A stretch of DNA of 64,000 bases. It comes from a bacterium 210917-DFI.7.65. GTDB lineage: Bacteria > Bacillota > Clostridia > Oscillospirales > Oscillospiraceae. The first letter of the stretch is position 1. Every line of letters starts with the position of its first letter. The DNA lies in the NCBI GenBank assembly GCA_020555865.1, contig JAJCJJ010000001.1:496001-560000 (forward strand), read 5' to 3'. The translations under genes and the position numbers were made by a program. Below, one piece after another: positions 1 through 64,000 of this stretch. The notes beneath the pieces are model-generated. The model saw only the letters and a list, made by a program, of their open reading frames with translations, made no database searches and had not been told where the DNA came from.

Positions 1-1
1 G

Positions 2-331
2 CAGGAGCTTTTGGCGGCGGCTGATGCGGTGGTCAGCGATTATTCTTCGCTGATGTTTGACTATGGTCTCACCGGGCGGCCCTGTTTCCAATTTGCCGTG
101 GATATCGAAGCGTATCGGCAGGACCGCAATTTTTATTTTTCGCTGGATCAGATGCCCTTCCCGCTGGCACAAGACAACGATGCCCTGGAGCGCGCTGTTT
201 TGGAGTGGAGGGAAGAGGAGGCGGCGCAGGCTTGGAAAGGGTTCTGTGAGACCTTTGGCATCCGGGAGGACGGCAAAGCTTCTGCGCGCTGTGCGGACTG
301 GATCTTGGAGAAAATAAACACAAAAACCTGA
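2..331 (+). CDS. CDP-glycerol glycerophosphotransferase family protein, C-terminal part
   Basis: This open frame enters from the left edge and ends at TGA 329-331, so only the last ~109 residues are visible. The stretch reading [20 protein letters not shown] is the conserved C-terminal motif of the TagB/TagF glycosyltransferase-like family, which polymerises glycerol-phosphate onto teichoic-acid linkage units at the inner face of the membrane. The next gene makes CDP-glycerol, the donor for this family, which supports the call. The N-terminal part lies outside the window, so TagB cannot be told from TagF or a related enzyme. Confidence 0.85.
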
Positions 332-390
332 AAGGACAGGCTGCGACAGATGCGCCTCAGGGGTGCGCGGCAGGAAAGGACGGAAGAAAG

Positions 391-780
391 ATGAAGCGCG
401 TGATTACCTATGGAACGTTTGATTTGCTGCATTATGGGCATATTGAATTGCTGCGCCGGGCAAAGGCTTTGGGCGATTATCTGGTGGTGGCGCTTTCGAC
501 GGATGAATTTAACTGGAACTGCAAGCAGAAAAAGTGTTATTTTCCGTATGAAGAGCGTAAGAGAATGCTGGAAGCGATCCGCTATGTGGATCTGGTGGTC
601 CCGGAAGAGAACTGGGAACAGAAAGCGACGGATGTGGAGAAATATCATATTGATACGTTTGTGATCGGTGATGACTGGAGTGGAAAATTTGACTTTTTGA
701 AAGAAAAATGCGAAGTCGTCTATCTTCCACGTACGCCGGAGATTTCCACGACAAAAATCAAGCGGGATTTACAGAAATAA
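391..780 (+). CDS. tagD: Glycerol-3-phosphate cytidylyltransferase
   Basis: A 129-residue protein that transfers CMP from CTP to glycerol-3-phosphate, giving CDP-glycerol for teichoic-acid synthesis. The nucleotidyltransferase motif [10 protein letters not shown] sits at residues 8-17 with the two histidines H14 and H17, and the second signature ISTTKIK is near the C-terminus (about residues 119-125). The length equals that of family members such as Bacillus TagD. The start has a purine-rich ribosome site (GGAAGAAAG) directly upstream. It lies 59 bp after the glycerophosphotransferase gene and is followed by a strong terminator, so it probably ends a cell-wall operon. Confidence 0.95.
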
Positions 781-815
781 ACCTTGCAAAAGAGCCTGAA
801 AGTTGCTATGATAAT

Positions 816-843
816 AAGGTCCCGGTTTTAGCCGGGACCTTTT
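816..843 (+). terminator. Intrinsic terminator after tagD
   Basis: A ten-base-pair GC-rich stem (arms 816-825 and 832-841) with a six-base loop is followed by a short T run. It lies 36 bp after the tagD stop. Confidence 0.85.
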
Positions 844-963
844 AGGCGGGTGTATGGGTGAGATGAAGAATCTTGGCTATGCTATCCGTGATGATAGTAA
901 TGCCATAAACACGAAAAGCTTGCTTTTTCTTTCTTTGCATGGTATCATGCAGAAAACCAAATA

Positions 964-1040
964 TCCGGGTGTAGCGCAGTTGGTAGCGCACGTGATTTGG
1001 GTTCACGGGGCCGAGCGTTCGAATCGCTCCACTCGGACCA
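964..1040 (+). tRNA. tRNA-Pro (anticodon UGG)
   Basis: A full cloverleaf can be drawn. The acceptor arm TCCGGGT pairs with ACTCGGA, the D arm is GCGC...GCGC, the anticodon stem CGTGA/TCACG encloses loop TTTGGGT with anticodon TGG, and the T arm is GAGCG-TTCGAAT-CGCTC. The 3' CCA is encoded (1038-1040). The anticodon reads proline codons. The DNA just downstream changes to AT-richer accessory sequence with phage relics, so the gene could have served as an insertion site, but I found no repeated copy of its 3' end elsewhere in the window. Confidence 0.95.
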
Positions 1041-1043
1041 AAC

Positions 1044-1097
1044 AATGATAATCCGAACGCCATTATCCAGGTGGGTAATGTGTTCGGATTTATCATT
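1044..1097 (+). terminator. Inverted repeat after tRNA-Pro, probable terminator
   Basis: Arms at 1044-1058 and 1082-1097 (core TCCGAAC / GTTCGGA, extended by AATGATAA / TTATCATT) lie immediately after the tRNA. The loop is long (about 23 nt), so the terminator call is tentative. Confidence 0.5.
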
Positions 1098-1148
1098 TCT
1101 ATTGAAAATGCGATTTGATTGACAAGGGTAGGGAGAAAATCTCTGTCC

Positions 1149-1178
1149 TTGTATTTTTATATACCCAGATGCTATAAT
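1149..1178 (+). promoter_or_regulatory. Sigma-A-like promoter for the small secreted protein
   Basis: TTGTAT (1149-1154), an 18-bp spacer and TATAAT (1173-1178), 50 bp upstream of the start codon at 1229. Confidence 0.6.
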
Positions 1179-1228
1179 CTACTTAAAAACTACTCGATAA
1201 ATCGGACGTTGCAGGGAAGTGTGATTGT

Positions 1229-1753
1229 ATGAAAAAAGCTTTTCTAAAAATAACGCTGGGGGTTATTCTCGTTTGCATTTTGTTTGTTGGATTTCTTTAT
1301 GCCAACAATGATATTGGCGTGGCTTCAACCAATTTAGAAGCGGATATTCGCTCGTCGCAAAAGATTAAGAATGATTGGACAGTCGATGGAAGTGTTTCCG
1401 ACACGATGGCTGCATATATTTCTTATCCCCAGAATATGAGTGACCACACTTTTTCTGTCTATGTTAATCGCTCAGGGCTCTCCTTTGGATTTTTCTTTCG
1501 TGGTGGCGGGAGCCATCCAAAAGTTGAAAGGGGAATTGTAGAGTTCACAGTAGAGGGATATGAAGAACGAGCATTTATTTCTATGAATCAGCAGCGGGTA
1601 ACACAACTCCAAATAGATGATGGCAACTCCATTCAGGAGATTTCTATTGATAGCAATAAACCTTTTGCAATTGTCTTGCCTATAAATGCTGGTATCATTA
1701 CTTTTTGTGATGTGAACGGAAATACCGTGGAATACTGGAACATTCCTCTTTGA
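1229..1753 (+). CDS. Small hypothetical secreted or membrane-anchored protein
   Basis: A 174-residue protein I do not recognise. A positively charged start (MKKAFLK) is followed by one hydrophobic segment at about residues 7-25, typical of a signal peptide or N-terminal anchor; no lipobox cysteine is seen at the cleavage region. The rest is hydrophilic and beta-rich in appearance, with one glycine-rich patch (FFRGGGSHP). It has its own promoter and is followed by a hairpin terminator, so it is probably monocistronic. Its base composition is lower in GC than the flanking teichoic-acid genes, in keeping with acquired DNA next to the tRNA. Confidence 0.7.
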   Translation: MKKAFLKITLGVILVCILFVGFLYANNDIGVASTNLEADIRSSQKIKNDWTVDGSVSDTMAAYISYPQNMSDHTFSVYVNRSGLSFGFFFRGGGSHPKVERGIVEFTVEGYEERAFISMNQQRVTQLQIDDGNSIQEISIDSNKPFAIVLPINAGIITFCDVNGNTVEYWNIPL

Positions 1754-1775
1754 CAAACCAAAATTTATCGGGCAG

Positions 1776-1824
1776 ACACAGAGAAGGGCGGGAGCATCGT
1801 TTCAGATGTTCCCGCTTTGTGTGT
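1776..1824. terminator. Bidirectional terminator hairpin
   Basis: A long stem (GGGCGGGAGCATC against GATGTTCCCGC, extended by ACACAGAGAA / TTTGTGTGT) lies between the plus-strand gene ending at 1753 and the minus-strand frame ending at 1824. Confidence 0.75.
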
Positions 1825-1955
1825 TAGTCCTGTTTTATCTTGCTTTGTTCCTGCTGTGCTTTCCACTCGGTAAACTCCCACTGTCCTTCCTCCGGCCGGT
1901 AGGTACCTATATGTAGAAGCTCTATTTTTACTATAGGAGGAAACGGTGTGTACAT
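1824..1955 (-). CDS. Small open frame, possible mobile-element remnant
   Basis: A 43-codon minus-strand frame with an ATG at 1955-1953 and stop TAA at 1826-1824, ending exactly at the terminator. The C-terminal half (HIGTYRPEEGQWEFTEWKAQ) has the composition of a real protein end, so this may be a short gene or the tail of a lost larger one. I do not recognise the family and see no clear ribosome site. Its neighbours are phage and mobile-element scars. Confidence 0.3.
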   Translation of the reverse strand: MYTPFPPIVKIELLHIGTYRPEEGQWEFTEWKAQQEQSKIKQD

Positions 1956-2062
1956 CGTTAAGAAAACAGGCTATATTACCAGTAATTATTTTTAGCAACC
2001 ATATTTTGAGCAAAGCGGCAAGAGTCACTTATAAAAGTAAACTTTGGAAAATTTGAAGAGCG

Positions 2063-2215
2063 GTGATCACACCAGGGACCTGCTATTATTGTGCCTCTAT
2101 GAATGGCCGGATCCGATCCGTTGATGATCCGAGAATCTTTGATATCCCAGCTCATCCGAACTGCAGTTGCCATGTAGAAGCAATGCCTGCCATCGCTGTT
2201 GGTGCAGCAACAAAG
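2063..2215 (+). pseudogene. Phage minor-head-protein C-terminal fragment
   Basis: The frame reads TPGTCYYCASMNGRI, then AHPNCSCHVE. This is the cysteine/histidine pattern (CxxCxxxxGR ... HPxCxC) at the C-terminus of SPP1 gp7-like phage head morphogenesis proteins. Only about 50 residues remain and the frame runs straight into Fic-family sequence in another frame, so it is a scar rather than a gene. It shows that a prophage or satellite once occupied this place. Confidence 0.55.
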
Positions 2216-2827
2216 GGCTCCCCTGGCAGATGCTGCCGGAGTATATGGGGAACCTAGTAGATTTTATCCATGGGGATCCGCTATGAATGACCTGCTGAAA
2301 GCGGCACTCATCCACTTCTGCCTTGCCTATCTGCATCCCTGGTTTGATGGCAACGGCAGAATGGCTCGACTGATACACCTGTGGTATCTGGTGCAGCAGC
2401 GGTACTCATCCGTTCTGTTTGTCCCACTGTCTGGGTATGTGGAGAAGAGCTGTCGAGGTTACTACAATGCATACACATTGGCAGAGCAGAATGCGAAGAT
2501 CAGCGGGGGCATGGATGTGACGCCTTTCCTGACCTATTTCATTGAAAATGTGTACCACAAGCTGGTCCCGGTTTTGCCGGATCCCGACACCACAGAAATA
2601 TTCCAAAACGCTTTGGCCGGGGCAATGTCACGGAAAAAGAACAGGCCCTGTGGCAGTTTGTCCTCACTGAGTATGGGGAAGGCCAGTTCTCCACCAAGCA
2701 GCTGGAAAAGGACTTTGGCAATGCGGCCTATGCAACGATTCGTGGATTTGTATTCAAGTTTGAGAAGCTTGGGCTGTTGCGGTCTGCAAAATACGGCAAT
2801 CGCATCAAGTATCAAATTGCAAAATAA
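2216..2827 (+). pseudogene. Fic-domain protein, truncated and frameshifted
   Basis: Three frames together give a recognisable Fic (AMP-transferase) protein. About 2220-2277 reads LPWQMLPEYMGNLVDFIHGD; then, after one frameshift near 2275-2285, NDLLKAALIHF runs into the Fic motif LHPWFDGNGRMARL; then, after a second shift near 2610-2625, TEKEQALWQFVLTEYG continues to a C-terminal winged-helix-like segment ending in KYQIAK and TAA 2825-2827. The catalytic histidine of HPWFDGNGR is intact, but the N-terminus and reading frame are lost. Fic enzymes modify proteins by AMPylation and often act as toxins. This copy should be inactive. Confidence 0.8.
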
Positions 2828-2836
2828 ACCAAAGAA

Positions 2837-2879
2837 GTGCCTTCCGAAGCCTGCAGATTCCGGAAGGCGCTATTCTTTT
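2837..2879. terminator. Terminator between the fic relic and the CRISPR array
   Basis: GTGCCTTCCG and CGGAAGGCGC form a stem followed by TATTCTTTT on the plus strand. On the minus strand it lies just past the leader-distal end of the CRISPR array and could also stop array transcription. Confidence 0.6.
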
Positions 2880-2910
2880 GATCATAATGGGCGATCATAA
2901 CGCCAATCAC

Positions 2911-4283
2911 ATGTCAATCCACGCTCCTCTTACAGGGAGCGACAGGCCCACCTCGCAGCTGGCCGCTGTCGTTACCCGATTTCAATCCGCACTCCCCATG
3001 AGAGGAGCGACGACGTGGTACGCGCCCGTGCCCGGGACCTGGAGCGATTTCAATCCACGCTCTCCGTGGGGAGAGCGACGACCAGCTGCCGGAGGCCATG
3101 CGCCAGCTGCGGGAATTTCAATCCACGCTCTCCAAGGGGAGAGCGACGACGCTGCGTAAGCGTGATTTTCAGTTGTTCATATTTCAATCCACGCTCTCCG
3201 AGGGGAGAGCGACAAGAACGTCCGGACGGCTTTGTAATTCCAATCGATTTCAATCCACGCTCTCCGAGGGGAGAGCGACCGATACCATCCCCGCCGATCT
3301 GCCGCCGATGGTGATTTCAATCCACGCTCTCCGAGGGGAGAGCGACATCACACCGGCAGGTAGCATTTACGATGTAAAGATTTCAATCCACGCTCTCCGA
3401 GGGGAGAGCGACCCTGTGCTCGCTAATATTGGTGAGCAAGCTATCCTATTTCAATCCACGCTCTCCGAGGGGAGAGCGACGGATCGGCGGTTTTGCCGTG
3501 TTCGGCAAGGTGGAATTTCAATCCACGTTCTCCGAGGGGAGAGCGACCCTGTATGATGTTGACTATCCTGAAGCTTCAGCTATTTCAATCCACGCTCTCC
3601 GAGGGGAGAGCGACCCCCCGTCATGTGTGTGACGCTGTGGATGTTAAATTTCAATCCACGCTCTCCGAGGGGAGAGCGACGCAGGCAGTTCCTCCGGCTC
3701 CTGCGGATACACGATTTCAATCCACGCTCTCCGAGGGGAGAGCGACGAGCGTGTGGAGCTTCACAGCGGCGCTTTTAGCATTTCAATCCACGCTCTCCGA
3801 GGGGAGAGCGACTCCAAGGCGAGAACTATTTTAACTCTCTCCCCTTGATTTCAATCCACGCTCTCCGAGGGGAGAGCGACTGACGCTGCGTAAGCGTGAT
3901 TTTCAGTTGTTTATATTTCAATCCACGCTCTCCGAGGGGAGAGCGACGATGGCCTCTATGGATAACATGCAAGAATTTGTTATTTCAATCCACGCTCTCC
4001 GAGGGGAGAGCGACTGTTTCTTCCATCTTACCAGCTAGATAGTCAAGCATTTCAATCCACGCTCTCCGAGGGGAGAGCGACGAGTATGCGAAAAAGGTCA
4101 AAGCTGACGCAATCAAATTTCAATCCACGCTCTCCGAGGGGAGAGCGACAGCAGCTTGTGACTGGCTTCTCCACCGGTATGACATTTCAATCCACGCTCT
4201 CCGAGGGGAGAGCGACGGGCTTCACTTGCCCCGCAAAGATTTATTTTCCAATTTCAATCCACGCTCTCCGAGGGGAGAGCGAC
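2911..4283 (-). CRISPR. Type I-C CRISPR array, 21 repeats and 20 spacers
   Basis: 33-bp repeats alternate with 33-36-bp spacers. Read on the minus strand each repeat starts GTCGCTCTCC, folds into a CGCTCTCC/GGAGAGCG stem and ends in the type I-C handle TGGATTGAAAT. Repeats start at 2911, 2979, 3047, 3115, 3181, 3247, 3314, 3380, 3448, 3515, 3582, 3648, 3714, 3780, 3848, 3915, 3982, 4049, 4117, 4184 and 4251. The first four (low coordinates) carry substitutions in the stem-loop and the one at 3515 has a single change; the others are identical. Degeneration at the low end and cas2 plus the leader at the high end fix transcription as leftward, with the newest spacers near 4250. Two spacers (3148-3180 and 3881-3914) are near-duplicates. 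Confidence 0.98.
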
Positions 4284-4466
4284 AGCAAACATATCCAAAA
4301 TGCTGCGTGGCGGTTTGGATAGATTTCCTAATTTTTGAAAAAGATGCTTATAAAATCAAAACAAAAATAATTACTAAATGGGATTTTTAGTAAAGACAGG
4401 TATGTTTATCCTGCTTTTCAAGTGCGAACCCAATAAGAAGTCGGTGTGCGCTTCCTGTTCGCACGG
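4284..4466 (-). promoter_or_regulatory. CRISPR leader
   Basis: An AT-rich stretch of 183 bp lies between the cas2 stop and the first (leader-proximal) repeat. Next to cas2 it holds an inverted repeat GTGCGAAC (4422-4429) / GTTCGCAC (4457-4464) with a central GTGTGCGCTTCC, which resembles the element I recall downstream of cas2 in other type I-C loci. Next to the array a smaller pair ATCCAAA/TTTGGAT (about 4294-4320) flanks 14 bp. No clean promoter could be assigned. Confidence 0.7.
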
Positions 4467-4757
4467 TTAGAGAATCATAGGTTCCTCCGGCAGGTACGTC
4501 TGCTTGCAGCCGAAGTGTTCGATTTTATTTTCATAGCGTTTCCCTAAATAATAAAACCGAAGGCTGTCCTTTTCCGGATCCATGATCGCGCATAGCTTTG
4601 CCTGGAGCAATTTACACTGAGCCGGGTCCAGCAGACATTCAAAAACAGAATTTTGGACCCGCTGCCCGTAGTTTACACATTGCTTGGCAATCTGCCGCAG
4701 TCGTTTCCGCCCAGCAGAATCTTCCGTGTTGACGTCATAGGTAATCAAGACCAGCAT
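4467..4757 (-). CDS. cas2: CRISPR-associated endonuclease Cas2 (type I-C)
   Basis: A 96-residue protein of the usual Cas2 length. It starts MLVLITYDVNTED, with the ferredoxin-like first strand and the conserved aspartate (D8), and contains YGQRVQNSVFECLL, the typical second strand region. With Cas1 it forms the integrase complex that inserts new spacers at the leader end of the array. It is the last gene of the cas operon, 9 bp after cas1, and is followed directly by the leader. Confidence 0.97.
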   Translation of the reverse strand: MLVLITYDVNTEDSAGRKRLRQIAKQCVNYGQRVQNSVFECLLDPAQCKLLQAKLCAIMDPEKDSLRFYYLGKRYENKIEHFGCKQTYLPEEPMIL

Positions 4758-4766
4758 TCTAGAACC

Positions 4767-5798
4767 TCACTTCCACAAAAAAGGCGGATAGGAATCCAGG
4801 TCTCCCCGGAGACAGCGTGCCAGAAGAAGCGCTTGAATATAGGGAACCAATCCCCAGGAAAGTTTTTCCTGCAAATATGGATGGGTCAGTATCTCTTGTT
4901 TGCGAGTCTGCCAATGCTTCAAAAAAGTCCGGCAGCCCGTGTCATTTAGAAAGACAGCGCCGTTTTCTTGAATATCAAAGTCTGATTTGCCCACGACACG
5001 GTTATTGACGAGCGTCAAAACAAACCGGTCTGCCATACAGGGGCGCAGTTCTTCTATGAGGTCGAGTGCCAGAGAGGTGCGTCCGGGGCGGTCACGGTGG
5101 AGAAAGCCTACATAGGAATCCAGGCCCACACTCTCCAGGGCGGAGGCGCAATCGTGGGTCAGAAGGCTGTATGCAAAGGAGAGAAGTGCGTTTGCAGGGT
5201 CTTGTGGCGGACGGCGGTTCCGGCCTGAGAATTGGAAGAACGGCTTTTCACCCAAAAGCATTTGGTCAAACACGCTGAAGTAGAGCGTGGCCCCCACCCC
5301 CTCCAAACCACGCAGAGCATCCAGAGAGAACGCCTCCGTGATTTGGGGAAGGAGTTCCTTCAACTGTGAGGAGACGGACGAAAGATGGCCGGAATCCAGC
5401 CGGAGACCATGGTCGCGCCGGGTCCGTTCGATGCTCCAGCGAGCATTGTATATCTTTCCGAAGATCATGCTGCGGGCGATTCGGCAACAGGGATCCGGAT
5501 CATCTGCGATCCGGTACTGGGTACGGCGAAGCAGTACATTTCCCGAACTTGCTCCGGTAACGCGGGCCAAGAAGCGTCCCCGGGGGGTACAAAATGCCAA
5601 CGAGATGTCCCGCTGCGCACAGGCACCCATGAGAGCGGGGGATGCTCCCGGGTAGGAGAACGATATAATCCCGGCCAATGTGTGGAGGGGATACCGGGCA
5701 ATTTCCTGGTGTTCCCGGTTTGCCACCACATTTTCCCCGTCCAGGGAAAGGTAGACGTCCTCGCTGGTGACAAAGAGAGTGTTCAGCAGATGTTTCAT
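4767..5798 (-). CDS. cas1: CRISPR-associated endonuclease Cas1 (type I-C)
   Basis: A 343-residue spacer integrase. The start is placed at the ATG at 5798, which overlaps the cas4 stop as ATGA and gives MKHLLNTLFVTSEDVYLSLD, the normal Cas1-IC N-terminus; the frame is open further upstream but that part overlaps cas4. The metal-binding residues are in place: E166 in RGLEGVGA, H234 in GFLHRDRPGR and E249/E250 in LDLIEELRP. The C-terminal half is the alpha-helical catalytic domain. It acts with Cas2, and with Cas4 for PAM-side trimming, in adaptation. Confidence 0.97.
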   Translation of the reverse strand: MKHLLNTLFVTSEDVYLSLDGENVVANREHQEIARYPLHTLAGIISFSYPGASPALMGACAQRDISLAFCTPRGRFLARVTGASSGNVLLRRTQYRIADDPDPCCRIARSMIFGKIYNARWSIERTRRDHGLRLDSGHLSSVSSQLKELLPQITEAFSLDALRGLEGVGATLYFSVFDQMLLGEKPFFQFSGRNRRPPQDPANALLSFAYSLLTHDCASALESVGLDSYVGFLHRDRPGRTSLALDLIEELRPCMADRFVLTLVNNRVVGKSDFDIQENGAVFLNDTGCRTFLKHWQTRKQEILTHPYLQEKLSWGLVPYIQALLLARCLRGDLDSYPPFLWK

Positions 5799-6475
5799 GT
5801 CAGTTCCTCCATGGCCTTCTTCAGATAGTTGGACACGGATCCGTGCCGGGTCAGTTGGGGCAGGCAAAGGTCCTTTAAGGAGCAGGCGCTACAAGACTTG
5901 CTGGGCTTTGCTTTCGGTGTATGCCCACGACGGTAAAACTGGTGCATCTCGTCTGAGTAAGACTGGACACGCTCCCGCAGTTCTGGTGAAAAGGTGACTG
6001 TTGTGCGCCGCCGCGGCTCTCCATAAAAGAGTGCACCCTCAGTGATAGAACAGCAGAGCATCTCCTCCAGGCACATAGCCTGGGCGCAAAGCTGGAGTTC
6101 ATCCGCCTGGTGTGCTTTGGGGCGGCCACGCTTGTACTCCACCGGGAAAGGGAGCCAAAGGCCATCCTCCCCATGGAGCGGGACGCCCTCCGATGAGGCA
6201 TGAAACTCCACTACATCGCACTGACCGGACAGACCCAAGGCATTGGAGACGATGGACAGAGCGCGGAGGATCAGCAGATCGCCCCGGCGCTCCCGGAGGG
6301 AGGCGTCGTGGGCCCGCTGATGGAGCAGGTTTCCCTCCACGGTACGCAGGTTTTCCTGCCACTGCTGCTCCAGATGGATCAGCGCCCACTGCCGGCGGCA
6401 GAACGCAAAGTGCTGGATTCCGGAGAGAGGGAGGAGGTCCTCCTCACGATAGATGGTCACCCCATGCGGATGCAA
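5795..6475 (-). CDS. cas4: CRISPR-associated exonuclease Cas4 (type I-C)
   Basis: A 226-residue RecB-like nuclease with an iron-sulfur cluster. C26 (in FAFCRRQW) and the C-terminal cluster C195, C198 and C204 (SCSACSLKDLC) are the four cysteine ligands. The nuclease residues are D87 (GQCDVVEF) and E113/K115 (PVEYKRG). In type I-C it trims prespacers and fixes PAM orientation together with Cas1-Cas2. Its start overlaps the cas7 end by 19 bp and its stop overlaps the cas1 start by 4 bp, so the genes are translationally coupled. All key residues are present. Confidence 0.95.
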   Translation of the reverse strand: MHPHGVTIYREEDLLPLSGIQHFAFCRRQWALIHLEQQWQENLRTVEGNLLHQRAHDASLRERRGDLLILRALSIVSNALGLSGQCDVVEFHASSEGVPLHGEDGLWLPFPVEYKRGRPKAHQADELQLCAQAMCLEEMLCCSITEGALFYGEPRRRTTVTFSPELRERVQSYSDEMHQFYRRGHTPKAKPSKSCSACSLKDLCLPQLTRHGSVSNYLKKAMEELT

Positions 6476-7353
6476 GTGATCCCGGTGGGAAGGGAGGACT
6501 CGTCCACCGTGACGGTGTAGTCCTGATAGGAGCGGGCCGGCGCGGGGTCTTGCGGATCGTTTCGATTCACATGGACCGCCTCAAACAGCTTCCAGGCGGG
6601 GGCATTGCCCAGTTCGCTGTCATGCTTGAATACGATCAGGTTCCGGACGGCCATTTTCCCACGGGCGGCAGAGTGGTCGTGCTCGAACATATTCAAAATG
6701 GCTTCCCACAGAAGAGACAGGTCCTCTTCGGAGAACCCAGTGGTCTTACGGGCCAGATTGGCGGAAATATAGCCCTCGCAGCGGTAGAGACTGTAAGGGA
6801 CGATATACTTGCGGCCCATTTCCGTCCCTTTCTTCTCCGCGTCTGCTTCCGTTGTGATGGCCACGCGGGTGATGGTGACTTCCTGAGGCACGATGGGCTC
6901 CACGCTGCGGGCAAAGCCCAGCTGGACCGGGCCGCGCACCTGACCGCAGTTCAGGGCAGCTTTTACGAAGGTGGTCATAACCGCGCCGAAGGTGCGGATG
7001 TCGTAGAAGTTAGCGCACATCCAGTCCCGGATTTTGTGGTCCAGGTCGGGGTCGCTCTTTTTCTTTTCCTTGACGGACTTCTCGTCCACCTCCAGGGCCG
7101 CATAAGCTTCATTGTCGCTGCGATTCAGAGGCACACCATCTTTGACGTAGATGCGGTAGCCGGTGCTGTCCTCTTTTACGGTCTCTACATAGTTGCGGAT
7201 CTTCCGCTTCAGGCACACGTCCGTGACAATGCCGAGGCCGGTCTCCGGATCCACCCGGGGCATATTGCCTGCGTCCGGATCTCCGTTGGGATTGCCGTTT
7301 TCCACGTCGAACAAAATCACGAATTCATAGCGGTTTTTGATGGGATCAGACAT
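6457..7353 (-). CDS. cas7: Cascade backbone protein Cas7 (Csd2, type I-C)
   Basis: A 298-residue RAMP protein that polymerises along crRNA to form the Cascade backbone. The start is set at the ATG at 7353 (MSDPIKNRYEFVILFDVENG), which matches the family N-terminus FVVLFDVxNGNPNGDP; the frame is open further upstream into cas8c. The GNPNGDPDAGNMPR motif follows at about residues 21-34. It overlaps the cas8c end by 8 bp. The protein contacts the spacer part of the crRNA in six-base steps, which matters for the regulatory RNA described at 10003. Confidence 0.96.
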   Translation of the reverse strand: MSDPIKNRYEFVILFDVENGNPNGDPDAGNMPRVDPETGLGIVTDVCLKRKIRNYVETVKEDSTGYRIYVKDGVPLNRSDNEAYAALEVDEKSVKEKKKSDPDLDHKIRDWMCANFYDIRTFGAVMTTFVKAALNCGQVRGPVQLGFARSVEPIVPQEVTITRVAITTEADAEKKGTEMGRKYIVPYSLYRCEGYISANLARKTTGFSEEDLSLLWEAILNMFEHDHSAARGKMAVRNLIVFKHDSELGNAPAWKLFEAVHVNRNDPQDPAPARSYQDYTVTVDESSLPTGITCIRMG

Positions 7354-9121
7354 GTTTTGGTTCCTCCTTCTTTTGATAGCGGGCCTGGGTCTGGTGATAA
7401 TAGCCAAGCTGGAATGAGCCCTGCTGGGGCAGATTCAACCGGGCGGGATACTCTGTTCCATCCAGTTTGGAAAACAGCTCCGTGAGCTGCTTGTCATAGA
7501 CAATGGACAGCCCCCGGTTGGAGCTGCACAGCTTTTTCAGATGCTTCTGTGCCAGATTGGTCAGCACCGGAAAGATGATAGCCGGAGTGGCGGCTGCGGA
7601 ATTGAAATACTTATCTTTGATGGTGGCGTTGAGGCCTGGATTTGCGGACTCCTGAATGGCTTCCAGGACGGAGAAGAGCCGCCCCAGCGTGTAAGGGATA
7701 TTGTTGGCATCGGGATTGAGAGACACTTGTAAGACCTCCTTCGGTATATCTGGATTTTCGCGGTTTGCCGTTTCACTCAACTTGATATAGTAGGCCTTTA
7801 GGATCGCTGCCCGGCCTCGGGTGACTTCCCGCTCCGCCCGGATGCGCAGGGTCACGCCGTTGAGCAGCGTAGCGGGGTAGCGGGTGTTCAGCAGTACGGC
7901 CCGCAGAACCTCGCCAGCCAGGTCGGGAGCGGGGGATTTATCTCTGGAGTTCTGATTGACCGTCTCGTTGAGCAGCCTCCAGAGAGGTAGCGTCTCAAAT
8001 TTGTCATACGCAGGACGGACGACCTCCAACCGACGGTAGTGGGCCTGGACATTGTCCAGAAACCCTTTGAACGTGTTGTGCAGGAAGAACCGTACGGAAA
8101 GCCGGGCGGCGTTGGGGGAGAGACCCAAGACATAGAAGTCCATATTAGGGTCCAGCTTGTCCTCTTGATAGATCACCGGCTGTCCGGCACAGAGACTTTT
8201 GACCATTCCGCGCAGGTCGCTTTCTGTATAGGAGGGGACGGCGGAGCCGAAAGCAACCCCTTCAAACAGCGCGGCGTAGGCCGGTTTTGCGTTTCTGGAC
8301 CAGCAGACCACTGTGGCGTCACCGATGCGGAACACATGGTCCCGATCCGCCAACAGGTGGTTCAGGGCGGAGGTATAGGCAAAAGAGGCATATTTTCCGG
8401 TGGGCGCATTTAAGTTCTGCTCCTTTCCATAGGAGCAGAAGGCCGGAGCGTTGAAGGATACCAGCGCCGCGCCGCTGGATTGGGCGCCCGCCACGTTTTT
8501 GATAGAGGGATGGATATTTTCGATGGGTCCCATCGCACCGGTGACGAGGCAGATGCCCTGTGGGCCGTCTCCAGCGGCATTGTAGTCATTTTCCCACGCC
8601 TGTTGGATGGCTGGATCATTGTGGACGAAGCCTTCCGCTGTGCGGAAAATTAGGTTTCCGCCAGCAAGAATGCCGTCCAGATGTTCTTGGAGAGCTGGGT
8701 TTTCCCTTGCCTCTTGTGGATCCCAGGTGCGAAAGAACGCCAAAACAGCCTGGGCCGCTGGAGAATCCACATCCTTCAGCAGACTTTCGTGGAGTGCTTT
8801 ACAGGCGGCGAAGCATTCTTGTGTTCGCTGGGATTTGCCTTTGTTGTCGATCCCTAAAAAATAGCTGGAGTTGTCACAAAGAAAATTCGCCGCCACACCA
8901 ACTGTCCGTTTCACAGGGGCAGGGAGTGAAATACTCTGGGGTGCAAGAACCATTTTTTTACCCTTTGCCTGTTTTGTCTGCATAAAGTCGACACGCTCCA
9001 ACGTCCCGTCCATTGCTAGGCAGAGGGCATAGGACACCTTCACCTTTATCCATCCTGGAGCATCGATCTTCCCTTCCCGTTCCAGAGCCTGATAATACTC
9101 AGTCAGCGCTTGAAGGATCAT
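7346..9121 (-). CDS. cas8c: Cascade large subunit Cas8c (Csd1)
   Basis: A 591-residue protein of the usual Csd1 length. It begins MILQALTEYYQALEREGKID and contains the family patterns GPIENIHPSIKNVAGAQSSG, VSFNAPAFCSYGKEQ and SPNAARLSVRFF. Cas8c recognises the PAM and recruits Cas3, and in type I-C an internal start in its 3' part produces the small subunit Cas11c; such an internal start could not be fixed here by eye. It overlaps cas5c by 4 bp (ATGA). Confidence 0.95.
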   Translation of the reverse strand: MILQALTEYYQALEREGKIDAPGWIKVKVSYALCLAMDGTLERVDFMQTKQAKGKKMVLAPQSISLPAPVKRTVGVAANFLCDNSSYFLGIDNKGKSQRTQECFAACKALHESLLKDVDSPAAQAVLAFFRTWDPQEARENPALQEHLDGILAGGNLIFRTAEGFVHNDPAIQQAWENDYNAAGDGPQGICLVTGAMGPIENIHPSIKNVAGAQSSGAALVSFNAPAFCSYGKEQNLNAPTGKYASFAYTSALNHLLADRDHVFRIGDATVVCWSRNAKPAYAALFEGVAFGSAVPSYTESDLRGMVKSLCAGQPVIYQEDKLDPNMDFYVLGLSPNAARLSVRFFLHNTFKGFLDNVQAHYRRLEVVRPAYDKFETLPLWRLLNETVNQNSRDKSPAPDLAGEVLRAVLLNTRYPATLLNGVTLRIRAEREVTRGRAAILKAYYIKLSETANRENPDIPKEVLQVSLNPDANNIPYTLGRLFSVLEAIQESANPGLNATIKDKYFNSAAATPAIIFPVLTNLAQKHLKKLCSSNRGLSIVYDKQLTELFSKLDGTEYPARLNLPQQGSFQLGYYHQTQARYQKKEEPKHV

Positions 9122-9783
9122 CCCCGCACCTCCCCGCTGTTCCGGTCCGGGACGTTCAGAACTCCGTTTTGGAGGGAGCCCCGGAAGAATAGGGGCCGAA
9201 TGTTCTCCGGGTCGGTATAGTCCATGTCGTAGAGCATCCAGCCCAAGTCCTGGGTCTTGTTTTTCAGTTCATCAGGGCATGGGGGGAGTTCCACGCACCA
9301 CCGGAATTGGGCGGGAAATTCCCGGCAGCCGAAGCAGGGCTGGTGATAGAACTGCCCCCGCTGAATGCGTCGCTTCACAATGTCCTGGAATTTTCCAGGG
9401 TTGTCCCCTTCGGCGGCCCGGTCCGTCATATCAAAATGGGCTTCGATCACATAGTGTACGTCCCGCAGCAGCAAGGCGGCCCGCTGCTGAATGTCGTCTG
9501 AGGTGCACAAATACAGCTGTCCCGCCCCCTTTTCCATAACGGTGCGTGCCGTCCGGGCTGGGATTTTGGATTTTATTTCGTTGCGCCGCAGGTTGGTGAA
9601 GCGGATGGGGGTACACACGTGAATCCGGTCAATCGTCCACCGTAGGCCGGGATGCCAATAGATGGCTTCAATCAAACCTCGGGCAGCAGAGGGTGTCATC
9701 ACGTCATAACTGACCCGTTCCACTTTCATCTCCGGACGAGTAAATAGTGCGTAGTCTCCCCAGACTTCGAGGCATATGGGCAT
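9118..9783 (-). CDS. cas5c: Cas5c crRNA-processing endonuclease (type I-C)
   Basis: A 221-residue RAMP protein which in type I-C replaces Cas6. It cuts pre-crRNA at the base of the repeat stem and stays on the 5' handle. The start is the ATG at 9783 because it has a good ribosome site (AAAGGAGTG) 6 bp upstream and gives the family N-terminus MPICLEVWGDYALFTRPEMK; the upstream extension of the open frame covers the promoter region and is not used. Motifs YDVMTPSAARGLIEAIYW and PIRFTNLRRNEIKSK are typical Cas5d/c. It is the first gene of the six-gene cas operon. Confidence 0.96.
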   Translation of the reverse strand: MPICLEVWGDYALFTRPEMKVERVSYDVMTPSAARGLIEAIYWHPGLRWTIDRIHVCTPIRFTNLRRNEIKSKIPARTARTVMEKGAGQLYLCTSDDIQQRAALLLRDVHYVIEAHFDMTDRAAEGDNPGKFQDIVKRRIQRGQFYHQPCFGCREFPAQFRWCVELPPCPDELKNKTQDLGWMLYDMDYTDPENIRPLFFRGSLQNGVLNVPDRNSGEVRG

Positions 9784-9912
9784 GTTTTTCACTCCTTTCA
9801 TTGTAAGTAGATATTTGGTATGGTGGATAGCATGGAGTTGGGACATATTTTTGGAAAACAGAACAAACTCAAATATGCCCCAATGATTCACACTGTCTAT
9901 TTGACAAAATTT

Positions 9913-9941
9913 ACTATATCATATCCAGGTTTTTTCGTCAA
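9913..9941 (-). promoter_or_regulatory. Promoter of the cas5c-cas2 operon
   Basis: On the minus strand, TTGACG (9941-9936), a 17-bp spacer and TATAGT (9918-9913) give a near-consensus sigma-A promoter. The start of transcription would be near 9906, about 120 nt before cas5c. Its -35 box lies inside the partial protospacer of the CRISPR-like RNA (9965-9928). Confidence 0.8.
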
Positions 9942-9965
9942 GTTGATATAAACCTAACTATGGAA
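9928..9965 (-). promoter_or_regulatory. Putative Cascade operator: partial protospacer with TTC PAM over the cas -35 box
   Basis: On the minus strand TTC (9965-9963) is followed by CATAGTTAGGTTTATA (9962-9947). The spacer of the CRISPR-like RNA begins CATAGATAGGTGTAGA. Positions 1-5, 7-11, 13, 14 and 16 agree. Mismatches fall at 6 and 12, the bases that Cascade flips out, then at 15 and from 17 on. A bound Cascade would cover about 9962-9928, including the -35 box at 9941-9936. The match is direct observation; the regulatory role is inference. Confidence 0.75.
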
Positions 9966-9967
9966 AC

Positions 9968-9996
9968 TTGATAATTTTCTTGCAGTATGGTATAAT
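9968..9996 (+). promoter_or_regulatory. Promoter of the CRISPR-like RNA
   Basis: TTGATA (9968-9973), a 17-bp spacer and a perfect TATAAT (9991-9996) on the plus strand, divergent from the cas operon promoter. The predicted first transcribed base (10003) is the first base of the repeat-like element. Confidence 0.85.
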
Positions 9997-10002
9997 CCCA
10001 AT

Positions 10003-10093
10003 GTCGTTGAATTCAACGTGGATTGAAACCATAGATAGGTGTAGACGGGCATATTGACGTAGCGCGAGGGTAAATCTTACCTTCGCGCTACGT
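10003..10093 (+). ncRNA. CRISPR-resembling RNA (CreR-like) predicted to steer Cascade to the cas promoter
   Basis: The plus strand at 10003-10029 reads GTCG, a palindromic stem CGTTGAATTCAACG and the handle TGGATTGAAAC. That is the plan of the local type I-C repeat (GTCG, stem, TGGATTGAAAT) with a different, shorter stem. It is a single copy, not followed by a second repeat. The next bases from 10030 form a spacer-like segment that runs into a strong terminator stem (10057-10093). A sigma-A promoter starts transcription exactly at 10003. The segment partly matches, in register and with a TTC PAM, the cas operon promoter. Known CRISPR-resembling RNAs (CreA, CreR) of other subtypes use partial complementarity to let Cascade repress without DNA cleavage, and I infer the same here. 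A chance degenerate repeat is the alternative. Confidence 0.8.
10057..10093. terminator. Bidirectional terminator of cas3 and the CRISPR-like RNA
   Basis: A 17-bp stem with a single G-T wobble (arms 10057-10073 and 10077-10093, loop ATC) stands 9 bp beyond the cas3 stop. On the plus strand it is followed by TGTTATAATT and would end the CRISPR-like RNA. Confidence 0.85.
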
Positions 10094-10101
10094 TGTTATA
10101 A

Positions 10102-12240
10102 TTAGATAAACAATCCCTTTCCGCTGTCCGCTTTCAGGCTCAAGCCGGTATATTCGGAATAGAGGTCTGGAGTGGAAAGGATTACCGAGCCGTCCTCCAA
10201 CCGCTCCAGATCTCCGGCCTGGTCCAGTGCGTTGAAGTGCTGCTCATAGATGGAAACCCCGTACTGTCCCAGTTGGCGGTATAGGTTTCGACTGTGTTCT
10301 CCGCTCCGCAGCCGCTCGACTAGTCCGGCGCCTTCATCCTTGGGGATATAGACCGTGACGGTAGGGCTGTCGATCAGATGAAACCGCTCGGACACCGTGC
10401 GGAAGGGAAACAATTCAGACTGCATCAGAGGGAGAATCTGCTGCACATCCTGGGCTTCTGCTCCTTTCAAGTCCAGCAGTCTTGTAAAATAGGCGTGAAC
10501 AGCCTCCGGAGAAGTAATATCTTCATAATGGGCCATAGCATCCCGGCCAGCTCCAACGGCAGTGGCAAAGAGGGGCGGTGTGCTGCCCTCGCCTTGGAAC
10601 ACGGTGACGATACTGCGTTCCAGAGGCCGCTTTCCTTCCCGGTTGCACCGTCCGGCGGCCTGGAGGATGGAATCCAGTCCGGCCTCCTCCCGGTAGACGG
10701 CGGGGAAGTCCACATCCACGCCGGCCTCGATCAGGGAAGTGGACACCACCCGGCAGGGAAGCCCCTTGTCCAGGCGGCGGCGGATCTCTTCCAGCTTGGC
10801 CCGGCGGTGAGCGGGATACATGAGGGTGGAGAGATGGAAACACCCCTCGCCCTCCAGCCGCAGAAAGATCTCTTGAGCTGATTTTCGGGAGTTAACAATA
10901 CACAAGACCTGATCCTGCTCCTGGAGTTGTGTGGCAAGTTCCTCATAAGTCATCCGTCCTGCCTGCCGGAAGGTTACGCGCCGGAATACATCCCACAGGA
11001 ATTGCTCCGGCGGGCAGAGTTCCGTGACTGGGAGCTCCGGAGCAAATTCCTGGAAGATGGGGGTCAGTGCCGGTTGGGTGGCGGTGCACAGGACCGCGGA
11101 GACCCGATAGTGCTTGACCAACTGGGTAATGGACCAAACGCAGGGGCGCAGGTAGGGGAGCGGCAACATCTGTGCCTCGTCAAATACAATGACGCTTTGG
11201 GCGATATTGTGGAGTTTCCGGCACTGGGAGGGACGGCAGGAGAAGAGAGATTCAAAAAATTGCACCGCTGTGGTTACGATCACCGGCATATCCCAGGTCT
11301 CGGTAGCACGAGCCAAGCGGGAGGATTCAGGAGTGGCTTCCTGATCCATGTCATAGAGTACGCCCGAGTGGTGCTCTAGAACATAATCCTCCCCCAGGAT
11401 CTCACGGAATTTTTGAGCGGTCTGCTCAATGATGGAAGTGTAAGGGATCACATAGATTATACGAGAAAGGCCCTGTGCTTTAGCTTGAGATAGGGCAAAG
11501 GCCAGAGAGGCCACAGTTTTCCCGCCACCAGTTGGAACGGTCAGCGTGTAGAGGCCAGGGGCACGGCGTTCCCCCTTCTGAATGCACTGCTCTAAAATGG
11601 AGCACCGCTGTGTATTCAGTTCCCCTTTGGGCGGGAACCATCCGGAGATGTAGTTCTGAAGCCGCTGCATCAAAGCATCCATGGATATGTTAGGGTATGC
11701 CATGTGGGGGCTGTTGGCCATAAATTCCGCTGTATCGGAGTAGTCCGCATCCACCAGACAAGAGAAGAGCATGCGAGTGAAAAACATGCCCTCCATCTGT
11801 GGCTCTATAGCATTTGGCAGAGGAGGGGTCGGCAGGGTAAGTTCGGACTGCCAGGCAGCATATTCCGGCAGCCTGCCCTGAAAAGCCCGGTTCATGCGGC
11901 CAAAAAAGGAACTGGAATCTGGGGGGTCTGTTTGACTTCCGCCATCGGGAAGCCCACTGTGATGTCCAGCCACTGCGAACGCTGCATAGGGCTGTCCTAG
12001 CTTAAAACATTCGAAGGCTCCAGCGGTAGCGTGGTCTACCTTTCGACCATCATGTAGCAACCGATTTTGAAATCCGTTGGAATACTTTCCTAGGTCGTGA
12101 GCCAGACCAGCTAGTTCACCTTGTTCTGCGGCACAGAACGCACGTGCAGATGTGCTGCACCGCTGGGCAGTGGACTCCAGATGCTGGAGAACGGTCTGTT
12201 TTCTACCGTCTTCGGTTATATGCGCCAGAAAAAATTCCAT
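10102..12240 (-). CDS. cas3: CRISPR-associated helicase-nuclease Cas3 (type I-C)
   Basis: A 712-residue protein with an N-terminal HD nuclease and a superfamily-2 helicase. HD motifs: H48-D49 (AHDLGKY), H70 (KVDHATAG) and H93-H94 (AGHHSGLP). Helicase: Walker A PTGGGKT at 236-242 and the DExD-type box DEAQ at 354-357, followed by motif-III-like LCTATQPAL and the late motif QAAGRCNREG. The start is the ATG at 12240, which has GAGGAG 10 bp upstream and gives MEFFLAHITEDGRKQT; the open frame extends further but through the promoter. Cas3 is recruited by Cascade and degrades the target strand. It is transcribed apart from cas5c-cas2: it has its own promoter and a terminator. Confidence 0.97.
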   Translation of the reverse strand: MEFFLAHITEDGRKQTVLQHLESTAQRCSTSARAFCAAEQGELAGLAHDLGKYSNGFQNRLLHDGRKVDHATAGAFECFKLGQPYAAFAVAGHHSGLPDGGSQTDPPDSSSFFGRMNRAFQGRLPEYAAWQSELTLPTPPLPNAIEPQMEGMFFTRMLFSCLVDADYSDTAEFMANSPHMAYPNISMDALMQRLQNYISGWFPPKGELNTQRCSILEQCIQKGERRAPGLYTLTVPTGGGKTVASLAFALSQAKAQGLSRIIYVIPYTSIIEQTAQKFREILGEDYVLEHHSGVLYDMDQEATPESSRLARATETWDMPVIVTTAVQFFESLFSCRPSQCRKLHNIAQSVIVFDEAQMLPLPYLRPCVWSITQLVKHYRVSAVLCTATQPALTPIFQEFAPELPVTELCPPEQFLWDVFRRVTFRQAGRMTYEELATQLQEQDQVLCIVNSRKSAQEIFLRLEGEGCFHLSTLMYPAHRRAKLEEIRRRLDKGLPCRVVSTSLIEAGVDVDFPAVYREEAGLDSILQAAGRCNREGKRPLERSIVTVFQGEGSTPPLFATAVGAGRDAMAHYEDITSPEAVHAYFTRLLDLKGAEAQDVQQILPLMQSELFPFRTVSERFHLIDSPTVTVYIPKDEGAGLVERLRSGEHSRNLYRQLGQYGVSIYEQHFNALDQAGDLERLEDGSVILSTPDLYSEYTGLSLKADSGKGLFI

Positions 12241-12266
12241 ATGGATCAAAGTCTCCTCAAAAAATT

Positions 12267-12326
12267 GGTAAAAGGAAAATTTTATCTTCCTTTTACCAGT
12301 ATACAGCATTATCCTAAAAATTCCAA
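12267..12326 (-). promoter_or_regulatory. cas3 promoter with an inverted repeat at the transcript start
   Basis: On the minus strand TTGGAA (12326-12321), a 17-bp spacer and TATACT (12303-12298) form a promoter. Directly downstream a perfect 11-bp inverted repeat (GGTAAAAGGAA, arms 12297-12287 and 12277-12267) spans the likely start site and is followed by TTTTTT and the cas3 ribosome site. It may be a repressor operator or a 5' RNA hairpin. Confidence 0.65.
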
Positions 12327-12411
12327 TGCATTTCGCTCGGCGGATCATTCTCGCCGGGTTGGCGTTTTCACACTAAAATATAGTCAATGCAGGACTCCAC
12401 CATTTCACGGG

Positions 12412-12774
12412 TCAGGTGCTCCAGATGGCGTAACACTGGATCAGGTTCCGGCGGTTGGTGAGGATGCTACGGATATTGTCTGAGATATCCTCCAGGTACC
12501 ACTCGTTTACCAAGCCGTTGATTTGGCGGGACTTTTTTCTTTTCCTTGTTGTCGGTATCTGCGTTATCCACAATGCTGACAAAACGGATTCCCCGTAGGT
12601 GGAAAAGCCCATGTAGTCATCGTTGCTGTAAATGTGAAACACTTCCCGGCCCTGCTGTATGACGTACTGCAGAAGCATGGACTTCTGGTTTTGTATGCTG
12701 GCACTGTTGTCCTCGGCGGAGCTCTTATTCCGGTATTCTTCCAATAGGCGGCAGTAGGTTGCGGATTTGGACAT
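12412..12774 (-). pseudogene. Large serine recombinase, internally deleted remnant
   Basis: A 120-codon frame. Its first half (ATYCRLLEEYRNKSSAEDNS then IQNQKSMLLQYV) matches the N-terminal resolvase pattern of large serine recombinases carried by clostridial mobilizable transposons, with divergence in the usual catalytic neighbourhood. The second half (KSRQINGLVNEWYLEDISDN) matches a segment normally well downstream. The joining of two distant segments and the short length show internal deletion, so it should be inactive. It marks the former integration end of a mobile element next to the CRISPR locus. Confidence 0.7.
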
Positions 12775-12841
12775 TGGACATCGCTCCTATAAAAAATGCG
12801 GCCCTCTGACTATACTCGTCAGGAAACCGCTTTTGTGGCTG

Positions 12842-12991
12842 TTACTGGAGCCCTGCTGCAATGGAGTTGGAATGCTCCATCTGGTTGAACAGCTGGATTG
12901 AGATTTTGGTGTAGCGCTCCGCTGTCAGGGAAGTCTCGGGTTTCCGGAATACGCTCCGGCAGGATGGAGTAGGAATAGGCAGTCGGTTCAT
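12842..12991 (-). CDS. Small mobile-element protein of unknown function
   Basis: A 49-codon frame, ATG 12991-12989 to TAA 12844-12842, with AAGGAG 10 bp upstream of the start. It reads MNRLPIPTPSCRSVFRKPET and continues TAERYTKISIQLFNQMEHSN. The good ribosome site and its position between a recombinase relic and a MobC-like gene suggest a true small gene of the element. I do not recognise the family. Confidence 0.55.
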   Translation of the reverse strand: MNRLPIPTPSCRSVFRKPETSLTAERYTKISIQLFNQMEHSNSIAAGLQ

Positions 12992-13035
12992 AAAGGGTAT
13001 GCTCCTTTCTTAATCATTTTATGATTGCTGTTTCT

Positions 13036-13338
13036 CTAATAGGATGTTTGATTATTTTTCTGGCTGGTGGCTTCCCCGATAGACTGCCGAAGCTGTTCCT
13101 CCAAGCTGCTTAGTCTCTCGCACAGCTCCTCATTCCCATCCAATTCTTGAACCGTGTTTGCCAAGTTACAAAGCAGTTGAGCTAAATTGCGGTTGATGAG
13201 TTCCTGATTTGGATCCTCATTGAGGCATCGGTGCCGGATATAGGCAGAGCGATCCATTCCAACCTTTTTGGCCGATGCGGTGATGTGCCGCAGTTTATCT
13301 GGTGTAAGATACACCGGTATTGGTTTTCTTTTTCTCAT
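13036..13338 (-). CDS. MobC-like relaxosome accessory protein
   Basis: A 100-residue protein. The N-terminus MRKRKPIPVYLTPDKLRHI followed by AKKVGMDRSAYIRHRCL is a ribbon-helix-helix type DNA-binding start seen in plasmid mobilization (MobC/relaxosome) proteins. The C-terminal half (QELDGNEELCERLSSLEEQL) looks like a short coiled coil. In intact elements it would sit in front of a relaxase gene that it helps load at oriT. No relaxase is visible here, so the element is incomplete. The call rests on pattern only. Confidence 0.6.
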   Translation of the reverse strand: MRKRKPIPVYLTPDKLRHITASAKKVGMDRSAYIRHRCLNEDPNQELINRNLAQLLCNLANTVQELDGNEELCERLSSLEEQLRQSIGEATSQKNNQTSY

Positions 13339-13600
13339 TGTGAGTTCGTTTCACTCCTTATTTAGTATGATTTCCGCAAGCGGGGAATGCCCCCACTATT
13401 TCTGTGCAGTGAGCATTCCCAGGGGAACCCGTTATGGACTATGTTGAAATGGTATAATTTTTATAAGCCCCAGAAAACCCAAGAGGGCAAAGGAGGCGCG
13501 GGCAACGTGGTGACATCCATATCTCAAGAAGACGTATGGTTGGCGGAAAGTTTTTGGGAAGACTGCGGCAAAGAACTTCTGATTCGTCTTTCCATAAACA

Positions 13601-14094
13601 ATGTTCCGTTTTACCAGCTATCCTCTCAGAGTCCATATGCAGCGAACGAGGTTTCCAGTCTTTGTAAATATGTATATCGTAATAAGCGTGGAGAACATCG
13701 CGCGAGATGGCTTACGAATCACCCGAAGAAAGGAATTAGTGGGAAAAACTTGTGTATTTGACTTAGAGGAACCGATGATGATTGTGGGATATATCATTCG
13801 GGTCAGGGGAAATAAAGGGGTGCTCCCCACATACTTATCTGCGGTTCTTAATTCCCAATATGGAAAACAGACATTAGCGGATATGTGTAAAGCCATCGTT
13901 GGACAAGCAAATATGAACGCGCAAGAATTACAAGATACAGCAATTCTTATCCCATCAATCGAATTGCAGGAAAAATTTTCAAGCTCCGCTGAAACCGTCA
14001 AAAAATCAAAATTGACGATTTAACAAAGTCTTGATAAACTGGAAGTACTGAAAAAGGCGTTGATGCAGCAATATTTTGAGCGAGGAGATGCGTA
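13601..14094 (+). pseudogene. Type I restriction specificity subunit (HsdS), C-terminal relic
   Basis: The frame contains ENIARDGLRITRRKELVGK, then GYIIRVRGNKGVLPTYLSAV and IVGQANMNAQELQDTAIL, the typical end of an HsdS target-recognition domain. After a frameshift near 14020, LDKLEVLKKALMQQYFERGD continues to TAA 14092-14094, the conserved coiled-coil end of HsdS. The N-terminal half, hsdR and hsdM are missing. Upstream (about 13440-13600) a frame without recognisable similarity precedes it. The stop is followed immediately by the ATG of the next gene, so the two were probably coupled once. Confidence 0.75.
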
Positions 14095-14823
14095 ATGCAG
14101 TGTGGATTTTATCAATTTTTAAAAAAGCATTGGCTGGTAATTCTTGTCTTACTGGCAATTCCAATTATATTTGTCCTGTTGTTGGCATGTCTTGCATTTT
14201 GCGATATTATAGAGATTGAAGATTCTGATTGGATTTCCCTTGCAGGAGCAGTATTAACCTATATTGGAACAACATTGGTCAGCGCTGTAGCAATCTATCA
14301 ATCAGAAAAAGCAAACCAGTTGAGCGAACAAGTCTACCAGTTAAGTGAACGGGACTACTACCCGACATTCGCAATTAAAGAAATAGCAAAAATCGCTCTT
14401 TGCCGATGTGCTTATGATGAGGCTACGCATGAAAGAATTTTAAAAGATCGAGTGACGTTCTGTAATGTTGACGCAACTCCGGAGCGCTGTGTAGGGTATC
14501 AACTTTGCATAAAAAATTTTAGTAATTATCCTATAACCGCTATCACATGCAGTACTACATATAAAGTCGGACGAACTCGCTTGCCGGAGACATTAACAGA
14601 AAATATTGAAACACTTATCCCGCCACAGAAATCGCATGAGTTCTTACTTTGCAATACCCCGCATTTTTGTTATGATGGCGAATGGATTATATTTAACCTT
14701 ACCTGCAAAAATATTTTTGATTACTCCACTCAGATGGAATTAAAAATCAGAAATATTTCAGCTCCCAATAAGACGAATTCCACAGTAGACGCAGTAGAAT
14801 ATAAATGTAGAATTTTAAAATAA
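14095..14823 (+). CDS. Two-TM hypothetical protein
   Basis: A 242-residue protein I do not recognise. Hydrophobic segments lie at about residues 12-36 and 46-68 (ISLAGAVLTYIGTTLVSAVA), followed by a short heptad-like stretch (QSEKANQLSEQVYQLSE) and a soluble C-terminal domain of about 150 residues with several cysteines. The start codon abuts the hsdS relic stop. A strong terminator follows. It is AT-rich like the rest of this accessory segment. Small membrane proteins appended to restriction or defence genes are common, but nothing in the sequence shows its job. Confidence 0.65.
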   Translation: MQCGFYQFLKKHWLVILVLLAIPIIFVLLLACLAFCDIIEIEDSDWISLAGAVLTYIGTTLVSAVAIYQSEKANQLSEQVYQLSERDYYPTFAIKEIAKIALCRCAYDEATHERILKDRVTFCNVDATPERCVGYQLCIKNFSNYPITAITCSTTYKVGRTRLPETLTENIETLIPPQKSHEFLLCNTPHFCYDGEWIIFNLTCKNIFDYSTQMELKIRNISAPNKTNSTVDAVEYKCRILK

Positions 14824-14868
14824 AGTCTTCTGAATGCGGCGGCGTAAAGTCGTACCCATATCATAAAC

Positions 14869-14905
14869 AACGGGTTTGGCCTTTCGGCCAAGCCCGTTAT
14901 TTTAC
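14869..14905 (+). terminator. Intrinsic terminator
   Basis: ACGGGTTTGGCC (14870-14881) pairs with GGCCAAGCCCGT (14886-14897) around a TTTC loop and is followed by TTATTTTA. Confidence 0.85.
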
Positions 14906-15194
14906 TTCGTAGAATGAAAAGTCTTCGCAGAATCGCTGGACGCATGAGAAACATACGAAATGAGGCCAAGTGTCGTGTTGTTTTCATGCTCCCCAACGCA
15001 GTGTGCGGCAAGTCACTGAATGTTCTGAATCAAAATGTGCAGGTGAAACGAGCGGTCGATTTTAGTGCTGGATAAAGGATGGGGGAGCAAACGCCCCTCC
15101 TGCCGGTTATACTGTCCCGCGAAGCGGGGCAGGGGAAACGGGCCGGCAGTGAGGCGTGCAGACAATTTTCAGAATTTCAGATTTTCATCTTCAG
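14906..15194. other. Intergenic stretch without a supported gene
   Basis: About 290 bp between two terminators. A plus-strand frame near 14912-15076 (starting MKSLRRIAGRMRNIR) is open, but has no ribosome site or family resemblance. The junction between accessory DNA and the surface-protein region probably lies here. Confidence 0.4.
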
Positions 15195-15240
15195 AAAAAA
15201 GGTCGGCCGGGGAGGTTATCCTCTCCGGCCGGCCTTTTTC
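15195..15240 (-). terminator. Terminator of the giant surface-protein gene
   Basis: A very stable 19-20-bp stem (GGCCGGCCGGAGAGG against CCTCCCCGGCCGACC on the minus strand) followed by TTTTT, 32 bp after the stop codon at 15272. Confidence 0.9.
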
Positions 15241-15271
15241 TATTGTTTCTGCGGCGCAGTTCCTGCACGGA

Positions 15272-18200
15272 TCATTTTACGATGTTCTGGCAGAACCGGG
15301 TCAGGATCGCAGCTACCTGCGCCCGTATAGCATCGCTCTTGGGGGACAGCATGGTGGCGCTGGTGCCGTTGATCAGACCCTCCGCATTAGCCCAGCGGAC
15401 GGCCTCCTCAGCATAGGAGCTGACCTGCGCGGCATCGGTGTATTTGCTCAGGTCCGCTTTGCCCGTGGGGTCATAGCCCTTGTACTGGGCGTAGCGGTAC
15501 AGGATGGTGGCCATCTGCTCTCGGGTGATGGTGTCGTTGGGACCGAACAGCTCGTCGCTGTATCCGGTCACGATGCCGTGCATCCGTGCCCAGTAGACCG
15601 CCGTGGCGTACCATGCCCCGGCGTCCACATCCTTGAAGGGATAGCCCCCAATCCCGTTCTCGATAGTGGGAGAGCCTTCCAGCCGGTAGAGGATCGTTAC
15701 AAGCATGCCGCGGGTGGTGGTCAGATTCGGCTCGAAGGTATTGGCGCCGGTGCCGGTCATGAGGCCGTTTTCGTTGACATACTTCACCGCGTCGTAGTAC
15801 CAGGCGTTGTCCGGCACATCTACGAAGGGATTGCTCCACTGGCCCTCGGGTACGAAGGTCACATCTACACTCACCTTACCGTCCGGCATGGTGAACGTAT
15901 AGCTGTCGTTGCCCTTGCCGGTGACTTTAATCGTGTTGCCGTCCTTGTCGGTGACTGTGACTTTGCCTACCTGATAGCCCTCGTCGGGCTTGGCGGTGAT
16001 TGTTACGCTCTGGCCCGGTTTGGCCTTCTTCGGAGAGACCATTACGACGCCGTGTTCTGTATCTTCCGGGGTCGAAACGGTGTAACTGGGACTGGAGCTG
16101 CCGCTGGATGAGGAGTTGTTTTGTACGGTCAGGATGTAGACGCTGCTCGTTTCTCCGCTGGTCACTGTTACGGTGATGGAATTCTCTCTGCCGGTGGCCA
16201 ATGCCACGGTGGCGCTCAAAGAGGTCTCGCCGGAGATTTCTTCCCCGTTGCTGGAGGAGACCGTAATTCTGGATCCGCCCGCTGCTGCTGCCGCGATAAC
16301 TGCTGTGGAAGTCAGATCAACTGCAGACACGGTATAACGGTAGGTATTTCCCTCCTCGTCCTTGACGAAATCGTCCAGTGTCACACCGGGGATGTTAGAG
16401 AAAAACAGGCTGTTCAGGCTGGCATTGTCTGTGTCCGGTTCCGAAGCCAAATTCGAGTAGGAGACCTGGACGAAGGTTCCCTGTTTGCTGAATGTAAAGT
16501 TCTTTGTCCCCTTCGCCTCGCCAGCCAGCGTAAGCAGGCCGTTGTTTTCATCCATGCCGCCGGTATAGCTCTGTTTCTGTTCCAGCACGTTGCCCTGGGC
16601 GTCCAGCAGAGTGACGATTACATTCCCCGTTGTTGTCTTGGACAAATGCGTGTTTTGAATCGTGACGGAAACTTCGCTTCCCGATTCCGTACTGGACAAG
16701 GTACTGGTAATGATAGCGTCTGCTCCGGTGCGGGCGGCCAGGTTTTCCGCCTCTACTCTGGAATAGTTGTTGCTGGATACTGGCTCTGCCTGGGTATTGC
16801 CGTCTTCGTCCAGGATCTCGGCTTTGACGTGGATCGTCAGACCGCTGTCCGGAAGCTCGGTGAGTTTGTCCGCTTCTGCCTTATCGGCGTTTACTGCATC
16901 CAGATACTCAGATAGCTTAAAGGTCGCCTGCGTACTGTATCCGCCATTGTCAATCATACCGAGATCCGTCGGCTGCTCAATGGTGACAGGCTCCATGCCT
17001 GGAACCGGTTTTTCACAGGTAACGTCGGTATAGAAACCAAGGCGCACCTTGCAGCCGGAATTCTCCAGGACTGCATCGGAGTCATTGTTCAGCTTCACTT
17101 GAATTGTGCGCTCGCCATTTTCTTCACGGACAATTTGGGTTTCGGTGATTTCTGCGTCGGGCAAATCCAGGTAAACAGTGCCTTTGACCTCGTTGGTAGA
17201 GGTGCTGGTCCGGCCGCCTTCCGATGTTCGGGCTGTACCAGAAGCGCCGGCATTCTCATTGAAAGTGGCTGTTACCTGGTACTCCGGATCTACCACCTTG
17301 TCGCCCGGTACTTCATAGTCAGCCATAATACGGATGTTGTTTCCGGGCAGCAGATTCAGGTCGCTCACAGAGGTCTTCGTGTTGCCAACGGTAATCAAAA
17401 TATCGCTGATGGGATGAATACCGCGGTTTTCCACGGTGAACTCGATCTGTGTTATCGCGCCCAGCTTCACGGTTTCATAGTCAGGGAGGAAGGAGGGAAC
17501 CGTGATTTTATCCGCATAGGTTTCTGTAGCGGTATACATGGCAGAACTCCTGGAAGGAACCGATATGGTAACCTGGTCGCCGCCCACGGTCTGCACAGTT
17601 TTGGATACAGCGCCTTCGGCACCATAGGTCGTGCCAAGGATGACCGCCTTAACTTCGTTGATGCGGGCATTGCTGACATAGGCGTCGAAATGGTCGATCA
17701 GGGTACTGTCTTTCATCTCTGCCACGTCGACTACGCCGGTAAGGCCGATCAGTTCCTGATTCTCACCATAGGTATAGAACTTAATGCCTTTGAGCACATC
17801 CTTTTCTGCCGGCAGGGAGTTTTCGTTCTCGCTGTCAATCACCTCGGCCCGTTCTACCCATAGAATCGACAAATCGTTGATCGTATTGCTGTTCTTGGTA
17901 AAACGGAAGTTGGAGGTGATGGATGCGTTCTGCCCGCTGGCAATCTGATTCAAAGAATCCGGCAGCAGCTGGGCAGTTACCCCTTCCTTGCCAAATTCTA
18001 AAAGGCGGATATCCGCGACCGCGTCGTTCGAAGTGCTCCCGCCGCCGTCTAAAGCTCCGTCACTGGACGCGGACTGCTGGGCAAACCATCCCAACACAAA
18101 GCGTTCGCCATGACCGGGGAATTCCACAGAGGTAAGCTGTGGGTTTTCGTCCAGGTAACTGTCATTTGTCGTCTGAACATTGCGGGAAACCGTTCCATCC

Positions 18201-21200
18201 ACATCGATCACAGCATAGGCGATCTCACGGTCGGCAGTCGTGGTGTCCCGGCAGTCTGCATCCAGCGTGTAGGCCACAGCCGCAGTGCCGTCCTCCAGCA
18301 TGGCGGCTGTGATCCCTTTCACAGCGCCGGAGGTTCCGTTATACAGAACCTGTGCATCGCTCCAACCATTCCCGTCATACATCCGGTACAGGATGGTGTC
18401 CTTCTGGTCAAAGGCGGTAATGCTTTCTGCATCGCTGGAGACCACAGAGCGCCACGCCACGATGGCTTTCCCATCCTTGGCCGCCGTTACGGGGGCCATG
18501 TCGGGGGTGGAATTGTCAGTGAGCCGGGTGGTCTCCCACTGCGTTCCGTTGTAAACGGCGGCATATACTTCGGTGCCGCCCATCATCATCATCTGATCTG
18601 CGTCTGTCAGTACCGAGTTTTGGTCTTTGTTCAGGCTGACCATTTGCCTGGTCCAGGCGGAAACTGTGAACTTCTGCTTGCCGGAGATGGAAAGCTGGCT
18701 GTCTCCGTAGCCGCCGTCATCAATCACGCCGGCTTTCTGATAAGAGTCGCCCTGCTTTGTGGCATACACGGCGCGGGTGTTCTCCACATTCGCCTTGCCC
18801 ATGTCAGAGAGATAGGCCACCAGCTCCCCATCGTCTGTCACAATGGGATTGGCGTAAGGATAGGTGTTGCTTTCCAGGTTTTTCAGACCCTGCTGCTCCT
18901 CCGAATCCAGAGCGAACAGGCTGATTCCCGGCCCCCACTGGCGGCCGCCGTTATCCAGATAGGAACGATCCTCCAAAGTCGGAGCCAGGTTCAGGGCATA
19001 CATCTGCTGCCCGTTTAGGCTGATCCGCTGGAGCGACTTGTCCTTCAGCAGCTCTTCAATGGTGTTTCGGTTGGCGTCCTGATTCTTTTTCCAGCTGTCA
19101 TTGATGGCATTCCAATCGCCTTTCGGCCAATCCTTGCCGAGGAATTCTTCGGACCACAGGATATCTTCATACTGGATAAACAGGAATTTGATCAGGTATT
19201 CCAGACCCATCTCGCCTTTAATTTGGTAATGTTGGCCGTCCTGCCTGTAACCATCCTTGTTGGACTTGCCGTCGGCCACATTGATGATGGTATTTTTCGT
19301 GTCCATATAGGGCCGGTTGAGCCAGCGGAATTGCATATCCACGTCGACCTGTCCGTACATGCCGATCTTCATGGCAACGACGGAGTAGTCAAAGCCCGCG
19401 CCGACAAACAGCCGCAGGTAAAGGTAGATACGCAGTTCGGTCAGAAAATCATTTCCGCTTCCGTACTCGGCGGCCGTCTGGTCGTAGTAGGAAACGGACA
19501 GGGCGTCCATCTTTACATGGGCCGTGCCGCCGACCGAGAGGGTCGTGGTAAGGGGGAGGGGGCCGACCCAGGTGGTTTTGTTCCAGGAATAGCTGACGCC
19601 GCCGCCGGTGTTAAAGCCGCCGTTCAGGATCTGGATCTTCCATTCCTTCTCATCAAAGTCGTAATAGATGAGCGACTCCATATAGCCGCCTACGCCCCAT
19701 TCCAGAGAGCGGATGTGCTTGCTGTTCTTTGCGTCCTGAAATTCCTTCACGATGTCGTCCCCATACTTTTCCGGGTTCTTCTTCGCATTGGCCAGTCCGC
19801 TCAGTTCCCGGAAACCGGGCGCGTAGTCAAAGTCGGCATTGTTCTTGGACTCCCCATAGATGCCGGACACCTGGTCCTTGTCGTTCATGTCGCCCAAATT
19901 GACGGTAATGAACCCCATAAACTTGGTTGGGTCATCTGTGGGCGCGACCTGCATCTGAAAGAGTTCTTTGTTGCTTGCCGTATAGTTGCCGCCGCCTGCC
20001 AGTTCAATGGCCATGCTTACCCATTCATCTTGGGTCACAGTCTCGTCGGTTTTGGCAGAGGTACCAAAGTCCCTGCCCATACCCTGCAGTTCTGCCAGCA
20101 GGGCCTTGCTGTCCTCGACCGTGCCTGCCCCCCGCAGGTTGCACAGGCGGAAGGACAGAGCCTCCTGACGGAGGAGCTTATCGTTCTTATAATAGTCCAG
20201 GCGCGCGCCCTCGCTGCCGCCGTATTCCACTGCGCCATCCAGAGTTTCCTTGTCCAGATGGACGGTGTACTGGCTGACCAGCGTGTCGAGGAACGGATAG
20301 GTCCTGCTCTCCATTGTATATTCTCCCGTGCCGTCTGCAACAGCAACGTTATCGGAGGTAAACAGCTGGAGCTTCGGGGTCACGCCGTCCATATCCTCGC
20401 CCCACCACATGACCATAGTGCTGACAATGGACTGGGGCAGGCTGTCGTTGGGTCCCACATAGCCGGTCTTGTCCAGTATGCTGCTGGGTACTGCGTAGTT
20501 GGAATAGCTGGCCGCCTGCATGGCGATAAACGGCTGCTTTTTCCCGCTGTCGTTTGCGCGGAAATTGATGATGGCCTCGCCGCTGCCCACAAAGGCGTCT
20601 TCGCTGGCGTTGGCGTCCAGACTGACCAGGATGGGATAATACCGGTAAGGCTTCTCATCGTTGTCGCACAGAGAGATCTGGAAGACGTACTCCACTTTGT
20701 CTCCTGCGTACAAAGCATCTCCGGGGAGATCCCACTGGGTCTGGTCCATGGTTACGGTCAGCTTGCCGTCTTTGCCCAATTTGATGTTGTTTTCCGTACT
20801 ATTTCCGGGTCTCTTTGCGTCGCGCTCATTTTGCAGCGCAAACATTGCCCCCTGTTTATATTCGTCATTCACATACACGCCGCCGCGGAAATTGACCATA
20901 CCCTCATAAGGCGTACCGTCCGGATTTTTGATGTAGAGATAGGCATAAGCCGCCCGGCGGAGTTCCATGTTGTTGCAGGGATAGCGCTGCAGCTGGGTCC
21001 AGTCCCCTTCGCCGGTTTCCAGGGCGGCGCTGGGGAAGGTGCCCACATAGGTGAGGCCGTCCTTTTCCGACGAGCAGTACACATCGCCGACAATGCCGCT
21101 CTCCTCATAGATCGCCGCCGCGCCGGTCTCATCTGAAACTGCCGTCTTGGGTTCGCCGTTCCCATTGGTGTAAGTCAGCGTTGTTTTCGCCTGGGGATAG

Positions 21201-23734
21201 AGCTGGAACAGATACAGCCGGTCTTTCAGGGTTTCTACGGTGACCTTCAGGCTGTCGTTCATCCCGGTGAGCTTATGGGTGGCGGAAATCGTCACGGTGC
21301 CGTCGGAATGTCCGGACAGGCCGAAATCAGTGGTGGGCCGGTAGGAGGTATAGGTAAAATGCTCAATGTTCTCGTACAGCGTATCCTGCTGGTAGTTGAC
21401 GGAGGCGATGGCGCTTCCGGAGGTGCCATCCGCCTTTTTAGAGGCCCATTCGATCTGGTCGGCCAGTTCGCTCCAGGCATACTCGCCATAGTTCACGGAG
21501 ACCATGCTTTTCAGGGGAATGTCCCGCTTGAGGGCCAGGATCTCCTGCGGCTCCATGTCGGAGATGCGCTTGACATTGGAAAGGGTAATGCTGTCTTCGT
21601 CTTTTCCGTTCACCCAAATCTTCAGCGCATCCTCGTCGTAGACATACAGCAGGAAGGAATCATAGCTCCAGGTGTTGTCCGCGCCGTTTTTGGCCTTTAT
21701 CGTGACGGTATATACATCCCGATAGCTGGTGGGATCCGGATCTGTGGATTTGTCGGGCATTTTGATCTTGTCCAGCAAATAGCTTCCGGTAAAAGTGCCG
21801 CCGCTGCCGGTCCCCGGGTTCTCCACCGATGCGATCTTTTCTGTGCCCTTTGTGACCAACATTTCAAACTGACCCGAATTCGCGGTGTAGCGGTCGAAGT
21901 TCTCAATCTTCCAGCTTATGCTCACTGGCCCCTGGGTATCGGTGACATAGTAGCTGTCCAGCTTGTCAAAGGTGACGATCGCCGGTTTTGAATCCAGTGT
22001 AATGGTTGCCGTCGCAGGGTACTCTTTACCCTGATAGATGGAAGAGACCTGGATATTATATGTATTATTGCTTGCGCCCGTATAATCATATTTCAGCACG
22101 CTGCCGGGAATCTCACAGCTGGCGGCGGGCTGCTTTGCCGTACCCGTTACGGTGGTTTTGTAAGGCTCGGTCAGCATGCCGCCGGTAACGGTGACGGTAA
22201 AAGTGGTTTCCGCGCTGCCGTTTTTGTCGCACAGGTTGCTGGTCCAATAGACGGTGACCGCCTGGCCGTCGGTGGCCCGGAGCTGGTTGTTGGGGATGGA
22301 CAGAAACGGAGTAAGCCCCACCCCAAGCTTCAGCGTTTCGGTGTTGACCGTCACCTCTCTGCCCTCTGCGCCGCCGTTTTTGGCCGTCAGGGTGAAGTAC
22401 ACTTCCCCCGCCTTGCCGGTGGGCGTGATACTGCCGTCGGCGGCAATTTGGGCGACCGTTTCATCGGAAGAGGACCATACCAGCTGATCCGCACCGGTGA
22501 AAGAGAAGCCGTCGCCCTTGAGCTGATAGCTGGCGGCGATTTTCGGGTTGTCCTGCAAATAGATGGTGTGGCTCTCGTCGGCGTACTCATAGTCCGTCGA
22601 GCCGTCTGCCTGCTTGACAGACAGGCTGACTTCCATGTCGCCCGCCGTAATAAATTTTGCCGGTGCCTGATCTGCTGTAGCATACCGGCCCAGAACCACA
22701 TTGCCGTCCAGGTACAGCTCCGCCACCCGCGTAACGGTCTCACTGTCGGTATTTATCTCCAGGGGAACGCGGGCGGTGAGGTTTTGCCCGGTGACAGTCT
22801 CCCCTTGGGCTATAAAGGGATAGAAATTTTTGCCGTCTACAGATACGGTCAGGCTTTGAGTCTGGAAGCCGCTGCCGCCTTCCATCTCTTTCATGTCGGC
22901 CGCAAGCCAGGTGGTATAGGCCTCATTGCTGCTGACCGACAAGGATACTTCAAGCGCGGGGTCTGTGTATAGGCTTTCGATTTTCGCGCTCATGCCGGTA
23001 AAGGCGGCGGGACGGTATACGGACGGTTCGATTCGGGCGGAAGCCACCAGTTCCTGATTCTTTTGCACCCGGTTTCTAAAAATATCTTCTGCGTGGAACC
23101 CAATGATTTTCACGCCTGTGGCATTGTTCACCGGCTGCACAGGATAGAGGAAGGTCATGGTCTTGCCTTTGCTGTCCGTTTCCTGGGCGCTCAGGGTCAG
23201 AGGGCCATCCACCGTATCCACCGTAATTTTCGCAGTGCTCCCCATTACTGGTTCGCTGAAAGTCACCACGATCGGAATATCTTCTCCCGGTTGGAAAGGG
23301 TCTCCCGGGGCCGAGGCGCTTTCTAGGGAGGGCGGGGTTTGATCGATCAGCCAGTACTTGATGGCGGTTATTCGCTTATACGCAGGGGTCATTTGGACCG
23401 TGCTGGGAGAGGACCTGTAAAGATTGTAGGCTCTTTGCTCATAGGAGGACCAGTTTCCGCGGACAAGAGTCTTCCGCAAATCCGGAGTGAGCGCCTCAGT
23501 TTTCTCGTATGCGAGATCGGCTTTTAACGTATTATTAATGCCTTTTCCGATAAAAATATCTTCATAATCTTTGTTCATGCTATCTTTATCGTTTATATTC
23601 TCACGAAACGCGGCTTCTATCTTGTCCATATCATAGCCCTTTTCAAAATGCAGGCCCAAAAAGGGAATATTTATTTTGGCGTAGAAATAATGAGCTGATC
23701 CGTACCCTGTTCCCAGTAATACGTAGTATGCCAT
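15272..23734 (-). CDS. Giant secreted SLH-domain surface protein, C-terminal main part
   Basis: An open frame of 2,820 codons that continues the protein begun at 25320; the listed first ATG (23734) is inside the upstream frame and is not a real start. Recognisable parts: an Ig-like Big_2 stretch (WSSSDETVAQIAADGSITPT), CARDB-like segments in the C-terminal third (LGAITQIEFTVENRG), a serine-rich linker and a bacterial repeat GYQVGKVTVTDKDGN. Three S-layer homology domains follow in about the last 200 residues (NPFVDVPDNAWYYDAVKYVN, YPFKDVDAGAWYATAVYWAR, SYAEEAVRWANAEGLING). SLH domains hold proteins to pyruvylated secondary cell-wall polymer. The middle resembles large adhesin-like or scaffold surface proteins of gut Clostridia. 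Substrate or partner unknown. Confidence 0.85.
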   Translation of the reverse strand: MAYYVLLGTGYGSAHYFYAKINIPFLGLHFEKGYDMDKIEAAFRENINDKDSMNKDYEDIFIGKGINNTLKADLAYEKTEALTPDLRKTLVRGNWSSYEQRAYNLYRSSPSTVQMTPAYKRITAIKYWLIDQTPPSLESASAPGDPFQPGEDIPIVVTFSEPVMGSTAKITVDTVDGPLTLSAQETDSKGKTMTFLYPVQPVNNATGVKIIGFHAEDIFRNRVQKNQELVASARIEPSVYRPAAFTGMSAKIESLYTDPALEVSLSVSSNEAYTTWLAADMKEMEGGSGFQTQSLTVSVDGKNFYPFIAQGETVTGQNLTARVPLEINTDSETVTRVAELYLDGNVVLGRYATADQAPAKFITAGDMEVSLSVKQADGSTDYEYADESHTIYLQDNPKIAASYQLKGDGFSFTGADQLVWSSSDETVAQIAADGSITPTGKAGEVYFTLTAKNGGAEGREVTVNTETLKLGVGLTPFLSIPNNQLRATDGQAVTVYWTSNLCDKNGSAETTFTVTVTGGMLTEPYKTTVTGTAKQPAASCEIPGSVLKYDYTGASNNTYNIQVSSIYQGKEYPATATITLDSKPAIVTFDKLDSYYVTDTQGPVSISWKIENFDRYTANSGQFEMLVTKGTEKIASVENPGTGSGGTFTGSYLLDKIKMPDKSTDPDPTSYRDVYTVTIKAKNGADNTWSYDSFLLYVYDEDALKIWVNGKDEDSITLSNVKRISDMEPQEILALKRDIPLKSMVSVNYGEYAWSELADQIEWASKKADGTSGSAIASVNYQQDTLYENIEHFTYTSYRPTTDFGLSGHSDGTVTISATHKLTGMNDSLKVTVETLKDRLYLFQLYPQAKTTLTYTNGNGEPKTAVSDETGAAAIYEESGIVGDVYCSSEKDGLTYVGTFPSAALETGEGDWTQLQRYPCNNMELRRAAYAYLYIKNPDGTPYEGMVNFRGGVYVNDEYKQGAMFALQNERDAKRPGNSTENNIKLGKDGKLTVTMDQTQWDLPGDALYAGDKVEYVFQISLCDNDEKPYRYYPILVSLDANASEDAFVGSGEAIINFRANDSGKKQPFIAMQAASYSNYAVPSSILDKTGYVGPNDSLPQSIVSTMVMWWGEDMDGVTPKLQLFTSDNVAVADGTGEYTMESRTYPFLDTLVSQYTVHLDKETLDGAVEYGGSEGARLDYYKNDKLLRQEALSFRLCNLRGAGTVEDSKALLAELQGMGRDFGTSAKTDETVTQDEWVSMAIELAGGGNYTASNKELFQMQVAPTDDPTKFMGFITVNLGDMNDKDQVSGIYGESKNNADFDYAPGFRELSGLANAKKNPEKYGDDIVKEFQDAKNSKHIRSLEWGVGGYMESLIYYDFDEKEWKIQILNGGFNTGGGVSYSWNKTTWVGPLPLTTTLSVGGTAHVKMDALSVSYYDQTAAEYGSGNDFLTELRIYLYLRLFVGAGFDYSVVAMKIGMYGQVDVDMQFRWLNRPYMDTKNTIINVADGKSNKDGYRQDGQHYQIKGEMGLEYLIKFLFIQYEDILWSEEFLGKDWPKGDWNAINDSWKKNQDANRNTIEELLKDKSLQRISLNGQQMYALNLAPTLEDRSYLDNGGRQWGPGISLFALDSEEQQGLKNLESNTYPYANPIVTDDGELVAYLSDMGKANVENTRAVYATKQGDSYQKAGVIDDGGYGDSQLSISGKQKFTVSAWTRQMVSLNKDQNSVLTDADQMMMMGGTEVYAAVYNGTQWETTRLTDNSTPDMAPVTAAKDGKAIVAWRSVVSSDAESITAFDQKDTILYRMYDGNGWSDAQVLYNGTSGAVKGITAAMLEDGTAAVAYTLDADCRDTTTADREIAYAVIDVDGTVSRNVQTTNDSYLDENPQLTSVEFPGHGERFVLGWFAQQSASSDGALDGGGSTSNDAVADIRLLEFGKEGVTAQLLPDSLNQIASGQNASITSNFRFTKNSNTINDLSILWVERAEVIDSENENSLPAEKDVLKGIKFYTYGENQELIGLTGVVDVAEMKDSTLIDHFDAYVSNARINEVKAVILGTTYGAEGAVSKTVQTVGGDQVTISVPSRSSAMYTATETYADKITVPSFLPDYETVKLGAITQIEFTVENRGIHPISDILITVGNTKTSVSDLNLLPGNNIRIMADYEVPGDKVVDPEYQVTATFNENAGASGTARTSEGGRTSTSTNEVKGTVYLDLPDAEITETQIVREENGERTIQVKLNNDSDAVLENSGCKVRLGFYTDVTCEKPVPGMEPVTIEQPTDLGMIDNGGYSTQATFKLSEYLDAVNADKAEADKLTELPDSGLTIHVKAEILDEDGNTQAEPVSSNNYSRVEAENLAARTGADAIITSTLSSTESGSEVSVTIQNTHLSKTTTGNVIVTLLDAQGNVLEQKQSYTGGMDENNGLLTLAGEAKGTKNFTFSKQGTFVQVSYSNLASEPDTDNASLNSLFFSNIPGVTLDDFVKDEEGNTYRYTVSAVDLTSTAVIAAAAAGGSRITVSSSNGEEISGETSLSATVALATGRENSITVTVTSGETSSVYILTVQNNSSSSGSSSPSYTVSTPEDTEHGVVMVSPKKAKPGQSVTITAKPDEGYQVGKVTVTDKDGNTIKVTGKGNDSYTFTMPDGKVSVDVTFVPEGQWSNPFVDVPDNAWYYDAVKYVNENGLMTGTGANTFEPNLTTTRGMLVTILYRLEGSPTIENGIGGYPFKDVDAGAWYATAVYWARMHGIVTGYSDELFGPNDTITREQMATILYRYAQYKGYDPTGKADLSKYTDAAQVSSYAEEAVRWANAEGLINGTSATMLSPKSDAIRAQVAAILTRFCQNIVK

Positions 23735-25320
23735 TTCAAATCACCAGTGTTATTTCCAGTTTCGTCAACATTTTTGCTGGGATCAACCTGCACTCTGACC
23801 TTGTCATAAGCGCCGTTTTGTATCAGATATTTGTCAATATCCGAGAGCTTTTCCGGCCCGGAGTGGTATCCATACGATTTCTTAAATTCGTTGACGCCGG
23901 AAGGACCATTTGTCCATTCCGGATCGTCATAGCTCGCCGGGCTGTTTGTGGGGAAGGTATAGCTGCCATTGACGGCGACGGCTTTCGTAACCGCACCCTC
24001 TGTTTTTGCGCCCTTGACATTGCACAGCTGGACGAAAAACATCCCGCTTCCCTCTCGCTCTATTGTCTTATTGTAATTTTTCGATACAGGAATAGTAAGC
24101 GATTGTGTCAGTTCCTGTGTGTCAGGCGCAAAGGTCAGGGTTGTGTTCACAGAGGTGTAGTAATCTGTCGGCGCGGTGCCCGCCAATGTGCGCACTGTAA
24201 CCGAAACCTCTTGGGGAACCGAATGGTTCAGGGTTACGGTTACATGTACAGCACCGATATACGACTCGACCTCCATACTGACGGCAGCAGTGTGATCCAC
24301 CCCCGAAGGGAACTGGATCGCTTCGCTCCCCTCCGGCGCAAGCACATCGATGCCCTCGCTGTTGATCTGCTCCATCAGGCTGTCCAGACTGTCCAGCTGC
24401 TCCTGGCTCCACTGGTGGCCGTCAAAATAGGTCTCCCGCAGATAGGCGATGTACTCCTCGATTTCCAGCATCACCTTCAGGTCGGCCACCGTGACAGGGG
24501 TTCCGTCCACATTTACCACCGTGTCGTCGGCCAGCGCGCCATCTTTCACCAGGGCCAACAGCTCGTCCGCCGCGATCTCCCGGCCGCCGCCCGACAGGGC
24601 CAGATTCCAGTCCGGCGCCGCCCCGGTTTCTGTCAGCAGGCCATATTGCGCCAAAAAGACCACGACTTCCAGCACCGCAGCGCTGTCCGCCTTCTTGCCC
24701 AGCACCGTCACCACGGGGGCAGCGGGGGACTGGGCGGGGGCGCCGATGCCGAAAGAGCGGCCAAAAGACGCAAGGATGCTGCCGGATTGCTCCGGATCTT
24801 CCTTGGGGGCTTCATCCGGGGCCGTCCAGTTGTCCAGTGCCGCGCTCAGCGCAATGGGGGGCACCGTTTGGCCGTCCACCTGAAGCTGCCAGTCCGCCGC
24901 GGGGACGTTATCCACCAGCAGGCCCAGCTGCTCCATACGGTCCAGCATGCCCTTCAGTTCGGACAGGACGCAGGCGCTGCCGTTGACGGTCATATCGCCC
25001 TCCGTCATGGTCCGGGCCTCCCCGATGGTCAGGGGGCGGCTCTTTTCCTGAATGGTGATGACGCCGCTCCAGTTGGAGAACAGGCCCCCATCCTCATCCA
25101 GCAGGCCGTACTCGTCCAGAAGGGCATAGTAGTGCTGTGCCTCATCCTTGCTGCCGCATAAATTCTCCAGTGCAGTCAGGATCTCCTGGTTGTGGACGCG
25201 GCCGTTTTCCCACAGGGCGGCAAAAGCCGTGGTGGGCAGCATGGTGACCAGCATTGCAGCGGTCAGCAGGCCGGAAGCCAGCCGCTTCCAGATGCGTGTG
25301 TGTTTCCAGCTTCGTTTCAT
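23671..25320 (-). CDS. Giant secreted SLH-domain surface protein, N-terminal part (split by a frameshift)
   Basis: A 549-codon frame that starts with a classical signal peptide (MKRSWKHTRIWKRLASGLLT then AAMLVTMLPTTAFAA, cleavage near residue 34). A Calx-beta-like segment (VHVTVTLNHSVPQEVSVTVR ... TLTFAPDTQELTQSLTIPVS) lies at about residues 360-430. The frame stops at TAA 23673-23671 just after an A4 tract, while the -1 frame from the same place runs on for 2,800 codons with SLH domains at its end. One indel therefore splits a roughly 3,350-residue gene. An assembly error, a mutation or phase variation are all possible; programmed slippage is less likely because no classical heptamer is present. 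Confidence 0.85.
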   Translation of the reverse strand: MKRSWKHTRIWKRLASGLLTAAMLVTMLPTTAFAALWENGRVHNQEILTALENLCGSKDEAQHYYALLDEYGLLDEDGGLFSNWSGVITIQEKSRPLTIGEARTMTEGDMTVNGSACVLSELKGMLDRMEQLGLLVDNVPAADWQLQVDGQTVPPIALSAALDNWTAPDEAPKEDPEQSGSILASFGRSFGIGAPAQSPAAPVVTVLGKKADSAAVLEVVVFLAQYGLLTETGAAPDWNLALSGGGREIAADELLALVKDGALADDTVVNVDGTPVTVADLKVMLEIEEYIAYLRETYFDGHQWSQEQLDSLDSLMEQINSEGIDVLAPEGSEAIQFPSGVDHTAAVSMEVESYIGAVHVTVTLNHSVPQEVSVTVRTLAGTAPTDYYTSVNTTLTFAPDTQELTQSLTIPVSKNYNKTIEREGSGMFFVQLCNVKGAKTEGAVTKAVAVNGSYTFPTNSPASYDDPEWTNGPSGVNEFKKSYGYHSGPEKLSDIDKYLIQNGAYDKVRVQVDPSKNVDETGNNTGDLKWHTTYYWEQGTDQLIISTPK

Positions 25321-25374
25321 CTTCGTTCCTCCCTCTGTAAATCTGCACAGTCCGTTTCTTTGGGCAGAAGGGAC

Positions 25375-25420
25375 GTCCCACGGGGTTCTCCCCGTGGGAC
25401 ATAGGGCGTACGCCCTATGT
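25375..25420. repeat. Two adjacent perfect palindromes in the 5' region of the surface-protein gene
   Basis: GTCCCACGGGG (25375-25385), loop TTCT, CCCCGTGGGAC (25390-25400) is followed at once by a 22-bp perfect palindrome at 25399-25420 with core ATAGGGCGTACGCCCTAT. They lie 55-100 bp upstream of the surface-protein start codon, between it and the divergent kinase gene. They could be a protein-binding site, an RNA hairpin pair in the leader, or a repetitive extragenic palindrome. Confidence 0.6.
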
Positions 25421-25535
25421 CGATTGCGCCATGCTCTGCCTCTGGCGGATAGGCTCTGCCCATGATAGAGACGCCTGCGCGCATATTTACTGATGGTTTC
25501 ATCCTACCAAAATCCGCTTGAAATTCAATAGGACA

Positions 25536-25609
25536 TGCGCGAATGGTAGAAAATCGTGCGCGAATGGTAAACAGGGACGGTTGACAAAGGCGTTTTGGAC
25601 CGGTAGTCT
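25536..25609 (+). promoter_or_regulatory. Kinase promoter with a LytTR-type direct-repeat site
   Basis: TGCGCGAATGGTA occurs twice (25536-25548 and 25557-25569), 21 bp apart, which is two helical turns and the usual spacing for LytTR response regulators. TTGACA (25581-25586), a 17-bp spacer and TAGTCT (25604-25609) follow, then the kinase start at 25656. The LytTR regulator of the same locus is the obvious candidate binder. Confidence 0.65.
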
Positions 25610-25655
25610 ATTGATATAAGAGATCAAAAACGCTGAAACAGGAGGGGGATGGAGC

Positions 25656-27551
25656 ATGAGGGAGAGGCTGTGCCGTTGGGCTTTGGCGGCGGTGTCGCTG
25701 GTCCTGTGCGCCCTGTTTGCCCTGGGTCTGCTGGCCTATACCCAGCCCATGGAGGCGCAGGTCTACGACCTGTCCTTTGTCTGGGAGGGGGAGACGCCCC
25801 CGGAGGGCTGGGCCTTTTCCGACAAGGGCTGGACCGTGTTCACCCAGGAGGGGACGGAAAAGCGGGAGCTGGTTCCGAACGGCGTCGGCGGCTACACCGG
25901 CCTGGACTTTCCCGGCCAGACCATTTACTTCTCCCGGGTGCTGGCCGAGCCGCTGGACGCTCCCACACTCCAGATCGCTGCGGCGGACAGCGCCATCGCC
26001 GTTTTCCTGGACGACGTGCCGCTGTACGCGGACTTTGACCGGGAAACGGCGGCCATCGGCGCGCTCCGTCTGCCCACGCTGGACGCTTACCGGACCGAGC
26101 CGGTGACCATCTCCCTGCCCATGGACTACCGGGGCAGGACGCTGACCATCGCCCAGGGTACCTATATTTATGAGGGGGTGCCTGCGGCGGAGATCACCGC
26201 ATATCCGGCGGCAGTGACACTGCTGTGCGGCTACGCCTATGAGAGCGGCCTCATTGCCCAGAGTTTCCGAACCGCCATCCCGGCGGCACTGGCCTACGCG
26301 GCGGCGGCGCTCCTGCTGGCGCTGATGGTGTGGCGGGCCTTTCACGGCAGGCGGGATCCGGGTTTGCTGTGGGCGGCTCTGGCGTTATTTTTCGTCATGG
26401 CAAGAGAAGTGGGAACAGCCCCCTTCTTTTATCAGTATTTTGGCCGCACGCAGTTTGACTTTGCCGGTCTGGCCCGTTTCTTTGCGCTGGCCGCTCTGCT
26501 GGCTTTTCTGTCCAGCCGGGCGGGAAAGCGGCGGTGGGCGCTGTGGGTACTGACCGGGCTTTACACGCTGTCTGTCAGCATCTATCTGGTGATCGAACTG
26601 CGCGGCCTGGAGCTGACCAGTGATCTGCTGATTTTCCTGGCGGTCAGCCTGCCTGTTCTGCTGGGCTTTTGCGCCCTGCTGGCCGCGCTGGCGCTGGGCG
26701 GTCTCTTCTGGCGAAAGGAAAGCAGGTTCTACCGCTTGTTTTGCCCCATCATGCTGGCTGGCATCCTGCTGTTCGTGGCGGGCGCCGCGCTGGCGCGGCC
26801 GCTCCCCTCTCTCAGCGGAGTGACGCTCCATTATCTGCTCTGGCCGGTGATGGCCGCGGCGCTGACCGCTGCCGTCCTCTCGGCGGTGGCGGAGGTCTTA
26901 TCAGGCGAAGTTGCCCGCCAGACGGAGGCCCGGGCGCTGGCGGAGCGGGAACGCATGGCTCTTGCCAGCTATGAGAGCCTGCTCCGCCAGCAGCAGGAGA
27001 TCCTGATGCTGCGGCACGACATGACCAAGCACCTCCGGGTTCTTCAGGGCATGGTGACAGAGCCGCAGGCCGCGGCCTATCTGCATTCCCTGACCGGGGA
27101 GGTGGCCCAGACCCGCACCATGGCAAACACCGGGAACCAAATGATCGACATCCTGCTCAACAGCCGGCTTGCCGCCGCGCAGGACGCTGGAATCGCGGTG
27201 GAGCTTCAGCTGACACAGGCTCCGGAACGGCTTGGCCTGTCGGATACGGAGCTGTGCTCTCTCCTGATGAATCTTCTGGATAATGCTGTGGCGGGTGCGC
27301 AGGCTCCCGGTGTGGCGAAGCCATACATCAAGCTGGATCTGCATCTCAAAAACGGCTTTTTTGTCTTTACCTGTGAAAACGCCGCTGTTTGGGAATGGAT
27401 GAAGCGGGAGCATAAAAAAGAGCCCATGCAGACGCATGGGCTGGGCAGAAAAATTATTCAGCAGATTGTAACAAGGCACGGCGGCCTGCTCCGCACGGAA
27501 ACAGGGGATGACTTTTATCGGGTGATTCTGGCACTTCCCATCAGCGCCTGA
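25656..27551 (+). CDS. Membrane sensor histidine kinase, GHKL/AgrC-like
   Basis: A 631-residue kinase. A signal-anchor at residues 5-27 is followed by an extracytoplasmic sensor of about 170 residues resembling the 7TMR-DISM extracellular type, a block of seven or eight hydrophobic segments (about 205-420), a short coiled region and a GHKL kinase core. The phospho-acceptor is H454 in MLRHDMTKHLR, a motif of the LytS/AgrC group. The ATP-binding N box is NLLDNAV, and late motifs include HGLGRKII. Its gene overlaps the convergent response-regulator gene by 11 bp at the 3' ends. It is divergent from the giant SLH gene and may sense a wall or peptide signal. Confidence 0.88.
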   Translation: MRERLCRWALAAVSLVLCALFALGLLAYTQPMEAQVYDLSFVWEGETPPEGWAFSDKGWTVFTQEGTEKRELVPNGVGGYTGLDFPGQTIYFSRVLAEPLDAPTLQIAAADSAIAVFLDDVPLYADFDRETAAIGALRLPTLDAYRTEPVTISLPMDYRGRTLTIAQGTYIYEGVPAAEITAYPAAVTLLCGYAYESGLIAQSFRTAIPAALAYAAAALLLALMVWRAFHGRRDPGLLWAALALFFVMAREVGTAPFFYQYFGRTQFDFAGLARFFALAALLAFLSSRAGKRRWALWVLTGLYTLSVSIYLVIELRGLELTSDLLIFLAVSLPVLLGFCALLAALALGGLFWRKESRFYRLFCPIMLAGILLFVAGAALARPLPSLSGVTLHYLLWPVMAAALTAAVLSAVAEVLSGEVARQTEARALAERERMALASYESLLRQQQEILMLRHDMTKHLRVLQGMVTEPQAAAYLHSLTGEVAQTRTMANTGNQMIDILLNSRLAAAQDAGIAVELQLTQAPERLGLSDTELCSLLMNLLDNAVAGAQAPGVAKPYIKLDLHLKNGFFVFTCENAAVWEWMKREHKKEPMQTHGLGRKIIQQIVTRHGGLLRTETGDDFYRVILALPISA

Positions 27552-28254
27552 GGAGATCCAGCAGCTTTTGCTGGATTTCTGCCATACGCTGGCGGCTGAC
27601 GGGCAGGGTCCCGCCGCCCCGGAGCTCCAGCGTTCCCTGGGAGATGCCGCTCACATAGTCCAGATTGACCAGAATCGTCCGGTGGCAGTAAACGAACCAT
27701 TCCGGGAGCTGGGCTGCCAGCTCTGACAGGCGCATCCGCAGCTCAAGCTGTCCCGTGGGGAGGGAAATGCGGATCCCCCGGCCCCAGGTCTCCGCATAGT
27801 GGATGTCCTGCAGGGATACGCGGGTGCGGCCTGTAGCGGTGGGGAGCATCAGCTGGTTTCGGCCCTTGAGCTGCCGCCGGGTCTCTTCATAGCAGTGGAG
27901 CAGAGCTTCGCGAAGCAGTTCCGGATCCAGCGGTTTTGGCAAGTAGCGTTTGGCGTCCACCCGGTAGCCCTGCATGGCCATCTCCCGGTCCGTGGAGATG
28001 AATACCACGTTCGGAGTGTCCGGATACTTTTTCAGCACGGCGGCCAGCGCCATGCCGTCCAGCTCTCCCATGAGCACGTCCAGCAGCAGAAGGTCAAAAT
28101 GCCGGCCGGTCTGAATGTCTGAGAGGAGGGTTTGACTGCTTTCATAAGCTGCAATGGAGCAGGGGAGCCCGGCCTTCGCCATGATGCTCTCCGTCAGCTG
28201 GATGTTATGCTGCAAATCGGATATCTCATCGTCGCAGATGGCAATTTGATACAC
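27541..28254 (-). CDS. LytTR-family response regulator
   Basis: A 237-residue regulator. The start chosen is the GTG at 28254 (VYQIAICDDE), because GAGGGGG lies 7 bp upstream; an ATG seven codons earlier is in frame but lacks this. The receiver domain has acidic D8/D9 and the phospho-acceptor D59 (FDLLLLDVLMGELDG) and ends with YLPKPLDPELL. The C-terminal LytTR DNA-binding domain contains VSLQDIHYAETWGRGI and FVYCHRTILVNLDYVSG. LytTR proteins bind paired direct repeats about 21 bp apart, as found at 25536-25569. It probably pairs with the convergent kinase. Confidence 0.92.
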   Translation of the reverse strand: MYQIAICDDEISDLQHNIQLTESIMAKAGLPCSIAAYESSQTLLSDIQTGRHFDLLLLDVLMGELDGMALAAVLKKYPDTPNVVFISTDREMAMQGYRVDAKRYLPKPLDPELLREALLHCYEETRRQLKGRNQLMLPTATGRTRVSLQDIHYAETWGRGIRISLPTGQLELRMRLSELAAQLPEWFVYCHRTILVNLDYVSGISQGTLELRGGGTLPVSRQRMAEIQQKLLDLLRR

Positions 28255-28289
28255 GGCGCTCCCCCTCTCAAACATTCTGTGTTTTTCTT

Positions 28290-28298
28290 ATTATAGCA
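28290..28298 (-). promoter_or_regulatory. Extended -10 promoter of the LytTR regulator
   Basis: TGCTATAAT on the minus strand (TATAAT at 28295-28290), 36 bp upstream of the GTG start. No good -35 is seen. Confidence 0.5.
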
Positions 28299-28385
28299 CA
28301 GAGGAATGAAAAATGGAAAGGCTTTCTCACCATGCTGCGGCAGCTCATTTTAACATGTGCAATGGCGCTGAAATTGTTTTTTCAC

Positions 28386-28414
28386 TTGCATATACAGTGG
28401 CTCTATGGTATAAT
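28386..28414 (+). promoter_or_regulatory. Promoter of the MFS exporter leader
   Basis: TTGCAT (28386-28391), a 17-bp spacer and TATAAT (28409-28414). It produces a leader of about 290 nt before the exporter gene. Confidence 0.8.
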
Positions 28415-28448
28415 GTGTTTACTATTTTAAGAAAGGCGAGGTGGCTTG

Positions 28449-28466
28449 ATGTCGTCTGTTCGCTAA
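28449..28466 (+). CDS. Possible leader peptide MSSVR
   Basis: A five-codon frame ATG TCG TCT GTT CGC TAA with an AGGCGAGG ribosome-site-like sequence 8 bp upstream. It sits in the leader of the exporter gene between the promoter and the terminator, as do the regulatory peptides of macrolide-resistance genes. Translation is not proven. Confidence 0.45.
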   Translation: MSSVR

Positions 28467-28625
28467 AATTGGGACAATCAGAATGTGTGCTCATCGATGG
28501 TTGGATGGGTTATATTGTTGTACCTTTTTTGCGGATGGATTCATTAGGCTGAGTTGTATGCAGACGGTTATGTGCCGCCTGCCGTTTTGACGCACGGCTG
28601 CTGGAAGAACTGCAGAATTGATACG

Positions 28626-28659
28626 CGGATAACCCGTTTTCATGGGTTATCCGTTTTTT
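28626..28659 (+). terminator. Leader terminator (probable attenuator) before the MFS gene
   Basis: CGGATAACCC (28626-28635) pairs with GGGTTATCCG (28644-28653), followed by TTTTTT. It lies downstream of the promoter and upstream of the gene with no other gene between, so full transcription needs read-through. Confidence 0.8.
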
Positions 28660-28713
28660 GTTGTCCTTTTGTTTGTAAACTTATCCAATGAAGTCGAAAG
28701 GATCCGATTTATT

Positions 28714-29937
28714 ATGACGGAAACAAGGAAATGGAAACAATCCTTTTTAATCGTTGCGTTGGGACAGGCCGTGTCACTGCTGGGCAGCCACGGCGTCCAA
28801 TTCGCGTTGATCTGGTGGCTGGCGGAACAGACTGCTTCGCCTTTGATGCTGGGCGCCTCCGGCCTTGCGGCCTATCTGCCCATGACGCTGCTCAGTCCTG
28901 TTGCCGGAATCGCGGCAGACCGATTCAATCGGAAATTCATCTGTATATTTTCCGATCTGGCCATGGGCTTTTGTGCTCTGATGTATGCAGTACTGCTGTG
29001 CTGGTTTGATCTTCCGGTGTGGACGGTGTTTTTCCTGCTGTGCACCCGGGGCGCCGGCAGCGCTTTCCAGCAGCCGGCCATCCAGTCCATTCTTCCTCAG
29101 CTGGTTCCGGCAGAGGAACTGGTGCGGACCAACGGCTGGATGCAGCTGATAAACGCCGGCTCTTTTCTCATCGGCCCTATTATCGGTGCGGCGCTCTATG
29201 CGGCCTTCCCGCTGCCGGTGGTGCTGATGAGCGATGTGGTGGGGGCGGGACTGGCCAGCCTTGCCCTGGCTGCGGTAAAGATCCCGCGGTTGGAGAAGCG
29301 GCAGAGGGGGCAGAAGAGCGCGGCGGCACAGTTCAGGGAAGGGCTGCAGGTCTTTCGGGAGGATTCGCGGCTGTTCCGTTTGGTGCTGGCCCAGGCCCTG
29401 TGTATGTTTTTCTACGGCCCGCTGTCTTCTTTTTATCCCCTGATGACCAGTGATTATTTTAACCTGCCCGCCCTGTACGGAGGTGCTGCGGAGCTGTCTT
29501 TTGCTGCGGGGATGATTTTGTCCTCGCTGCTGTTTTCAAGCGTTTGGAAAGTCCGGCGGAATATCGGCGTTTCGTATGCGGGCCTGTTCGGTATGGGCTT
29601 TGGTGCGGCGCTGTGCGGCGTTCTCCCGCCGTGCTATGGGGGCTGGTTCGTATTCGCGCTTGGCTGTGCCCTGCTGGGGGCGGCGGGCAATGTCCATCTT
29701 GTCCCGTTGACGGCTTACATCCAGAAGAGTGTGGCTCCCGAGAAAATGGGCAGGGCGTTCTCTGTACTGACCCTGATTTCATCGGTAACCATGCCGGTGG
29801 GGCTGCTCATCAGCAGTCCAATCGCGGAAACGGCGGGCGTGGCAGTGTGGTTTCTGCTCTCCGGCATTGCCATAATGGCTCTAGCGGCGGGTGTGTTTTT
29901 ATTGGATTCCTGGAAAGAAAGGAGAAAAAAGGTATGA
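28714..29937 (+). CDS. MFS drug exporter, Mef-like
   Basis: A 407-residue major-facilitator protein with about 12 hydrophobic segments. It starts MTETRKWKQSFLIVALGQAV, the N-terminal pattern of the macrolide-efflux Mef group, and has motif A LSPVAGIAADRFNRKF (about residues 65-80). The start is ATG 28714, with AAAGGA upstream; an earlier in-frame ATG (28642) lies inside the terminator stem and is rejected. The family expels macrolides or other small drugs with protons. The attenuator-like leader suggests induction by a ribosome-acting antibiotic. The gene ends in an ATGA overlap with the acetyltransferase. Confidence 0.85.
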   Translation: MTETRKWKQSFLIVALGQAVSLLGSHGVQFALIWWLAEQTASPLMLGASGLAAYLPMTLLSPVAGIAADRFNRKFICIFSDLAMGFCALMYAVLLCWFDLPVWTVFFLLCTRGAGSAFQQPAIQSILPQLVPAEELVRTNGWMQLINAGSFLIGPIIGAALYAAFPLPVVLMSDVVGAGLASLALAAVKIPRLEKRQRGQKSAAAQFREGLQVFREDSRLFRLVLAQALCMFFYGPLSSFYPLMTSDYFNLPALYGGAAELSFAAGMILSSLLFSSVWKVRRNIGVSYAGLFGMGFGAALCGVLPPCYGGWFVFALGCALLGAAGNVHLVPLTAYIQKSVAPEKMGRAFSVLTLISSVTMPVGLLISSPIAETAGVAVWFLLSGIAIMALAAGVFLLDSWKERRKKV

Positions 29938-30875
29938 TTCGTATGCTACAGCCCCAGGATACCGGGCGTGTCATGCAGCTTTGGCTGGAGGGCAATCTGG
30001 ATGCCCATGCTTTTGTGCCCGGGAATTACTGGTGCGAAAAGGTTTCCATGGTGCGTGAGCTGCTTTTGCAGGCAGAAGTCTATGTATATGAACAAAACGG
30101 TGAGATACAGGGCTTTGTGGGACTGCAGGGGGATATGATTGCGGGGATTTTTGTGGATCGGCTGCACCGCTCCGGGGGGATTGGGAAACAGCTCCTGAAT
30201 CATGTGAAACACCTTCATCCGGTTCTTTTGCTGAGCGTTTACCGGAAAAATTTATCTGCTGCGGCGTTTTATAACCGGGAGGGATTTTCTGCGATAGAGG
30301 AAGGAATGGATGAAGACACCGGAGAATTGGAGCATACCATGCGATGGGCGAGGCGGGAAAAGGAAACTCTGCAGCGGGCGGCAGTGACGCTGCTCCGCCT
30401 GCGGGAGCATCCGGAGCTGGCCAGCTGCGCGGCTTTGTGGTTCAGCGCCAAATGGGATATCCCTGCGCAGGCATACCGGGAGAGCATCCGGCAGTGTGCG
30501 GCGGGCAAAGAGAGCGTGCCGCAGTGGTATGTCGTGCAGAACGAAAACCGGGAGATTGTAGCCGGAGCCGGTGTGATTGAGAACGACTTTCACGACCGAA
30601 ACGATCTGGCGCCGAATGTGTGTGCCCTTTTTGTGGAAGAAGCGTACCGCGGGCAGGGGATTGCCCGCAGTGTGTTGGACGCGATCCGGCAGGATTTGAG
30701 CGGGATGGGAATCCGGAAACTGTACCTGGTCACAGATCACACGGAATTTTATGAAAAATGCGGATGGAAGTTCCGGACTCTGGTAATCGGCGGCGACGGT
30801 TTGCCGGAACGGTTGTATGAATCCGGGGATGGAAAAAGCGCTGTAACCGACTCCGGGGCGGGCGGAATCCAATAA
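29934..30875 (+). CDS. Tandem GNAT acetyltransferase (two domains)
   Basis: A 313-residue protein made of two N-acetyltransferase domains. Domain one (about 1-135) starts MIRMLQPQDTGRVMQLWLEG and has the acetyl-CoA loop RSGGIGKQLL and the late motif AAAFYNREGF; it is closest to the YjaB type. Domain two (about 145-300) has NVCALFVEEAYRGQGIARSV with the Q/RxxGxG/A loop RGQGIA, then FYEKCGWKF. The start overlaps the exporter stop as ATGA, so both are made from one mRNA. Acetylation of a drug or of a toxic metabolite is possible; the substrate is unknown. Confidence 0.85.
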   Translation: MIRMLQPQDTGRVMQLWLEGNLDAHAFVPGNYWCEKVSMVRELLLQAEVYVYEQNGEIQGFVGLQGDMIAGIFVDRLHRSGGIGKQLLNHVKHLHPVLLLSVYRKNLSAAAFYNREGFSAIEEGMDEDTGELEHTMRWARREKETLQRAAVTLLRLREHPELASCAALWFSAKWDIPAQAYRESIRQCAAGKESVPQWYVVQNENREIVAGAGVIENDFHDRNDLAPNVCALFVEEAYRGQGIARSVLDAIRQDLSGMGIRKLYLVTDHTEFYEKCGWKFRTLVIGGDGLPERLYESGDGKSAVTDSGAGGIQ

Positions 30876-30950
30876 TATTCTGAGGGTAAAATGCAGTTTT
30901 TCGTATAGGCGGGCGCTTCGACGGTACAATAACCGTATCTGTATGCCGTT

Positions 30951-31290
30951 ATGAGAAAACAGCCTGAGCGGCTCAGTACCGTGCACATTCGACGCTATGC
31001 CCTGTATCTGCGGGAGCAGGAGCGTGCCCCGGCCACCATTCAAAAATACCTCCATGACCTGCACGTTTTTTTGGAATATCTGGATGGCCGCCCCTCACCA
31101 AAGCCGTGCTGATCGGCGGGAAAGAGGAACTCACGGCCAACCACGCTCCGGCCAGCGTTAACTCTATGCTGGCTGCGGTGGGAGGGTTTCTCCGCTTTAT
31201 GGGGTGGGAGGAACTGCGTGTAAAGCCCCTGAAGATTCAGCGCTCTCCTTTCTGTGACGAGGAACGGGAACTGACCCGTGCCGAGTATGC
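30951..31290 (+). pseudogene. Tyrosine recombinase, N-terminal fragment with a frameshift
   Basis: From ATG 30951 the frame reads ERLSTVHIRRYALYLREQER, then TIQKYLHDLHVFLEYLDGR, the SAM-like core-binding domain of phage-type integrases. A one-base loss in the C run near 31090 shifts it; the other frame continues with VLIGGKEELTANHAPASVNS and AAVGGFLRFMGWEELRV. The catalytic domain is absent. It is a relic. Confidence 0.75.
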
Positions 31291-31516
31291 CCGGCAGGGA
31301 GGATACAACGCTGCCCAGGGCGGCATGGCGATTCGGGAATACGCGGACTATGATGCAATTTCCCGGTACGCGCTGGAGGCTATGGACTGGGCCAATGCCG
31401 CAGGAATTCTGAACGGTACCAGTGCCACCATGCTGGCGCCCCAGGGGCAGGCTGCGCGGGCGCAGGCTGCAGCCATGCTGACGCGCCTGTGCCAGACGGC
31501 GGTGCAGGAAGTTTGA
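31291..31516 (+). pseudogene. SLH domain fragment
   Basis: In frame with the integrase relic, the last ~70 codons read YALEAMDWANAAGILNGTSA then QAARAQAAAMLTRLCQ. They are very close to the last SLH repeat of the giant surface protein in this window (EEAVRWANAEGLINGTSATM ... ILTRFCQ). It is the tail of a lost SLH protein gene fused by deletion to the integrase relic. Confidence 0.75.
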
Positions 31517-31591
31517 GTGTTCTGTTCTTGTACCGGCGCGCGGAACATTCTGCTTTTGAACGCAACGCTTTGTGAACAACCTTATCATGCG

Positions 31592-31643
31592 GTGCGCCCC
31601 ACAATGGTCATTCCGACCACTGTGGGGCGCGCTGCTTTTTGTC
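31592..31643 (+). terminator. Terminator after the SLH relic
   Basis: GCGCCCCACA and TGTGGGGCGC enclose an inner GGTC/GACC stem; GCTGCTTTTTG follows. Confidence 0.75.
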
Positions 31644-31869
31644 CCTTTCTGCCGCTGTGCAGTTCCCGGCCTGCGGTATTTCGAATCTTTCGAGCCAGTA
31701 TAGAATAAATGCTTTTTATAAATTTAGTTCTTATTTTATAGGTAAAACACACGCCGGCGCAGTGGGAGGGGGCAGATACTGAAAGATGGATCGGGAAATA
31801 AAACAAACAGTGTGATGGTATCTATGCGCTTTGTACAAAACGAATGCTGGAAATTTTATGAAATGGCGC

Positions 31870-31898
31870 TTGCGCGGATCTGGTTTATCCGGTATGAT
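31870..31898 (+). promoter_or_regulatory. Probable promoter of the TetR gene
   Basis: TTGCGC (31870-31875), a 17-bp spacer and TATGAT (31893-31898), 62 bp upstream of the start codon. Confidence 0.5.
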
Positions 31899-31959
31899 GA
31901 AAACATAAAAACAAATTTTTATTTTTGTTATTTAATTGGAAAGGAAGGGAGCGTGCCAT

Positions 31960-32613
31960 ATGCCGCGCAAAGCTTATTCAGAACAGGAGCGGGAGCGGGT
32001 CCGGGAAGCACTGCTGGCCGCTGCTCTGCAGCACATTGCCGCGCATGGACTGAAACATGCCAGCGTGGAGACCATCTGTGCAGCAGTTGGTATTTCCAAA
32101 ACGTTTTTCTACTCCTTCTTTCCCTCGAAAGAAGCGCTGGTGCTGCAGGCGTTGTCTTACCAGCAGCCAAAATTGCTGGCCTTCGCCCGGACGCTTATGA
32201 GCGACCCGAAGTTGAGCTGGCGGGAAGGTTTGGAAACCTTCCTGCGCCGCTGCTGCTATAACAGCAGCGGCATAGCTGTGTTGTCTGCTGAAGAGGAACA
32301 GATGGTGTTCCGGCGCTTGTCGCCGGAGGAATACCAGGCGTTCCAGCGTAGTCAGCTGATCCTGTTTGGCGAACTGCTGGCTGTATTCGGTATCCCGGTG
32401 GCGACGATTGATCCAAGGTTGTTCGGCAACCTGGCTCTGGCCATGATTATGGTGCGCAAGGCTATGCCGGAAGGCCTGCCCTTTCTCTTTCCGGAAATGG
32501 CGGATGAAATGGTGTCTTTTCAGATCGGTGCGCTGGCCGATGCGCTGGAGCGAGCCAGGGACGCAAAGCCTCCACACGGGGAAAATCGTCCTGAAACAGA
32601 AAACGAACCCTGA
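31960..32613 (+). CDS. TetR/AcrR-family transcriptional regulator
   Basis: A 217-residue regulator. The start MPRKAYSEQERERVREALLA (ATG 31960) follows a GGAAGGGAG ribosome site; an in-frame ATG eight codons earlier is possible. The helix-turn-helix is ASVETICAAVGISKTFFYSFFPSKEAL at residues 36-62, the TetR signature. The C-terminal ligand-binding part is all-helical. The next gene starts 76 bp downstream on the same strand, so it may control the SUFU/DUF4261 cluster or be co-transcribed with it. Confidence 0.9.
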   Translation: MPRKAYSEQERERVREALLAAALQHIAAHGLKHASVETICAAVGISKTFFYSFFPSKEALVLQALSYQQPKLLAFARTLMSDPKLSWREGLETFLRRCCYNSSGIAVLSAEEEQMVFRRLSPEEYQAFQRSQLILFGELLAVFGIPVATIDPRLFGNLALAMIMVRKAMPEGLPFLFPEMADEMVSFQIGALADALERARDAKPPHGENRPETENEP

Positions 32614-32689
32614 GAGTGGGGTTGTACCCGACGGAACGTCTGCAGCTCGGACAATTATCATGAAACGGAATTCAAAGGAGGAACTTGTT

Positions 32690-35600
32690 ATGACATTAAT
32701 GGAACAATGCCAGATCTGGAACGACAACGATGAATACCAGAAAATCGTTGACGCCATCGAGGTTCTGCCAGAGGAGGAGCGCACGCCGGAACTGTGCAGC
32801 GAGCTGGCCCGCGCGTACAACAATCTGGCGGATCCCGGTACGGCGGAGGGACGGGCACAGCTGCGGCGCGCCCTGGATCTGCTGCGGCCCTACGAGGAAA
32901 CGCTCAAAGACGATCACTGCTGGAACTTCCGCATGGCGTATGCCTATTATTATCTGGACCAGGAAGGGCCGGCGCTGCCGTATTTTGAACGGGCGCTGGA
33001 GAAGCGGCCCGGCGACGAAGATACGCAGTATTTTATTGATGCGTGCCGCCGCGGCCTGGCCCTGCCCAGGTTCCAGCGGAATTTCCGTGAACGGACGCAG
33101 GAGGCCTGGGAGGCGTTTGTTCAGGGCGAGGCGGAACTGCGCGGCCTGATGGATCAGGAAGACCGGGACGCCGTGGCAGAGGAACTCATTGCCAAATGCG
33201 ATGCAATTTTGCACCTGGCGTTTGAAACCATCGCTTTTGAGATGGGTTATAACGGCGAAAAATACGAACTGATCCTCACACCTGAGGGCGACCGGACCAG
33301 GCTGTTTGAGCTGGTGTATTTCCAGCGTCATGCGCCGGCGGACGTCCGGAAACAGTGGAATATTCTGGTGGGCCGACAGAAAACAGCAGGGTTTGCGCTG
33401 CGGATCGACGACTGGGAGATTGAGGCGCAGGACGTGCAGGTGTGGGTAGAAGCGCAGGGAGAGGAAACCGCGGCCCTGACGCTGTACTGCGAAAAGCTGC
33501 TCCCGCTGCTGCGGGAAGAGGAAAACAAAGTCTGGTGGATGCTGTCCACCCTGACAGATCAGGTGCTGGGCGAGATCCCTGCCATGGCGCTGATCGATGG
33601 CTTTGATGTGTTGGATGCGCCCCGAGATGGAGTGTCTGTATCCCTGGAAGAGCTGCCTCAGAAACTGGCGGATATGGGAATGCGGACCGACTGGGATGCC
33701 GCGGCCTATCTGGAAAATCACTATACGGCATATGAACTGGAACCGAATCAGGATGTGGATGCCGATTGGCGCATGGATGTGTTTGCTGGCTCCACCTGCT
33801 GCCCGGCGCTGGTCAACGGTTACCTGAGCAATCAAAGCGAGACGATGGATGCTTTCCACCAAAACGGCGCGGTGCCGGGGTTCTTCTGCTATCCGGTGGA
33901 TGGGTTCACCGGCGCAGAGCGGGGCAAAGTTCTGCTCGATTTCCGCGATGCCCTGGAAGAAGCGGTGCGGAAGGCGGCCGGAGAAGATGCTGTTACCTTT
34001 GTGGGTGGTGCGTCGGGTCTGCGCTGTGGTTATCTGGACTTTATCGCTTGGGATTTGCCGGCCGTGCTGAACGCCGCGGCAGAATTTTTGGAAACGAGCC
34101 CCGTAGCCTGGGCGAATTTTCACACGTTCCGCCGGGATGTAGGTACCGTGCGGCTGATCAATCGCGAAAACGATGCGCCGGTGGTGGATGAACAGACTGG
34201 TTCGCTGCTCTCACAGGAGGATATCGCTGCGCTGGCAGCCTTTGAAGAGGGCAGCAGCGGATACTTCGGCCGGATGTGGTCGTATTTGAACGATTTTATC
34301 AGTACTGGCGTGGCAGAAGGGCGCTTTACGCAGCAGCAGGCCCGGGAGGACCTTCAGATTGCCTTGTGGTACGCCTATGCCTGGAATAATCTTGACGAAT
34401 ATGATTCTTACTATAAGGCGGCCCAGTGGATGCCGGCTTCGGAGAAAAACGCGCAGGGCTGCGGCACATGGTATTATCGTTATTCTGTGGCGCTGATGTA
34501 CTGCGGACGGCTGGAAGAGGCATGGCAATATGCCGAGACGGGCGCACAGGAGGAACCGGACTATCCCTGGATCTGGCTGCAGGTAGCGAAACTGCGCAGC
34601 CACTTTGGAAATCGGGAGGGCGCTTTGGAGGCTGTGCGGCGCGGCTTGGCGCTGGAGCCGGGCGACCATGAATTCCAGACGCTGGGCCGGGAGATCGAGG
34701 CGGGTGCACCTCTGGAAACGATGGAATATCATTGGATTGATCCGGACTGCGACCAGGCGCTGCAGGACGGTTTGGACGAAGGGGCAGACGACAAACGGCG
34801 GGCGATTTCCTGTATCGTGCTTGATCCGGAGAGCCTGAAGTGGGTCAAGGAGCTGCTTCAGCCGACGGATTGGGTTGCGGATGCGCCCTACTGCAGTTTT
34901 CATATGCCGGTTCAGGATCAGCGCGTGGAAGTGGTGTTCCTGATGAATGAGGCGGGGCTTTCCAAGCTGAAACACACATGGCTGGAAGAGCAGAAAGCCC
35001 GGCTGGAGAGCGGGCAGTGGCTGACCCATACGCGGGAGGATGGCAGAACCGGCGCGCTGGAAGCGGTGATGATCGGCCTGGACTATCGGATTGGACTGCT
35101 TTACCGTCTGGAAAAGGACGGGACGCGGTTCCAAATTTTTCTGCAGCCGGATGGTACTGCGGCGGAACATGCCATTTGGGAAGAGGAGCCTCCGGAGGCG
35201 GGCGGAGAAAAAACGTCTGCAGCGCAGCAGGAGGATGACGATGACCGGACCGGTTCTTTTGTCGGCTTTGTGCTGCTGCAGCAGGCACAGTGGAGCAGGG
35301 AACAGCTGATCGGCGATCTGAAAACAGAATGGGGCATCGATGCTGCCGAAGATAAAGCGGAAGAACCGGAGGGCAGCGACGATGTGATGGTCTTTTCCGT
35401 GGAAGATATGATGGTGGCGGTCAGCCTGATGCCGGCTCCGGTGCCGGATCATGAAGCGGAGGCCAACGCCGGGAATAACTATATGTGGCCGGAAGCGGTG
35501 GAGGCAGCCAGAGCGCATCAGGGCCACCTTATGGTGGCGGTGCTGGGGAAGAATGCAGACCTGTTTGAGCGGGGCAAGCTGTTTGTCAAAGTGATGGCCT

Positions 35601-36007
35601 GCTGCTGCAGGCAGCAATACGCCAGCGGCGTATACACCAGCGGTACCGTGTTTGAGCCGCGGTTTTACCAGTGCTTTGCCGAGATGATGAAAGAGGACGA
35701 GCTGCCCATTTTCAACTGGATCTGGTTTGGTCTGTATCGCACCGAACAGGGTGTGTGCAGTTATACCTACGGCATGGATGTGTTTGGGAAAGAGGAAATG
35801 GAGGTGCTCGATGCTGCCGCCCAGCCTTCTGAGGTGCGCGATTTTCTTGCCAGTCTGGTGTCCTATGTGCTGGGGTGCGATGTGACGCTGCAGGACGGTG
35901 AGACCATCGGGTTTTCGCCGGAGGACAAGCATTCGATCACCCGCGGGCCCGGCGTGTCGCTGCCGGGAACCACTTTGAAAATCAGCTACGAAGCGATGGA
36001 AGAATGA
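32690..36007 (+). CDS. Large TPR and DUF4261 protein
   Basis: A 1,105-residue cytosolic protein. The start ATG 32690 has AAAGGAGG 8 bp upstream. TPR-like repeats occur near the N-terminus (about 30-125: WNFRMAYAYYYLDQEGPALP then YFERALEKRPGDEDTQYF) and again at about 580-680 (AWQYAETGAQEEPDYPWIWL). The C-terminal ~210 residues match DUF4261 (FVGFVLLQQAQWSREQLIGD, then SLMPAPVPDHEAEANAGNNY and TSGTVFEPRFYQ). DUF4261 has been listed among immunity-like domains in polymorphic-toxin loci. No transmembrane segment or signal is seen. First gene of a five-gene same-strand cluster. Function unknown. Confidence 0.8.
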   Translation: MTLMEQCQIWNDNDEYQKIVDAIEVLPEEERTPELCSELARAYNNLADPGTAEGRAQLRRALDLLRPYEETLKDDHCWNFRMAYAYYYLDQEGPALPYFERALEKRPGDEDTQYFIDACRRGLALPRFQRNFRERTQEAWEAFVQGEAELRGLMDQEDRDAVAEELIAKCDAILHLAFETIAFEMGYNGEKYELILTPEGDRTRLFELVYFQRHAPADVRKQWNILVGRQKTAGFALRIDDWEIEAQDVQVWVEAQGEETAALTLYCEKLLPLLREEENKVWWMLSTLTDQVLGEIPAMALIDGFDVLDAPRDGVSVSLEELPQKLADMGMRTDWDAAAYLENHYTAYELEPNQDVDADWRMDVFAGSTCCPALVNGYLSNQSETMDAFHQNGAVPGFFCYPVDGFTGAERGKVLLDFRDALEEAVRKAAGEDAVTFVGGASGLRCGYLDFIAWDLPAVLNAAAEFLETSPVAWANFHTFRRDVGTVRLINRENDAPVVDEQTGSLLSQEDIAALAAFEEGSSGYFGRMWSYLNDFISTGVAEGRFTQQQAREDLQIALWYAYAWNNLDEYDSYYKAAQWMPASEKNAQGCGTWYYRYSVALMYCGRLEEAWQYAETGAQEEPDYPWIWLQVAKLRSHFGNREGALEAVRRGLALEPGDHEFQTLGREIEAGAPLETMEYHWIDPDCDQALQDGLDEGADDKRRAISCIVLDPESLKWVKELLQPTDWVADAPYCSFHMPVQDQRVEVVFLMNEAGLSKLKHTWLEEQKARLESGQWLTHTREDGRTGALEAVMIGLDYRIGLLYRLEKDGTRFQIFLQPDGTAAEHAIWEEEPPEAGGEKTSAAQQEDDDDRTGSFVGFVLLQQAQWSREQLIGDLKTEWGIDAAEDKAEEPEGSDDVMVFSVEDMMVAVSLMPAPVPDHEAEANAGNNYMWPEAVEAARAHQGHLMVAVLGKNADLFERGKLFVKVMACCCRQQYASGVYTSGTVFEPRFYQCFAEMMKEDELPIFNWIWFGLYRTEQGVCSYTYGMDVFGKEEMEVLDAAAQPSEVRDFLASLVSYVLGCDVTLQDGETIGFSPEDKHSITRGPGVSLPGTTLKISYEAMEE

Positions 36008-36085
36008 ACAGGTATTGCGGCGGGAACGCGGGGCGTCTGCAGCGCTGCCCTGCGCTGCTGCAGAATGGGAAAGGAGCGTGAGGCA

Positions 36086-38020
36086 ATGTTGCCCGAAGTG
36101 TACAGTGAAGAAGAAAGAAAAGCGGTGGAGGCGCATATCGAGGCATGTTTTGGGGCCTTTGAAACGGTGCTGCATGAGGTGGTATCGCCGGACATCCATG
36201 TGGACGTCTGCGTGATTCCGCCGGCGAAAGACCGGAACTATTATACCCTGGTGACTATGGGGATGGGCGCCCATCGGATGAACGTGCCGGCGGAACTGGC
36301 GGAATATAGGCTGGAACGGGCGGAACTGGCGATTGCGCTGCCTGCGGACTGGAAAGTGGATCAGGAAGCTTTCCGGGACGAGCAATGGTACTGGCCGGTT
36401 CGGCTGCTCAAAACCCTGGCCCGTCTGCCAGGCGAGTGTCACACCTGGCTGGGCTGGGGGCATACGGTAGACAATCAGGAGCCGTTTGCGCCGAATACGG
36501 AGTTGTGTGCATCTATGCTCATCGCGCCGCAGCATGTGAAGGAGGGCGGCGAGGTGTGCGCCCTGCCCGGCGGCGGGGAAGTCAATTTTTATCAGCTGCT
36601 TCCCCTGTATCGGGAGGAAATGGAGTTTAAACAGGCCCATGATGCCGAAGCGCTGCTGGATGAGATGGCCGGCGTGAGTTTTGTGGTGCAGCCGGATCGG
36701 GCCGACGCGTTTTCCGCCGGTGTGTCAGAGGAGGAATACCAGGCGCTGCTTATGGACGACGCTGCATGGCATTTGGAGGATCTGCGCGAAAAGCACCTGC
36801 CGGTGGAAGAAATCACAGCCTATAACCATCTGGCCATATATCTGCGTTGGTGTATGGAGCATCAGCTGATGGGTGAGGTGTTTTTGGAGCGGTATCCGGA
36901 CGTGACAGCCCGGCTTCAGGCAGATCCGGAACACACCGATTTGCGCCCTTTCCTCCGCGATGAACTGGATGGGAAGCTGCTGCGGGTTTACTTTAATGAT
37001 CCGGGCGAGGCGTTTTCGCACTATTATTACGGCAGCGGTGACGCGCCCTATTTCCCTTCGGATATTGACGATTACGCACTGCATTATTTCGGTGCGGAGC
37101 GTTATCATTCCGATGAATTCCAGGACGAGGCGTATCTGTTTATTCCCTTTGACGAAGCGTACTATCAGGCCATGGCGGAGCGGATAAACCAGCGCTGGGA
37201 GGCATGGCAGCATCAGGGGGCGGACACTGCGGACGAAGAGTCTGAACCTTCCGCACTGGCGAAAGCTATGATGGAATATCTCGAGTATGAGTGCCAGTAT
37301 TTTCCGCCCATGCTGGACGACGACCCCATTATTGCCGCGCTGAGCTATGCCCGGCGGCGCGGACTGCGGGAGGGATTTGTCCCCATGCTGATCGCGGTGG
37401 ATGAAACGCTGTGGGAGTGTCTGGTCATGAACTCCGGGGAGCGTCAGGATGAGACGCAAGACGATACCTTTGACTTCGACTGCGTGACGCAGTACCGCAG
37501 GGCGATTCTGTCACAACCGGTGAAAAACGGTCGAATGGTTTTGGAGCGCCGGTGCGGCGAACGCAGAAGCGAAGCGGAGGACGATGCGATGGACTGGGAT
37601 ACGGAGGTGCTGGGCGAAATGGCTGGCGGCGGGGTAAATGACCGCTTCCTGGGCTATTGGGACTACGAAACCCGGAAAACCATGCCCCTGATATTGGCGC
37701 ATATCCCGGTCAAGCATCCGTGGGAAGTGTTTGCCTATCTGCCCTTTGGCGGCTGGAATGAATGTCCTGACACAGATGAGTTGATGGCGGTGACGAAATA
37801 CTGGTTTGAGCAGTACGGCGCAGTGCCGGCGGTGATGACGCATGATGTGCTGGAATTCGATCTTCCGGCGCCTGTTCCGCAGGAGCGGGCCATGGAAGTG
37901 GCACAGGAGCAGTATGCGTTTTGCCCGGATGTGGTGGACCAAGGCGGGGAGGATGCCACGGTGGGCGCCCTGGCGGATACGCTGCGGCAGTCGGACAAGT
38001 GGTATTTCTGGTGGGATTGA
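36086..38020 (+). CDS. SUFU-domain and DUF4253 protein
   Basis: A 644-residue protein starting at ATG 36086 (AAAGGAG upstream). The first ~190 residues are a bacterial suppressor-of-fused domain (VDVCVIPPAKDRNYYTLVTM, then GMGAHRMNVPAELAEYRLER). The C-terminal ~120 residues match DUF4253 (PFGGWNECPDTDELMAVTKY, then EQYAFCPDVV, ending SDKWYFWWD). SUFU and DUF4253 proteins occur as immunity factors or orphan immunity genes in toxin loci of many bacteria. The middle (about 200-500) is acidic and unassigned. It lies 78 bp after the DUF4261 gene. Confidence 0.8.
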   Translation: MLPEVYSEEERKAVEAHIEACFGAFETVLHEVVSPDIHVDVCVIPPAKDRNYYTLVTMGMGAHRMNVPAELAEYRLERAELAIALPADWKVDQEAFRDEQWYWPVRLLKTLARLPGECHTWLGWGHTVDNQEPFAPNTELCASMLIAPQHVKEGGEVCALPGGGEVNFYQLLPLYREEMEFKQAHDAEALLDEMAGVSFVVQPDRADAFSAGVSEEEYQALLMDDAAWHLEDLREKHLPVEEITAYNHLAIYLRWCMEHQLMGEVFLERYPDVTARLQADPEHTDLRPFLRDELDGKLLRVYFNDPGEAFSHYYYGSGDAPYFPSDIDDYALHYFGAERYHSDEFQDEAYLFIPFDEAYYQAMAERINQRWEAWQHQGADTADEESEPSALAKAMMEYLEYECQYFPPMLDDDPIIAALSYARRRGLREGFVPMLIAVDETLWECLVMNSGERQDETQDDTFDFDCVTQYRRAILSQPVKNGRMVLERRCGERRSEAEDDAMDWDTEVLGEMAGGGVNDRFLGYWDYETRKTMPLILAHIPVKHPWEVFAYLPFGGWNECPDTDELMAVTKYWFEQYGAVPAVMTHDVLEFDLPAPVPQERAMEVAQEQYAFCPDVVDQGGEDATVGALADTLRQSDKWYFWWD

Positions 38021-38077
38021 CAACCGGCGTACAGCGGCTGAAACGACGGAGGAGCAGCAGAGAAAGGAATCGTGGAA

Positions 38078-38857
38078 ATGGGACTTGACATTTACGCCGG
38101 AACACTGACCCGATATTATGCGCACAACTGGAAAACGGTGGTGCAGCAGTGGGCAGAGAAAAACGGCTGGGGCTTTCAGCGCGTTACGCCGGAAGGAGAT
38201 GCGATTGCGCAGGAGGAAGAGCTGACGCCCACTGAGATTCAGAAGGCGATAGAGCACTGGCGCGACGGAATTCTCGAAGCCCTCGTCCCGGAGGGCCAGC
38301 CGCCGTTTCCGGCCTGGACGGAAGATAACGAAACGCCCTATTATACCGACAAACCGGATTGGGATGCATTTGAAGCGCTGCTGCTGTTCGGCGCCTGTCG
38401 GATTTATGACATGCCGGTGCCGGAGCAGTTTCCCAAACACGGGCAGTTTGAGCAGTTTGAAGCGGCCGGGCGCATGCAGGCGGATGAGAACATGAATTGG
38501 TCCCTTTTCACGGGGGCCGTCTGGTGGCTGCCGCTGGAGGAGTGCTTTGTGTTCCGCGCACCGCTGCCCACCGGCGACGAAGCGGTGCTCGGCACGGCCG
38601 GGACGCTGTTGGCGGAGCTGAAGCGTATCAACGAGTTGTCCTGGCAGGCGGATGAGAAGGAGATCTGCGCCTGGAGCCGCACAGAGGGGTATCCGGCAGA
38701 GGCAGAGGTGGGGCAGGGCGGTGTGCTCACCAAACAGAATATCCCGGCGCACACGCGCTTTGATACGGAGTCTCTGGCAAAATTTGCGTTTTCGATCTTA
38801 TATCAGGCGGCGCGCTTTTCCCTGGCGCAGCGGGTGCCGGTGCTCCTGGATTATTGA
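38078..38857 (+). CDS. Hypothetical protein of the SUFU/DUF4261 cluster
   Basis: A 259-residue soluble protein beginning MGLDIYAGTLTRYYAHNWKT (ATG 38078, AAAGGA 9 bp upstream). I do not recognise a domain. The sequence is rich in Trp and acidic residues, as are its neighbours. The MGLDIYAGT start resembles short cytosolic proteins that begin MGLD(I/V)Y and occur with immunity-type genes, but this is only a resemblance. The stop is 12 bp before the next start, so the two are probably one operon. Confidence 0.65.
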   Translation: MGLDIYAGTLTRYYAHNWKTVVQQWAEKNGWGFQRVTPEGDAIAQEEELTPTEIQKAIEHWRDGILEALVPEGQPPFPAWTEDNETPYYTDKPDWDAFEALLLFGACRIYDMPVPEQFPKHGQFEQFEAAGRMQADENMNWSLFTGAVWWLPLEECFVFRAPLPTGDEAVLGTAGTLLAELKRINELSWQADEKEICAWSRTEGYPAEAEVGQGGVLTKQNIPAHTRFDTESLAKFAFSILYQAARFSLAQRVPVLLDY

Positions 38858-38869
38858 GGAGGCGGAACA

Positions 38870-39574
38870 ATGGGCTTTGATGTGAGTTTTCACCCCATTT
38901 CCCCCGCAGAAATGGACATGTGGTATTTTACGCCGCTGGAATGGGTGCGGCAGGGGCAGAAGGACAAAGTACTGGATCTGGCGGAGCAGTATGGCATGGA
39001 AGCGTTTTATGCGCAGAAGTATCTCAGTGTGCTGCAGGCGGGTGCCGCTGTGGAGGAACAGGAGCTGTTTGACAAAAGCCACGGCTTCTACCTGGCGGTG
39101 GTGCAGGGCTTTTTCCTAACGTATTATTACACTCGGGGCAGCGCTTTTTCCTTTCTCATTGAAGAAAAGCCGGTCTATCGGCGCTATACCACGCCCTGGT
39201 GCGGCGTGACGCCCCGCGCGTTTCCCAATCCGGCGGAAAACGGCATTGTGGAAAACTACTGTGCCGGCGTTTATCTTGCTCCAGCGCAGGTTGTGCAGCT
39301 GCTGGAGGATTTGGAGCGCGATCCCAAGGTGCGTTCGGATCTGGAACGGCAATGGTGCGGAGGCCAGCTGCCAGTGCTGGTAAAAGCGCTGCAGGCGGCC
39401 CGGGAACAGGAACGCGGGCTGTTGGAGGCCACGGAAGTTGTGGAGCCGAACCCTATTTCGCCCAATGAGAGCCGCAGTTATTCCAATCTGTTCCACTGCG
39501 ATAAAGATGGGGTGTATCTGTTTCTTGACACGGCCCTGAAACAGCTTACCCAGGCGATGGAGGAATCGAAATGA
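38870..39574 (+). CDS. Hypothetical protein of the SUFU/DUF4261 cluster
   Basis: A 234-residue soluble protein, MGFDVSFHPISPAEMDMWYF onward, with GAGGCGG 5 bp before the ATG. No family recognised. It shares the MGxDxxxxP style of start with the gene before it. Its stop overlaps the start of the SUFU gene as ATGA, which shows translational coupling and argues for a shared role with SUFU. Confidence 0.65.
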   Translation: MGFDVSFHPISPAEMDMWYFTPLEWVRQGQKDKVLDLAEQYGMEAFYAQKYLSVLQAGAAVEEQELFDKSHGFYLAVVQGFFLTYYYTRGSAFSFLIEEKPVYRRYTTPWCGVTPRAFPNPAENGIVENYCAGVYLAPAQVVQLLEDLERDPKVRSDLERQWCGGQLPVLVKALQAAREQERGLLEATEVVEPNPISPNESRSYSNLFHCDKDGVYLFLDTALKQLTQAMEESK

Positions 39575-40614
39575 ACGCTGAAACAGGATTTTCTCAGGAG
39601 GGATTTGATGCCGTTTCCCGTGCGCTCGAGAGGCTCTATCCCGGCCAGGAAGGAATTTTTTACCGTACGGTGATCCCTTATGCTCTGGGAGGCAAGGACC
39701 CGCTGGACGGCATAGAGGTTTGGAAAAGCGAACATGGCGTCCCCCACTGGCACTATGTCACTTACGGGTTTACAGAGCTTTACGAAAAAGAGAGCGACAT
39801 TTCTCAGGAGAGCGGTTACGGGTTTGAACTGACCTTCCGTCTGAAGCGGGGAGCGGAAGAGCAGCCGCCGGCCTGGCCGGTGAACCTGCTGCAGAACCTG
39901 GCCCGGTATGTGTTTTCTACCGGCAATGGTTTTGGGCCGGGCCATCATATGAGCTGCAATGGTCCGATTGCTCTGGATACCGACACGAAATTGACGGCAC
40001 TGGGCTTTCGCGTGGACCCGGAACTGGGAGAGCTGGACACGCCCAACGGCCATATGCGCTTTTTGCAGGCCGTGGCTCTCACCGGCGACGAGATGGAGGC
40101 CATGATGTGCTGGGATGGGCAGCGTTTTCTGGAGGAGCTGGAGCGCTGCATTCCGTTGTGTCTTACCGATCTGAAGCGCGTTTCGCAGATGGGGCAGGCG
40201 GCGTTTTCCGAAGCCTGGAAGGCTGGTGTGGAGCGGGATGGATCATCCGTTGGCGTTCTTTATCTGGACGAGGTGGAAGCGCAGCTGGAGGACGGCTGCG
40301 GGTACCTTCGTCTGGGAGCCGGCCGTGCTCCGCTTCTGGCCCGCATGCTTCGGGCGCGGGTGGGAAAGGGGCGGGATCTGTGTCTGTACGGCCGGGACAG
40401 CACAGTCCGCTTTCGTTCCGGTGTGCGGCCGGTGCTGGCGTGGGAAGACGGTATCCTGACTGTGACGCTGGATGAGGCAGCAATGGAGGAACTGTGTACG
40501 GTGCTCCCATTCCATGCGGGGAAATATCCCTTGTCCGCTGTGCCGCTAAGCATTGTGTTGATTCCTACGCGGATCACCGATGCGGAGGGACATGTGCTGG
40601 AAGTAATTGAATAA
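39571..40614 (+). CDS. Suppressor-of-fused (SUFU) domain protein
   Basis: A 347-residue protein with a clear SUFU domain over residues 10-200: HWHYVTYGFTELYEKES, GYGFELTFRLKRG, NLLQNLARYVFSTGNGFGPG, LTALGFRVDPELGELDTPNG. The remaining ~150 residues form a C-terminal extension often present in bacterial SUFU proteins. In animals SUFU restrains Gli factors; in bacteria it is found as an immunity protein that neutralises a toxin. It is the last intact gene of the cluster. No toxin partner is encoded nearby. Confidence 0.88.
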   Translation: MNAETGFSQEGFDAVSRALERLYPGQEGIFYRTVIPYALGGKDPLDGIEVWKSEHGVPHWHYVTYGFTELYEKESDISQESGYGFELTFRLKRGAEEQPPAWPVNLLQNLARYVFSTGNGFGPGHHMSCNGPIALDTDTKLTALGFRVDPELGELDTPNGHMRFLQAVALTGDEMEAMMCWDGQRFLEELERCIPLCLTDLKRVSQMGQAAFSEAWKAGVERDGSSVGVLYLDEVEAQLEDGCGYLRLGAGRAPLLARMLRARVGKGRDLCLYGRDSTVRFRSGVRPVLAWEDGILTVTLDEAAMEELCTVLPFHAGKYPLSAVPLSIVLIPTRITDAEGHVLEVIE

Positions 40615-40626
40615 AAGAGGAAAAGC

Positions 40627-40800
40627 CGATGGATCCGGCGTTTCTGGACCGACTGGCACTTTCGTATGGGCTATACGCTGTACCGGCTGAGTCGGGAGAA
40701 AGAGGCGCTGCCGTATTTTCACAGGGTGCTGAATCTGATCCCAGACGGCGCGCAGACGAAAAAATTTTTCGCCGGACTGCATGCGCAGCACTGCTGCGCC
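40627..40800 (+). pseudogene. TPR fragment, decayed paralogue of the 32690 gene
   Basis: Just after the SUFU gene one frame reads WHFRMGYTLYRLSREKEALP, then YFHRVLNLIPDGAQTKKFF. It lines up with WNFRMAYAYYYLDQEGPALP and YFERALEKRPGDEDTQYF of the large TPR/DUF4261 protein at the head of the cluster. Only about 55 residues remain. A duplicated first gene seems to have been lost by deletion. Confidence 0.65.
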
Positions 40801-40859
40801 GTGGAGGGGAAATACGGCGAAGCGGACAGAAAAACATGGTATTGTTGGCCAATATCTGG

Positions 40860-40865
40860 TATAAT
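40860..40865 (+). promoter_or_regulatory. Extended -10 promoter for the CoA-disulfide reductase gene
   Basis: TGGTATAAT (TATAAT 40860-40865) lies 126 bp before the start codon. The -35 is weak. Confidence 0.45.
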
Positions 40866-40991
40866 AACAACAGGAAGCAAAGCGTGGAAAGAACCGGAGG
40901 GAACGGTGCGCCGGTTCGGTGCCTGAAGGGAACCGGCGGCCGGGAGAGGAAGCATGCCCGGACAGCGCAGAGATGTGAAAGGAGGAGTTCC

Positions 40992-42692
40992 ATGAAAGTT
41001 GTTATCGTCGGCGGCGTGGCGGGCGGAGCCACCGCGGCAGCCCGAATCCGTCGCCTGGATGAATATGCGGAGATTGTGGTGTTTGAGCGAACAGGATATG
41101 TGTCCTATGCCAATTGCGGCCTGCCCTATTATATCGGTGGTGTAATTGCCGATCCGGCGGAGCTAACGCTGCAGACGCCAGAGCGTTTTCGTGCGCGCTT
41201 CGGCATTGACGTGCGGGTGCGCCACGAGGTCACCGCGATTTATCCGGAACGGAAAGCCGTTCGTGTGCAGAATTTGGATACCGGCACCGTGTTTGAAGAA
41301 CATTACGACAAGCTGCTGCTCTCACCAGGGGCGCAGCCCACGCAGCCTGAGCTGCCCGGCGTGGAAGCGGAGCGGGTGTTCACGTTGCGCACCGTGGAAG
41401 ATACGCTACGTATCCGCGCGTTTGTAGAGCGGGAGAAGCCGCGCTCCGCGATTTTGGCGGGCGGCGGATTCATCAGCCTGGAGTTGGCGGAAAACCTGCG
41501 GGAACTGGGCGTCGATGTGACCATCGTTCAGCGTCCGGCGCAGTTGCTCAATCCGCTGGATCCTGAGATGGCCAGCTTTATTCATGCCGAAATGCGCCGC
41601 AGGGGCGTCCGGCTGATGCTCGGGCATTCCGTGACTGGGTTCCGGGAGGAACACGGCGGCGTGCAGGTACTTTTAAAGGGAGAACCTTCCCTGCGGGCTG
41701 ACATGGTGGTACTGGCCATCGGCGTGACACCGGATACACGGCTGGCCCGGGAAGCAGGGCTGGCGCTGGGCCGAAAGGGCAGCATTGCAGTCAACGAACG
41801 CATGGAGACCTCGGCCAAAGATGTTTACGCCGTGGGTGACGCGGTAGAAATCTGGCATACGGTTACCGGGCAGAAAACGCTACTGTCTCTGGCAGGTCCG
41901 GCCAATAAGCAGGGACGCATTGCGGCGGACAATATATGCGGCGGCAGCAGCGTCTACCGCGGTGCGCAGGGTTCCTTTGTACTCAAGCTGTTTGACCTGA
42001 CTGCGGCGGCGACGGGTATCAATGAGCAAACGGCGCGGGAGGCCGGCATCGGGTGTGATAAAATCTATCTCTCCCCCTCCAGCCACGCGGGGTATTATCC
42101 CGGCGGCCAGGCCATGACCATAAAGGTTGTTTTTGAAACAGGAACGTTCCGTCTGCTGGGCGCGCAGATCGTGGGTAGAGAAGGGGTGGACAAGCGCATC
42201 GATGTGCTGGCTGCCGCCATCCGCGCAGGCATGACCGGGCCGGAGCTGAGCGAGCTGGATCTGGCGTACGCGCCGCCTTATTCATCGGCTAAAGATCCGG
42301 TAAATATGGCCGGCTTTATGATGGAAAATCTGGCCGGTGGGCTGCTGCAGCAGTTCCACTGGGACATGATCGACACCCTTCCCAGGGATGGCAGCATTAC
42401 GCTGTTAGACACCCGGACGGCAGAGGAATACGGCTCCGGCCACGCCAGGGGCTTTGTCAATATTCCGCTGGACGAGCTGCGGGGGCGGCTGACAGAGCTG
42501 TGCGCCGGCAAGCCTGTGTATGTGATGTGCCAAAGCGGCCTGCGCAGCTATCTTGCCTGCCGCATGTTGGCGCAGCGGGGCTTTTCCTGCTTCAATTTCT
42601 CCGGCGGCTACCGGCTGTACGCATCGGTTAAAGAAGAGCAGGCGGCGGCGGAGCAGACGCTGCCTTGCGGCATGAACCGGACGTGCGTGTAA
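40992..42692 (+). CDS. CoA-disulfide reductase with C-terminal rhodanese domain
   Basis: A 566-residue FAD-dependent disulfide reductase. The start is ATG 40992 with AAAGGAGGAG upstream; the open frame extends back over the TPR relic but that part is not coding. The FAD site is VVIVGGVAGGATAAARI (residues 3-19) and the single active cysteine C42 is in SYANCGLPYY, the CoADR/NADH-oxidase type. A second dinucleotide site follows (ILAGGGFISLELAENL), then a dimerisation domain with PPYSSAKDPVN. The C-terminal rhodanese domain has C513 in CQSGLRSY. The enzyme reduces CoA disulfide or persulfide with NAD(P)H and handles sulfane sulfur. Confidence 0.92.
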   Translation: MKVVIVGGVAGGATAAARIRRLDEYAEIVVFERTGYVSYANCGLPYYIGGVIADPAELTLQTPERFRARFGIDVRVRHEVTAIYPERKAVRVQNLDTGTVFEEHYDKLLLSPGAQPTQPELPGVEAERVFTLRTVEDTLRIRAFVEREKPRSAILAGGGFISLELAENLRELGVDVTIVQRPAQLLNPLDPEMASFIHAEMRRRGVRLMLGHSVTGFREEHGGVQVLLKGEPSLRADMVVLAIGVTPDTRLAREAGLALGRKGSIAVNERMETSAKDVYAVGDAVEIWHTVTGQKTLLSLAGPANKQGRIAADNICGGSSVYRGAQGSFVLKLFDLTAAATGINEQTAREAGIGCDKIYLSPSSHAGYYPGGQAMTIKVVFETGTFRLLGAQIVGREGVDKRIDVLAAAIRAGMTGPELSELDLAYAPPYSSAKDPVNMAGFMMENLAGGLLQQFHWDMIDTLPRDGSITLLDTRTAEEYGSGHARGFVNIPLDELRGRLTELCAGKPVYVMCQSGLRSYLACRMLAQRGFSCFNFSGGYRLYASVKEEQAAAEQTLPCGMNRTCV

Positions 42693-42841
42693 TCCGGCGG
42701 AAAAAAGCTGCTTTGCAGGGGTATACTAAAAAACAGAGCACGGTGCTGCAGTTGTGATGCCTGCGTTTTTGGCGGTACGGCTGGGAACTGCGGTGGAATA
42801 GGGTATAGGCGCACAAACAGAAGAACAGAGGAGGCAGTTCA

Positions 42842-43795
42842 ATGGAACATATTTACGATATGGTTATTATCGGCGGCGGCCCAGGCGGGTACACCGCTGC
42901 GCTGTACGGTGCCCGGTCTGGGTTGGATACACTGATTTTGGAAAGGCTCTCCGCCGGCGGGCAGATGGCGCTGACCGATCAGATTGATAACTATCCGGGA
43001 TTTGAGGACGGAATCGACGGTTTTTCCCTGGGTGAAAAAATGCTGCGCGGCGCAGAGCGGTTCGGTGCGCAGACAAAGATGGCGGAGGTGCGTGCCGTCC
43101 GGCTGAACGGCGCGGTGAAAGAGATTGAAACCGCCGGCGGCACGCTGTATGGACGCACGGTGATCCTTGCCACCGGTGCGACGCCCCGGGCGCTGGGCGT
43201 TGCGGGAGAACAGGAGCTGATCGGCCGCGGCGTCAGTTACTGCGCTTCCTGCGACGGCATGTTTTACCGGGGCAAGACGGTGGTGATCGTCGGCGGCGGA
43301 AACACCGCAGCGGCAGACGCCATCCTGCTCTCGCGCATTTGCGAGAAGGTGTTCGTTGTGCACCGGCGCGATACCCTGCGCGCCACAAAAATCTATCATG
43401 AGCCGTTGATGAAGGCTGAGAACATTGCGTTTTGCTGGAACAGCACGGTGAGCGAACTGCTCCACGGGGACAAGCTGACTGGCGTGAAGGTGCGTAATAT
43501 CCAGACCGGCGAGGAAACGGAAATTTCCTGCGACGGCCTGTTTGTGTGCATTGGCCGGGAGCCGGCGTCGGAATTGGTCAAAGGTCAGCTGGAACTGGAC
43601 GGTGCGGGTTATATCGTAGCCGACGAGTCTACCCGAACCAGCCTGCCCGGCGTGTATGCCGTGGGCGATGTGCGCACAAAGGCGTTCCGGCAGGTGGTCA
43701 CCGCTGTGGGCGACGGCGCTACGGCAGCCTACTACGCGGACGAATATCTGACCGAGACCAAGCAGGCACAGGAGGACGGCGCGCTTGATCGTTGA
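42842..43795 (+). CDS. trxB: Thioredoxin-disulfide reductase
   Basis: A 317-residue flavoprotein of the normal low-molecular-weight TrxB length. The FAD motif is IIGGGPGGYTAALYGAR (9-25), the redox pair C134/C137 is in SYCASCDG, the NADPH motif is VVIVGGGNTAAADAI, and the C-terminal FAD site is GVYAVGDVRTKAFRQVVTA. It reduces thioredoxin with NADPH, or with ferredoxin in some Clostridia. It follows the CoADR gene by about 150 bp and overlaps the metal-transporter gene, which points to a thiol-redox and metal operon. Confidence 0.93.
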   Translation: MEHIYDMVIIGGGPGGYTAALYGARSGLDTLILERLSAGGQMALTDQIDNYPGFEDGIDGFSLGEKMLRGAERFGAQTKMAEVRAVRLNGAVKEIETAGGTLYGRTVILATGATPRALGVAGEQELIGRGVSYCASCDGMFYRGKTVVIVGGGNTAAADAILLSRICEKVFVVHRRDTLRATKIYHEPLMKAENIAFCWNSTVSELLHGDKLTGVKVRNIQTGEETEISCDGLFVCIGREPASELVKGQLELDGAGYIVADESTRTSLPGVYAVGDVRTKAFRQVVTAVGDGATAAYYADEYLTETKQAQEDGALDR

Positions 43796-44588
43796 ACTGC
43801 TGCTGAGCGATGCAGGAAAACTGCTGGCCGGACTTATGCTTCCGCTGTTGGGTACAACGCTGGGAGCGGGGACCGTGTTTTTTTTGAAGAGGGAGCTTCA
43901 GCCGGCGGTGCAGAAAACCTTACTGGGCTTTGCCGCCGGTGTGATGATCGCGGCCTCTGTATGGTCGCTGCTGATCCCGGCCATTGATATGGCCGAAGCG
44001 TCCGGCGTTGTCGCGTGGGTGCCGGCTGTGGCCGGTTTTCTGAGCGGTGTGGGTTTCCTCCTTCTGCTGGACACCTTTGTGCCCCATCTTCACCTGGATA
44101 CGGAGCGCCCGGAGGGAAAAGCCTGCGGCTTGGGCAAATCTTCGATGCTGATGTTGGCGGTTACGCTGCATAATATCCCGGAGGGGATGGCGGTGGGTGT
44201 AGTGCTGGCCGGCATGCTGTCGGGTGGTGCGATCAGCGCCGCTGCGGCATTTACACTGGCGCTCGGTATCGCCATTCAAAACTTTCCGGAGGGAGCTGTC
44301 ATTTCCATGCCTCTGGTGGGATCCGGGCTAAGTCGGCGTAAAGCTTTTGGGTATGGCTTTTTGTCCGGAGTGGTGGAACCGCTGGGGGCAGCGGCTACCA
44401 TCCTTCTTACCGCCTGGATCACGCCCATCCTTCCGTATATCCTCGCCTTTGCCGCCGGCGCCATGATCTATGTGGTTGTGGAAGAGCTGATTCCGGAGGC
44501 TCAGGCGGGCGATCATTCCAATGTAGGCACCATCGGTGCGGCGCTGGGCTTTGCGCTGATGATGCTGCTGGATGTGGCTTTGGGATAA
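43785..44588 (+). CDS. ZIP-family divalent metal transporter
   Basis: A 267-residue membrane protein with about eight hydrophobic segments. The start is TTG at 43785, with GGAGG 9 bp upstream, and overlaps the trxB stop by 11 bp. The ZIP metal-site helices are clear: AVTLHNIPEGMAVGVVL (TM4) and GIAIQNFPEGAVISMPL (TM5), each with the H/N...PE(G/x) pattern, and a cytosolic loop with PHLHLD. It imports zinc or another divalent metal. Its coupling with thiol-redox genes is notable because zinc binds thiols. Confidence 0.92.
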   Translation: MIVELLLSDAGKLLAGLMLPLLGTTLGAGTVFFLKRELQPAVQKTLLGFAAGVMIAASVWSLLIPAIDMAEASGVVAWVPAVAGFLSGVGFLLLLDTFVPHLHLDTERPEGKACGLGKSSMLMLAVTLHNIPEGMAVGVVLAGMLSGGAISAAAAFTLALGIAIQNFPEGAVISMPLVGSGLSRRKAFGYGFLSGVVEPLGAAATILLTAWITPILPYILAFAAGAMIYVVVEELIPEAQAGDHSNVGTIGAALGFALMMLLDVALG

Positions 44589-44605
44589 AGCGCGCTGCGC
44601 AAACG

Positions 44606-44645
44606 AAAACAACCTCGGTGGCTATTCATGCACCGAGGTTGTTTT
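44606..44645. terminator. Bidirectional terminator between ZIP and NSS genes
   Basis: AAAACAACCTCGGTG and CACCGAGGTTGTTTT form a 15-bp stem around a ten-base loop, serving the two convergent genes. Confidence 0.9.
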
Positions 44646-44674
44646 ATCTGTTTCAGAATGCGTGCCGCCGCCGC

Positions 44675-46045
44675 TCAGGCCAGGAATTTGTCATACAGGC
44701 CGAAGAAGAAAATAAACAGCACGATCACCGGCAGGATATAGGTGAGATAAGGCCGCGCCCAATTGGGCATTTTCAGGCCTGTTCCGGTGTTGGCTTCTTT
44801 TTGGAACTTGTCCCAGCCCCAGCCGTAACGGCTGACGCAGAACAGCAGATATACCAGTGAGCCCAAAGGCAGGAACAGGTTGCTGACGAGGAAATCCTCC
44901 AGATCCATAATGGTGCCGCCGAATACGGCGAAACCGTCCCAGCTCCATAGATTGTAGCCCAGTATGCAGGGCATCGACAGGAGAATAATCAGCACCAGAT
45001 TGACAAAACCCGATTTGCGGCGGCTGCAGCCGGTCAGTTCCATACCGCAGCAGATGATGTTTTCAAATACGGCGAACACTGTGGACAGAGCCGCAAAAGC
45101 CATAAACAGGAAGAAGAGGCTTCCCCAGAAGCGTCCCATGAACATATTGGCAAAAATGTTGGGCAGCGTGATAAAAATCAGGTTGGGACCGGAGGTCTGA
45201 TCTACATGATAGGTGAAACAGGCCGGAAAAATGATCAGCCCTGCAGTGATGGCGACAAAGGTGTCCAGCACGACCACGCGGGCAGATTCACCCAGCAGGG
45301 AGTGCTCTTTGCCAATATAGCTGCCGAAAATTGCCATGGCGCCGATACCAAGGCTCAGCGTGAAAAAAGCCTGGTTCATGGCGCTCACCAGCGTACTGAT
45401 TACGCCGACTTCCTGCATCCGTGCAAAGTCCGGCAGCAGATAGAAAGAAAGCCCCTCTTTGGCACCGGGCAGGAAAAAGCTGTTGATCGCCAGGATCACC
45501 ATAATGGCCAACAGCGCCAGCATCATGATCTTGGTGATTCGTTCCAGGCCGCTCTGCAGGCCTCGGATGCAGACCAGAATGCCGATTACGACCACCACGA
45601 CCATCCAGAACGTCATTACGCTGGGGTTGGCCAGCACGTCTGCAAAGACCCCTTCCACAGCGGCGGCGTCCAGTCCTTCAAAACGGCCGGCGGCGGTCAG
45701 ATAAAAATAGTGCAGCATCCAGCCGGCAACTGTGGTGTAGAACATCATCAAAAGATAGCAGCCGATCAGGGTGATATAGCCGTGGATATGCCATTTCTGC
45801 CCGGGTTTTTCAAGGGCCTGGTAAGCCCGCACAGGGCTTTTCTGGCTGGCGCGGCCCACGGCGAATTCCATGCTCAGAATTGGCAGGCCGAGGATGATCA
45901 GGAAAATAATATAAAAAAGCACGAAAGTGCCGCCCCCGCCCTGGCCGGCAATGTACGGAAATTTCCATACGTTTCCAATGCCGATGGCGCAGCCTGCGGA
46001 AAGCAGGATAAATCCCAGTCTGGAACGCAATTGATCTCGTTTCAT
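44675..46045 (-). CDS. Sodium-dependent NSS (SNF/SLC6) family transporter
   Basis: A 456-residue protein with 11-12 transmembrane segments. TM1 carries the sodium-site signature RLGFILLSAGCAIGIGNVWKFP (residues 8-29), followed by TM2 GGGTFVLFYIIFLIILGLPIL, both diagnostic of the NSS family. TM6 contains FTLSLGIGAMAIFGSY. The family couples Na+ to uptake of amino acids or related compounds; the substrate cannot be read from sequence. It is divergently transcribed from a LysR gene that may control it, with about 110 bp between. Confidence 0.92.
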   Translation of the reverse strand: MKRDQLRSRLGFILLSAGCAIGIGNVWKFPYIAGQGGGGTFVLFYIIFLIILGLPILSMEFAVGRASQKSPVRAYQALEKPGQKWHIHGYITLIGCYLLMMFYTTVAGWMLHYFYLTAAGRFEGLDAAAVEGVFADVLANPSVMTFWMVVVVVIGILVCIRGLQSGLERITKIMMLALLAIMVILAINSFFLPGAKEGLSFYLLPDFARMQEVGVISTLVSAMNQAFFTLSLGIGAMAIFGSYIGKEHSLLGESARVVVLDTFVAITAGLIIFPACFTYHVDQTSGPNLIFITLPNIFANMFMGRFWGSLFFLFMAFAALSTVFAVFENIICCGMELTGCSRRKSGFVNLVLIILLSMPCILGYNLWSWDGFAVFGGTIMDLEDFLVSNLFLPLGSLVYLLFCVSRYGWGWDKFQKEANTGTGLKMPNWARPYLTYILPVIVLFIFFFGLYDKFLA

Positions 46046-46098
46046 GGTGTATACCTCCCCCTATTGCAATTTCTGATTGTACCATAAAAGGTTGGAAA

Positions 46099-46127
46099 TT
46101 GATAATAGGATAATCCCATGCTATAAT
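46099..46127 (+). promoter_or_regulatory. lysR promoter in the divergent NSS-lysR region
   Basis: TTGATA (46099-46104), a 17-bp spacer and TATAAT (46122-46127) drive lysR. On the opposite strand an extended -10 TGGTACAAT near 46077-46085 can serve the NSS gene. The spacer holds the imperfect dyad AGGATAATCCC... that a LysR protein could bind. Confidence 0.65.
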
Positions 46128-46157
46128 TGCGTTATCTTATAATACGGGGGAGTTTCC

Positions 46158-47042
46158 ATGAATACAACCCAGTTGGAATATTTTGTCAGTGTGGCGGAGC
46201 TGCACAGTTTTACAAAAGCAGCGCAGAAGCACTATGTGTCACAGACAGCGGTTACGCAGCAGATTCAAAACCTGGAGGAAATTCTGAATACTACGCTGTT
46301 TGACCGCACCAAGCGGCCCATTCAGCTGACCGACGAAGGAACCATGCTGCTTACAGACGCCAAAGCGATTTTGGAGCGGATGTACGGTGCTGTTGCGAAA
46401 CTGTCCAATGTGTCCAGCAGCGTCGGCGGTTCCCTGCGCATTGGATATACAAAAGGTTACGAGCGCAGCAGTCTGTCCGCGATGCTGCGACGCTATCACC
46501 GGGATTACCCCAATGTGTTTCTTTCCTGCTGCCGTCACAATAGCAAGGAATTGACTGAAGCGCTGTTGTCCGGCGCGCTGGACATGATTTTCACTTGGGA
46601 TCACGACCCGATTATGGCCATGCCTCAGATCGAATATGTGGAAGTGGAGCACTCATCGTTGGATGTGGTGCTCTACAACGCCCACCCGCTTGTGTACCGT
46701 TCGTTCCTGCGCCGGGAAGATTTGAGGGAGGAAAAGTTCATTTATCTGACGCCCTCAGGCACCATTTGCGACGATAGCTATATCCGCCTTTACCAGGAAG
46801 CGGGGTATGAACCGAATATCATCTATTACACGGACGACATCGACAGTATTTTGATGATGGTCGCCGCAGAGGAGGGGATCTCAGTGATGCCGACGTATAT
46901 TACCCGAAAACTGTATCACACGGAAGGCATTGTATGTGTTCCGCTGCGGGGCGAGCAGGAGTGCGCCGCCATTCTCGCGGTGTGGAAAGCGGACCGTGCC
47001 AACCAGCGCCTGCAGGAATTCAAAGAATATCTGCACCGATGA
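46158..47042 (+). CDS. LysR-family regulator, divergent from the NSS transporter
   Basis: A 294-residue regulator. The N-terminal winged HTH is MNTTQLEYFVSVAELHSFTK then AAQKHYVSQTAVTQQIQNLE (residues 1-40), followed by a type-2 periplasmic-binding-protein-like effector domain (SLRIGYTKGYERSSLSAMLR onward). Its divergent arrangement with the transporter is the usual layout for LysR control of a neighbour. The 250 bp downstream hold no gene I can support. Confidence 0.92.
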   Translation: MNTTQLEYFVSVAELHSFTKAAQKHYVSQTAVTQQIQNLEEILNTTLFDRTKRPIQLTDEGTMLLTDAKAILERMYGAVAKLSNVSSSVGGSLRIGYTKGYERSSLSAMLRRYHRDYPNVFLSCCRHNSKELTEALLSGALDMIFTWDHDPIMAMPQIEYVEVEHSSLDVVLYNAHPLVYRSFLRREDLREEKFIYLTPSGTICDDSYIRLYQEAGYEPNIIYYTDDIDSILMMVAAEEGISVMPTYITRKLYHTEGIVCVPLRGEQECAAILAVWKADRANQRLQEFKEYLHR

Positions 47043-47293
47043 GCGCTGGATTGGGCCGGCCTTTTGACGCTGGCCTTGCAGCACTGCAGCAACGGCAGGA
47101 TGAAACGCTGTCTCTGCGGGCGGTTCTGTCAACAGAATCTGGATGTCCTGCGGAAGATCCTGCACCGGGCGCAGGTGGTAGAAGGAGATGCTGAAACGCG
47201 CAACAAAACCTTTCAGGTCATTGTCTTCGGCGTGCTGGCGGAAGTGAAAAGGGAAAACACAGAAGGGGCTGATTTCCCCCAAGCCCCCAAGGT

Positions 47294-47614
47294 TTAGATG
47301 CCGTAGACCTCTTTGGCCATGTTGAAAGCGGCCCAGGCTTTGGGCCAGCCGGCATAAAAGGCGGCATGGGTCAAAACTTCTGCCATTTCTTCCTGTGTGA
47401 CGCCGTTATTTTTGGCATTCTCTAGATGAAAACGGGACGAAGAATCCACCAGCCCCTGTGCCATCAGGGCCACTACGGTAACGAGAGAGCGATCCCGCAG
47501 GGAAAGCTGTGCTTCCCGGCTCCAAACCTGTCCGAAGAGGATATCATCATTCAGTTCAGCAAATTTTGGGGCGAAAGCGCCCAAGGCGTCTCGGCCTGCT
47601 GTTACTTTTTCCAT
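47294..47614 (-). CDS. Carboxymuconolactone decarboxylase-like (AhpD fold) protein
   Basis: A 106-residue single-domain protein. The pattern LSLRDRSLVTVVALMAQGLV then HLENAKNNGVTQEEMAEVLT and HAAFYAGWPKAWAAF is that of the CMD family. The CxxC pair of AhpD peroxidase partners is absent, so it is of the decarboxylase-like type of unknown substrate. Upstream on the same strand is a cupin relic, and CMD-cupin pairs or fusions are common. Confidence 0.88.
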   Translation of the reverse strand: MEKVTAGRDALGAFAPKFAELNDDILFGQVWSREAQLSLRDRSLVTVVALMAQGLVDSSSRFHLENAKNNGVTQEEMAEVLTHAAFYAGWPKAWAAFNMAKEVYGI

Positions 47615-47636
47615 TTCTGTACGTCCTTTCTGAAAT

Positions 47637-47885
47637 TTAATGGGTTAGGGCAATGTGCAGTAAAACTGTATCGGCAATCGCCTCCAGCCATTCGCTGGAG
47701 ACGCCCTCTGCAGGAGCTTCCGCCGCCAGGTGGGGGAAGCAACTGTCCGGTGCAGCGCCGTGCCAGTGTTTTGCTTCATAGAGAATTGGCGCCACATCAC
47801 CGGGATGCAGTTCCCGAACCGGGCGGCCCCAGTGCTGGTAATATCTGCGCCCTGTGTTGATTTTGCGCGGTGTAAGCCACTGCGG
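47637..47885 (-). pseudogene. Cupin-domain protein, C-terminal relic
   Basis: The minus-strand frame ending at TAA 47639-47637 reads YYQHWGRPVRELHPGDV, then YEAKHWHGAAPDSCFPHLA and SSEWLEAIAD. It is the second half of a small cupin with the metal-binding KHWHGA motif. The N-terminal half, with the other histidines and a start codon, is missing. It lies just upstream of the CMD gene on the same strand. Confidence 0.65.
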
Positions 47886-47924
47886 GCTGACGTTTGCAGC
47901 AGCTTTATTGTAGAACGGTGCGGC

Positions 47925-47953
47925 TTGACAGGGAAGAGAGAAACCGTTAAGAT
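47925..47953 (+). promoter_or_regulatory. Promoter of the second lysR gene
   Basis: TTGACA (47925-47930), a 17-bp spacer and TAAGAT (47948-47953), 39 bp before the ATG at 47992. Confidence 0.65.
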
Positions 47954-47991
47954 AGTATCAACCAATAGTTTAAGCCGAAGGGGGCGGCGAA

Positions 47992-48900
47992 ATGTACCAT
48001 CCGCATCTGAAAGCGTTTTTGTGTGTGGCGGAGTGCGGCAGTTTTTCCAAAGCGGCGGAAAAACTGTTTGTATCTGCCACTGCGGTGATGAAGCAGATGA
48101 ATCAGCTGGAAGCGCATCTGGGACTGCACCTGCTGGAGCGAACGAACCACGGTGTCGTTTTGACGCCGGCGGGGGAATCTGTCTGCCGGGACGCCCGTTT
48201 TCTTGTGGCTTATTCGGAGGAAGCTCTGGCCCGGGCCAGAGCGATAGAGGGACAGACCGCGAGTATTCTGCGGGTGGGCACGTCCATTTTGAATCCCTGC
48301 GGGGTATTTATGGATCTGTGGCAGAAGGTGAGCGGACAATTTCCTCAGTATAAGGTGCAGATTGTGCCGTTTGAGGACGATCACAGAGGGATTCTGTCCG
48401 TCCTCGACCATATGGGGCAGAGCATCGATTTTCTGGCAGGGGTGTGCGACAGCGCTCAGTGGCTGCGGCGGTGCCGCTTTTATCCGTTGGGCGTTTACCA
48501 AAAGTGCGTGGCGGTGCCGCTGGGGCATCGCCTGGCGCAGCGGGAGTGTTTGACGCTGCGGGATCTGGAGGGAGAAACGCTGATGATGGTGCGCCGGGGC
48601 GATTCTGCCGTCAATGATCGGATCCGGGATGCGCTGGAGCGGCAACACCCTGCCATACGCATCGAAGATACCGAGCCGTTTTACGACATTTCCGTTTATA
48701 ACCGCTGCGTGCAGCAGGGAAATCTACTGCTGAATGTGGAGTGCTGGAAGAATGTGCATCCGCTGCTGCGCACTATTCCCGTGGATTGGGCGTATACCAT
48801 CCCTTATGGCCTGCTCTATGCCAAGGAGCCGCCGAAGCGGGTGTGTGCGGTCCTGCGTGCGCTGGATGCGCTGGGGCAGGCGGAGAAAAACGGATTATAA
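47992..48900 (+). CDS. LysR-family transcriptional regulator
   Basis: A 302-residue protein. The HTH lies in MYHPHLKAFLCVAECGSFSK, AAEKLFVSATAVMKQMNQLE, then LLERTNHGVVLTPAG, followed by a LysR substrate-binding domain (SILRVGTSILNPCGVFMDLW). It is divergent from the cupin/CMD remnant, which may have been its target, and is followed by rqcH after 37 bp on the same strand. Confidence 0.9.
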   Translation: MYHPHLKAFLCVAECGSFSKAAEKLFVSATAVMKQMNQLEAHLGLHLLERTNHGVVLTPAGESVCRDARFLVAYSEEALARARAIEGQTASILRVGTSILNPCGVFMDLWQKVSGQFPQYKVQIVPFEDDHRGILSVLDHMGQSIDFLAGVCDSAQWLRRCRFYPLGVYQKCVAVPLGHRLAQRECLTLRDLEGETLMMVRRGDSAVNDRIRDALERQHPAIRIEDTEPFYDISVYNRCVQQGNLLLNVECWKNVHPLLRTIPVDWAYTIPYGLLYAKEPPKRVCAVLRALDALGQAEKNGL

Positions 48901-48937
48901 TATGCCGCATGCTGTGCGGAAAAAGGAGGAACCCGAT

Positions 48938-50692
48938 ATGCCAATGGACGCTGCGACCTTGGGCGCTGCCGCGCAGGAAGTGCGCAAGGCACTTGTGGGG
49001 GCGCGAATTGATAAAATCCAGCAGCCGACCCGGGATCAGATCGTTATGCTGCTGCCCCGGGGACAGCGTCTGCTGCTCAACGCCGGGGCCAACCAGCCGC
49101 GGCTGCAGCTCACCGGGCTGCTGCGGGAGAATCCTGCGCAGCCGCCCATGTTCTGCATGTTGTTGCGCAAGCATCTGACCGGGGCCAGGCTGATTGAAGT
49201 TACGCAGCCGGAGATGGAGCGCGTAGTCTGCCTGCATCTGGAGGGCCGGGACGAATTGGGTGAACTGTGCCGCCGCACCCTGGTGCTGGAGGCCATGGGC
49301 CGACAGGCGAATCTGATTCTGCTCGACGACGGGGGGCGCATTGTGGACTGTATGCGCCGAGTGGATTTGGATGTTTCCGATCGCCGCCAGCTGCTGCCGG
49401 GCCTGTTTTATCGTCTGCCGCCTGCCCAGGCGGATAAGCGGTCTCCGCTGTCTCTGGCGGAGGGGGAATTTGCCGCCCTTCTTTCCGGTGTGGAGGAGGA
49501 TGAGCCGCTGCATCGCTGGTTGCTGCGCTCCTTTTTCGGACTCTCGCCTCTGGTGTGCCGGGAGCTGGTGTACCGTTCCTGCGGCAGCACCGACGCCCCG
49601 GCGGCCGCGCTGGACGAGGTGCAGCGCAGCCGCTTGTGCGCGGCGTGGGATGATCTGCTTCGGCGCATCCGGGAAGAAGAGTATGCGCCGACGATGCTGG
49701 TGCAGCAGGGAAAGCCTATGGACTATTCCTGCTTTCCGATCGCGCAGTACGAAGGTGCGGCGGAGGCGGTATCCTTTGGGAGTATGGGGGAACTGCTGGA
49801 CGCTTTTTACGAAACCCGGGAGCGGGCCGAGCGGGTGCGGCAGCTGGGCCACGATCTGCGCCAGACCGCTACGGCGGCCCGGGACCGCGTACGCCGCAAG
49901 ATTGCAGTGCAGGAGAAGGAATACCAGACCACCCAGAACCGCGACGCCCTGCGTCGCGCCGGGGATTTAATCACGGCCAACCTTTACCGCATGGAAAAGG
50001 GAGTCTCCGTCCTGGAGGCAGAGGACTATTATCAGGAGAACATGCCGGTAGTACAGATTGCCCTGGATCCCCTGCTTACGCCGCAGCAGAACGCAGCAAA
50101 ATATTATAAACGCTACAACAAAGCCAAGACAGCCGAGAAGGTGCTTCGGGAACAGATTGAAAAAGGAAAAGTGGAACTGGAGTATCTTGAAAGTATTCTG
50201 GAAGAGCTTTGGGAAGCGGAAGGCGAGCAGGACTTCCGCGACATCCGTGCTGAATTGAAAGACGGCGGGTATCTCAAGCAGCATAAGGGTGAAAAAAAGC
50301 AGATCAAACGTGCTTCCAAGCCTCGCCTGTTCCATTCCAGTGCCGGGCTGCGTATCAGTGTAGGCCGCAATAACCGGCAGAATGACTTGCTTACTTGCAA
50401 GGAGGCGGCCCCCGGCGATCTTTGGTTTCATACCCAGAAGATCCATGGTTCTCATGTGATCCTGCACACCGCCGGGCAGCCGGCCGACGAGCAGAGTATG
50501 CGGGAGGCGGCGCAGCTGGCTGCTTATTATTCCCGTGCGCGGGAGAGTCAGAATGTACCAGTGGATTACACGCCGGTGCGCTATGTGAAAAAACCGGCGG
50601 GGGCAAAGCCTGGCATGGTGATTTACACGACGTACCGCACCGTTTATGTTACGCCGGAAGAGAGTCAGGTGAAAACACTTCGGGAGGAATGA
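48938..50692 (+). CDS. rqcH: Ribosome quality-control protein RqcH (NFACT family)
   Basis: A 584-residue protein. The start is ATG 48938, with AAAAGGAGG 8 bp upstream; earlier in-frame codons overlap lysR. The N-terminal NFACT-N domain (ARIDKIQQPTRDQIVMLLPR) is followed by HhH and a long coiled coil (about 290-440: AKYYKRYNKAKTAEKVLREQ). The C-terminal NFACT-R domain has ISVGRNNRQNDLLT and DLWFHTQKIHGSHVIL. RqcH binds obstructed 50S subunits and adds alanine tails to stalled peptides. Older annotation calls the family fibronectin-binding protein FbpA. Confidence 0.95.
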   Translation: MPMDAATLGAAAQEVRKALVGARIDKIQQPTRDQIVMLLPRGQRLLLNAGANQPRLQLTGLLRENPAQPPMFCMLLRKHLTGARLIEVTQPEMERVVCLHLEGRDELGELCRRTLVLEAMGRQANLILLDDGGRIVDCMRRVDLDVSDRRQLLPGLFYRLPPAQADKRSPLSLAEGEFAALLSGVEEDEPLHRWLLRSFFGLSPLVCRELVYRSCGSTDAPAAALDEVQRSRLCAAWDDLLRRIREEEYAPTMLVQQGKPMDYSCFPIAQYEGAAEAVSFGSMGELLDAFYETRERAERVRQLGHDLRQTATAARDRVRRKIAVQEKEYQTTQNRDALRRAGDLITANLYRMEKGVSVLEAEDYYQENMPVVQIALDPLLTPQQNAAKYYKRYNKAKTAEKVLREQIEKGKVELEYLESILEELWEAEGEQDFRDIRAELKDGGYLKQHKGEKKQIKRASKPRLFHSSAGLRISVGRNNRQNDLLTCKEAAPGDLWFHTQKIHGSHVILHTAGQPADEQSMREAAQLAAYYSRARESQNVPVDYTPVRYVKKPAGAKPGMVIYTTYRTVYVTPEESQVKTLREE

Positions 50693-50698
50693 ATAAGG

Positions 50699-51142
50699 AT
50701 GATCGAACGGGTGGATGAGGGGAAACAGGCTTATCTCCCGCTCCTCCTGTTGGCCGATGAACAGGAGGACATGATCGAGCGCTATCTGGACCGGGGCGCA
50801 TTGTACGTGCTGCGCGAAAATGACATGATACTGGCCGTATGTGTGGTGACGGAAGAAGGCGGCGGCATTTTTGAGGTGAAAAATCTGGCGGTGGCGCCGG
50901 AACATCAGAGAAAGGGGGGGGGCCGGGCTATGCTGGATTTTGTGCAGGCACGTTATCGGGGCTGCGGCCGCTTCCTGCAGGTCGGTACCGGAGAAAGTCC
51001 GCTGACGGTCCCGTTTTATCAGCGCTGCGGCTTTGTTTATTCCCACCGTATTCCGGATTTTTTCACGCAGTACTATGACCATCCCATTGTAGAAGCCGGC
51101 GTGCGGCTGGAAGATATGGTTTATTTTCGGCGGCCGCTGTAA
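50699..51142 (+). CDS. GNAT-family N-acetyltransferase
   Basis: A 147-residue single-domain acetyltransferase. The acetyl-CoA loop is VKNLAVAPEHQRKGGGRAML (about residues 60-79) and the final motif is VPFYQRCGFVYSHRIPDFF. It starts 6 bp after rqcH and is probably co-transcribed. The substrate is unknown. Confidence 0.88.
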   Translation: MIERVDEGKQAYLPLLLLADEQEDMIERYLDRGALYVLRENDMILAVCVVTEEGGGIFEVKNLAVAPEHQRKGGGRAMLDFVQARYRGCGRFLQVGTGESPLTVPFYQRCGFVYSHRIPDFFTQYYDHPIVEAGVRLEDMVYFRRPL

Positions 51143-51322
51143 TGACGCTGCCTCGACCGCTTTGGCGGGATTTCTTGGATGGGCATGGGGTAGGATACAA
51201 GGCGGATGTGTGCGTTACCGGCTGCGGGAAAGACAAAGTGTGGCAAATGTGCTATGCTGGAGGGGAAACATCCGATCGTATTCATGATATTCGTCTGGAA
51301 CAGAGCAGGGAGGAACAACGGA

Positions 51323-51889
51323 TTGAAACAGGAAGCGTTTGCCGGACAAAAGAATATATACCCAGTGCCGCCGCAGGCGGTGCTGAACGTAGATGTCCTG
51401 CTGCAGGAGGTCATTGCCCAGGCAAAGACGCTGCATATCCCGGTGTCGGAACACATCCAGCCCCATGTGCGTATTAACCGGCGTGCCACGGGCCGGTTCG
51501 GTGCCTGTTTTGCCGATCGGAGGACGGGCACGTTTCAAATTGAAATATCCGACGTGCTGCTGACGGCACGGCGGCAGGTATGCTGCCAGACGTTGGCTCA
51601 TGAGGTGCTGCATACCTGCTACGGCTGCCAAAACCATAAAAAACGCTGGCAGCAGTATGCCGAGCGCATGAACTGTGCGTATGGCTATGCCATCGCCCGT
51701 ACGGACAGTCCGGAACGGCTGGGGGTGGAGAATAAACGGGTGGTGCGTTATTTGGTACGCTGCGGCGGATGCGGAGCGGAGATTCCCCGCGCGCGGCGCT
51801 CCCGTTTGGTGGAGCACCCAGAGGAGTTCTGCTGCGCCAAATGCGGCGGAACGCTGACGGTGGAGCGTGTGGCGGAGCAGAAGTCATGA
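51323..51889 (+). CDS. SprT-like zinc metallopeptidase
   Basis: A 188-residue protein. The start proposed is TTG 51323, with AGGGAGG 9 bp upstream; no ATG in a good context gives the same N-terminus. The catalytic zinc motif is H93-E94-xx-H97 in LAHEVLHTCYG, with a further histidine at about 105. A C-terminal zinc ribbon has CGGCG and CCAKCGG. SprT/Spartan-type proteases cleave DNA-protein crosslinks in eukaryotes; the bacterial role is unclear. It overlaps the PAP2 gene by 4 bp. Confidence 0.8.
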   Translation: MKQEAFAGQKNIYPVPPQAVLNVDVLLQEVIAQAKTLHIPVSEHIQPHVRINRRATGRFGACFADRRTGTFQIEISDVLLTARRQVCCQTLAHEVLHTCYGCQNHKKRWQQYAERMNCAYGYAIARTDSPERLGVENKRVVRYLVRCGGCGAEIPRARRSRLVEHPEEFCCAKCGGTLTVERVAEQKS

Positions 51890-52380
51890 CATCGGAACGT
51901 TATGAAAAGCTCGTAGCGCCGTTGCGGCGCCATCCCCGGGCTGTCGCCGCGCTGGCGGGGGTGAATCAGGCATTGACTGCGCTTTGTTATACAGTTTACC
52001 CATTGTTGCTTCTTTTCCTTCTGGGGGAGAGGGATGCGCGGTTTTGGCGCTGTCTGTTGGTGCCGGCGGTTTCCTTTGCCGCCGTCACGCTGTTCCGCTC
52101 GGCCTGTAACGCGCCCCGTCCCTATGAGCAAGGGATTGACGCGCTGCTGAAAAAGAAGCGGACGGGCCATTCTTTTCCCAGCCGCCATGTATTTTCTGCA
52201 GTGATGATCGCTGTCACAGCGGCTTATCTGTTACCGGCACTGTCTGTGCCGCTTTTTGTGGCAGCGGCTTTGCTGGCGCTGATTCGTGTGCTGGGTGGGA
52301 TTCATTACCCCAGGGATGTTTTCTGTGGAGCGCTCTTTGCACTGATCGCCGGCGGAATCGGCTTTTGGCTGATCCCCTGA
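51886..52380 (+). CDS. PAP2-superfamily membrane phosphatase
   Basis: A 164-residue membrane protein with about five hydrophobic segments. The three catalytic motifs are present: RSACNAPRPYEQG, GHSFPSRHVF and IRVLGGIHYPRDVF. It is probably a lipid phosphatase for undecaprenyl diphosphate or phosphatidate. The start ATG 51886 overlaps the SprT-like stop as ATGA. Confidence 0.9.
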   Translation: MTSERYEKLVAPLRRHPRAVAALAGVNQALTALCYTVYPLLLLFLLGERDARFWRCLLVPAVSFAAVTLFRSACNAPRPYEQGIDALLKKKRTGHSFPSRHVFSAVMIAVTAAYLLPALSVPLFVAAALLALIRVLGGIHYPRDVFCGALFALIAGGIGFWLIP

Positions 52381-52388
52381 AAAATCGA

Positions 52389-52428
52389 AAAACAGGAACC
52401 GATCCTGACACGATCGGTTCCTGTTTTT
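52389..52428. terminator. Bidirectional terminator
   Basis: AACAGGAACCGATC pairs with GATCGGTTCCTGTT around CTGACAC, with an A run before and a T run after, between convergent genes. Confidence 0.92.
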
Positions 52429-52439
52429 GTTTGCCATAT

Positions 52440-53510
52440 TCACCGGCGGCCTCCAAAGCCGCCGCCGCGGGAGCCGCCTCCAAAGCCACCGCCCCGGTGG
52501 CCTCCGCCGAAACTTCCGCCCCCGAATCCGCCGCGGCCTCCGAAGCCGCCGCCCCGGTGACCGCCTCCGCCAAAGCTTCCGCCGCCAAACCCGCTGCGGC
52601 CTCCGAAACTGCCGCCCCGGTGGCTGCTTCCGCTGAAACTGCCGCCGCCGAATCCACCAAAACCGCCTCCAAAGCCGCTGCCCCGATGGTCATTGCGGTG
52701 GTTGCTGTGCGGCGTCTGCGGCCTGGGCGGCGGAGGGCGGTAGCCCATATGCCGCCCCCAGAAAATAGGACGGTAGATCACAGGAGGCACGCCCATGCCG
52801 GGCTGCCAGTAACGCCGGCGGTAGGAACTGTAACGCACGTAATCGAGTATCCACCAGGAAAAGAGAACCAGCAACACAAGCCCCAGCGTCAGAGCAGCCA
52901 TGGAAACGACATTCACACGCGGCTCTACCATCTGATAGGTCACCGTGTCCTGAGGCAGAATCTCCACGCTATAATAGGTTTCGTACCAGCGCAGCAGGGC
53001 GTCGAAAGTATCGATTACGCCCCGGTCATAATTGTGGCTGTAAAACGGCTCTTGAAGATATGTAACCAGAGTCTGCGTCAGATCCTGGTCTGTCAGGGCG
53101 TGGTAGATCCCGTCGCCCTGCACGGCCACGGCGCCGCTGATGCTGTCGTCGCCGTTTTCGGTGTCCAGCAGCAGGACAATGCCGTTGTTGCGCTGGCTGT
53201 CCCCTACGCCCAGTTCGTTGCCCAGCTGAAGCGCATAATCATACAAATCTCCGTCGTAGCTGGAGACGGTAACCACGGCAATCTGGCCGCCGGTCAGGCT
53301 GACCAGACCGTTGTTCATGCGGGTAATGTAGCGCTCCGTTTCGGCGCTGAGGATGTCGGCATAGTCGTAAACGTAGGAGAACTCCAGGGGGATGCCTTCC
53401 TCGTTCTGTTCATATACGGGCGGCCGTTTAGTCTGACCGATTAAGATACCCAGGACAATGGCGGCGAGGAGGACGATCAGCGCCGTGCTCCGCCGTTGTA
53501 AGATTTTCAA
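52440..53510 (-). CDS. TPM-domain membrane protein with a glycine-rich tail
   Basis: A 356-residue protein. An N-terminal transmembrane segment (residues 10-25) is followed by an extracytoplasmic TPM domain (about 45-185: YVYDYADILSAETERYITRM, GGQIAVVTVSSYDGDLYDYA, RNNGIVLLLDTENGDDSIS), a second transmembrane segment near 205-228 and a low-complexity tail of about 100 residues made of GGGSFGG / HRGGGFGG units. The TPM (YgcG/Psb32) fold occurs with TelA/XpaC-type genes in Firmicutes. It ends the DUF4317-xpaC-telA-TPM operon. Confidence 0.88.
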   Translation of the reverse strand: MKILQRRSTALIVLLAAIVLGILIGQTKRPPVYEQNEEGIPLEFSYVYDYADILSAETERYITRMNNGLVSLTGGQIAVVTVSSYDGDLYDYALQLGNELGVGDSQRNNGIVLLLDTENGDDSISGAVAVQGDGIYHALTDQDLTQTLVTYLQEPFYSHNYDRGVIDTFDALLRWYETYYSVEILPQDTVTYQMVEPRVNVVSMAALTLGLVLLVLFSWWILDYVRYSSYRRRYWQPGMGVPPVIYRPIFWGRHMGYRPPPPRPQTPHSNHRNDHRGSGFGGGFGGFGGGSFSGSSHRGGSFGGRSGFGGGSFGGGGHRGGGFGGRGGFGGGSFGGGHRGGGFGGGSRGGGFGGRR

Positions 53511-53563
53511 ATCAAGTTCCTCCTTTGGGGATGCGGCTGATGGAAACTTTTGTACGGCCGGCT

Positions 53564-54733
53564 TTATTTGTGCAGTTCCATCAGCTTCTGCTTCAACTCG
53601 CCCTCGATGCGGCCCAGTTCGGCTTCGGCGGCTTTGCGCTTCGCTGCACCTTCGCGCTGGATATTGAGTACCTCATCCAGTGTGGAGATCAGCTGTTCGT
53701 TGGTGTGCTGCAGCGTTTCAATATCCACCACGCTGCGCTCGGCCTCCTTGGCTGTGGCGATGGTACCCATTTTCAGCATATCGGCGTTCTTTTTCAGCAG
53801 TTCATTGGTGGTTTCTGTCACGGCAGCCTGGGCGGCTGTGGCCTGGCGGCTGTGCTCCAGGCCCAGGGCCAGCACCATCTGGCTTTTCCACAGAGGGATG
53901 GTGTTGACAAGGGAGGACTGAATCTTTTCCACCATCAGTGTGTCGTTATTCTGCAGCAAGCGGATCTGGGGACCCATCTGCACGGAGATTACGCGGGTCA
54001 GTTCCAGATCGTGCAGCTTTTTTTCAAAGCGCTCGCACATCTGCACCATATCGTTGTAGGCCTGGGCGTCCTCAGCTTTGCCGCTTTTCTCCGCCTTTTG
54101 ACGCAGCGCTTCCAAATCCGTGGCGCGCACTTCAGCCAGACGCTTTTTGCCGGCGATGATATACATGGTCAGCTCTTTATAATATTTGAGATTCAGTTCA
54201 TACATCTGGTCAAACATTGCCACATCCTTCATCAGGGTGATCTGATGATTTTCCAGATTTTGCGCGATCTTCTCCACATTGGTTTCCGCTTTGGCATACT
54301 GGGCCTTCATCACTTCCAGTTTGCTGCGGGACTTTTTGAAGAAGCCAAACCCTTTTTTCTCTTCGGTGCCGAAGCCCTTGAGTTCCACCACCAGCTCGGT
54401 CAAGTCCTGGCCCACTGCGCCCAGATCCTTGGTGCGCACTTTGCTCAGGGCGTTTTCCGAGAATGAAGAAACGCTTTTCTGGGCAGCGGAACCATATTGC
54501 AGGACAATATTGGAGTCGGTGATGTCAATTTTTTGGGAAAAGTCATTCACCTGCTTTTTCTCATCCTCTGTGAGCATGCTGTCATCCACTACTACAGGTT
54601 CGACAGCGCTTTTTTCTGGTTCCGCTGCAGGAGCATCGGTGCCGTCCAGTGTCAGTGTCGGTGCTTCCTGCACGGCTGCGGCAGTTTCCGGTTCGCTGTC
54701 CAAAGTCAGTCTGGGGGTCGTATTGTCGGCCAT
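53564..54733 (-). CDS. telA: TelA/KlaA toxic-anion-resistance family protein
   Basis: A 389-residue mostly helical cytosolic protein. It has the family patterns VLQYGSAAQKSVSSFSENAL, VRTKDLGAVGQDLTELVVEL and QMGPQIRLLQNNDTLMVEKI. TelA homologues are linked to tellurite resistance, and more widely to envelope stress and membrane-active agents. It is downstream of xpaC, its standard partner, with 44 bp between. Confidence 0.93.
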   Translation of the reverse strand: MADNTTPRLTLDSEPETAAAVQEAPTLTLDGTDAPAAEPEKSAVEPVVVDDSMLTEDEKKQVNDFSQKIDITDSNIVLQYGSAAQKSVSSFSENALSKVRTKDLGAVGQDLTELVVELKGFGTEEKKGFGFFKKSRSKLEVMKAQYAKAETNVEKIAQNLENHQITLMKDVAMFDQMYELNLKYYKELTMYIIAGKKRLAEVRATDLEALRQKAEKSGKAEDAQAYNDMVQMCERFEKKLHDLELTRVISVQMGPQIRLLQNNDTLMVEKIQSSLVNTIPLWKSQMVLALGLEHSRQATAAQAAVTETTNELLKKNADMLKMGTIATAKEAERSVVDIETLQHTNEQLISTLDEVLNIQREGAAKRKAAEAELGRIEGELKQKLMELHK

Positions 54734-54777
54734 AATCGTTATCCTCCTGTTTTTTATCGTTTTGCATCTGCGTTGCG

Positions 54778-55503
54778 TTACAGTTTCAAAGTGATATTGC
54801 TCTCGTCCCGGCTGTTTGCATCTGCACTCATCTGCGCCCCGGTCAGACCTTCACGGGCCATCATGGTTTCCAGAACGCTGATATCGGTGGAAATATCCAG
54901 TGCCTCTTCGCCGAAAAGAGAATCAAGCTGCTTGTCGAAAGCGGCGGCGATGGTATCCATCATGCTGCGGATGCGGGTGAGGGATGTGTCGATGTTTTCG
55001 CCGGACACACCCTGGGCACTCATGCGGTCGTATGCGTTGAGCAGCTTGAGGGTGGTGGGCAGATAGTAATTCATGAATTTCCGGATATCGCTTAATTTAT
55101 CCGGGTGCTCTTTTACGTAATCGAAGATTTTTTCCGAGGTTTGCTGCAGACGCACAATATCAGCGCTGATTTTTTCATCTTCAATATTGCGGTCCAGGCG
55201 ACGCATTTCCTCGAGAGCCAGGGCACCGTCTTTGAGTGTCTTGTCCAATTCCGCATTTCCGGTGGAGGCAGGTTTGGACGCTGGGGCCTCAGCGGCCTGG
55301 GCGGCGCGGTCTGCATTCGCGTCGGCCTGCTTGGCTCCGCTGCGGCACAGTCCCATGGCCAGGATAAAAACGGCAATGGAAGCGGCTGCCGCGCAGATGA
55401 AGTGCGCTGGGCGGTACAACGGGAAACACAGTGCATACAGAAGCCAAACCGCCGCCGCGGCGTAATAGGGGGCGACGATGGGGCGGGAAGAGTTTGTAGA
55501 CAT
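54778..55503 (-). CDS. XpaC-like protein
   Basis: A 241-residue protein. The start is ATG 55503 (MSTNSSRPIVAPYYAAAAVW), with AGAGG upstream; the frame is open 24 codons further but overlaps the DUF4317 end. Two adjacent hydrophobic segments (residues 9-50) are followed by a helical cytosolic domain with DIVRLQQTSEKIFDYVKEHP and FMNYYLPTTLKLLNAYDRM, the XpaC signature (5-bromo-4-chloroindolyl phosphate hydrolysis protein). It usually pairs with TelA. Confidence 0.88.
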   Translation of the reverse strand: MSTNSSRPIVAPYYAAAAVWLLYALCFPLYRPAHFICAAAASIAVFILAMGLCRSGAKQADANADRAAQAAEAPASKPASTGNAELDKTLKDGALALEEMRRLDRNIEDEKISADIVRLQQTSEKIFDYVKEHPDKLSDIRKFMNYYLPTTLKLLNAYDRMSAQGVSGENIDTSLTRIRSMMDTIAAAFDKQLDSLFGEEALDISTDISVLETMMAREGLTGAQMSADANSRDESNITLKL

Positions 55504-55571
55504 AGAATTCGCCTCTGCTTTCTGCGGCTCGATGGCCGCTGATTTTATTATACAGTGCCCGGTAACAGCGG

Positions 55572-56702
55572 TCAAGAAATATGGATGTTGACGCCGTCTA
55601 CTTCCACGCCGTCCTCCACACAGATCAGGAGATAGCGCTTGCCGTCGATGATACGGGTTTCTACCAGGTCGCTGCGTTCGCCATTGACATGGACAGTGAC
55701 ATCCGGCGTTTTCACTTCGATCTGTTTCGTGTTCACAATATTGCGGGGGCTGAGGCTGACGTTTTCACCGAATTCTTCGTCATAGCGCTGGCTGAAATCC
55801 TCCTTGCGTTCAGCACTGACGCCGCAGGAATCCAGAATACGTTCCACAGCGGATTTGGTCACGGTCAACGGTTCGGGGATTTTGCTCTCCTTGTGGAAGG
55901 CGATCATTTCGCACAGGCGCTCGCGGACGGTTTGCACTGTGTCCAGGCTGCAGTCTTCGCTGAGCGTTTCGCCCAGCAGGGATTGAAATGTACTTTTCTG
56001 CTCCGTCGGCGGCATCAGAATCTCCTGTTGGAACAGGGCCTGAGCCAGCTCGGGATGGTTTTCGGATGCGTCGCGGGTATAGTAAAGGGCGCCGTAAAGA
56101 TTGGTGCGCCGGTCGTCAAAGGCGGGGAAGAGGAAGCCAGCCTCTGGGGCGCCGACCAGCCAGTTGGCGCTCAAGTTGCGGAACACGCTCTCTTTCCCGT
56201 CGAAGGTCAGAGCATTTTTGCCCAGCTTGACTGGGCAAATGCTGCACAGGATGTAGGAATACACTTCCTCGGAGGAGTCTTCCAGCACGGCGTCATCCTT
56301 AGCGCGGTAAGGTACGTCGTAGCGGTCGCTGGCGAGGAGGATTAGGAAATTCCCTTCGATGCTCAGTGCGGCAATGATCGTTTCAAACAGGGTCTGAGCC
56401 GCTGCGTCGTCTTTCAGCTCACTCTGGCGCAGCTTCATCAGAAGCATGTGTTCAGGGCTGCCCACTACCTGCTGAGTTTCAAAAACGATGTTGGTCAAAT
56501 TTTTGTCGACGCCGCCGGAAAGCGTTTTTCGCAGCAGAGCAATAATCTGCTCGGTCTCCGTCTGCCCCAGCAGGGCCATGGACTGGTCGAACTGGGCGAT
56601 GATCTCTTTTTTCTCGTTCACATAGCAGCCGCGGATGTGAGCAATGTTGTGCTTGTCTGCCCGGAAGCGGCGGCGAATTTCTGAGATTTCCTTCTCGTTC
56701 AT
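55572..56702 (-). CDS. DUF4317 protein
   Basis: A 376-residue cytosolic protein. The start is ATG 56702 (MNEKEISEIRRRFRADKHNI), with AAGGAG 7 bp upstream. It matches DUF4317, a Firmicutes family of unknown function: RGCYVNEKKEIIAQFDQSM and YDVPYRAKDDAVLEDSSEEV. An extended -10 (TGATATAAT, 56774-56779) is upstream. It is the first gene of the operon with xpaC, telA and the TPM gene. Confidence 0.88.
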   Translation of the reverse strand: MNEKEISEIRRRFRADKHNIAHIRGCYVNEKKEIIAQFDQSMALLGQTETEQIIALLRKTLSGGVDKNLTNIVFETQQVVGSPEHMLLMKLRQSELKDDAAAQTLFETIIAALSIEGNFLILLASDRYDVPYRAKDDAVLEDSSEEVYSYILCSICPVKLGKNALTFDGKESVFRNLSANWLVGAPEAGFLFPAFDDRRTNLYGALYYTRDASENHPELAQALFQQEILMPPTEQKSTFQSLLGETLSEDCSLDTVQTVRERLCEMIAFHKESKIPEPLTVTKSAVERILDSCGVSAERKEDFSQRYDEEFGENVSLSPRNIVNTKQIEVKTPDVTVHVNGERSDLVETRIIDGKRYLLICVEDGVEVDGVNIHIS

Positions 56703-56817
56703 GGGATACTCCTTCTTGCAAGTGGAATTCCTGCGCGCGGCGGCCGGGAGGGCAGCGCGCGGCAATTTTTCCTATTATATCACAAATTGGGGCAGGAGAA
56801 AAGCGGAGAATGTGTCG

Positions 56818-56850
56818 AAATGCCGAAGCAGCAGCGCTGCTTCGGCATTT
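56818..56850. terminator. Terminator after porB
   Basis: AAATGCCGAAGCAGC and GCTGCTTCGGCATTT form a perfect 15-bp stem with an AGC loop. Confidence 0.9.
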
Positions 56851-56858
56851 TAGAATTG

Positions 56859-57794
56859 TTATGTATTACTGCATTTTTCCAGCAATGCTTCCCATTTCTG
56901 ATCCACCCACTGCTGGGCGGCCTCCAGCATCCATTCATTGCCGCTTTTGAAGCAGTGGGCAAAACGCCCCTGCAGTTTCATGTAATCAGCTACAGGCAGC
57001 TTGCGGCGCGGCTCATAGGTCAGGCGGTACTGCCCGTGATCCACCTCGAACATGGGCCACACGCAGCTGTCCACCGCAGCTTTGACCACCGAAGCGATCA
57101 TTTCGGCGGGATAGCGCCAGCCCCGGGGGCAGGGAGAGAGTACGTTCAAAAACGCCGCGCCGGGGGTGTAGATGGCTTTGCGGGACTTCTCGTGCAGGTC
57201 GCGCAGATTGCCGATAAATGTGGTTTGAGCCACATAGGGGATGCCGTGGGCTACCATGATCTCGGTTAAATCTTTTTTGTTCTGTCCTTTGCCCTGCTGC
57301 ATGCTGCCTACAGGGGTGGTGGTGGAGTCGGCAAAGCGGGGCGTAGCAGAGGAACGCTGGATACCGGTGTTCATATAGGCCTCATTGTCATAGCATACAT
57401 AGACCATGTCATGGCCTCGCTCCATGGCGCCGGACAGGGACTGCAATCCGATGTCGTAGGTGCCGCCGTCGCCGCCGAAGGTGATGAACTTGTAGGTGTC
57501 GTCGATTTTACCCTTGCGCCGCAGTACGCGGTAAGCGGCTTCCACGCCGCCGCAGGTAGCTGCGGCATTTTCAAAGGCGGTGTGGATGTAGCTGTCCTGC
57601 CAAGCGGTATAAGGATACATGAAAGAAGAAACCTCCAGACATCCTGTGGCGTTGGCGATCACGGCTTTGTCTTCGGGGTTCAGGGCGCGGAGCACGGCGC
57701 GCACGGTAATGCCGCAGCCGCAGCCGGCACACAGACGGTGGCCGGGGGCGAAGCGCTCAGGCTTACTCAGTTCTTGTTTGAGATTATACGCCAT
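56859..57794 (-). CDS. porB: 2-oxoacid:ferredoxin oxidoreductase, beta subunit
   Basis: A 311-residue thiamine-diphosphate subunit. The N-terminal iron-sulfur cysteines are in RLCAGCGCGI (C22, C25), with further cysteines at CLEV and C-terminally. The ThDP/Mg site is GGDGGTYDIGLQSLSGAMER and then CYDNEAYMNTGIQ. It catalyses oxidative decarboxylation of a 2-oxoacid to an acyl-CoA, or the reverse. It overlaps porA by 11 bp and is the last gene of porCDAB. Pyruvate is the common substrate, but the Ile T-box in front of the operon points to a branched-chain 2-oxoacid. Confidence 0.93.
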   Translation of the reverse strand: MAYNLKQELSKPERFAPGHRLCAGCGCGITVRAVLRALNPEDKAVIANATGCLEVSSFMYPYTAWQDSYIHTAFENAAATCGGVEAAYRVLRRKGKIDDTYKFITFGGDGGTYDIGLQSLSGAMERGHDMVYVCYDNEAYMNTGIQRSSATPRFADSTTTPVGSMQQGKGQNKKDLTEIMVAHGIPYVAQTTFIGNLRDLHEKSRKAIYTPGAAFLNVLSPCPRGWRYPAEMIASVVKAAVDSCVWPMFEVDHGQYRLTYEPRRKLPVADYMKLQGRFAHCFKSGNEWMLEAAQQWVDQKWEALLEKCSNT

Positions 57795-58983
57795 GAAGAT
57801 CGCCTCCTCTCTGTCCCAAATGGCGATAGACGGGCTGGGCGCTGCCCGTTTTCCGGGCTTCGCGCAGGGCGTCGAACACGCTTTCGCAGTCGGTCACGGC
57901 AAAGTCGCGGCCGCCAAGCCCATAAACAAAATTGATCAGCAGGGGGTGCAGCTGCGCGTCGTACAGGGCGCTGCGCAGCTCAGAACCCAGGGGACCGCCG
58001 TGCGTGGAAAAGCTTTCGCATTTGTCCATCACGGCTACGGCCTGCACATGGGCCAGAGCTTCGGCCAGTTCTTCGGCGGGGAAGGGGCGGTATACCCGTA
58101 CCTTGATCATCCCGACCCGGCGCCCCTGAGCGCGCAGTACGTCCACGCACACCCGGGCGGTGCCGGCGGAAGAGCCGATCAGGACGATGGCCTCTTCCGC
58201 GTCCTCCATACGGTAGCGCTCCAGTAAACCGTATTGCCGGCCCGTCAGAGCAGCAAAGCGTTTCCCCACATCGAGAATCACCTGTTTTGCGTTCACCATC
58301 GCCTGTGCCTGTGCCATTTTGGCCTCCATATAGTAAGCGCTTACACCGTAAGGGCCGACAGCCAGAGGGTTCTCGTGCTTCAAAAGGTAGTGCTCCGGCG
58401 TATACTCGCCAACAAAAGGCTTGACCGCCTCATCTTCCAGAAGTTCGATGTTTTCTACAGAATGGGAGGTGATGAAGCCGTCCTGGCATACCATGATGGG
58501 CAATCGTACATCTGGATGCTCCGCAATGGGCATGGCCTGGAGATAGTTGTCGTAGGCTTCCTGGTTGTTTTCTGCATAGATCTGGATCCAGCCGGCATCC
58601 CGGGCGTTCATGGCGTCGGAGTGGTCATTGTTGATATTGATGGGGCCGGTCAGTGCGCGGCAGACACAGGCCAGCGTGATGGGCAGGCGGGAGGAAGAGG
58701 CCACATGCAGCAGCTCCCACATGAAGGCGAGGCCCGCTGAGGAAGTAGCCGTTACGGCCCGCGCTCCGGCGGCCTGGGCGCCGATGCAGGTGGACAGGGC
58801 GCTGTGTTCACTCTCCACAGCTACAAATTCGGTATCCACTTCGCCGTTGGCGATGTAGCGGGAATAGATCTGCGGAATCTCGGTGGAGGGGGTGATGGGA
58901 AAGGCGCCCAGCACATCAGGATTGATCTGGCGCATGGCGTAGGCCACAGCCTCGTTGCCGGACAGGCGTTCACGAATCGACAC
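57784..58983 (-). CDS. porA: 2-oxoacid:ferredoxin oxidoreductase, alpha subunit
   Basis: A 399-residue subunit. It contains LSGNEAVAYAMRQINPDVLG, FPITPSTEIPQIYSRYIANG and VAVESEHSALSTCIGAQAAG, the conserved pyrimidine-binding domain of PorA. The last third (RVGMIKVRVYRPFPAEEL) is the family C-terminal domain. It starts 6 bp after porD. Confidence 0.94.
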   Translation of the reverse strand: MSIRERLSGNEAVAYAMRQINPDVLGAFPITPSTEIPQIYSRYIANGEVDTEFVAVESEHSALSTCIGAQAAGARAVTATSSAGLAFMWELLHVASSSRLPITLACVCRALTGPININNDHSDAMNARDAGWIQIYAENNQEAYDNYLQAMPIAEHPDVRLPIMVCQDGFITSHSVENIELLEDEAVKPFVGEYTPEHYLLKHENPLAVGPYGVSAYYMEAKMAQAQAMVNAKQVILDVGKRFAALTGRQYGLLERYRMEDAEEAIVLIGSSAGTARVCVDVLRAQGRRVGMIKVRVYRPFPAEELAEALAHVQAVAVMDKCESFSTHGGPLGSELRSALYDAQLHPLLINFVYGLGGRDFAVTDCESVFDALREARKTGSAQPVYRHLGQRGGDLHGV

Positions 58984-58989
58984 GGCGCA

Positions 58990-59286
58990 TCAGTCCTCCT
59001 TCCATTCGATGGCGGAAAAGGGGCATACCTGCGCGCAGATGCCGCAGCCCTTACAGTGGTCATAGTCAAAGTCTGTCCGCCGGCCGTCGCGGACGGGGAT
59101 GGAGCTGTCCGGGCAGAAAGGGGCGCACAGCACGCACTGCTTGCACTTGTCCTGCAGCCACTTGGGAGTGACGACGCGCCACTCGCCGGTTTTGGTCAGG
59201 GCAGAGGTGCCGCCCTCGTAAATTTCGCAGCCGGGCGTCAAATCCGGCCAGAGAATGGTTTCATGAATATCCTTTGCGCATTTCAT
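58990..59286 (-). CDS. porD: 2-oxoacid:ferredoxin oxidoreductase, delta (2[4Fe-4S]) subunit
   Basis: A 98-residue ferredoxin-like subunit. The start is ATG 59286 (MKCAKDIHETILWPDLTPGC), overlapping the porC stop as ATGA. The two cluster motifs are CKQCVLCAPFCP and CKGCGICAQVCP. It passes electrons from the catalytic subunit to ferredoxin. Confidence 0.94.
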   Translation of the reverse strand: MKCAKDIHETILWPDLTPGCEIYEGGTSALTKTGEWRVVTPKWLQDKCKQCVLCAPFCPDSSIPVRDGRRTDFDYDHCKGCGICAQVCPFSAIEWKED

Positions 59287-59861
59287 CCCACGCGCACCTC
59301 CTCCATGGATTGTTTCAGGCATTGCAGGTTCTTGTCAATTACCTGCGGCTTAGTGGCAAATTTGTGACGGTAGGCAATTTCCATATTGGACATAAAGCGC
59401 TCCGGCTCGATCACACCGGAAACTTTAACCGCCGCGGCCAGCATCGGGGTATTGGGAAAATAACTTCCCAGCACCGCTTCGGAAATGCGCCGGGCGTCGA
59501 TGGTGCACACCCTTCCGCTGTAACCTCGCAGCTGGGACCGCAGTGCCTGGGGGGATTGGCTGGAGTTGATAATGATGGCGCCGCTCTCGCGCAGTCCCGC
59601 GGTGACATCCACGCTTTCCAGAAGGGTTTCATCCACTACCACCACAAAATCGGGTGTGTAGATAAACGAATGCACGTTGCAGCGCGTATCGCTGATACGG
59701 TTATAAGCCGTGATGGGGGCGCCCATGCGTTCGGGGCCGTATTCCGGGAAGCCCTGCACATATTTTCCTGAAGTGAAAGCCGCATCAGCCAGCAGCATGC
59801 AGGCCGTTTTGGCCCCCTGGCCGCCCCGTCCGTGCCAGCGGATCTCCACAATATTTGCCAT
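59283..59861 (-). CDS. porC: 2-oxoacid:ferredoxin oxidoreductase, gamma subunit
   Basis: A 192-residue subunit that binds CoA. The N-terminus EIRWHGRGGQGAKTACMLLA and the following GFPEYGPERMGAPITAYNRI are diagnostic. It is the first gene of porCDAB, about 165 nt after the T-box terminator. Gene order gamma-delta-alpha-beta is usual for four-subunit POR/VOR enzymes of anaerobes. Confidence 0.94.
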   Translation of the reverse strand: MANIVEIRWHGRGGQGAKTACMLLADAAFTSGKYVQGFPEYGPERMGAPITAYNRISDTRCNVHSFIYTPDFVVVVDETLLESVDVTAGLRESGAIIINSSQSPQALRSQLRGYSGRVCTIDARRISEAVLGSYFPNTPMLAAAVKVSGVIEPERFMSNMEIAYRHKFATKPQVIDKNLQCLKQSMEEVRVG

Positions 59862-60026
59862 ACTCTAAAATCCCCTTTTTCCATGGTTTCTGAAAACACT
59901 TCGCGAAAGGTTTGCCTCATAACGGAAAAACAAAATGAAGCAAGGCGGTTTCCGGGACGAATGCACCGAAAGACAACGTCGCTGTTTCCGCTCAATGTGT
60001 GCGCGGCAAGTATACGGAGCGAACAA

Positions 60027-60267
60027 CAAAAAGGCTGTTGTCCCTGTAAAGGGACAACAGCCTGAGAAGCAATTGTTCAACCACCCGTTACCAACGTACC
60101 AGCATACGCGTTTCCGATAACGGCGGAAAGCCGGCGCGGTCTACTGCATGGTGCTTTCGGCGCGCAACTCGGGAGTGATTTTCAGACGCGCTCTACTGCC
60201 GTCGGGCTTTCACTCTCCCCGGCTCGCTTTGGGGTTCAAGACTGCGCTTACTCTCTCCGTCTTCGTT
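60027..60267 (-). promoter_or_regulatory. T-box leader with an ATC (Ile) specifier, upstream of porCDAB
   Basis: Read on the minus strand: stem I opens with GGAGAGAGTAAGCG, then AGCGAGCCGGGGAGAGTGAA (distal loops). The specifier side GAAAATCACTCCCGAG aligns with the T-box layout GAAA-codon-A, giving ATC at 60179-60177. Stem III is GCAGTAGACCGCGCCGG...CCGCCG, the T-box core is GGGTGGTT (60086-60079), and a terminator stem AGGCTGTTGTCCC follows (arms 60063-60051 and 60044-60032) with TTTTT. The bases after TGGT deviate from the usual ACCGCG. Uncharged tRNA-Ile should stabilise the antiterminator and switch on the operon. Confidence 0.85.
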
Positions 60268-60284
60268 TTTTTCATGTTTCTCAT

Positions 60285-60313
60285 AGTGTAGCGAATTGGT
60301 GGGCGAATGGCAA
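60285..60313 (-). promoter_or_regulatory. Promoter of the T-box/por operon
   Basis: Minus-strand TTGCCA (60313-60308), a 17-bp spacer and TACACT (60290-60285), about 20 bp before the T-box stem I. Confidence 0.75.
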
Positions 60314-60386
60314 TGTACAATTTCCACAAAAAACGTGCTGTTTTTTCAAAAAGACCTGTTTGTCTCTAATACAAGGACAGTCTGCG

Positions 60387-61937
60387 TTAATTGCTTTCGC
60401 CAGTGGAAATCAGGTTGGGACGCAGCCAGTCGGAACTGGGACGGCACAGGAGCCGTGCATCGAGATAAGCCATGGGCAGAGTCAGGATGGTGTGCCCCAG
60501 GTAGTTGCCGGATTCCGTTTTTTCCACCAGCAGGGCCACGTCTGCGATGTTGTCGCTGTTCAGGCACAGGGGAATCATCAGGCTCAGCAGATTGTAGGCA
60601 GGGTAGTAGATGGGAACTGCTGTTTTGTAGTCCCAGCGGATGCGTTTGGTGGCTTTGTCGATGGCGCGCTTAAAATCGCTGCGAATGCGTTCGCTGAGCA
60701 GGGCGCTGTCCTGGGTTTCGCAAAATGCGGCCAGATCCCGCATGTGCCGGTTGTAAGCGGCGGTGCCGAAGCGGCATTTGGCGGCTTTGTCGATGATGGC
60801 AAGAGCCTTGGGATAGCGGTTGCACACGTCCCGCAGGTAATTCAGGGGCATGCGGCCGATGTTGTCGCTGAGGATGTGGTCGTAATTAACGGCCAGGCGG
60901 CATCGGGTGTCGTAAAGCAGGTCGGACACCTCAGTGATATAAGCGGCCGGCTGGGGCGGCTGGGCGAAATAAATGGTGATGCGCTGGCCGTCGCCCCGGC
61001 TGCCTTCGGTGCAGAAGCTGCTGAAACGCCATGGGATTGCACTGTCCGGGTCGTGATTTTTTTCAAAGCAGGCGAAGATATCGTCATAATGGATGGTCAG
61101 AAGGCCGGTGTTGAAAGCTGCGAAGGTGCCATCGTCGTTCACCAGAATCTTTTCCTCGTGCTTGAGGCGCAGAAAGGTATATTTGAGGTATTGCCGCAGG
61201 ATATAAAAGTTTTTTACTTTGGAATCGGCACTGTCGCGGAAGTCCCATTCTTCCGGCAGCGCCATGTCGGCCAGAGCCCGCAGCGCGTCGGTCCAGGCGC
61301 CGATCACGGCGAAATCCTCCAGCGCCTCGCCGGGGTTGGCCCGTTCAGCGGGCGTGGGGGAGAAATCCTCCGGATTGGGTGTCCCTTCGTAAACGCGGGT
61401 CAGGGCCCAGGGGCGTGTGTCGTTCTTGCGGGTGTTGCGGGCAAAAAAAACGGAGATTTCTTCACCCTCGGCGTTTTTCAGCCCGGTGGGGAAGGTGCAG
61501 GTATCCTCTTTTTCGGTGATGCGTTTTTTCTTCGCTGCGGTTTGGTAAGCGGTTTCCAGCATCTGCAGCGCGGTGTCGTCCCGGCCCATCAGATGGTGGA
61601 TTTTTTCGTGAAAGATTTCCAGCGTGGAGCCGGGAAGATAGGCAAAGGAGCGGATATCGTCCGGATACTTTTTTTTCGGCGCTTTTTTTTCTTTTTTAGG
61701 TTCTTTGAGCACCATTTGCCAGAAGGGGTTGCCGTCTTCATTCTGCACCTGTTCAAAGCGGACGTATTCGGGCATATCTTCCAGCACTTTATTCAGTCCC
61801 TTGTATCCGAGGTCCTTTGCATGATACCCGTGCCCAGCCAGGCAGTTGCCGGCCTGGGCGACCAGAAGGGGTTTTCCCACATCGAAAGTCGCCGTCAGGA
61901 GGTCGTAGATCTCCTGCTTTTGTTTCGGGGTCAACAT
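60387..61937 (-). CDS. DUF3825-domain protein with an N-terminal LOTUS/OST-HTH-like region
   Basis: A 516-residue cytosolic protein. The start is ATG 61937 (MLTPKQKQEIYDLLTATFDV), with AAGGAG 11 bp upstream; 26 earlier in-frame codons lack support. The first ~75 residues look like a small winged-helix of OST-HTH type (GYKGLNKVLEDMPEYVRFEQ). A lysine-rich linker follows (KEPKKEKKAPKKK). The rest matches DUF3825 (RSFAYLPGSTLEIFHEKI, VIGAWTDALRALADMALPEE, NYDHILSDNIGRMP, PIYYPAYNLLSLMIPLCL). OST-HTH domains bind RNA, often structured RNA, so an RNA-related job is possible. The function is unknown. Confidence 0.8.
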   Translation of the reverse strand: MLTPKQKQEIYDLLTATFDVGKPLLVAQAGNCLAGHGYHAKDLGYKGLNKVLEDMPEYVRFEQVQNEDGNPFWQMVLKEPKKEKKAPKKKYPDDIRSFAYLPGSTLEIFHEKIHHLMGRDDTALQMLETAYQTAAKKKRITEKEDTCTFPTGLKNAEGEEISVFFARNTRKNDTRPWALTRVYEGTPNPEDFSPTPAERANPGEALEDFAVIGAWTDALRALADMALPEEWDFRDSADSKVKNFYILRQYLKYTFLRLKHEEKILVNDDGTFAAFNTGLLTIHYDDIFACFEKNHDPDSAIPWRFSSFCTEGSRGDGQRITIYFAQPPQPAAYITEVSDLLYDTRCRLAVNYDHILSDNIGRMPLNYLRDVCNRYPKALAIIDKAAKCRFGTAAYNRHMRDLAAFCETQDSALLSERIRSDFKRAIDKATKRIRWDYKTAVPIYYPAYNLLSLMIPLCLNSDNIADVALLVEKTESGNYLGHTILTLPMAYLDARLLCRPSSDWLRPNLISTGESN

Positions 61938-62047
61938 ATTGGTTTTGTTCTCCTTATTTGTTTGTAGAAACCGGCGGCATTTGCTGCGCCGGGGCCAAAA
62001 AGTCCATGCGCACACCCGATAGGAAAGCAGGCAGACCGTATCCGAAC

Positions 62048-62083
62048 GGGAAAAGAGCCGGCGGCGTTTCCGCCGGCTCTTAA
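62048..62083 (-). terminator. Stable hairpin inside the DUF3825 leader
   Basis: AAGAGCCGGCGG and CCGCCGGCTCTT form a 12-bp stem followed by TTTT on the minus strand. It lies between the promoter at 62190-62162 and the gene, so it is either the end of the lysR transcript, an attenuator, or both. Confidence 0.65.
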
Positions 62084-62161
62084 CGCGTATTTAGAAGCGA
62101 TCTCTGTCCTGTGCGGGGGCGATGGGCGTCCATACGGCCAGATTGCATGGAACCTGCTTTT

Positions 62162-62190
62162 ATTATACGGCTTGTTGGATGGAATTGCAA
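62162..62190 (-). promoter_or_regulatory. Promoter of the DUF3825 gene
   Basis: Minus-strand TTGCAA (62190-62185), a 17-bp spacer and TATAAT (62167-62162). The leader would be about 220 nt. The rest of the 61938-62292 stretch holds no gene I can support. Confidence 0.75.
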
Positions 62191-62292
62191 GGAAAGGATG
62201 GACGAATCGGGCGGATTGGACAGCCTTTTCCCAAAGCTCCTTTTGTTCGTCGTCTTTTGCGCTCCGCCGGGTCAGAGCAGCGTCGAGCCGTC

Positions 62293-63231
62293 TCAGTGCC
62301 GTTTCGCTTCCGCAGCGCTCAGTTGGGTGTGGATGGCACGGATTTTTTCGAGCATAGCGGCGGAAAAGGCGGATTGTGTGATCTCCGGCTGGTATACCAT
62401 AAAGATCTGCAGGCTGGAGTCGAAGCCGGTCAGGCGCAAAGGCCAGATCAGAGCGCTTTTGGTGTACAGATCATCGATCACGGAAAAATGGGGCGTAATG
62501 CCGACGCAGTTGCTGGCCGCGACAGCTTGTTTTACCGATTCCAGATCCCCCAGCACGGACTGCTGCTGAAAATTTTTCCAGTTGGTGACCGGAAACGAGC
62601 CTGTGAATTGCGGCGAGTAGCTCATGCTGACCAGAGCATCCTCGCGGATTTCCTGGATGTGGATGCTTTCTTTGCCCCAGTGGCGCGAGTTCCGGTTCAC
62701 AATGGCGCAAAAATAGTCCGGGGAGAGGTTTTCAAAAGTTAAACCGTTCAGCTCTGCCGTGTAGCGGATGTTTTCCGATTCCGCTTTTGTCAGTGTGCCG
62801 ATGGCGATCTCGCATTTTCCCGCCGCCACCGCGGCTGCGCTTTTGCGGGAGAGTACCGGGGTGACATTCAGGCTGGTGTCACGGAAACGGGATTCTTTTT
62901 CCAGCGTTAAATACGAGCCGAGCCTGGTGCAGAAGGCCGGATAGCAGCCGATGTTGCAGCTGGCATACTGGGTCACGGCCTTTTTGCTGACTTCGGTCAG
63001 TTTCTGATAGTCGGTCAGGATCCGTTCAATGATGCGGATCGCTTCTTTTCCACGGGGCGTGGGTGTGATGCCGTGGGAAGTGCGCAGGAAAAGCTGAATG
63101 TCAAGTTCCTTTTCCGCTGCCTGAATGGCGGCCGAGAGTGTGGTTTGGCCGATCCATAAATTTTTGGCAGCGGCAGAAATGGAGCCGGCGCGCGCCACTT
63201 CCAGCACATACTGCAGATTTTCAATACGCAT
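62293..63231 (-). CDS. LysR-family regulator, divergent from the BKACE gene
   Basis: A 312-residue protein. The start is ATG 63231 (MRIENLQYVLEVARAGSISA), the normal LysR N-terminus, followed by AAKNLWIGQTTLSAAIQAAE, the HTH, and a type-2 binding domain. An in-frame ATG 22 codons upstream gives a non-typical extension and is rejected. About 210 bp separate it from the divergent keto-acid cleavage gene, which it probably controls. Confidence 0.9.
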   Translation of the reverse strand: MRIENLQYVLEVARAGSISAAAKNLWIGQTTLSAAIQAAEKELDIQLFLRTSHGITPTPRGKEAIRIIERILTDYQKLTEVSKKAVTQYASCNIGCYPAFCTRLGSYLTLEKESRFRDTSLNVTPVLSRKSAAAVAAGKCEIAIGTLTKAESENIRYTAELNGLTFENLSPDYFCAIVNRNSRHWGKESIHIQEIREDALVSMSYSPQFTGSFPVTNWKNFQQQSVLGDLESVKQAVAASNCVGITPHFSVIDDLYTKSALIWPLRLTGFDSSLQIFMVYQPEITQSAFSAAMLEKIRAIHTQLSAAEAKRH

Positions 63232-63331
63232 GGACGTCACCTTCTTTGTGTGGAATGTTCTGCTGACATCATACCACAGTTTCGATTCTGTTACCAATCA
63301 TTTTGCTAATGCCCTATGCAAAAATTGTTAC

Positions 63332-63360
63332 TTGCCCTTTATGGGAATGTTTTATATAAT
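63332..63360 (+). promoter_or_regulatory. Promoter of the BKACE gene
   Basis: TTGCCC (63332-63337), a 17-bp spacer and TATAAT (63355-63360). The start codon follows 82 bp later. Confidence 0.7.
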
Positions 63361-63442
63361 TAACATACAAGTTGTACAAAAAATGAGTAAAAACCTGTCT
63401 GCTTGTGGTCGACCTGTATAAAAACAAGGCGGGAGAAAGGAA

Positions 63443-64000
63443 ATGAGAAAGATGAGTGAAAAGCGTATTGTTACTGCGGCTCTGACCGGAGCGATGTCGC
63501 CGAAGGCGGTCAATCCCAATGTACCTGTTACGCCGGAGGAAATTGCGGAGGACGCCTATAAATGCTACAAGGCCGGCGCCGCCATTGTGCACCTGCACAT
63601 GCGCAACGCCCAGGACGAGGCCTGCAGCGACGTGGAATTGTTCCGCGAAAGCCAGCGGCTGATCCGCGAAAAGTGCGATGTGATCATCAATATGACCACC
63701 ACCGGCACCAACGCGGCCAACACGGCGGTGTGCGAGGAGGCGTATGACGAGCGCATTGCACCCGTGATCGAACTGGAGCCGGAGATGTGCTCCTATGATG
63801 CGGCCTCTTTTAACTGGATGAGCGCCAAACCCTTTACATTCCAGAACCCGCCCGCTTTTCTGGAAAAGCTCAACAAAGCCTGCATCGAGCACCACTGCAA
63901 ACCAGAGATCGAAATCTTCAATCCCGGTATGTTTGGCGTGATCCAGTGGTATACCGACCGTGGGCTGCTGCCCGGCCCCTGCCATTTCCAGTATGTCCTG
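63443..64000 (+). CDS. BKACE / 3-keto-5-aminohexanoate cleavage enzyme family, N-terminal part
   Basis: The open frame runs off the right edge after 186 codons. It reads IVTAALTGAMSPKAVNPNVP, then VTPEEIAEDAYKCYKAGAAI and VHLHMRNAQD, where HLH is the zinc site of the beta-keto acid cleavage (DUF849) fold, and IINMTTTGT follows. The family condenses a beta-keto acid with acetyl-CoA; Kce is the lysine-fermentation member, but the substrate of this one cannot be fixed. Starts at 63443 or 63452 (MSEKRIV) are both possible; the second has the better distance to AAAGGA. Divergent lysR upstream. Confidence 0.88.
   Translation, partial: MRKMSEKRIVTAALTGAMSPKAVNPNVPVTPEEIAEDAYKCYKAGAAIVHLHMRNAQDEACSDVELFRESQRLIREKCDVIINMTTTGTNAANTAVCEEAYDERIAPVIELEPEMCSYDAASFNWMSAKPFTFQNPPAFLEKLNKACIEHHCKPEIEIFNPGMFGVIQWYTDRGLLPGPCHFQYVL

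Follow-up and report, generated by a model that had tools for sequence, protein, structure and literature searches.

The type I-C cas locus and its small RNA gene

On its minus strand, the window, i.e., the whole stretch of 64,000 nucleotides that was analysed, has a complete set of type I-C cas genes, with NCBIfam matches to cas2, cas1c, cas4, cas7/Csd2, cas8c/Csd1, cas5c and the Cas3 helicase. Between cas3 and cas5c lies a small plus-strand gene (about 10000-10098) made up of a predicted promoter, a degenerate repeat, a guide and a terminator hairpin. The cas locus contains, apart from its array, a crRNA-like gene combining repeat-like and spacer-like sequence, as in CreR, the cas-regulating RNAs described for types I-B, I-E and V-A (Liu et al., 2023, Cell Host Microbe, as presented in the reviews PMC13131331, PMC12737573 and PMC12948488). 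The features are as follows:

2904..4285, minus strand: type I-C CRISPR array (repeat families D1, D3 and D4)
4467..9121, minus strand: cas8c, cas7, cas4, cas1 and cas2, 3' of cas5c (open reading frames and NCBIfam)
9118..9783, minus strand: cas5c, leading gene of the putatively controlled unit (TIGR01876, 4.4e-50)
9913..9941, minus strand: TTGACG-17-TATAGT, the predicted promoter for the genes cas5c-cas8c-cas7-cas4-cas1-cas2 (consensus matched at 10 of 12, with TG ahead of the -10)
9928..9962, minus strand: putative operator, a 35-nt protospacer with its paired part at 9962-9947, holding the cas -35 hexamer (sequence, window scan, shuffles)
9963..9965, minus strand: PAM of the operator, TTC (sequence)
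9968..9996, plus strand: TTGATA-17-TATAAT, the predicted promoter for the CreR-like RNA (consensus matched at 11 of 12, with TG ahead of the -10)
10003..10029, plus strand: degenerate CRISPR repeat GTCGTTGAATTCAACGTGGATTGAAAC, with GTCG, a short stem-loop (5-pair hairpin) and the handle GTGGATTGAAAC (sequence, array repeats, fold)
10030..10054, plus strand: spacer-like guide, 25 nt up to the terminator stem (sequence and fold)
10055..10095, plus strand: terminator hairpin of 19 pairs, at the expected place of the next repeat's hairpin (fold)
10102..12348, minus strand: cas3 (TIGR01587, 3.6e-36)

The handle differs from the array repeat GTGGATTGAAAT only in its last base. The predicted -35 element of the RNA gene, TTGATA (9968-9973), stands back to back with the cas promoter, both being consensus predictions, and promoter-like sequences have been found in relatives too. 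The fold of the RNA is unusually stable (z -5.5), none of 200 shuffles being as stable, and an Rfam search over the small gene returned no family at the cut-off. As for the terminator hairpin, it has been reported from E. coli crRNAs that such a hairpin can act in place of a repeat (PMC5904413). Since cas3 is located upstream on the strand of cas5c, it falls outside the operator's promoter and hence outside the transcription unit that would be controlled in the window.

Two array spacers (3148-3177 and 3881-3911) are almost the same, sharing the core CGCTGCGTAAGCGTGATTTTCAGTTGTT with a small offset and one base changed, perhaps as two acquisitions from one target. The array repeats at the low-coordinate end (2904-3013) are degenerate, as expected for the trailer end. 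Elsewhere in the window, 15272-23734 on the minus strand is one open frame of 2820 aa.

Pairing between guide and operator

On the minus strand, TTC at 9965-9963 is followed from 9962 by CATAGTTAGGTTTATATCAA, and the spacer of the RNA, starting at 10030, reads CATAGATAGGTGTAGACGGG. The two agree at 13 of 16 positions (9962-9947) and at 12 of 12 when positions 1-14 are counted without 6 and 12. The original prediction had described a match behind TTC at positions 1-5, 7-11, 13, 14 and 16, in which 6 and 12 were the only mismatches among the first 14; both statements hold, to which a third mismatch within the first 16, at position 15, has to be added. In all, mismatches fall at 6, 12, 15 and 17-20, so the third block is weak in the window (15 and 17 mismatch). 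In Xanthomonas, TTC has been demonstrated to serve as a I-C PAM (PMC8406640).

When the spacer was shuffled 200,000 times and compared with 9784-10010, 12/12 was reached four times with any PAM and never with TTC. Across the whole 64-kb window, no site other than the operator (12/12) and the spacer (12/12) scores at least 10/12, and the best of the 21 array spacers against 9784-10000 scored 10/12. A chance match of guide to operator is ruled out by these shuffles together with those made in relatives, described below. A transcription factor binding site copied into the RNA is also ruled out, because the match starts right at the end of the handle, skips every sixth position and stands behind TTC or TTT.

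Related loci were collected by a cas5c search, and the best 80 of 188 relatives were analysed together with the window, giving 81 loci. A handle, defined by at most two mismatches, a position at most 400 bp upstream of cas5c and an orientation antisense to it, was found in 35 of the 81. Every one of these 35 handle-bearing loci has an operator for its own spacer, scoring 12 in 28 loci, 11 in five and 10 in two over the same 12 positions. The controls stayed far below. Spacers swapped between dissimilar loci (n=1000) gave 11/12 five times, shuffled spacers of the relatives (n=7000) 13 times and other registers of the same RNAs (n=1575) once, and 12/12 was absent from all three. Moreover, the PAM was left out of the scoring, yet TTC precedes the operator in 22 of the 35 loci, TTT in 12 and TTA in one.

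The position profile is the strongest evidence for pairing between guide and operator. Sites were picked on positions 1-5 and 7-11 only, and the unused positions 13-17 nevertheless match at 0.91, 0.97, 0.94, 0.91 and 0.83 among the 35 loci (best 80 of 188 relatives plus the window). Positions 6, 12 and 18 only reach 0.29, 0.23 and 0.26, against expected values of 0.27, 0.24 and 0.26, and positions 19-26 remain at background level (0.20-0.34). Positions 1-5, 7-11 and 13-17 thus match in 83-100% of the loci. Class 1 complexes flip out every sixth nucleotide of the guide (PMC11127173), and three blocks of five with the sixth base free are the reading pattern expected from this. Pairing ends at 17 across the 35 loci and is already weak by 15 in the window.

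Covariation of spacer and operator had been named beforehand as a test, and it proved strong, with operators in 35 of 35 loci and 42 co-changes vs 8 one-sided changes. The changes were counted over 17 nearest-neighbour pairs of loci, which share members, so that not all co-changes are independent events. At the read positions, the 42 matched co-changes stand against two spacer-only, six operator-only and three unmatched double changes; at positions 6 and 12 a single co-change stands against 28 other changes. Between the window and its relative L002, for example, spacer and operator both differ at read positions 1 and 9.

The closing hairpin is likewise shared. A terminator-like hairpin is present in all 35 handle-bearing loci of this set (best 80 of 188 plus the window), with a median start at spacer position 25, and in 33 of them it is stronger than the best of 70 shuffles. 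It starts at spacer position 22-28 in 25 of the 35, vs 4 of 45 hairpin-yielding shuffles.

Operator position and the proposed repression of cas

In the window, the predicted cas -35 hexamer, TTGACG (9941-9936), lies inside the 35-nt protospacer (9962-9928), and the operator is 2 bp from the predicted -35 of the RNA itself. Limited complementarity of the spacer to its own predicted cas promoter, beside a PAM, is a further trait found in CreR. Among the 35 loci (best 80 of 188 plus the window), 29 have the stretch formed by the PAM and 17 nt upstream of the predicted cas -35 at a distance of 0-18 bp, where 5.7 would be expected within 0-20 bp. In these 29 the operator is -5 to 41 bp from the predicted -35 of the RNA, between both promoters, and in the other six it is downstream of the predicted cas -35. 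The coverage of the cas -35 box claimed in the original prediction is true of the window and does not extend to the family: the 35-nt footprint overlaps the best predicted -35 or -10 in 17 of the 35 loci, where random placement would give 18.4. For this reason overlap with the core promoter was dropped as a conserved feature, and distance to the -35 was kept instead. The conserved feature is an operator abutting the cas -35 from the upstream side. The orientation of the complex is minus in 13 loci and plus in 22 and, as most plus-oriented footprints are just upstream of the -35, occlusion would there need to extend past the PAM.

From these observations it is highly likely that the RNA loads into the adjacent type I-C Cascade, leads it to the predicted cas promoter and represses cas5c-cas8c-cas7-cas4-cas1-cas2. 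The RNA would be transcribed from 10000-10098 and cut by Cas5c at the base of the repeat hairpin, giving a processed RNA with an 11-nt handle, and the terminator hairpin would replace the 3' repeat. With pairing limited to 17 nt, Cascade would bind without licensing cleavage by Cas3 or priming. For the E. coli I-E Cascade, 5 nt plus the PAM are enough for binding and affinity is maximal by 18 bp, while interference and priming require at least 18-25 bp (PMC5904413); in one I-C system, self-killing required at least 27 bp (PMC8406640). Given these length limits, a guide that pairs no further than position 17 is in keeping with binding but no cleavage. Free Cascade carrying the RNA would lower cas output, and crRNAs or anti-CRISPR proteins occupying Cascade would raise it. 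Since the operator lies between two divergent -35 boxes, the complex probably also reduces production of the guide RNA itself. One E. coli case, in which no effect on local transcription was described (PMC5904413), has to be counted against repression. For CreR in types I-B, I-E and V-A, the reviews report that cas is repressed, that crRNAs compete and that anti-CRISPR proteins lift the repression (PMC13131331; PMC12737573), and these three properties are carried over to the window locus by analogy. The feedback of Cascade and RNA on cas put forward in the original prediction is very probably right.

A similar architecture is found in CreA, the antitoxin RNA of CreTA (type I-B and others), which consists of one or two repeat-like sequences and a spacer whose partial match to a promoter stands behind TTC, and which acts as a Cascade-dependent repressor of a toxin gene (PMC9458426). 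By analogy, the RNA and Cascade could repress a toxin gene lying between the operator and cas5c, control of cas being incidental, and the leader of about 120 nt ahead of cas5c in the window would leave room for a small RNA. This is very unlikely, as the protein ORF scan found no frame of at least 80 aa between 9892 and 10101, in several relatives no more than 25-110 bp separate the operator centre from the start of cas5c, leaving little space for a toxin, and the leaders fold without a shared structure. Moreover, whereas the spacer of CreA matches a toxin promoter, the match in the window is at the predicted cas5c promoter, and 14 of the 15 new order-level operators (see below) are likewise close upstream of cas5c. 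The window leader (9784-9906, minus strand) does contain a 13-pair hairpin, and its stability shows no excess over shuffles (z -0.5 and -0.7); leaders of some relatives are more stable than shuffles (z -5.3 in L002 and -3.7 in L009). A hairpin shared in the cas5c 5' UTR was rejected, the alignment of nine long leaders having given no consensus structure.

Bacterial activators often bind just upstream of the -35. The position of the operator in the 29 loci would therefore suit an activator as well, with Cascade recruiting or stabilising RNA polymerase. Activation is nonetheless very unlikely: it is implausible in those six of the 35 loci that have the operator on the downstream side of the predicted cas -35, and which speak for repression; the orientation of the complex varies; and in the window the protospacer covers the cas -35. 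The proximity of the operator to the -35 of the RNA in the same 29 loci would also fit an RNA that chiefly controls its own promoter, with a small effect on cas. This too has very little probability, given that five of the remaining six loci (L069, L075, L078, L079 and L080) have the operator 44-140 bp away from the -35 of the RNA, and that its distance to the cas -35 is the tighter of the two. Solitary I-C repeats of phages can inhibit I-C systems (RacrIC1, PMC10651486), but that the RNA is such a decoy, or a relic repeat, tying up Cascade and matching the promoter by chance is extremely improbable. Its place within the cas locus of the host, both here and in relatives, speaks against it, and a guide/operator match and co-evolution far beyond chance already contradict it.

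On the sequence evidence, the RNA is hence best read as a CreR-type autorepressor of cas that belongs to subtype I-C, with an unusually clear pairing rule of 17 nt and period 6. Like CreR, it is encoded as a crRNA-like gene in the cas locus, with limited complementarity to its own predicted cas promoter, and frames of at least 80 aa show no obvious toxin gene next to it. It differs in belonging to subtype I-C and, compared with CreRs as the reviews describe them, in its single repeat closed by a terminator hairpin, its operator between back-to-back promoters and a pairing stop at or before 17 across loci. The window system has the gene build and the promoter match of CreR, as far as sequence can show them, and by comparison with CreR it is very probably alike in function. 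CreA (PMC9458426) shares the degenerate repeat, the partial match behind TTC and repression through Cascade, and differs in its target, a toxin gene instead of the predicted cas promoter. In type II-A, tracr-L likewise leads the effector of its system to the cas promoter for repression, although it works with Cas9 as a tracrRNA-derived single guide, RNA and effector both being unrelated to those of the window (PMC11417352). Racr RNA anti-CRISPRs include a solitary I-C repeat with its own promoter, but they are viral, are not placed beside cas genes and inhibit effector assembly (PMC10651486); the window RNA is located between cas3 and cas5c instead of in a viral genome away from cas. No earlier account of CreR in subtype I-C was recognised in the literature searched, and the primary CreR paper may list one.

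If correct, this reading adds subtype I-C to the systems with RNA-guided autorepression of cas, on the sequence evidence of dozens of guide/operator pairs that look independent. Dozens of related bacteria show such a pairing, each time by other sequences, and these pairs can be read as a natural mutational record of the guide positions on which Cascade binding depends in vivo (1-5, 7-11 and 13-17), of the free sixth ones and of the point where pairing ends. With this record, a question of long standing, which pairing length divides harmless binding from self-cleavage or priming, can be tested with native sequences. For users of native I-C systems, a predicted built-in brake on cas expression is named.

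Distribution and locus layouts

Wider sampling was scored with a fixed threshold of 13/15 and the PAM TTN. The phylum-level sample consisted of 102 loci (left out were G002, already in the set, G244, G054 and places below the cut-off) and the order-level sample of 86 (left out were loci already in the set and places below the cut-off). The first two samples had served to shape the detection rule, whose exclusion zone was loosened before the wide scoring; the order-level sample alone was fetched after the rule existed, and its scoring was not strictly blind. Hits were obtained in 37 of 80 loci of the first sample (the best 80 of 188), 5 of 102 at phylum level and 19 of 86 at order level. Shuffled spacers scored in 2 of 7500, 3 of 4490 and 1 of 3650 cases, respectively. 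Under this rule 43 of the 80 related loci gave no hit, and five of the 80 had too little upstream sequence to be judged.

After removal of duplicates, 20 new pairs were obtained, 15 at order level and five at phylum level. At order level, the RNA is on the strand opposite to cas5c in 15 of 15, and 14 of 15 have the operator upstream of cas5c by 25-321 bp, the exception (L250) lying near the cas3 start. At phylum level the standard layout is seen in L156 alone, and the other four pairs (L092, L155, L160 and L161) are less certain. Together with the first sample (best 80 of 188 relatives), 57 distinct pairs have been collected, 52 of them in the standard layout; L056, L092, L155, L160 and L161, with odd geometry or with the RNA on the cas strand, are flagged and counted. 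One of the carriers, Butyricicoccus pullicaecorum DSM 23266 (L028), is a cultured bacterium. Candidates judged false were L047 (13/15), whose handle and site are more than 5 kb downstream of cas5c and which is put down to chance or an array, and L072, L116 and L168 from a relaxed scan, put down to chance (five loci vs four null hits). Two stretches among viral contigs fit a pattern, and neither encodes a relative of the window Cas5c.

The occurrence of the RNA follows the gap upstream of cas5c. Among the best 80 of 188 relatives, 32 of 37 loci score when this gap is at least 200 bp, two of eight at 100-199 bp and three of 30 below 100 bp, L047 among the latter. The RNA accordingly accompanies the split cas3 / cas5c layout, and in that layout the operator does not govern the cas3 promoter. 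There is about an even chance that these pairs represent a widespread and fast-rewired I-C circuit in Oscillospirales and relatives, in which a CreR-led Cascade between back-to-back promoters throttles cas and its own guide, complementarity being held at 17 nt (three Cas7 segments), just below the length for self-cleavage or priming.

Some arrangements deserve separate mention. The first-sample relatives L001-L080 show two I-C layouts: where the gap between cas3 and cas5c is long, the RNA is mostly present, and where it is short, the RNA is mostly absent. In L041 (about 2641-2726), as in L250, RNA and operator are upstream of cas3 and not of cas5c. In the phylum-level loci L161 and L155 the RNA is on the cas strand, with a site 37-39 bp from the handle that in L161 matches at 17 of 17 positions; these two are possibly a different arrangement, or chance.
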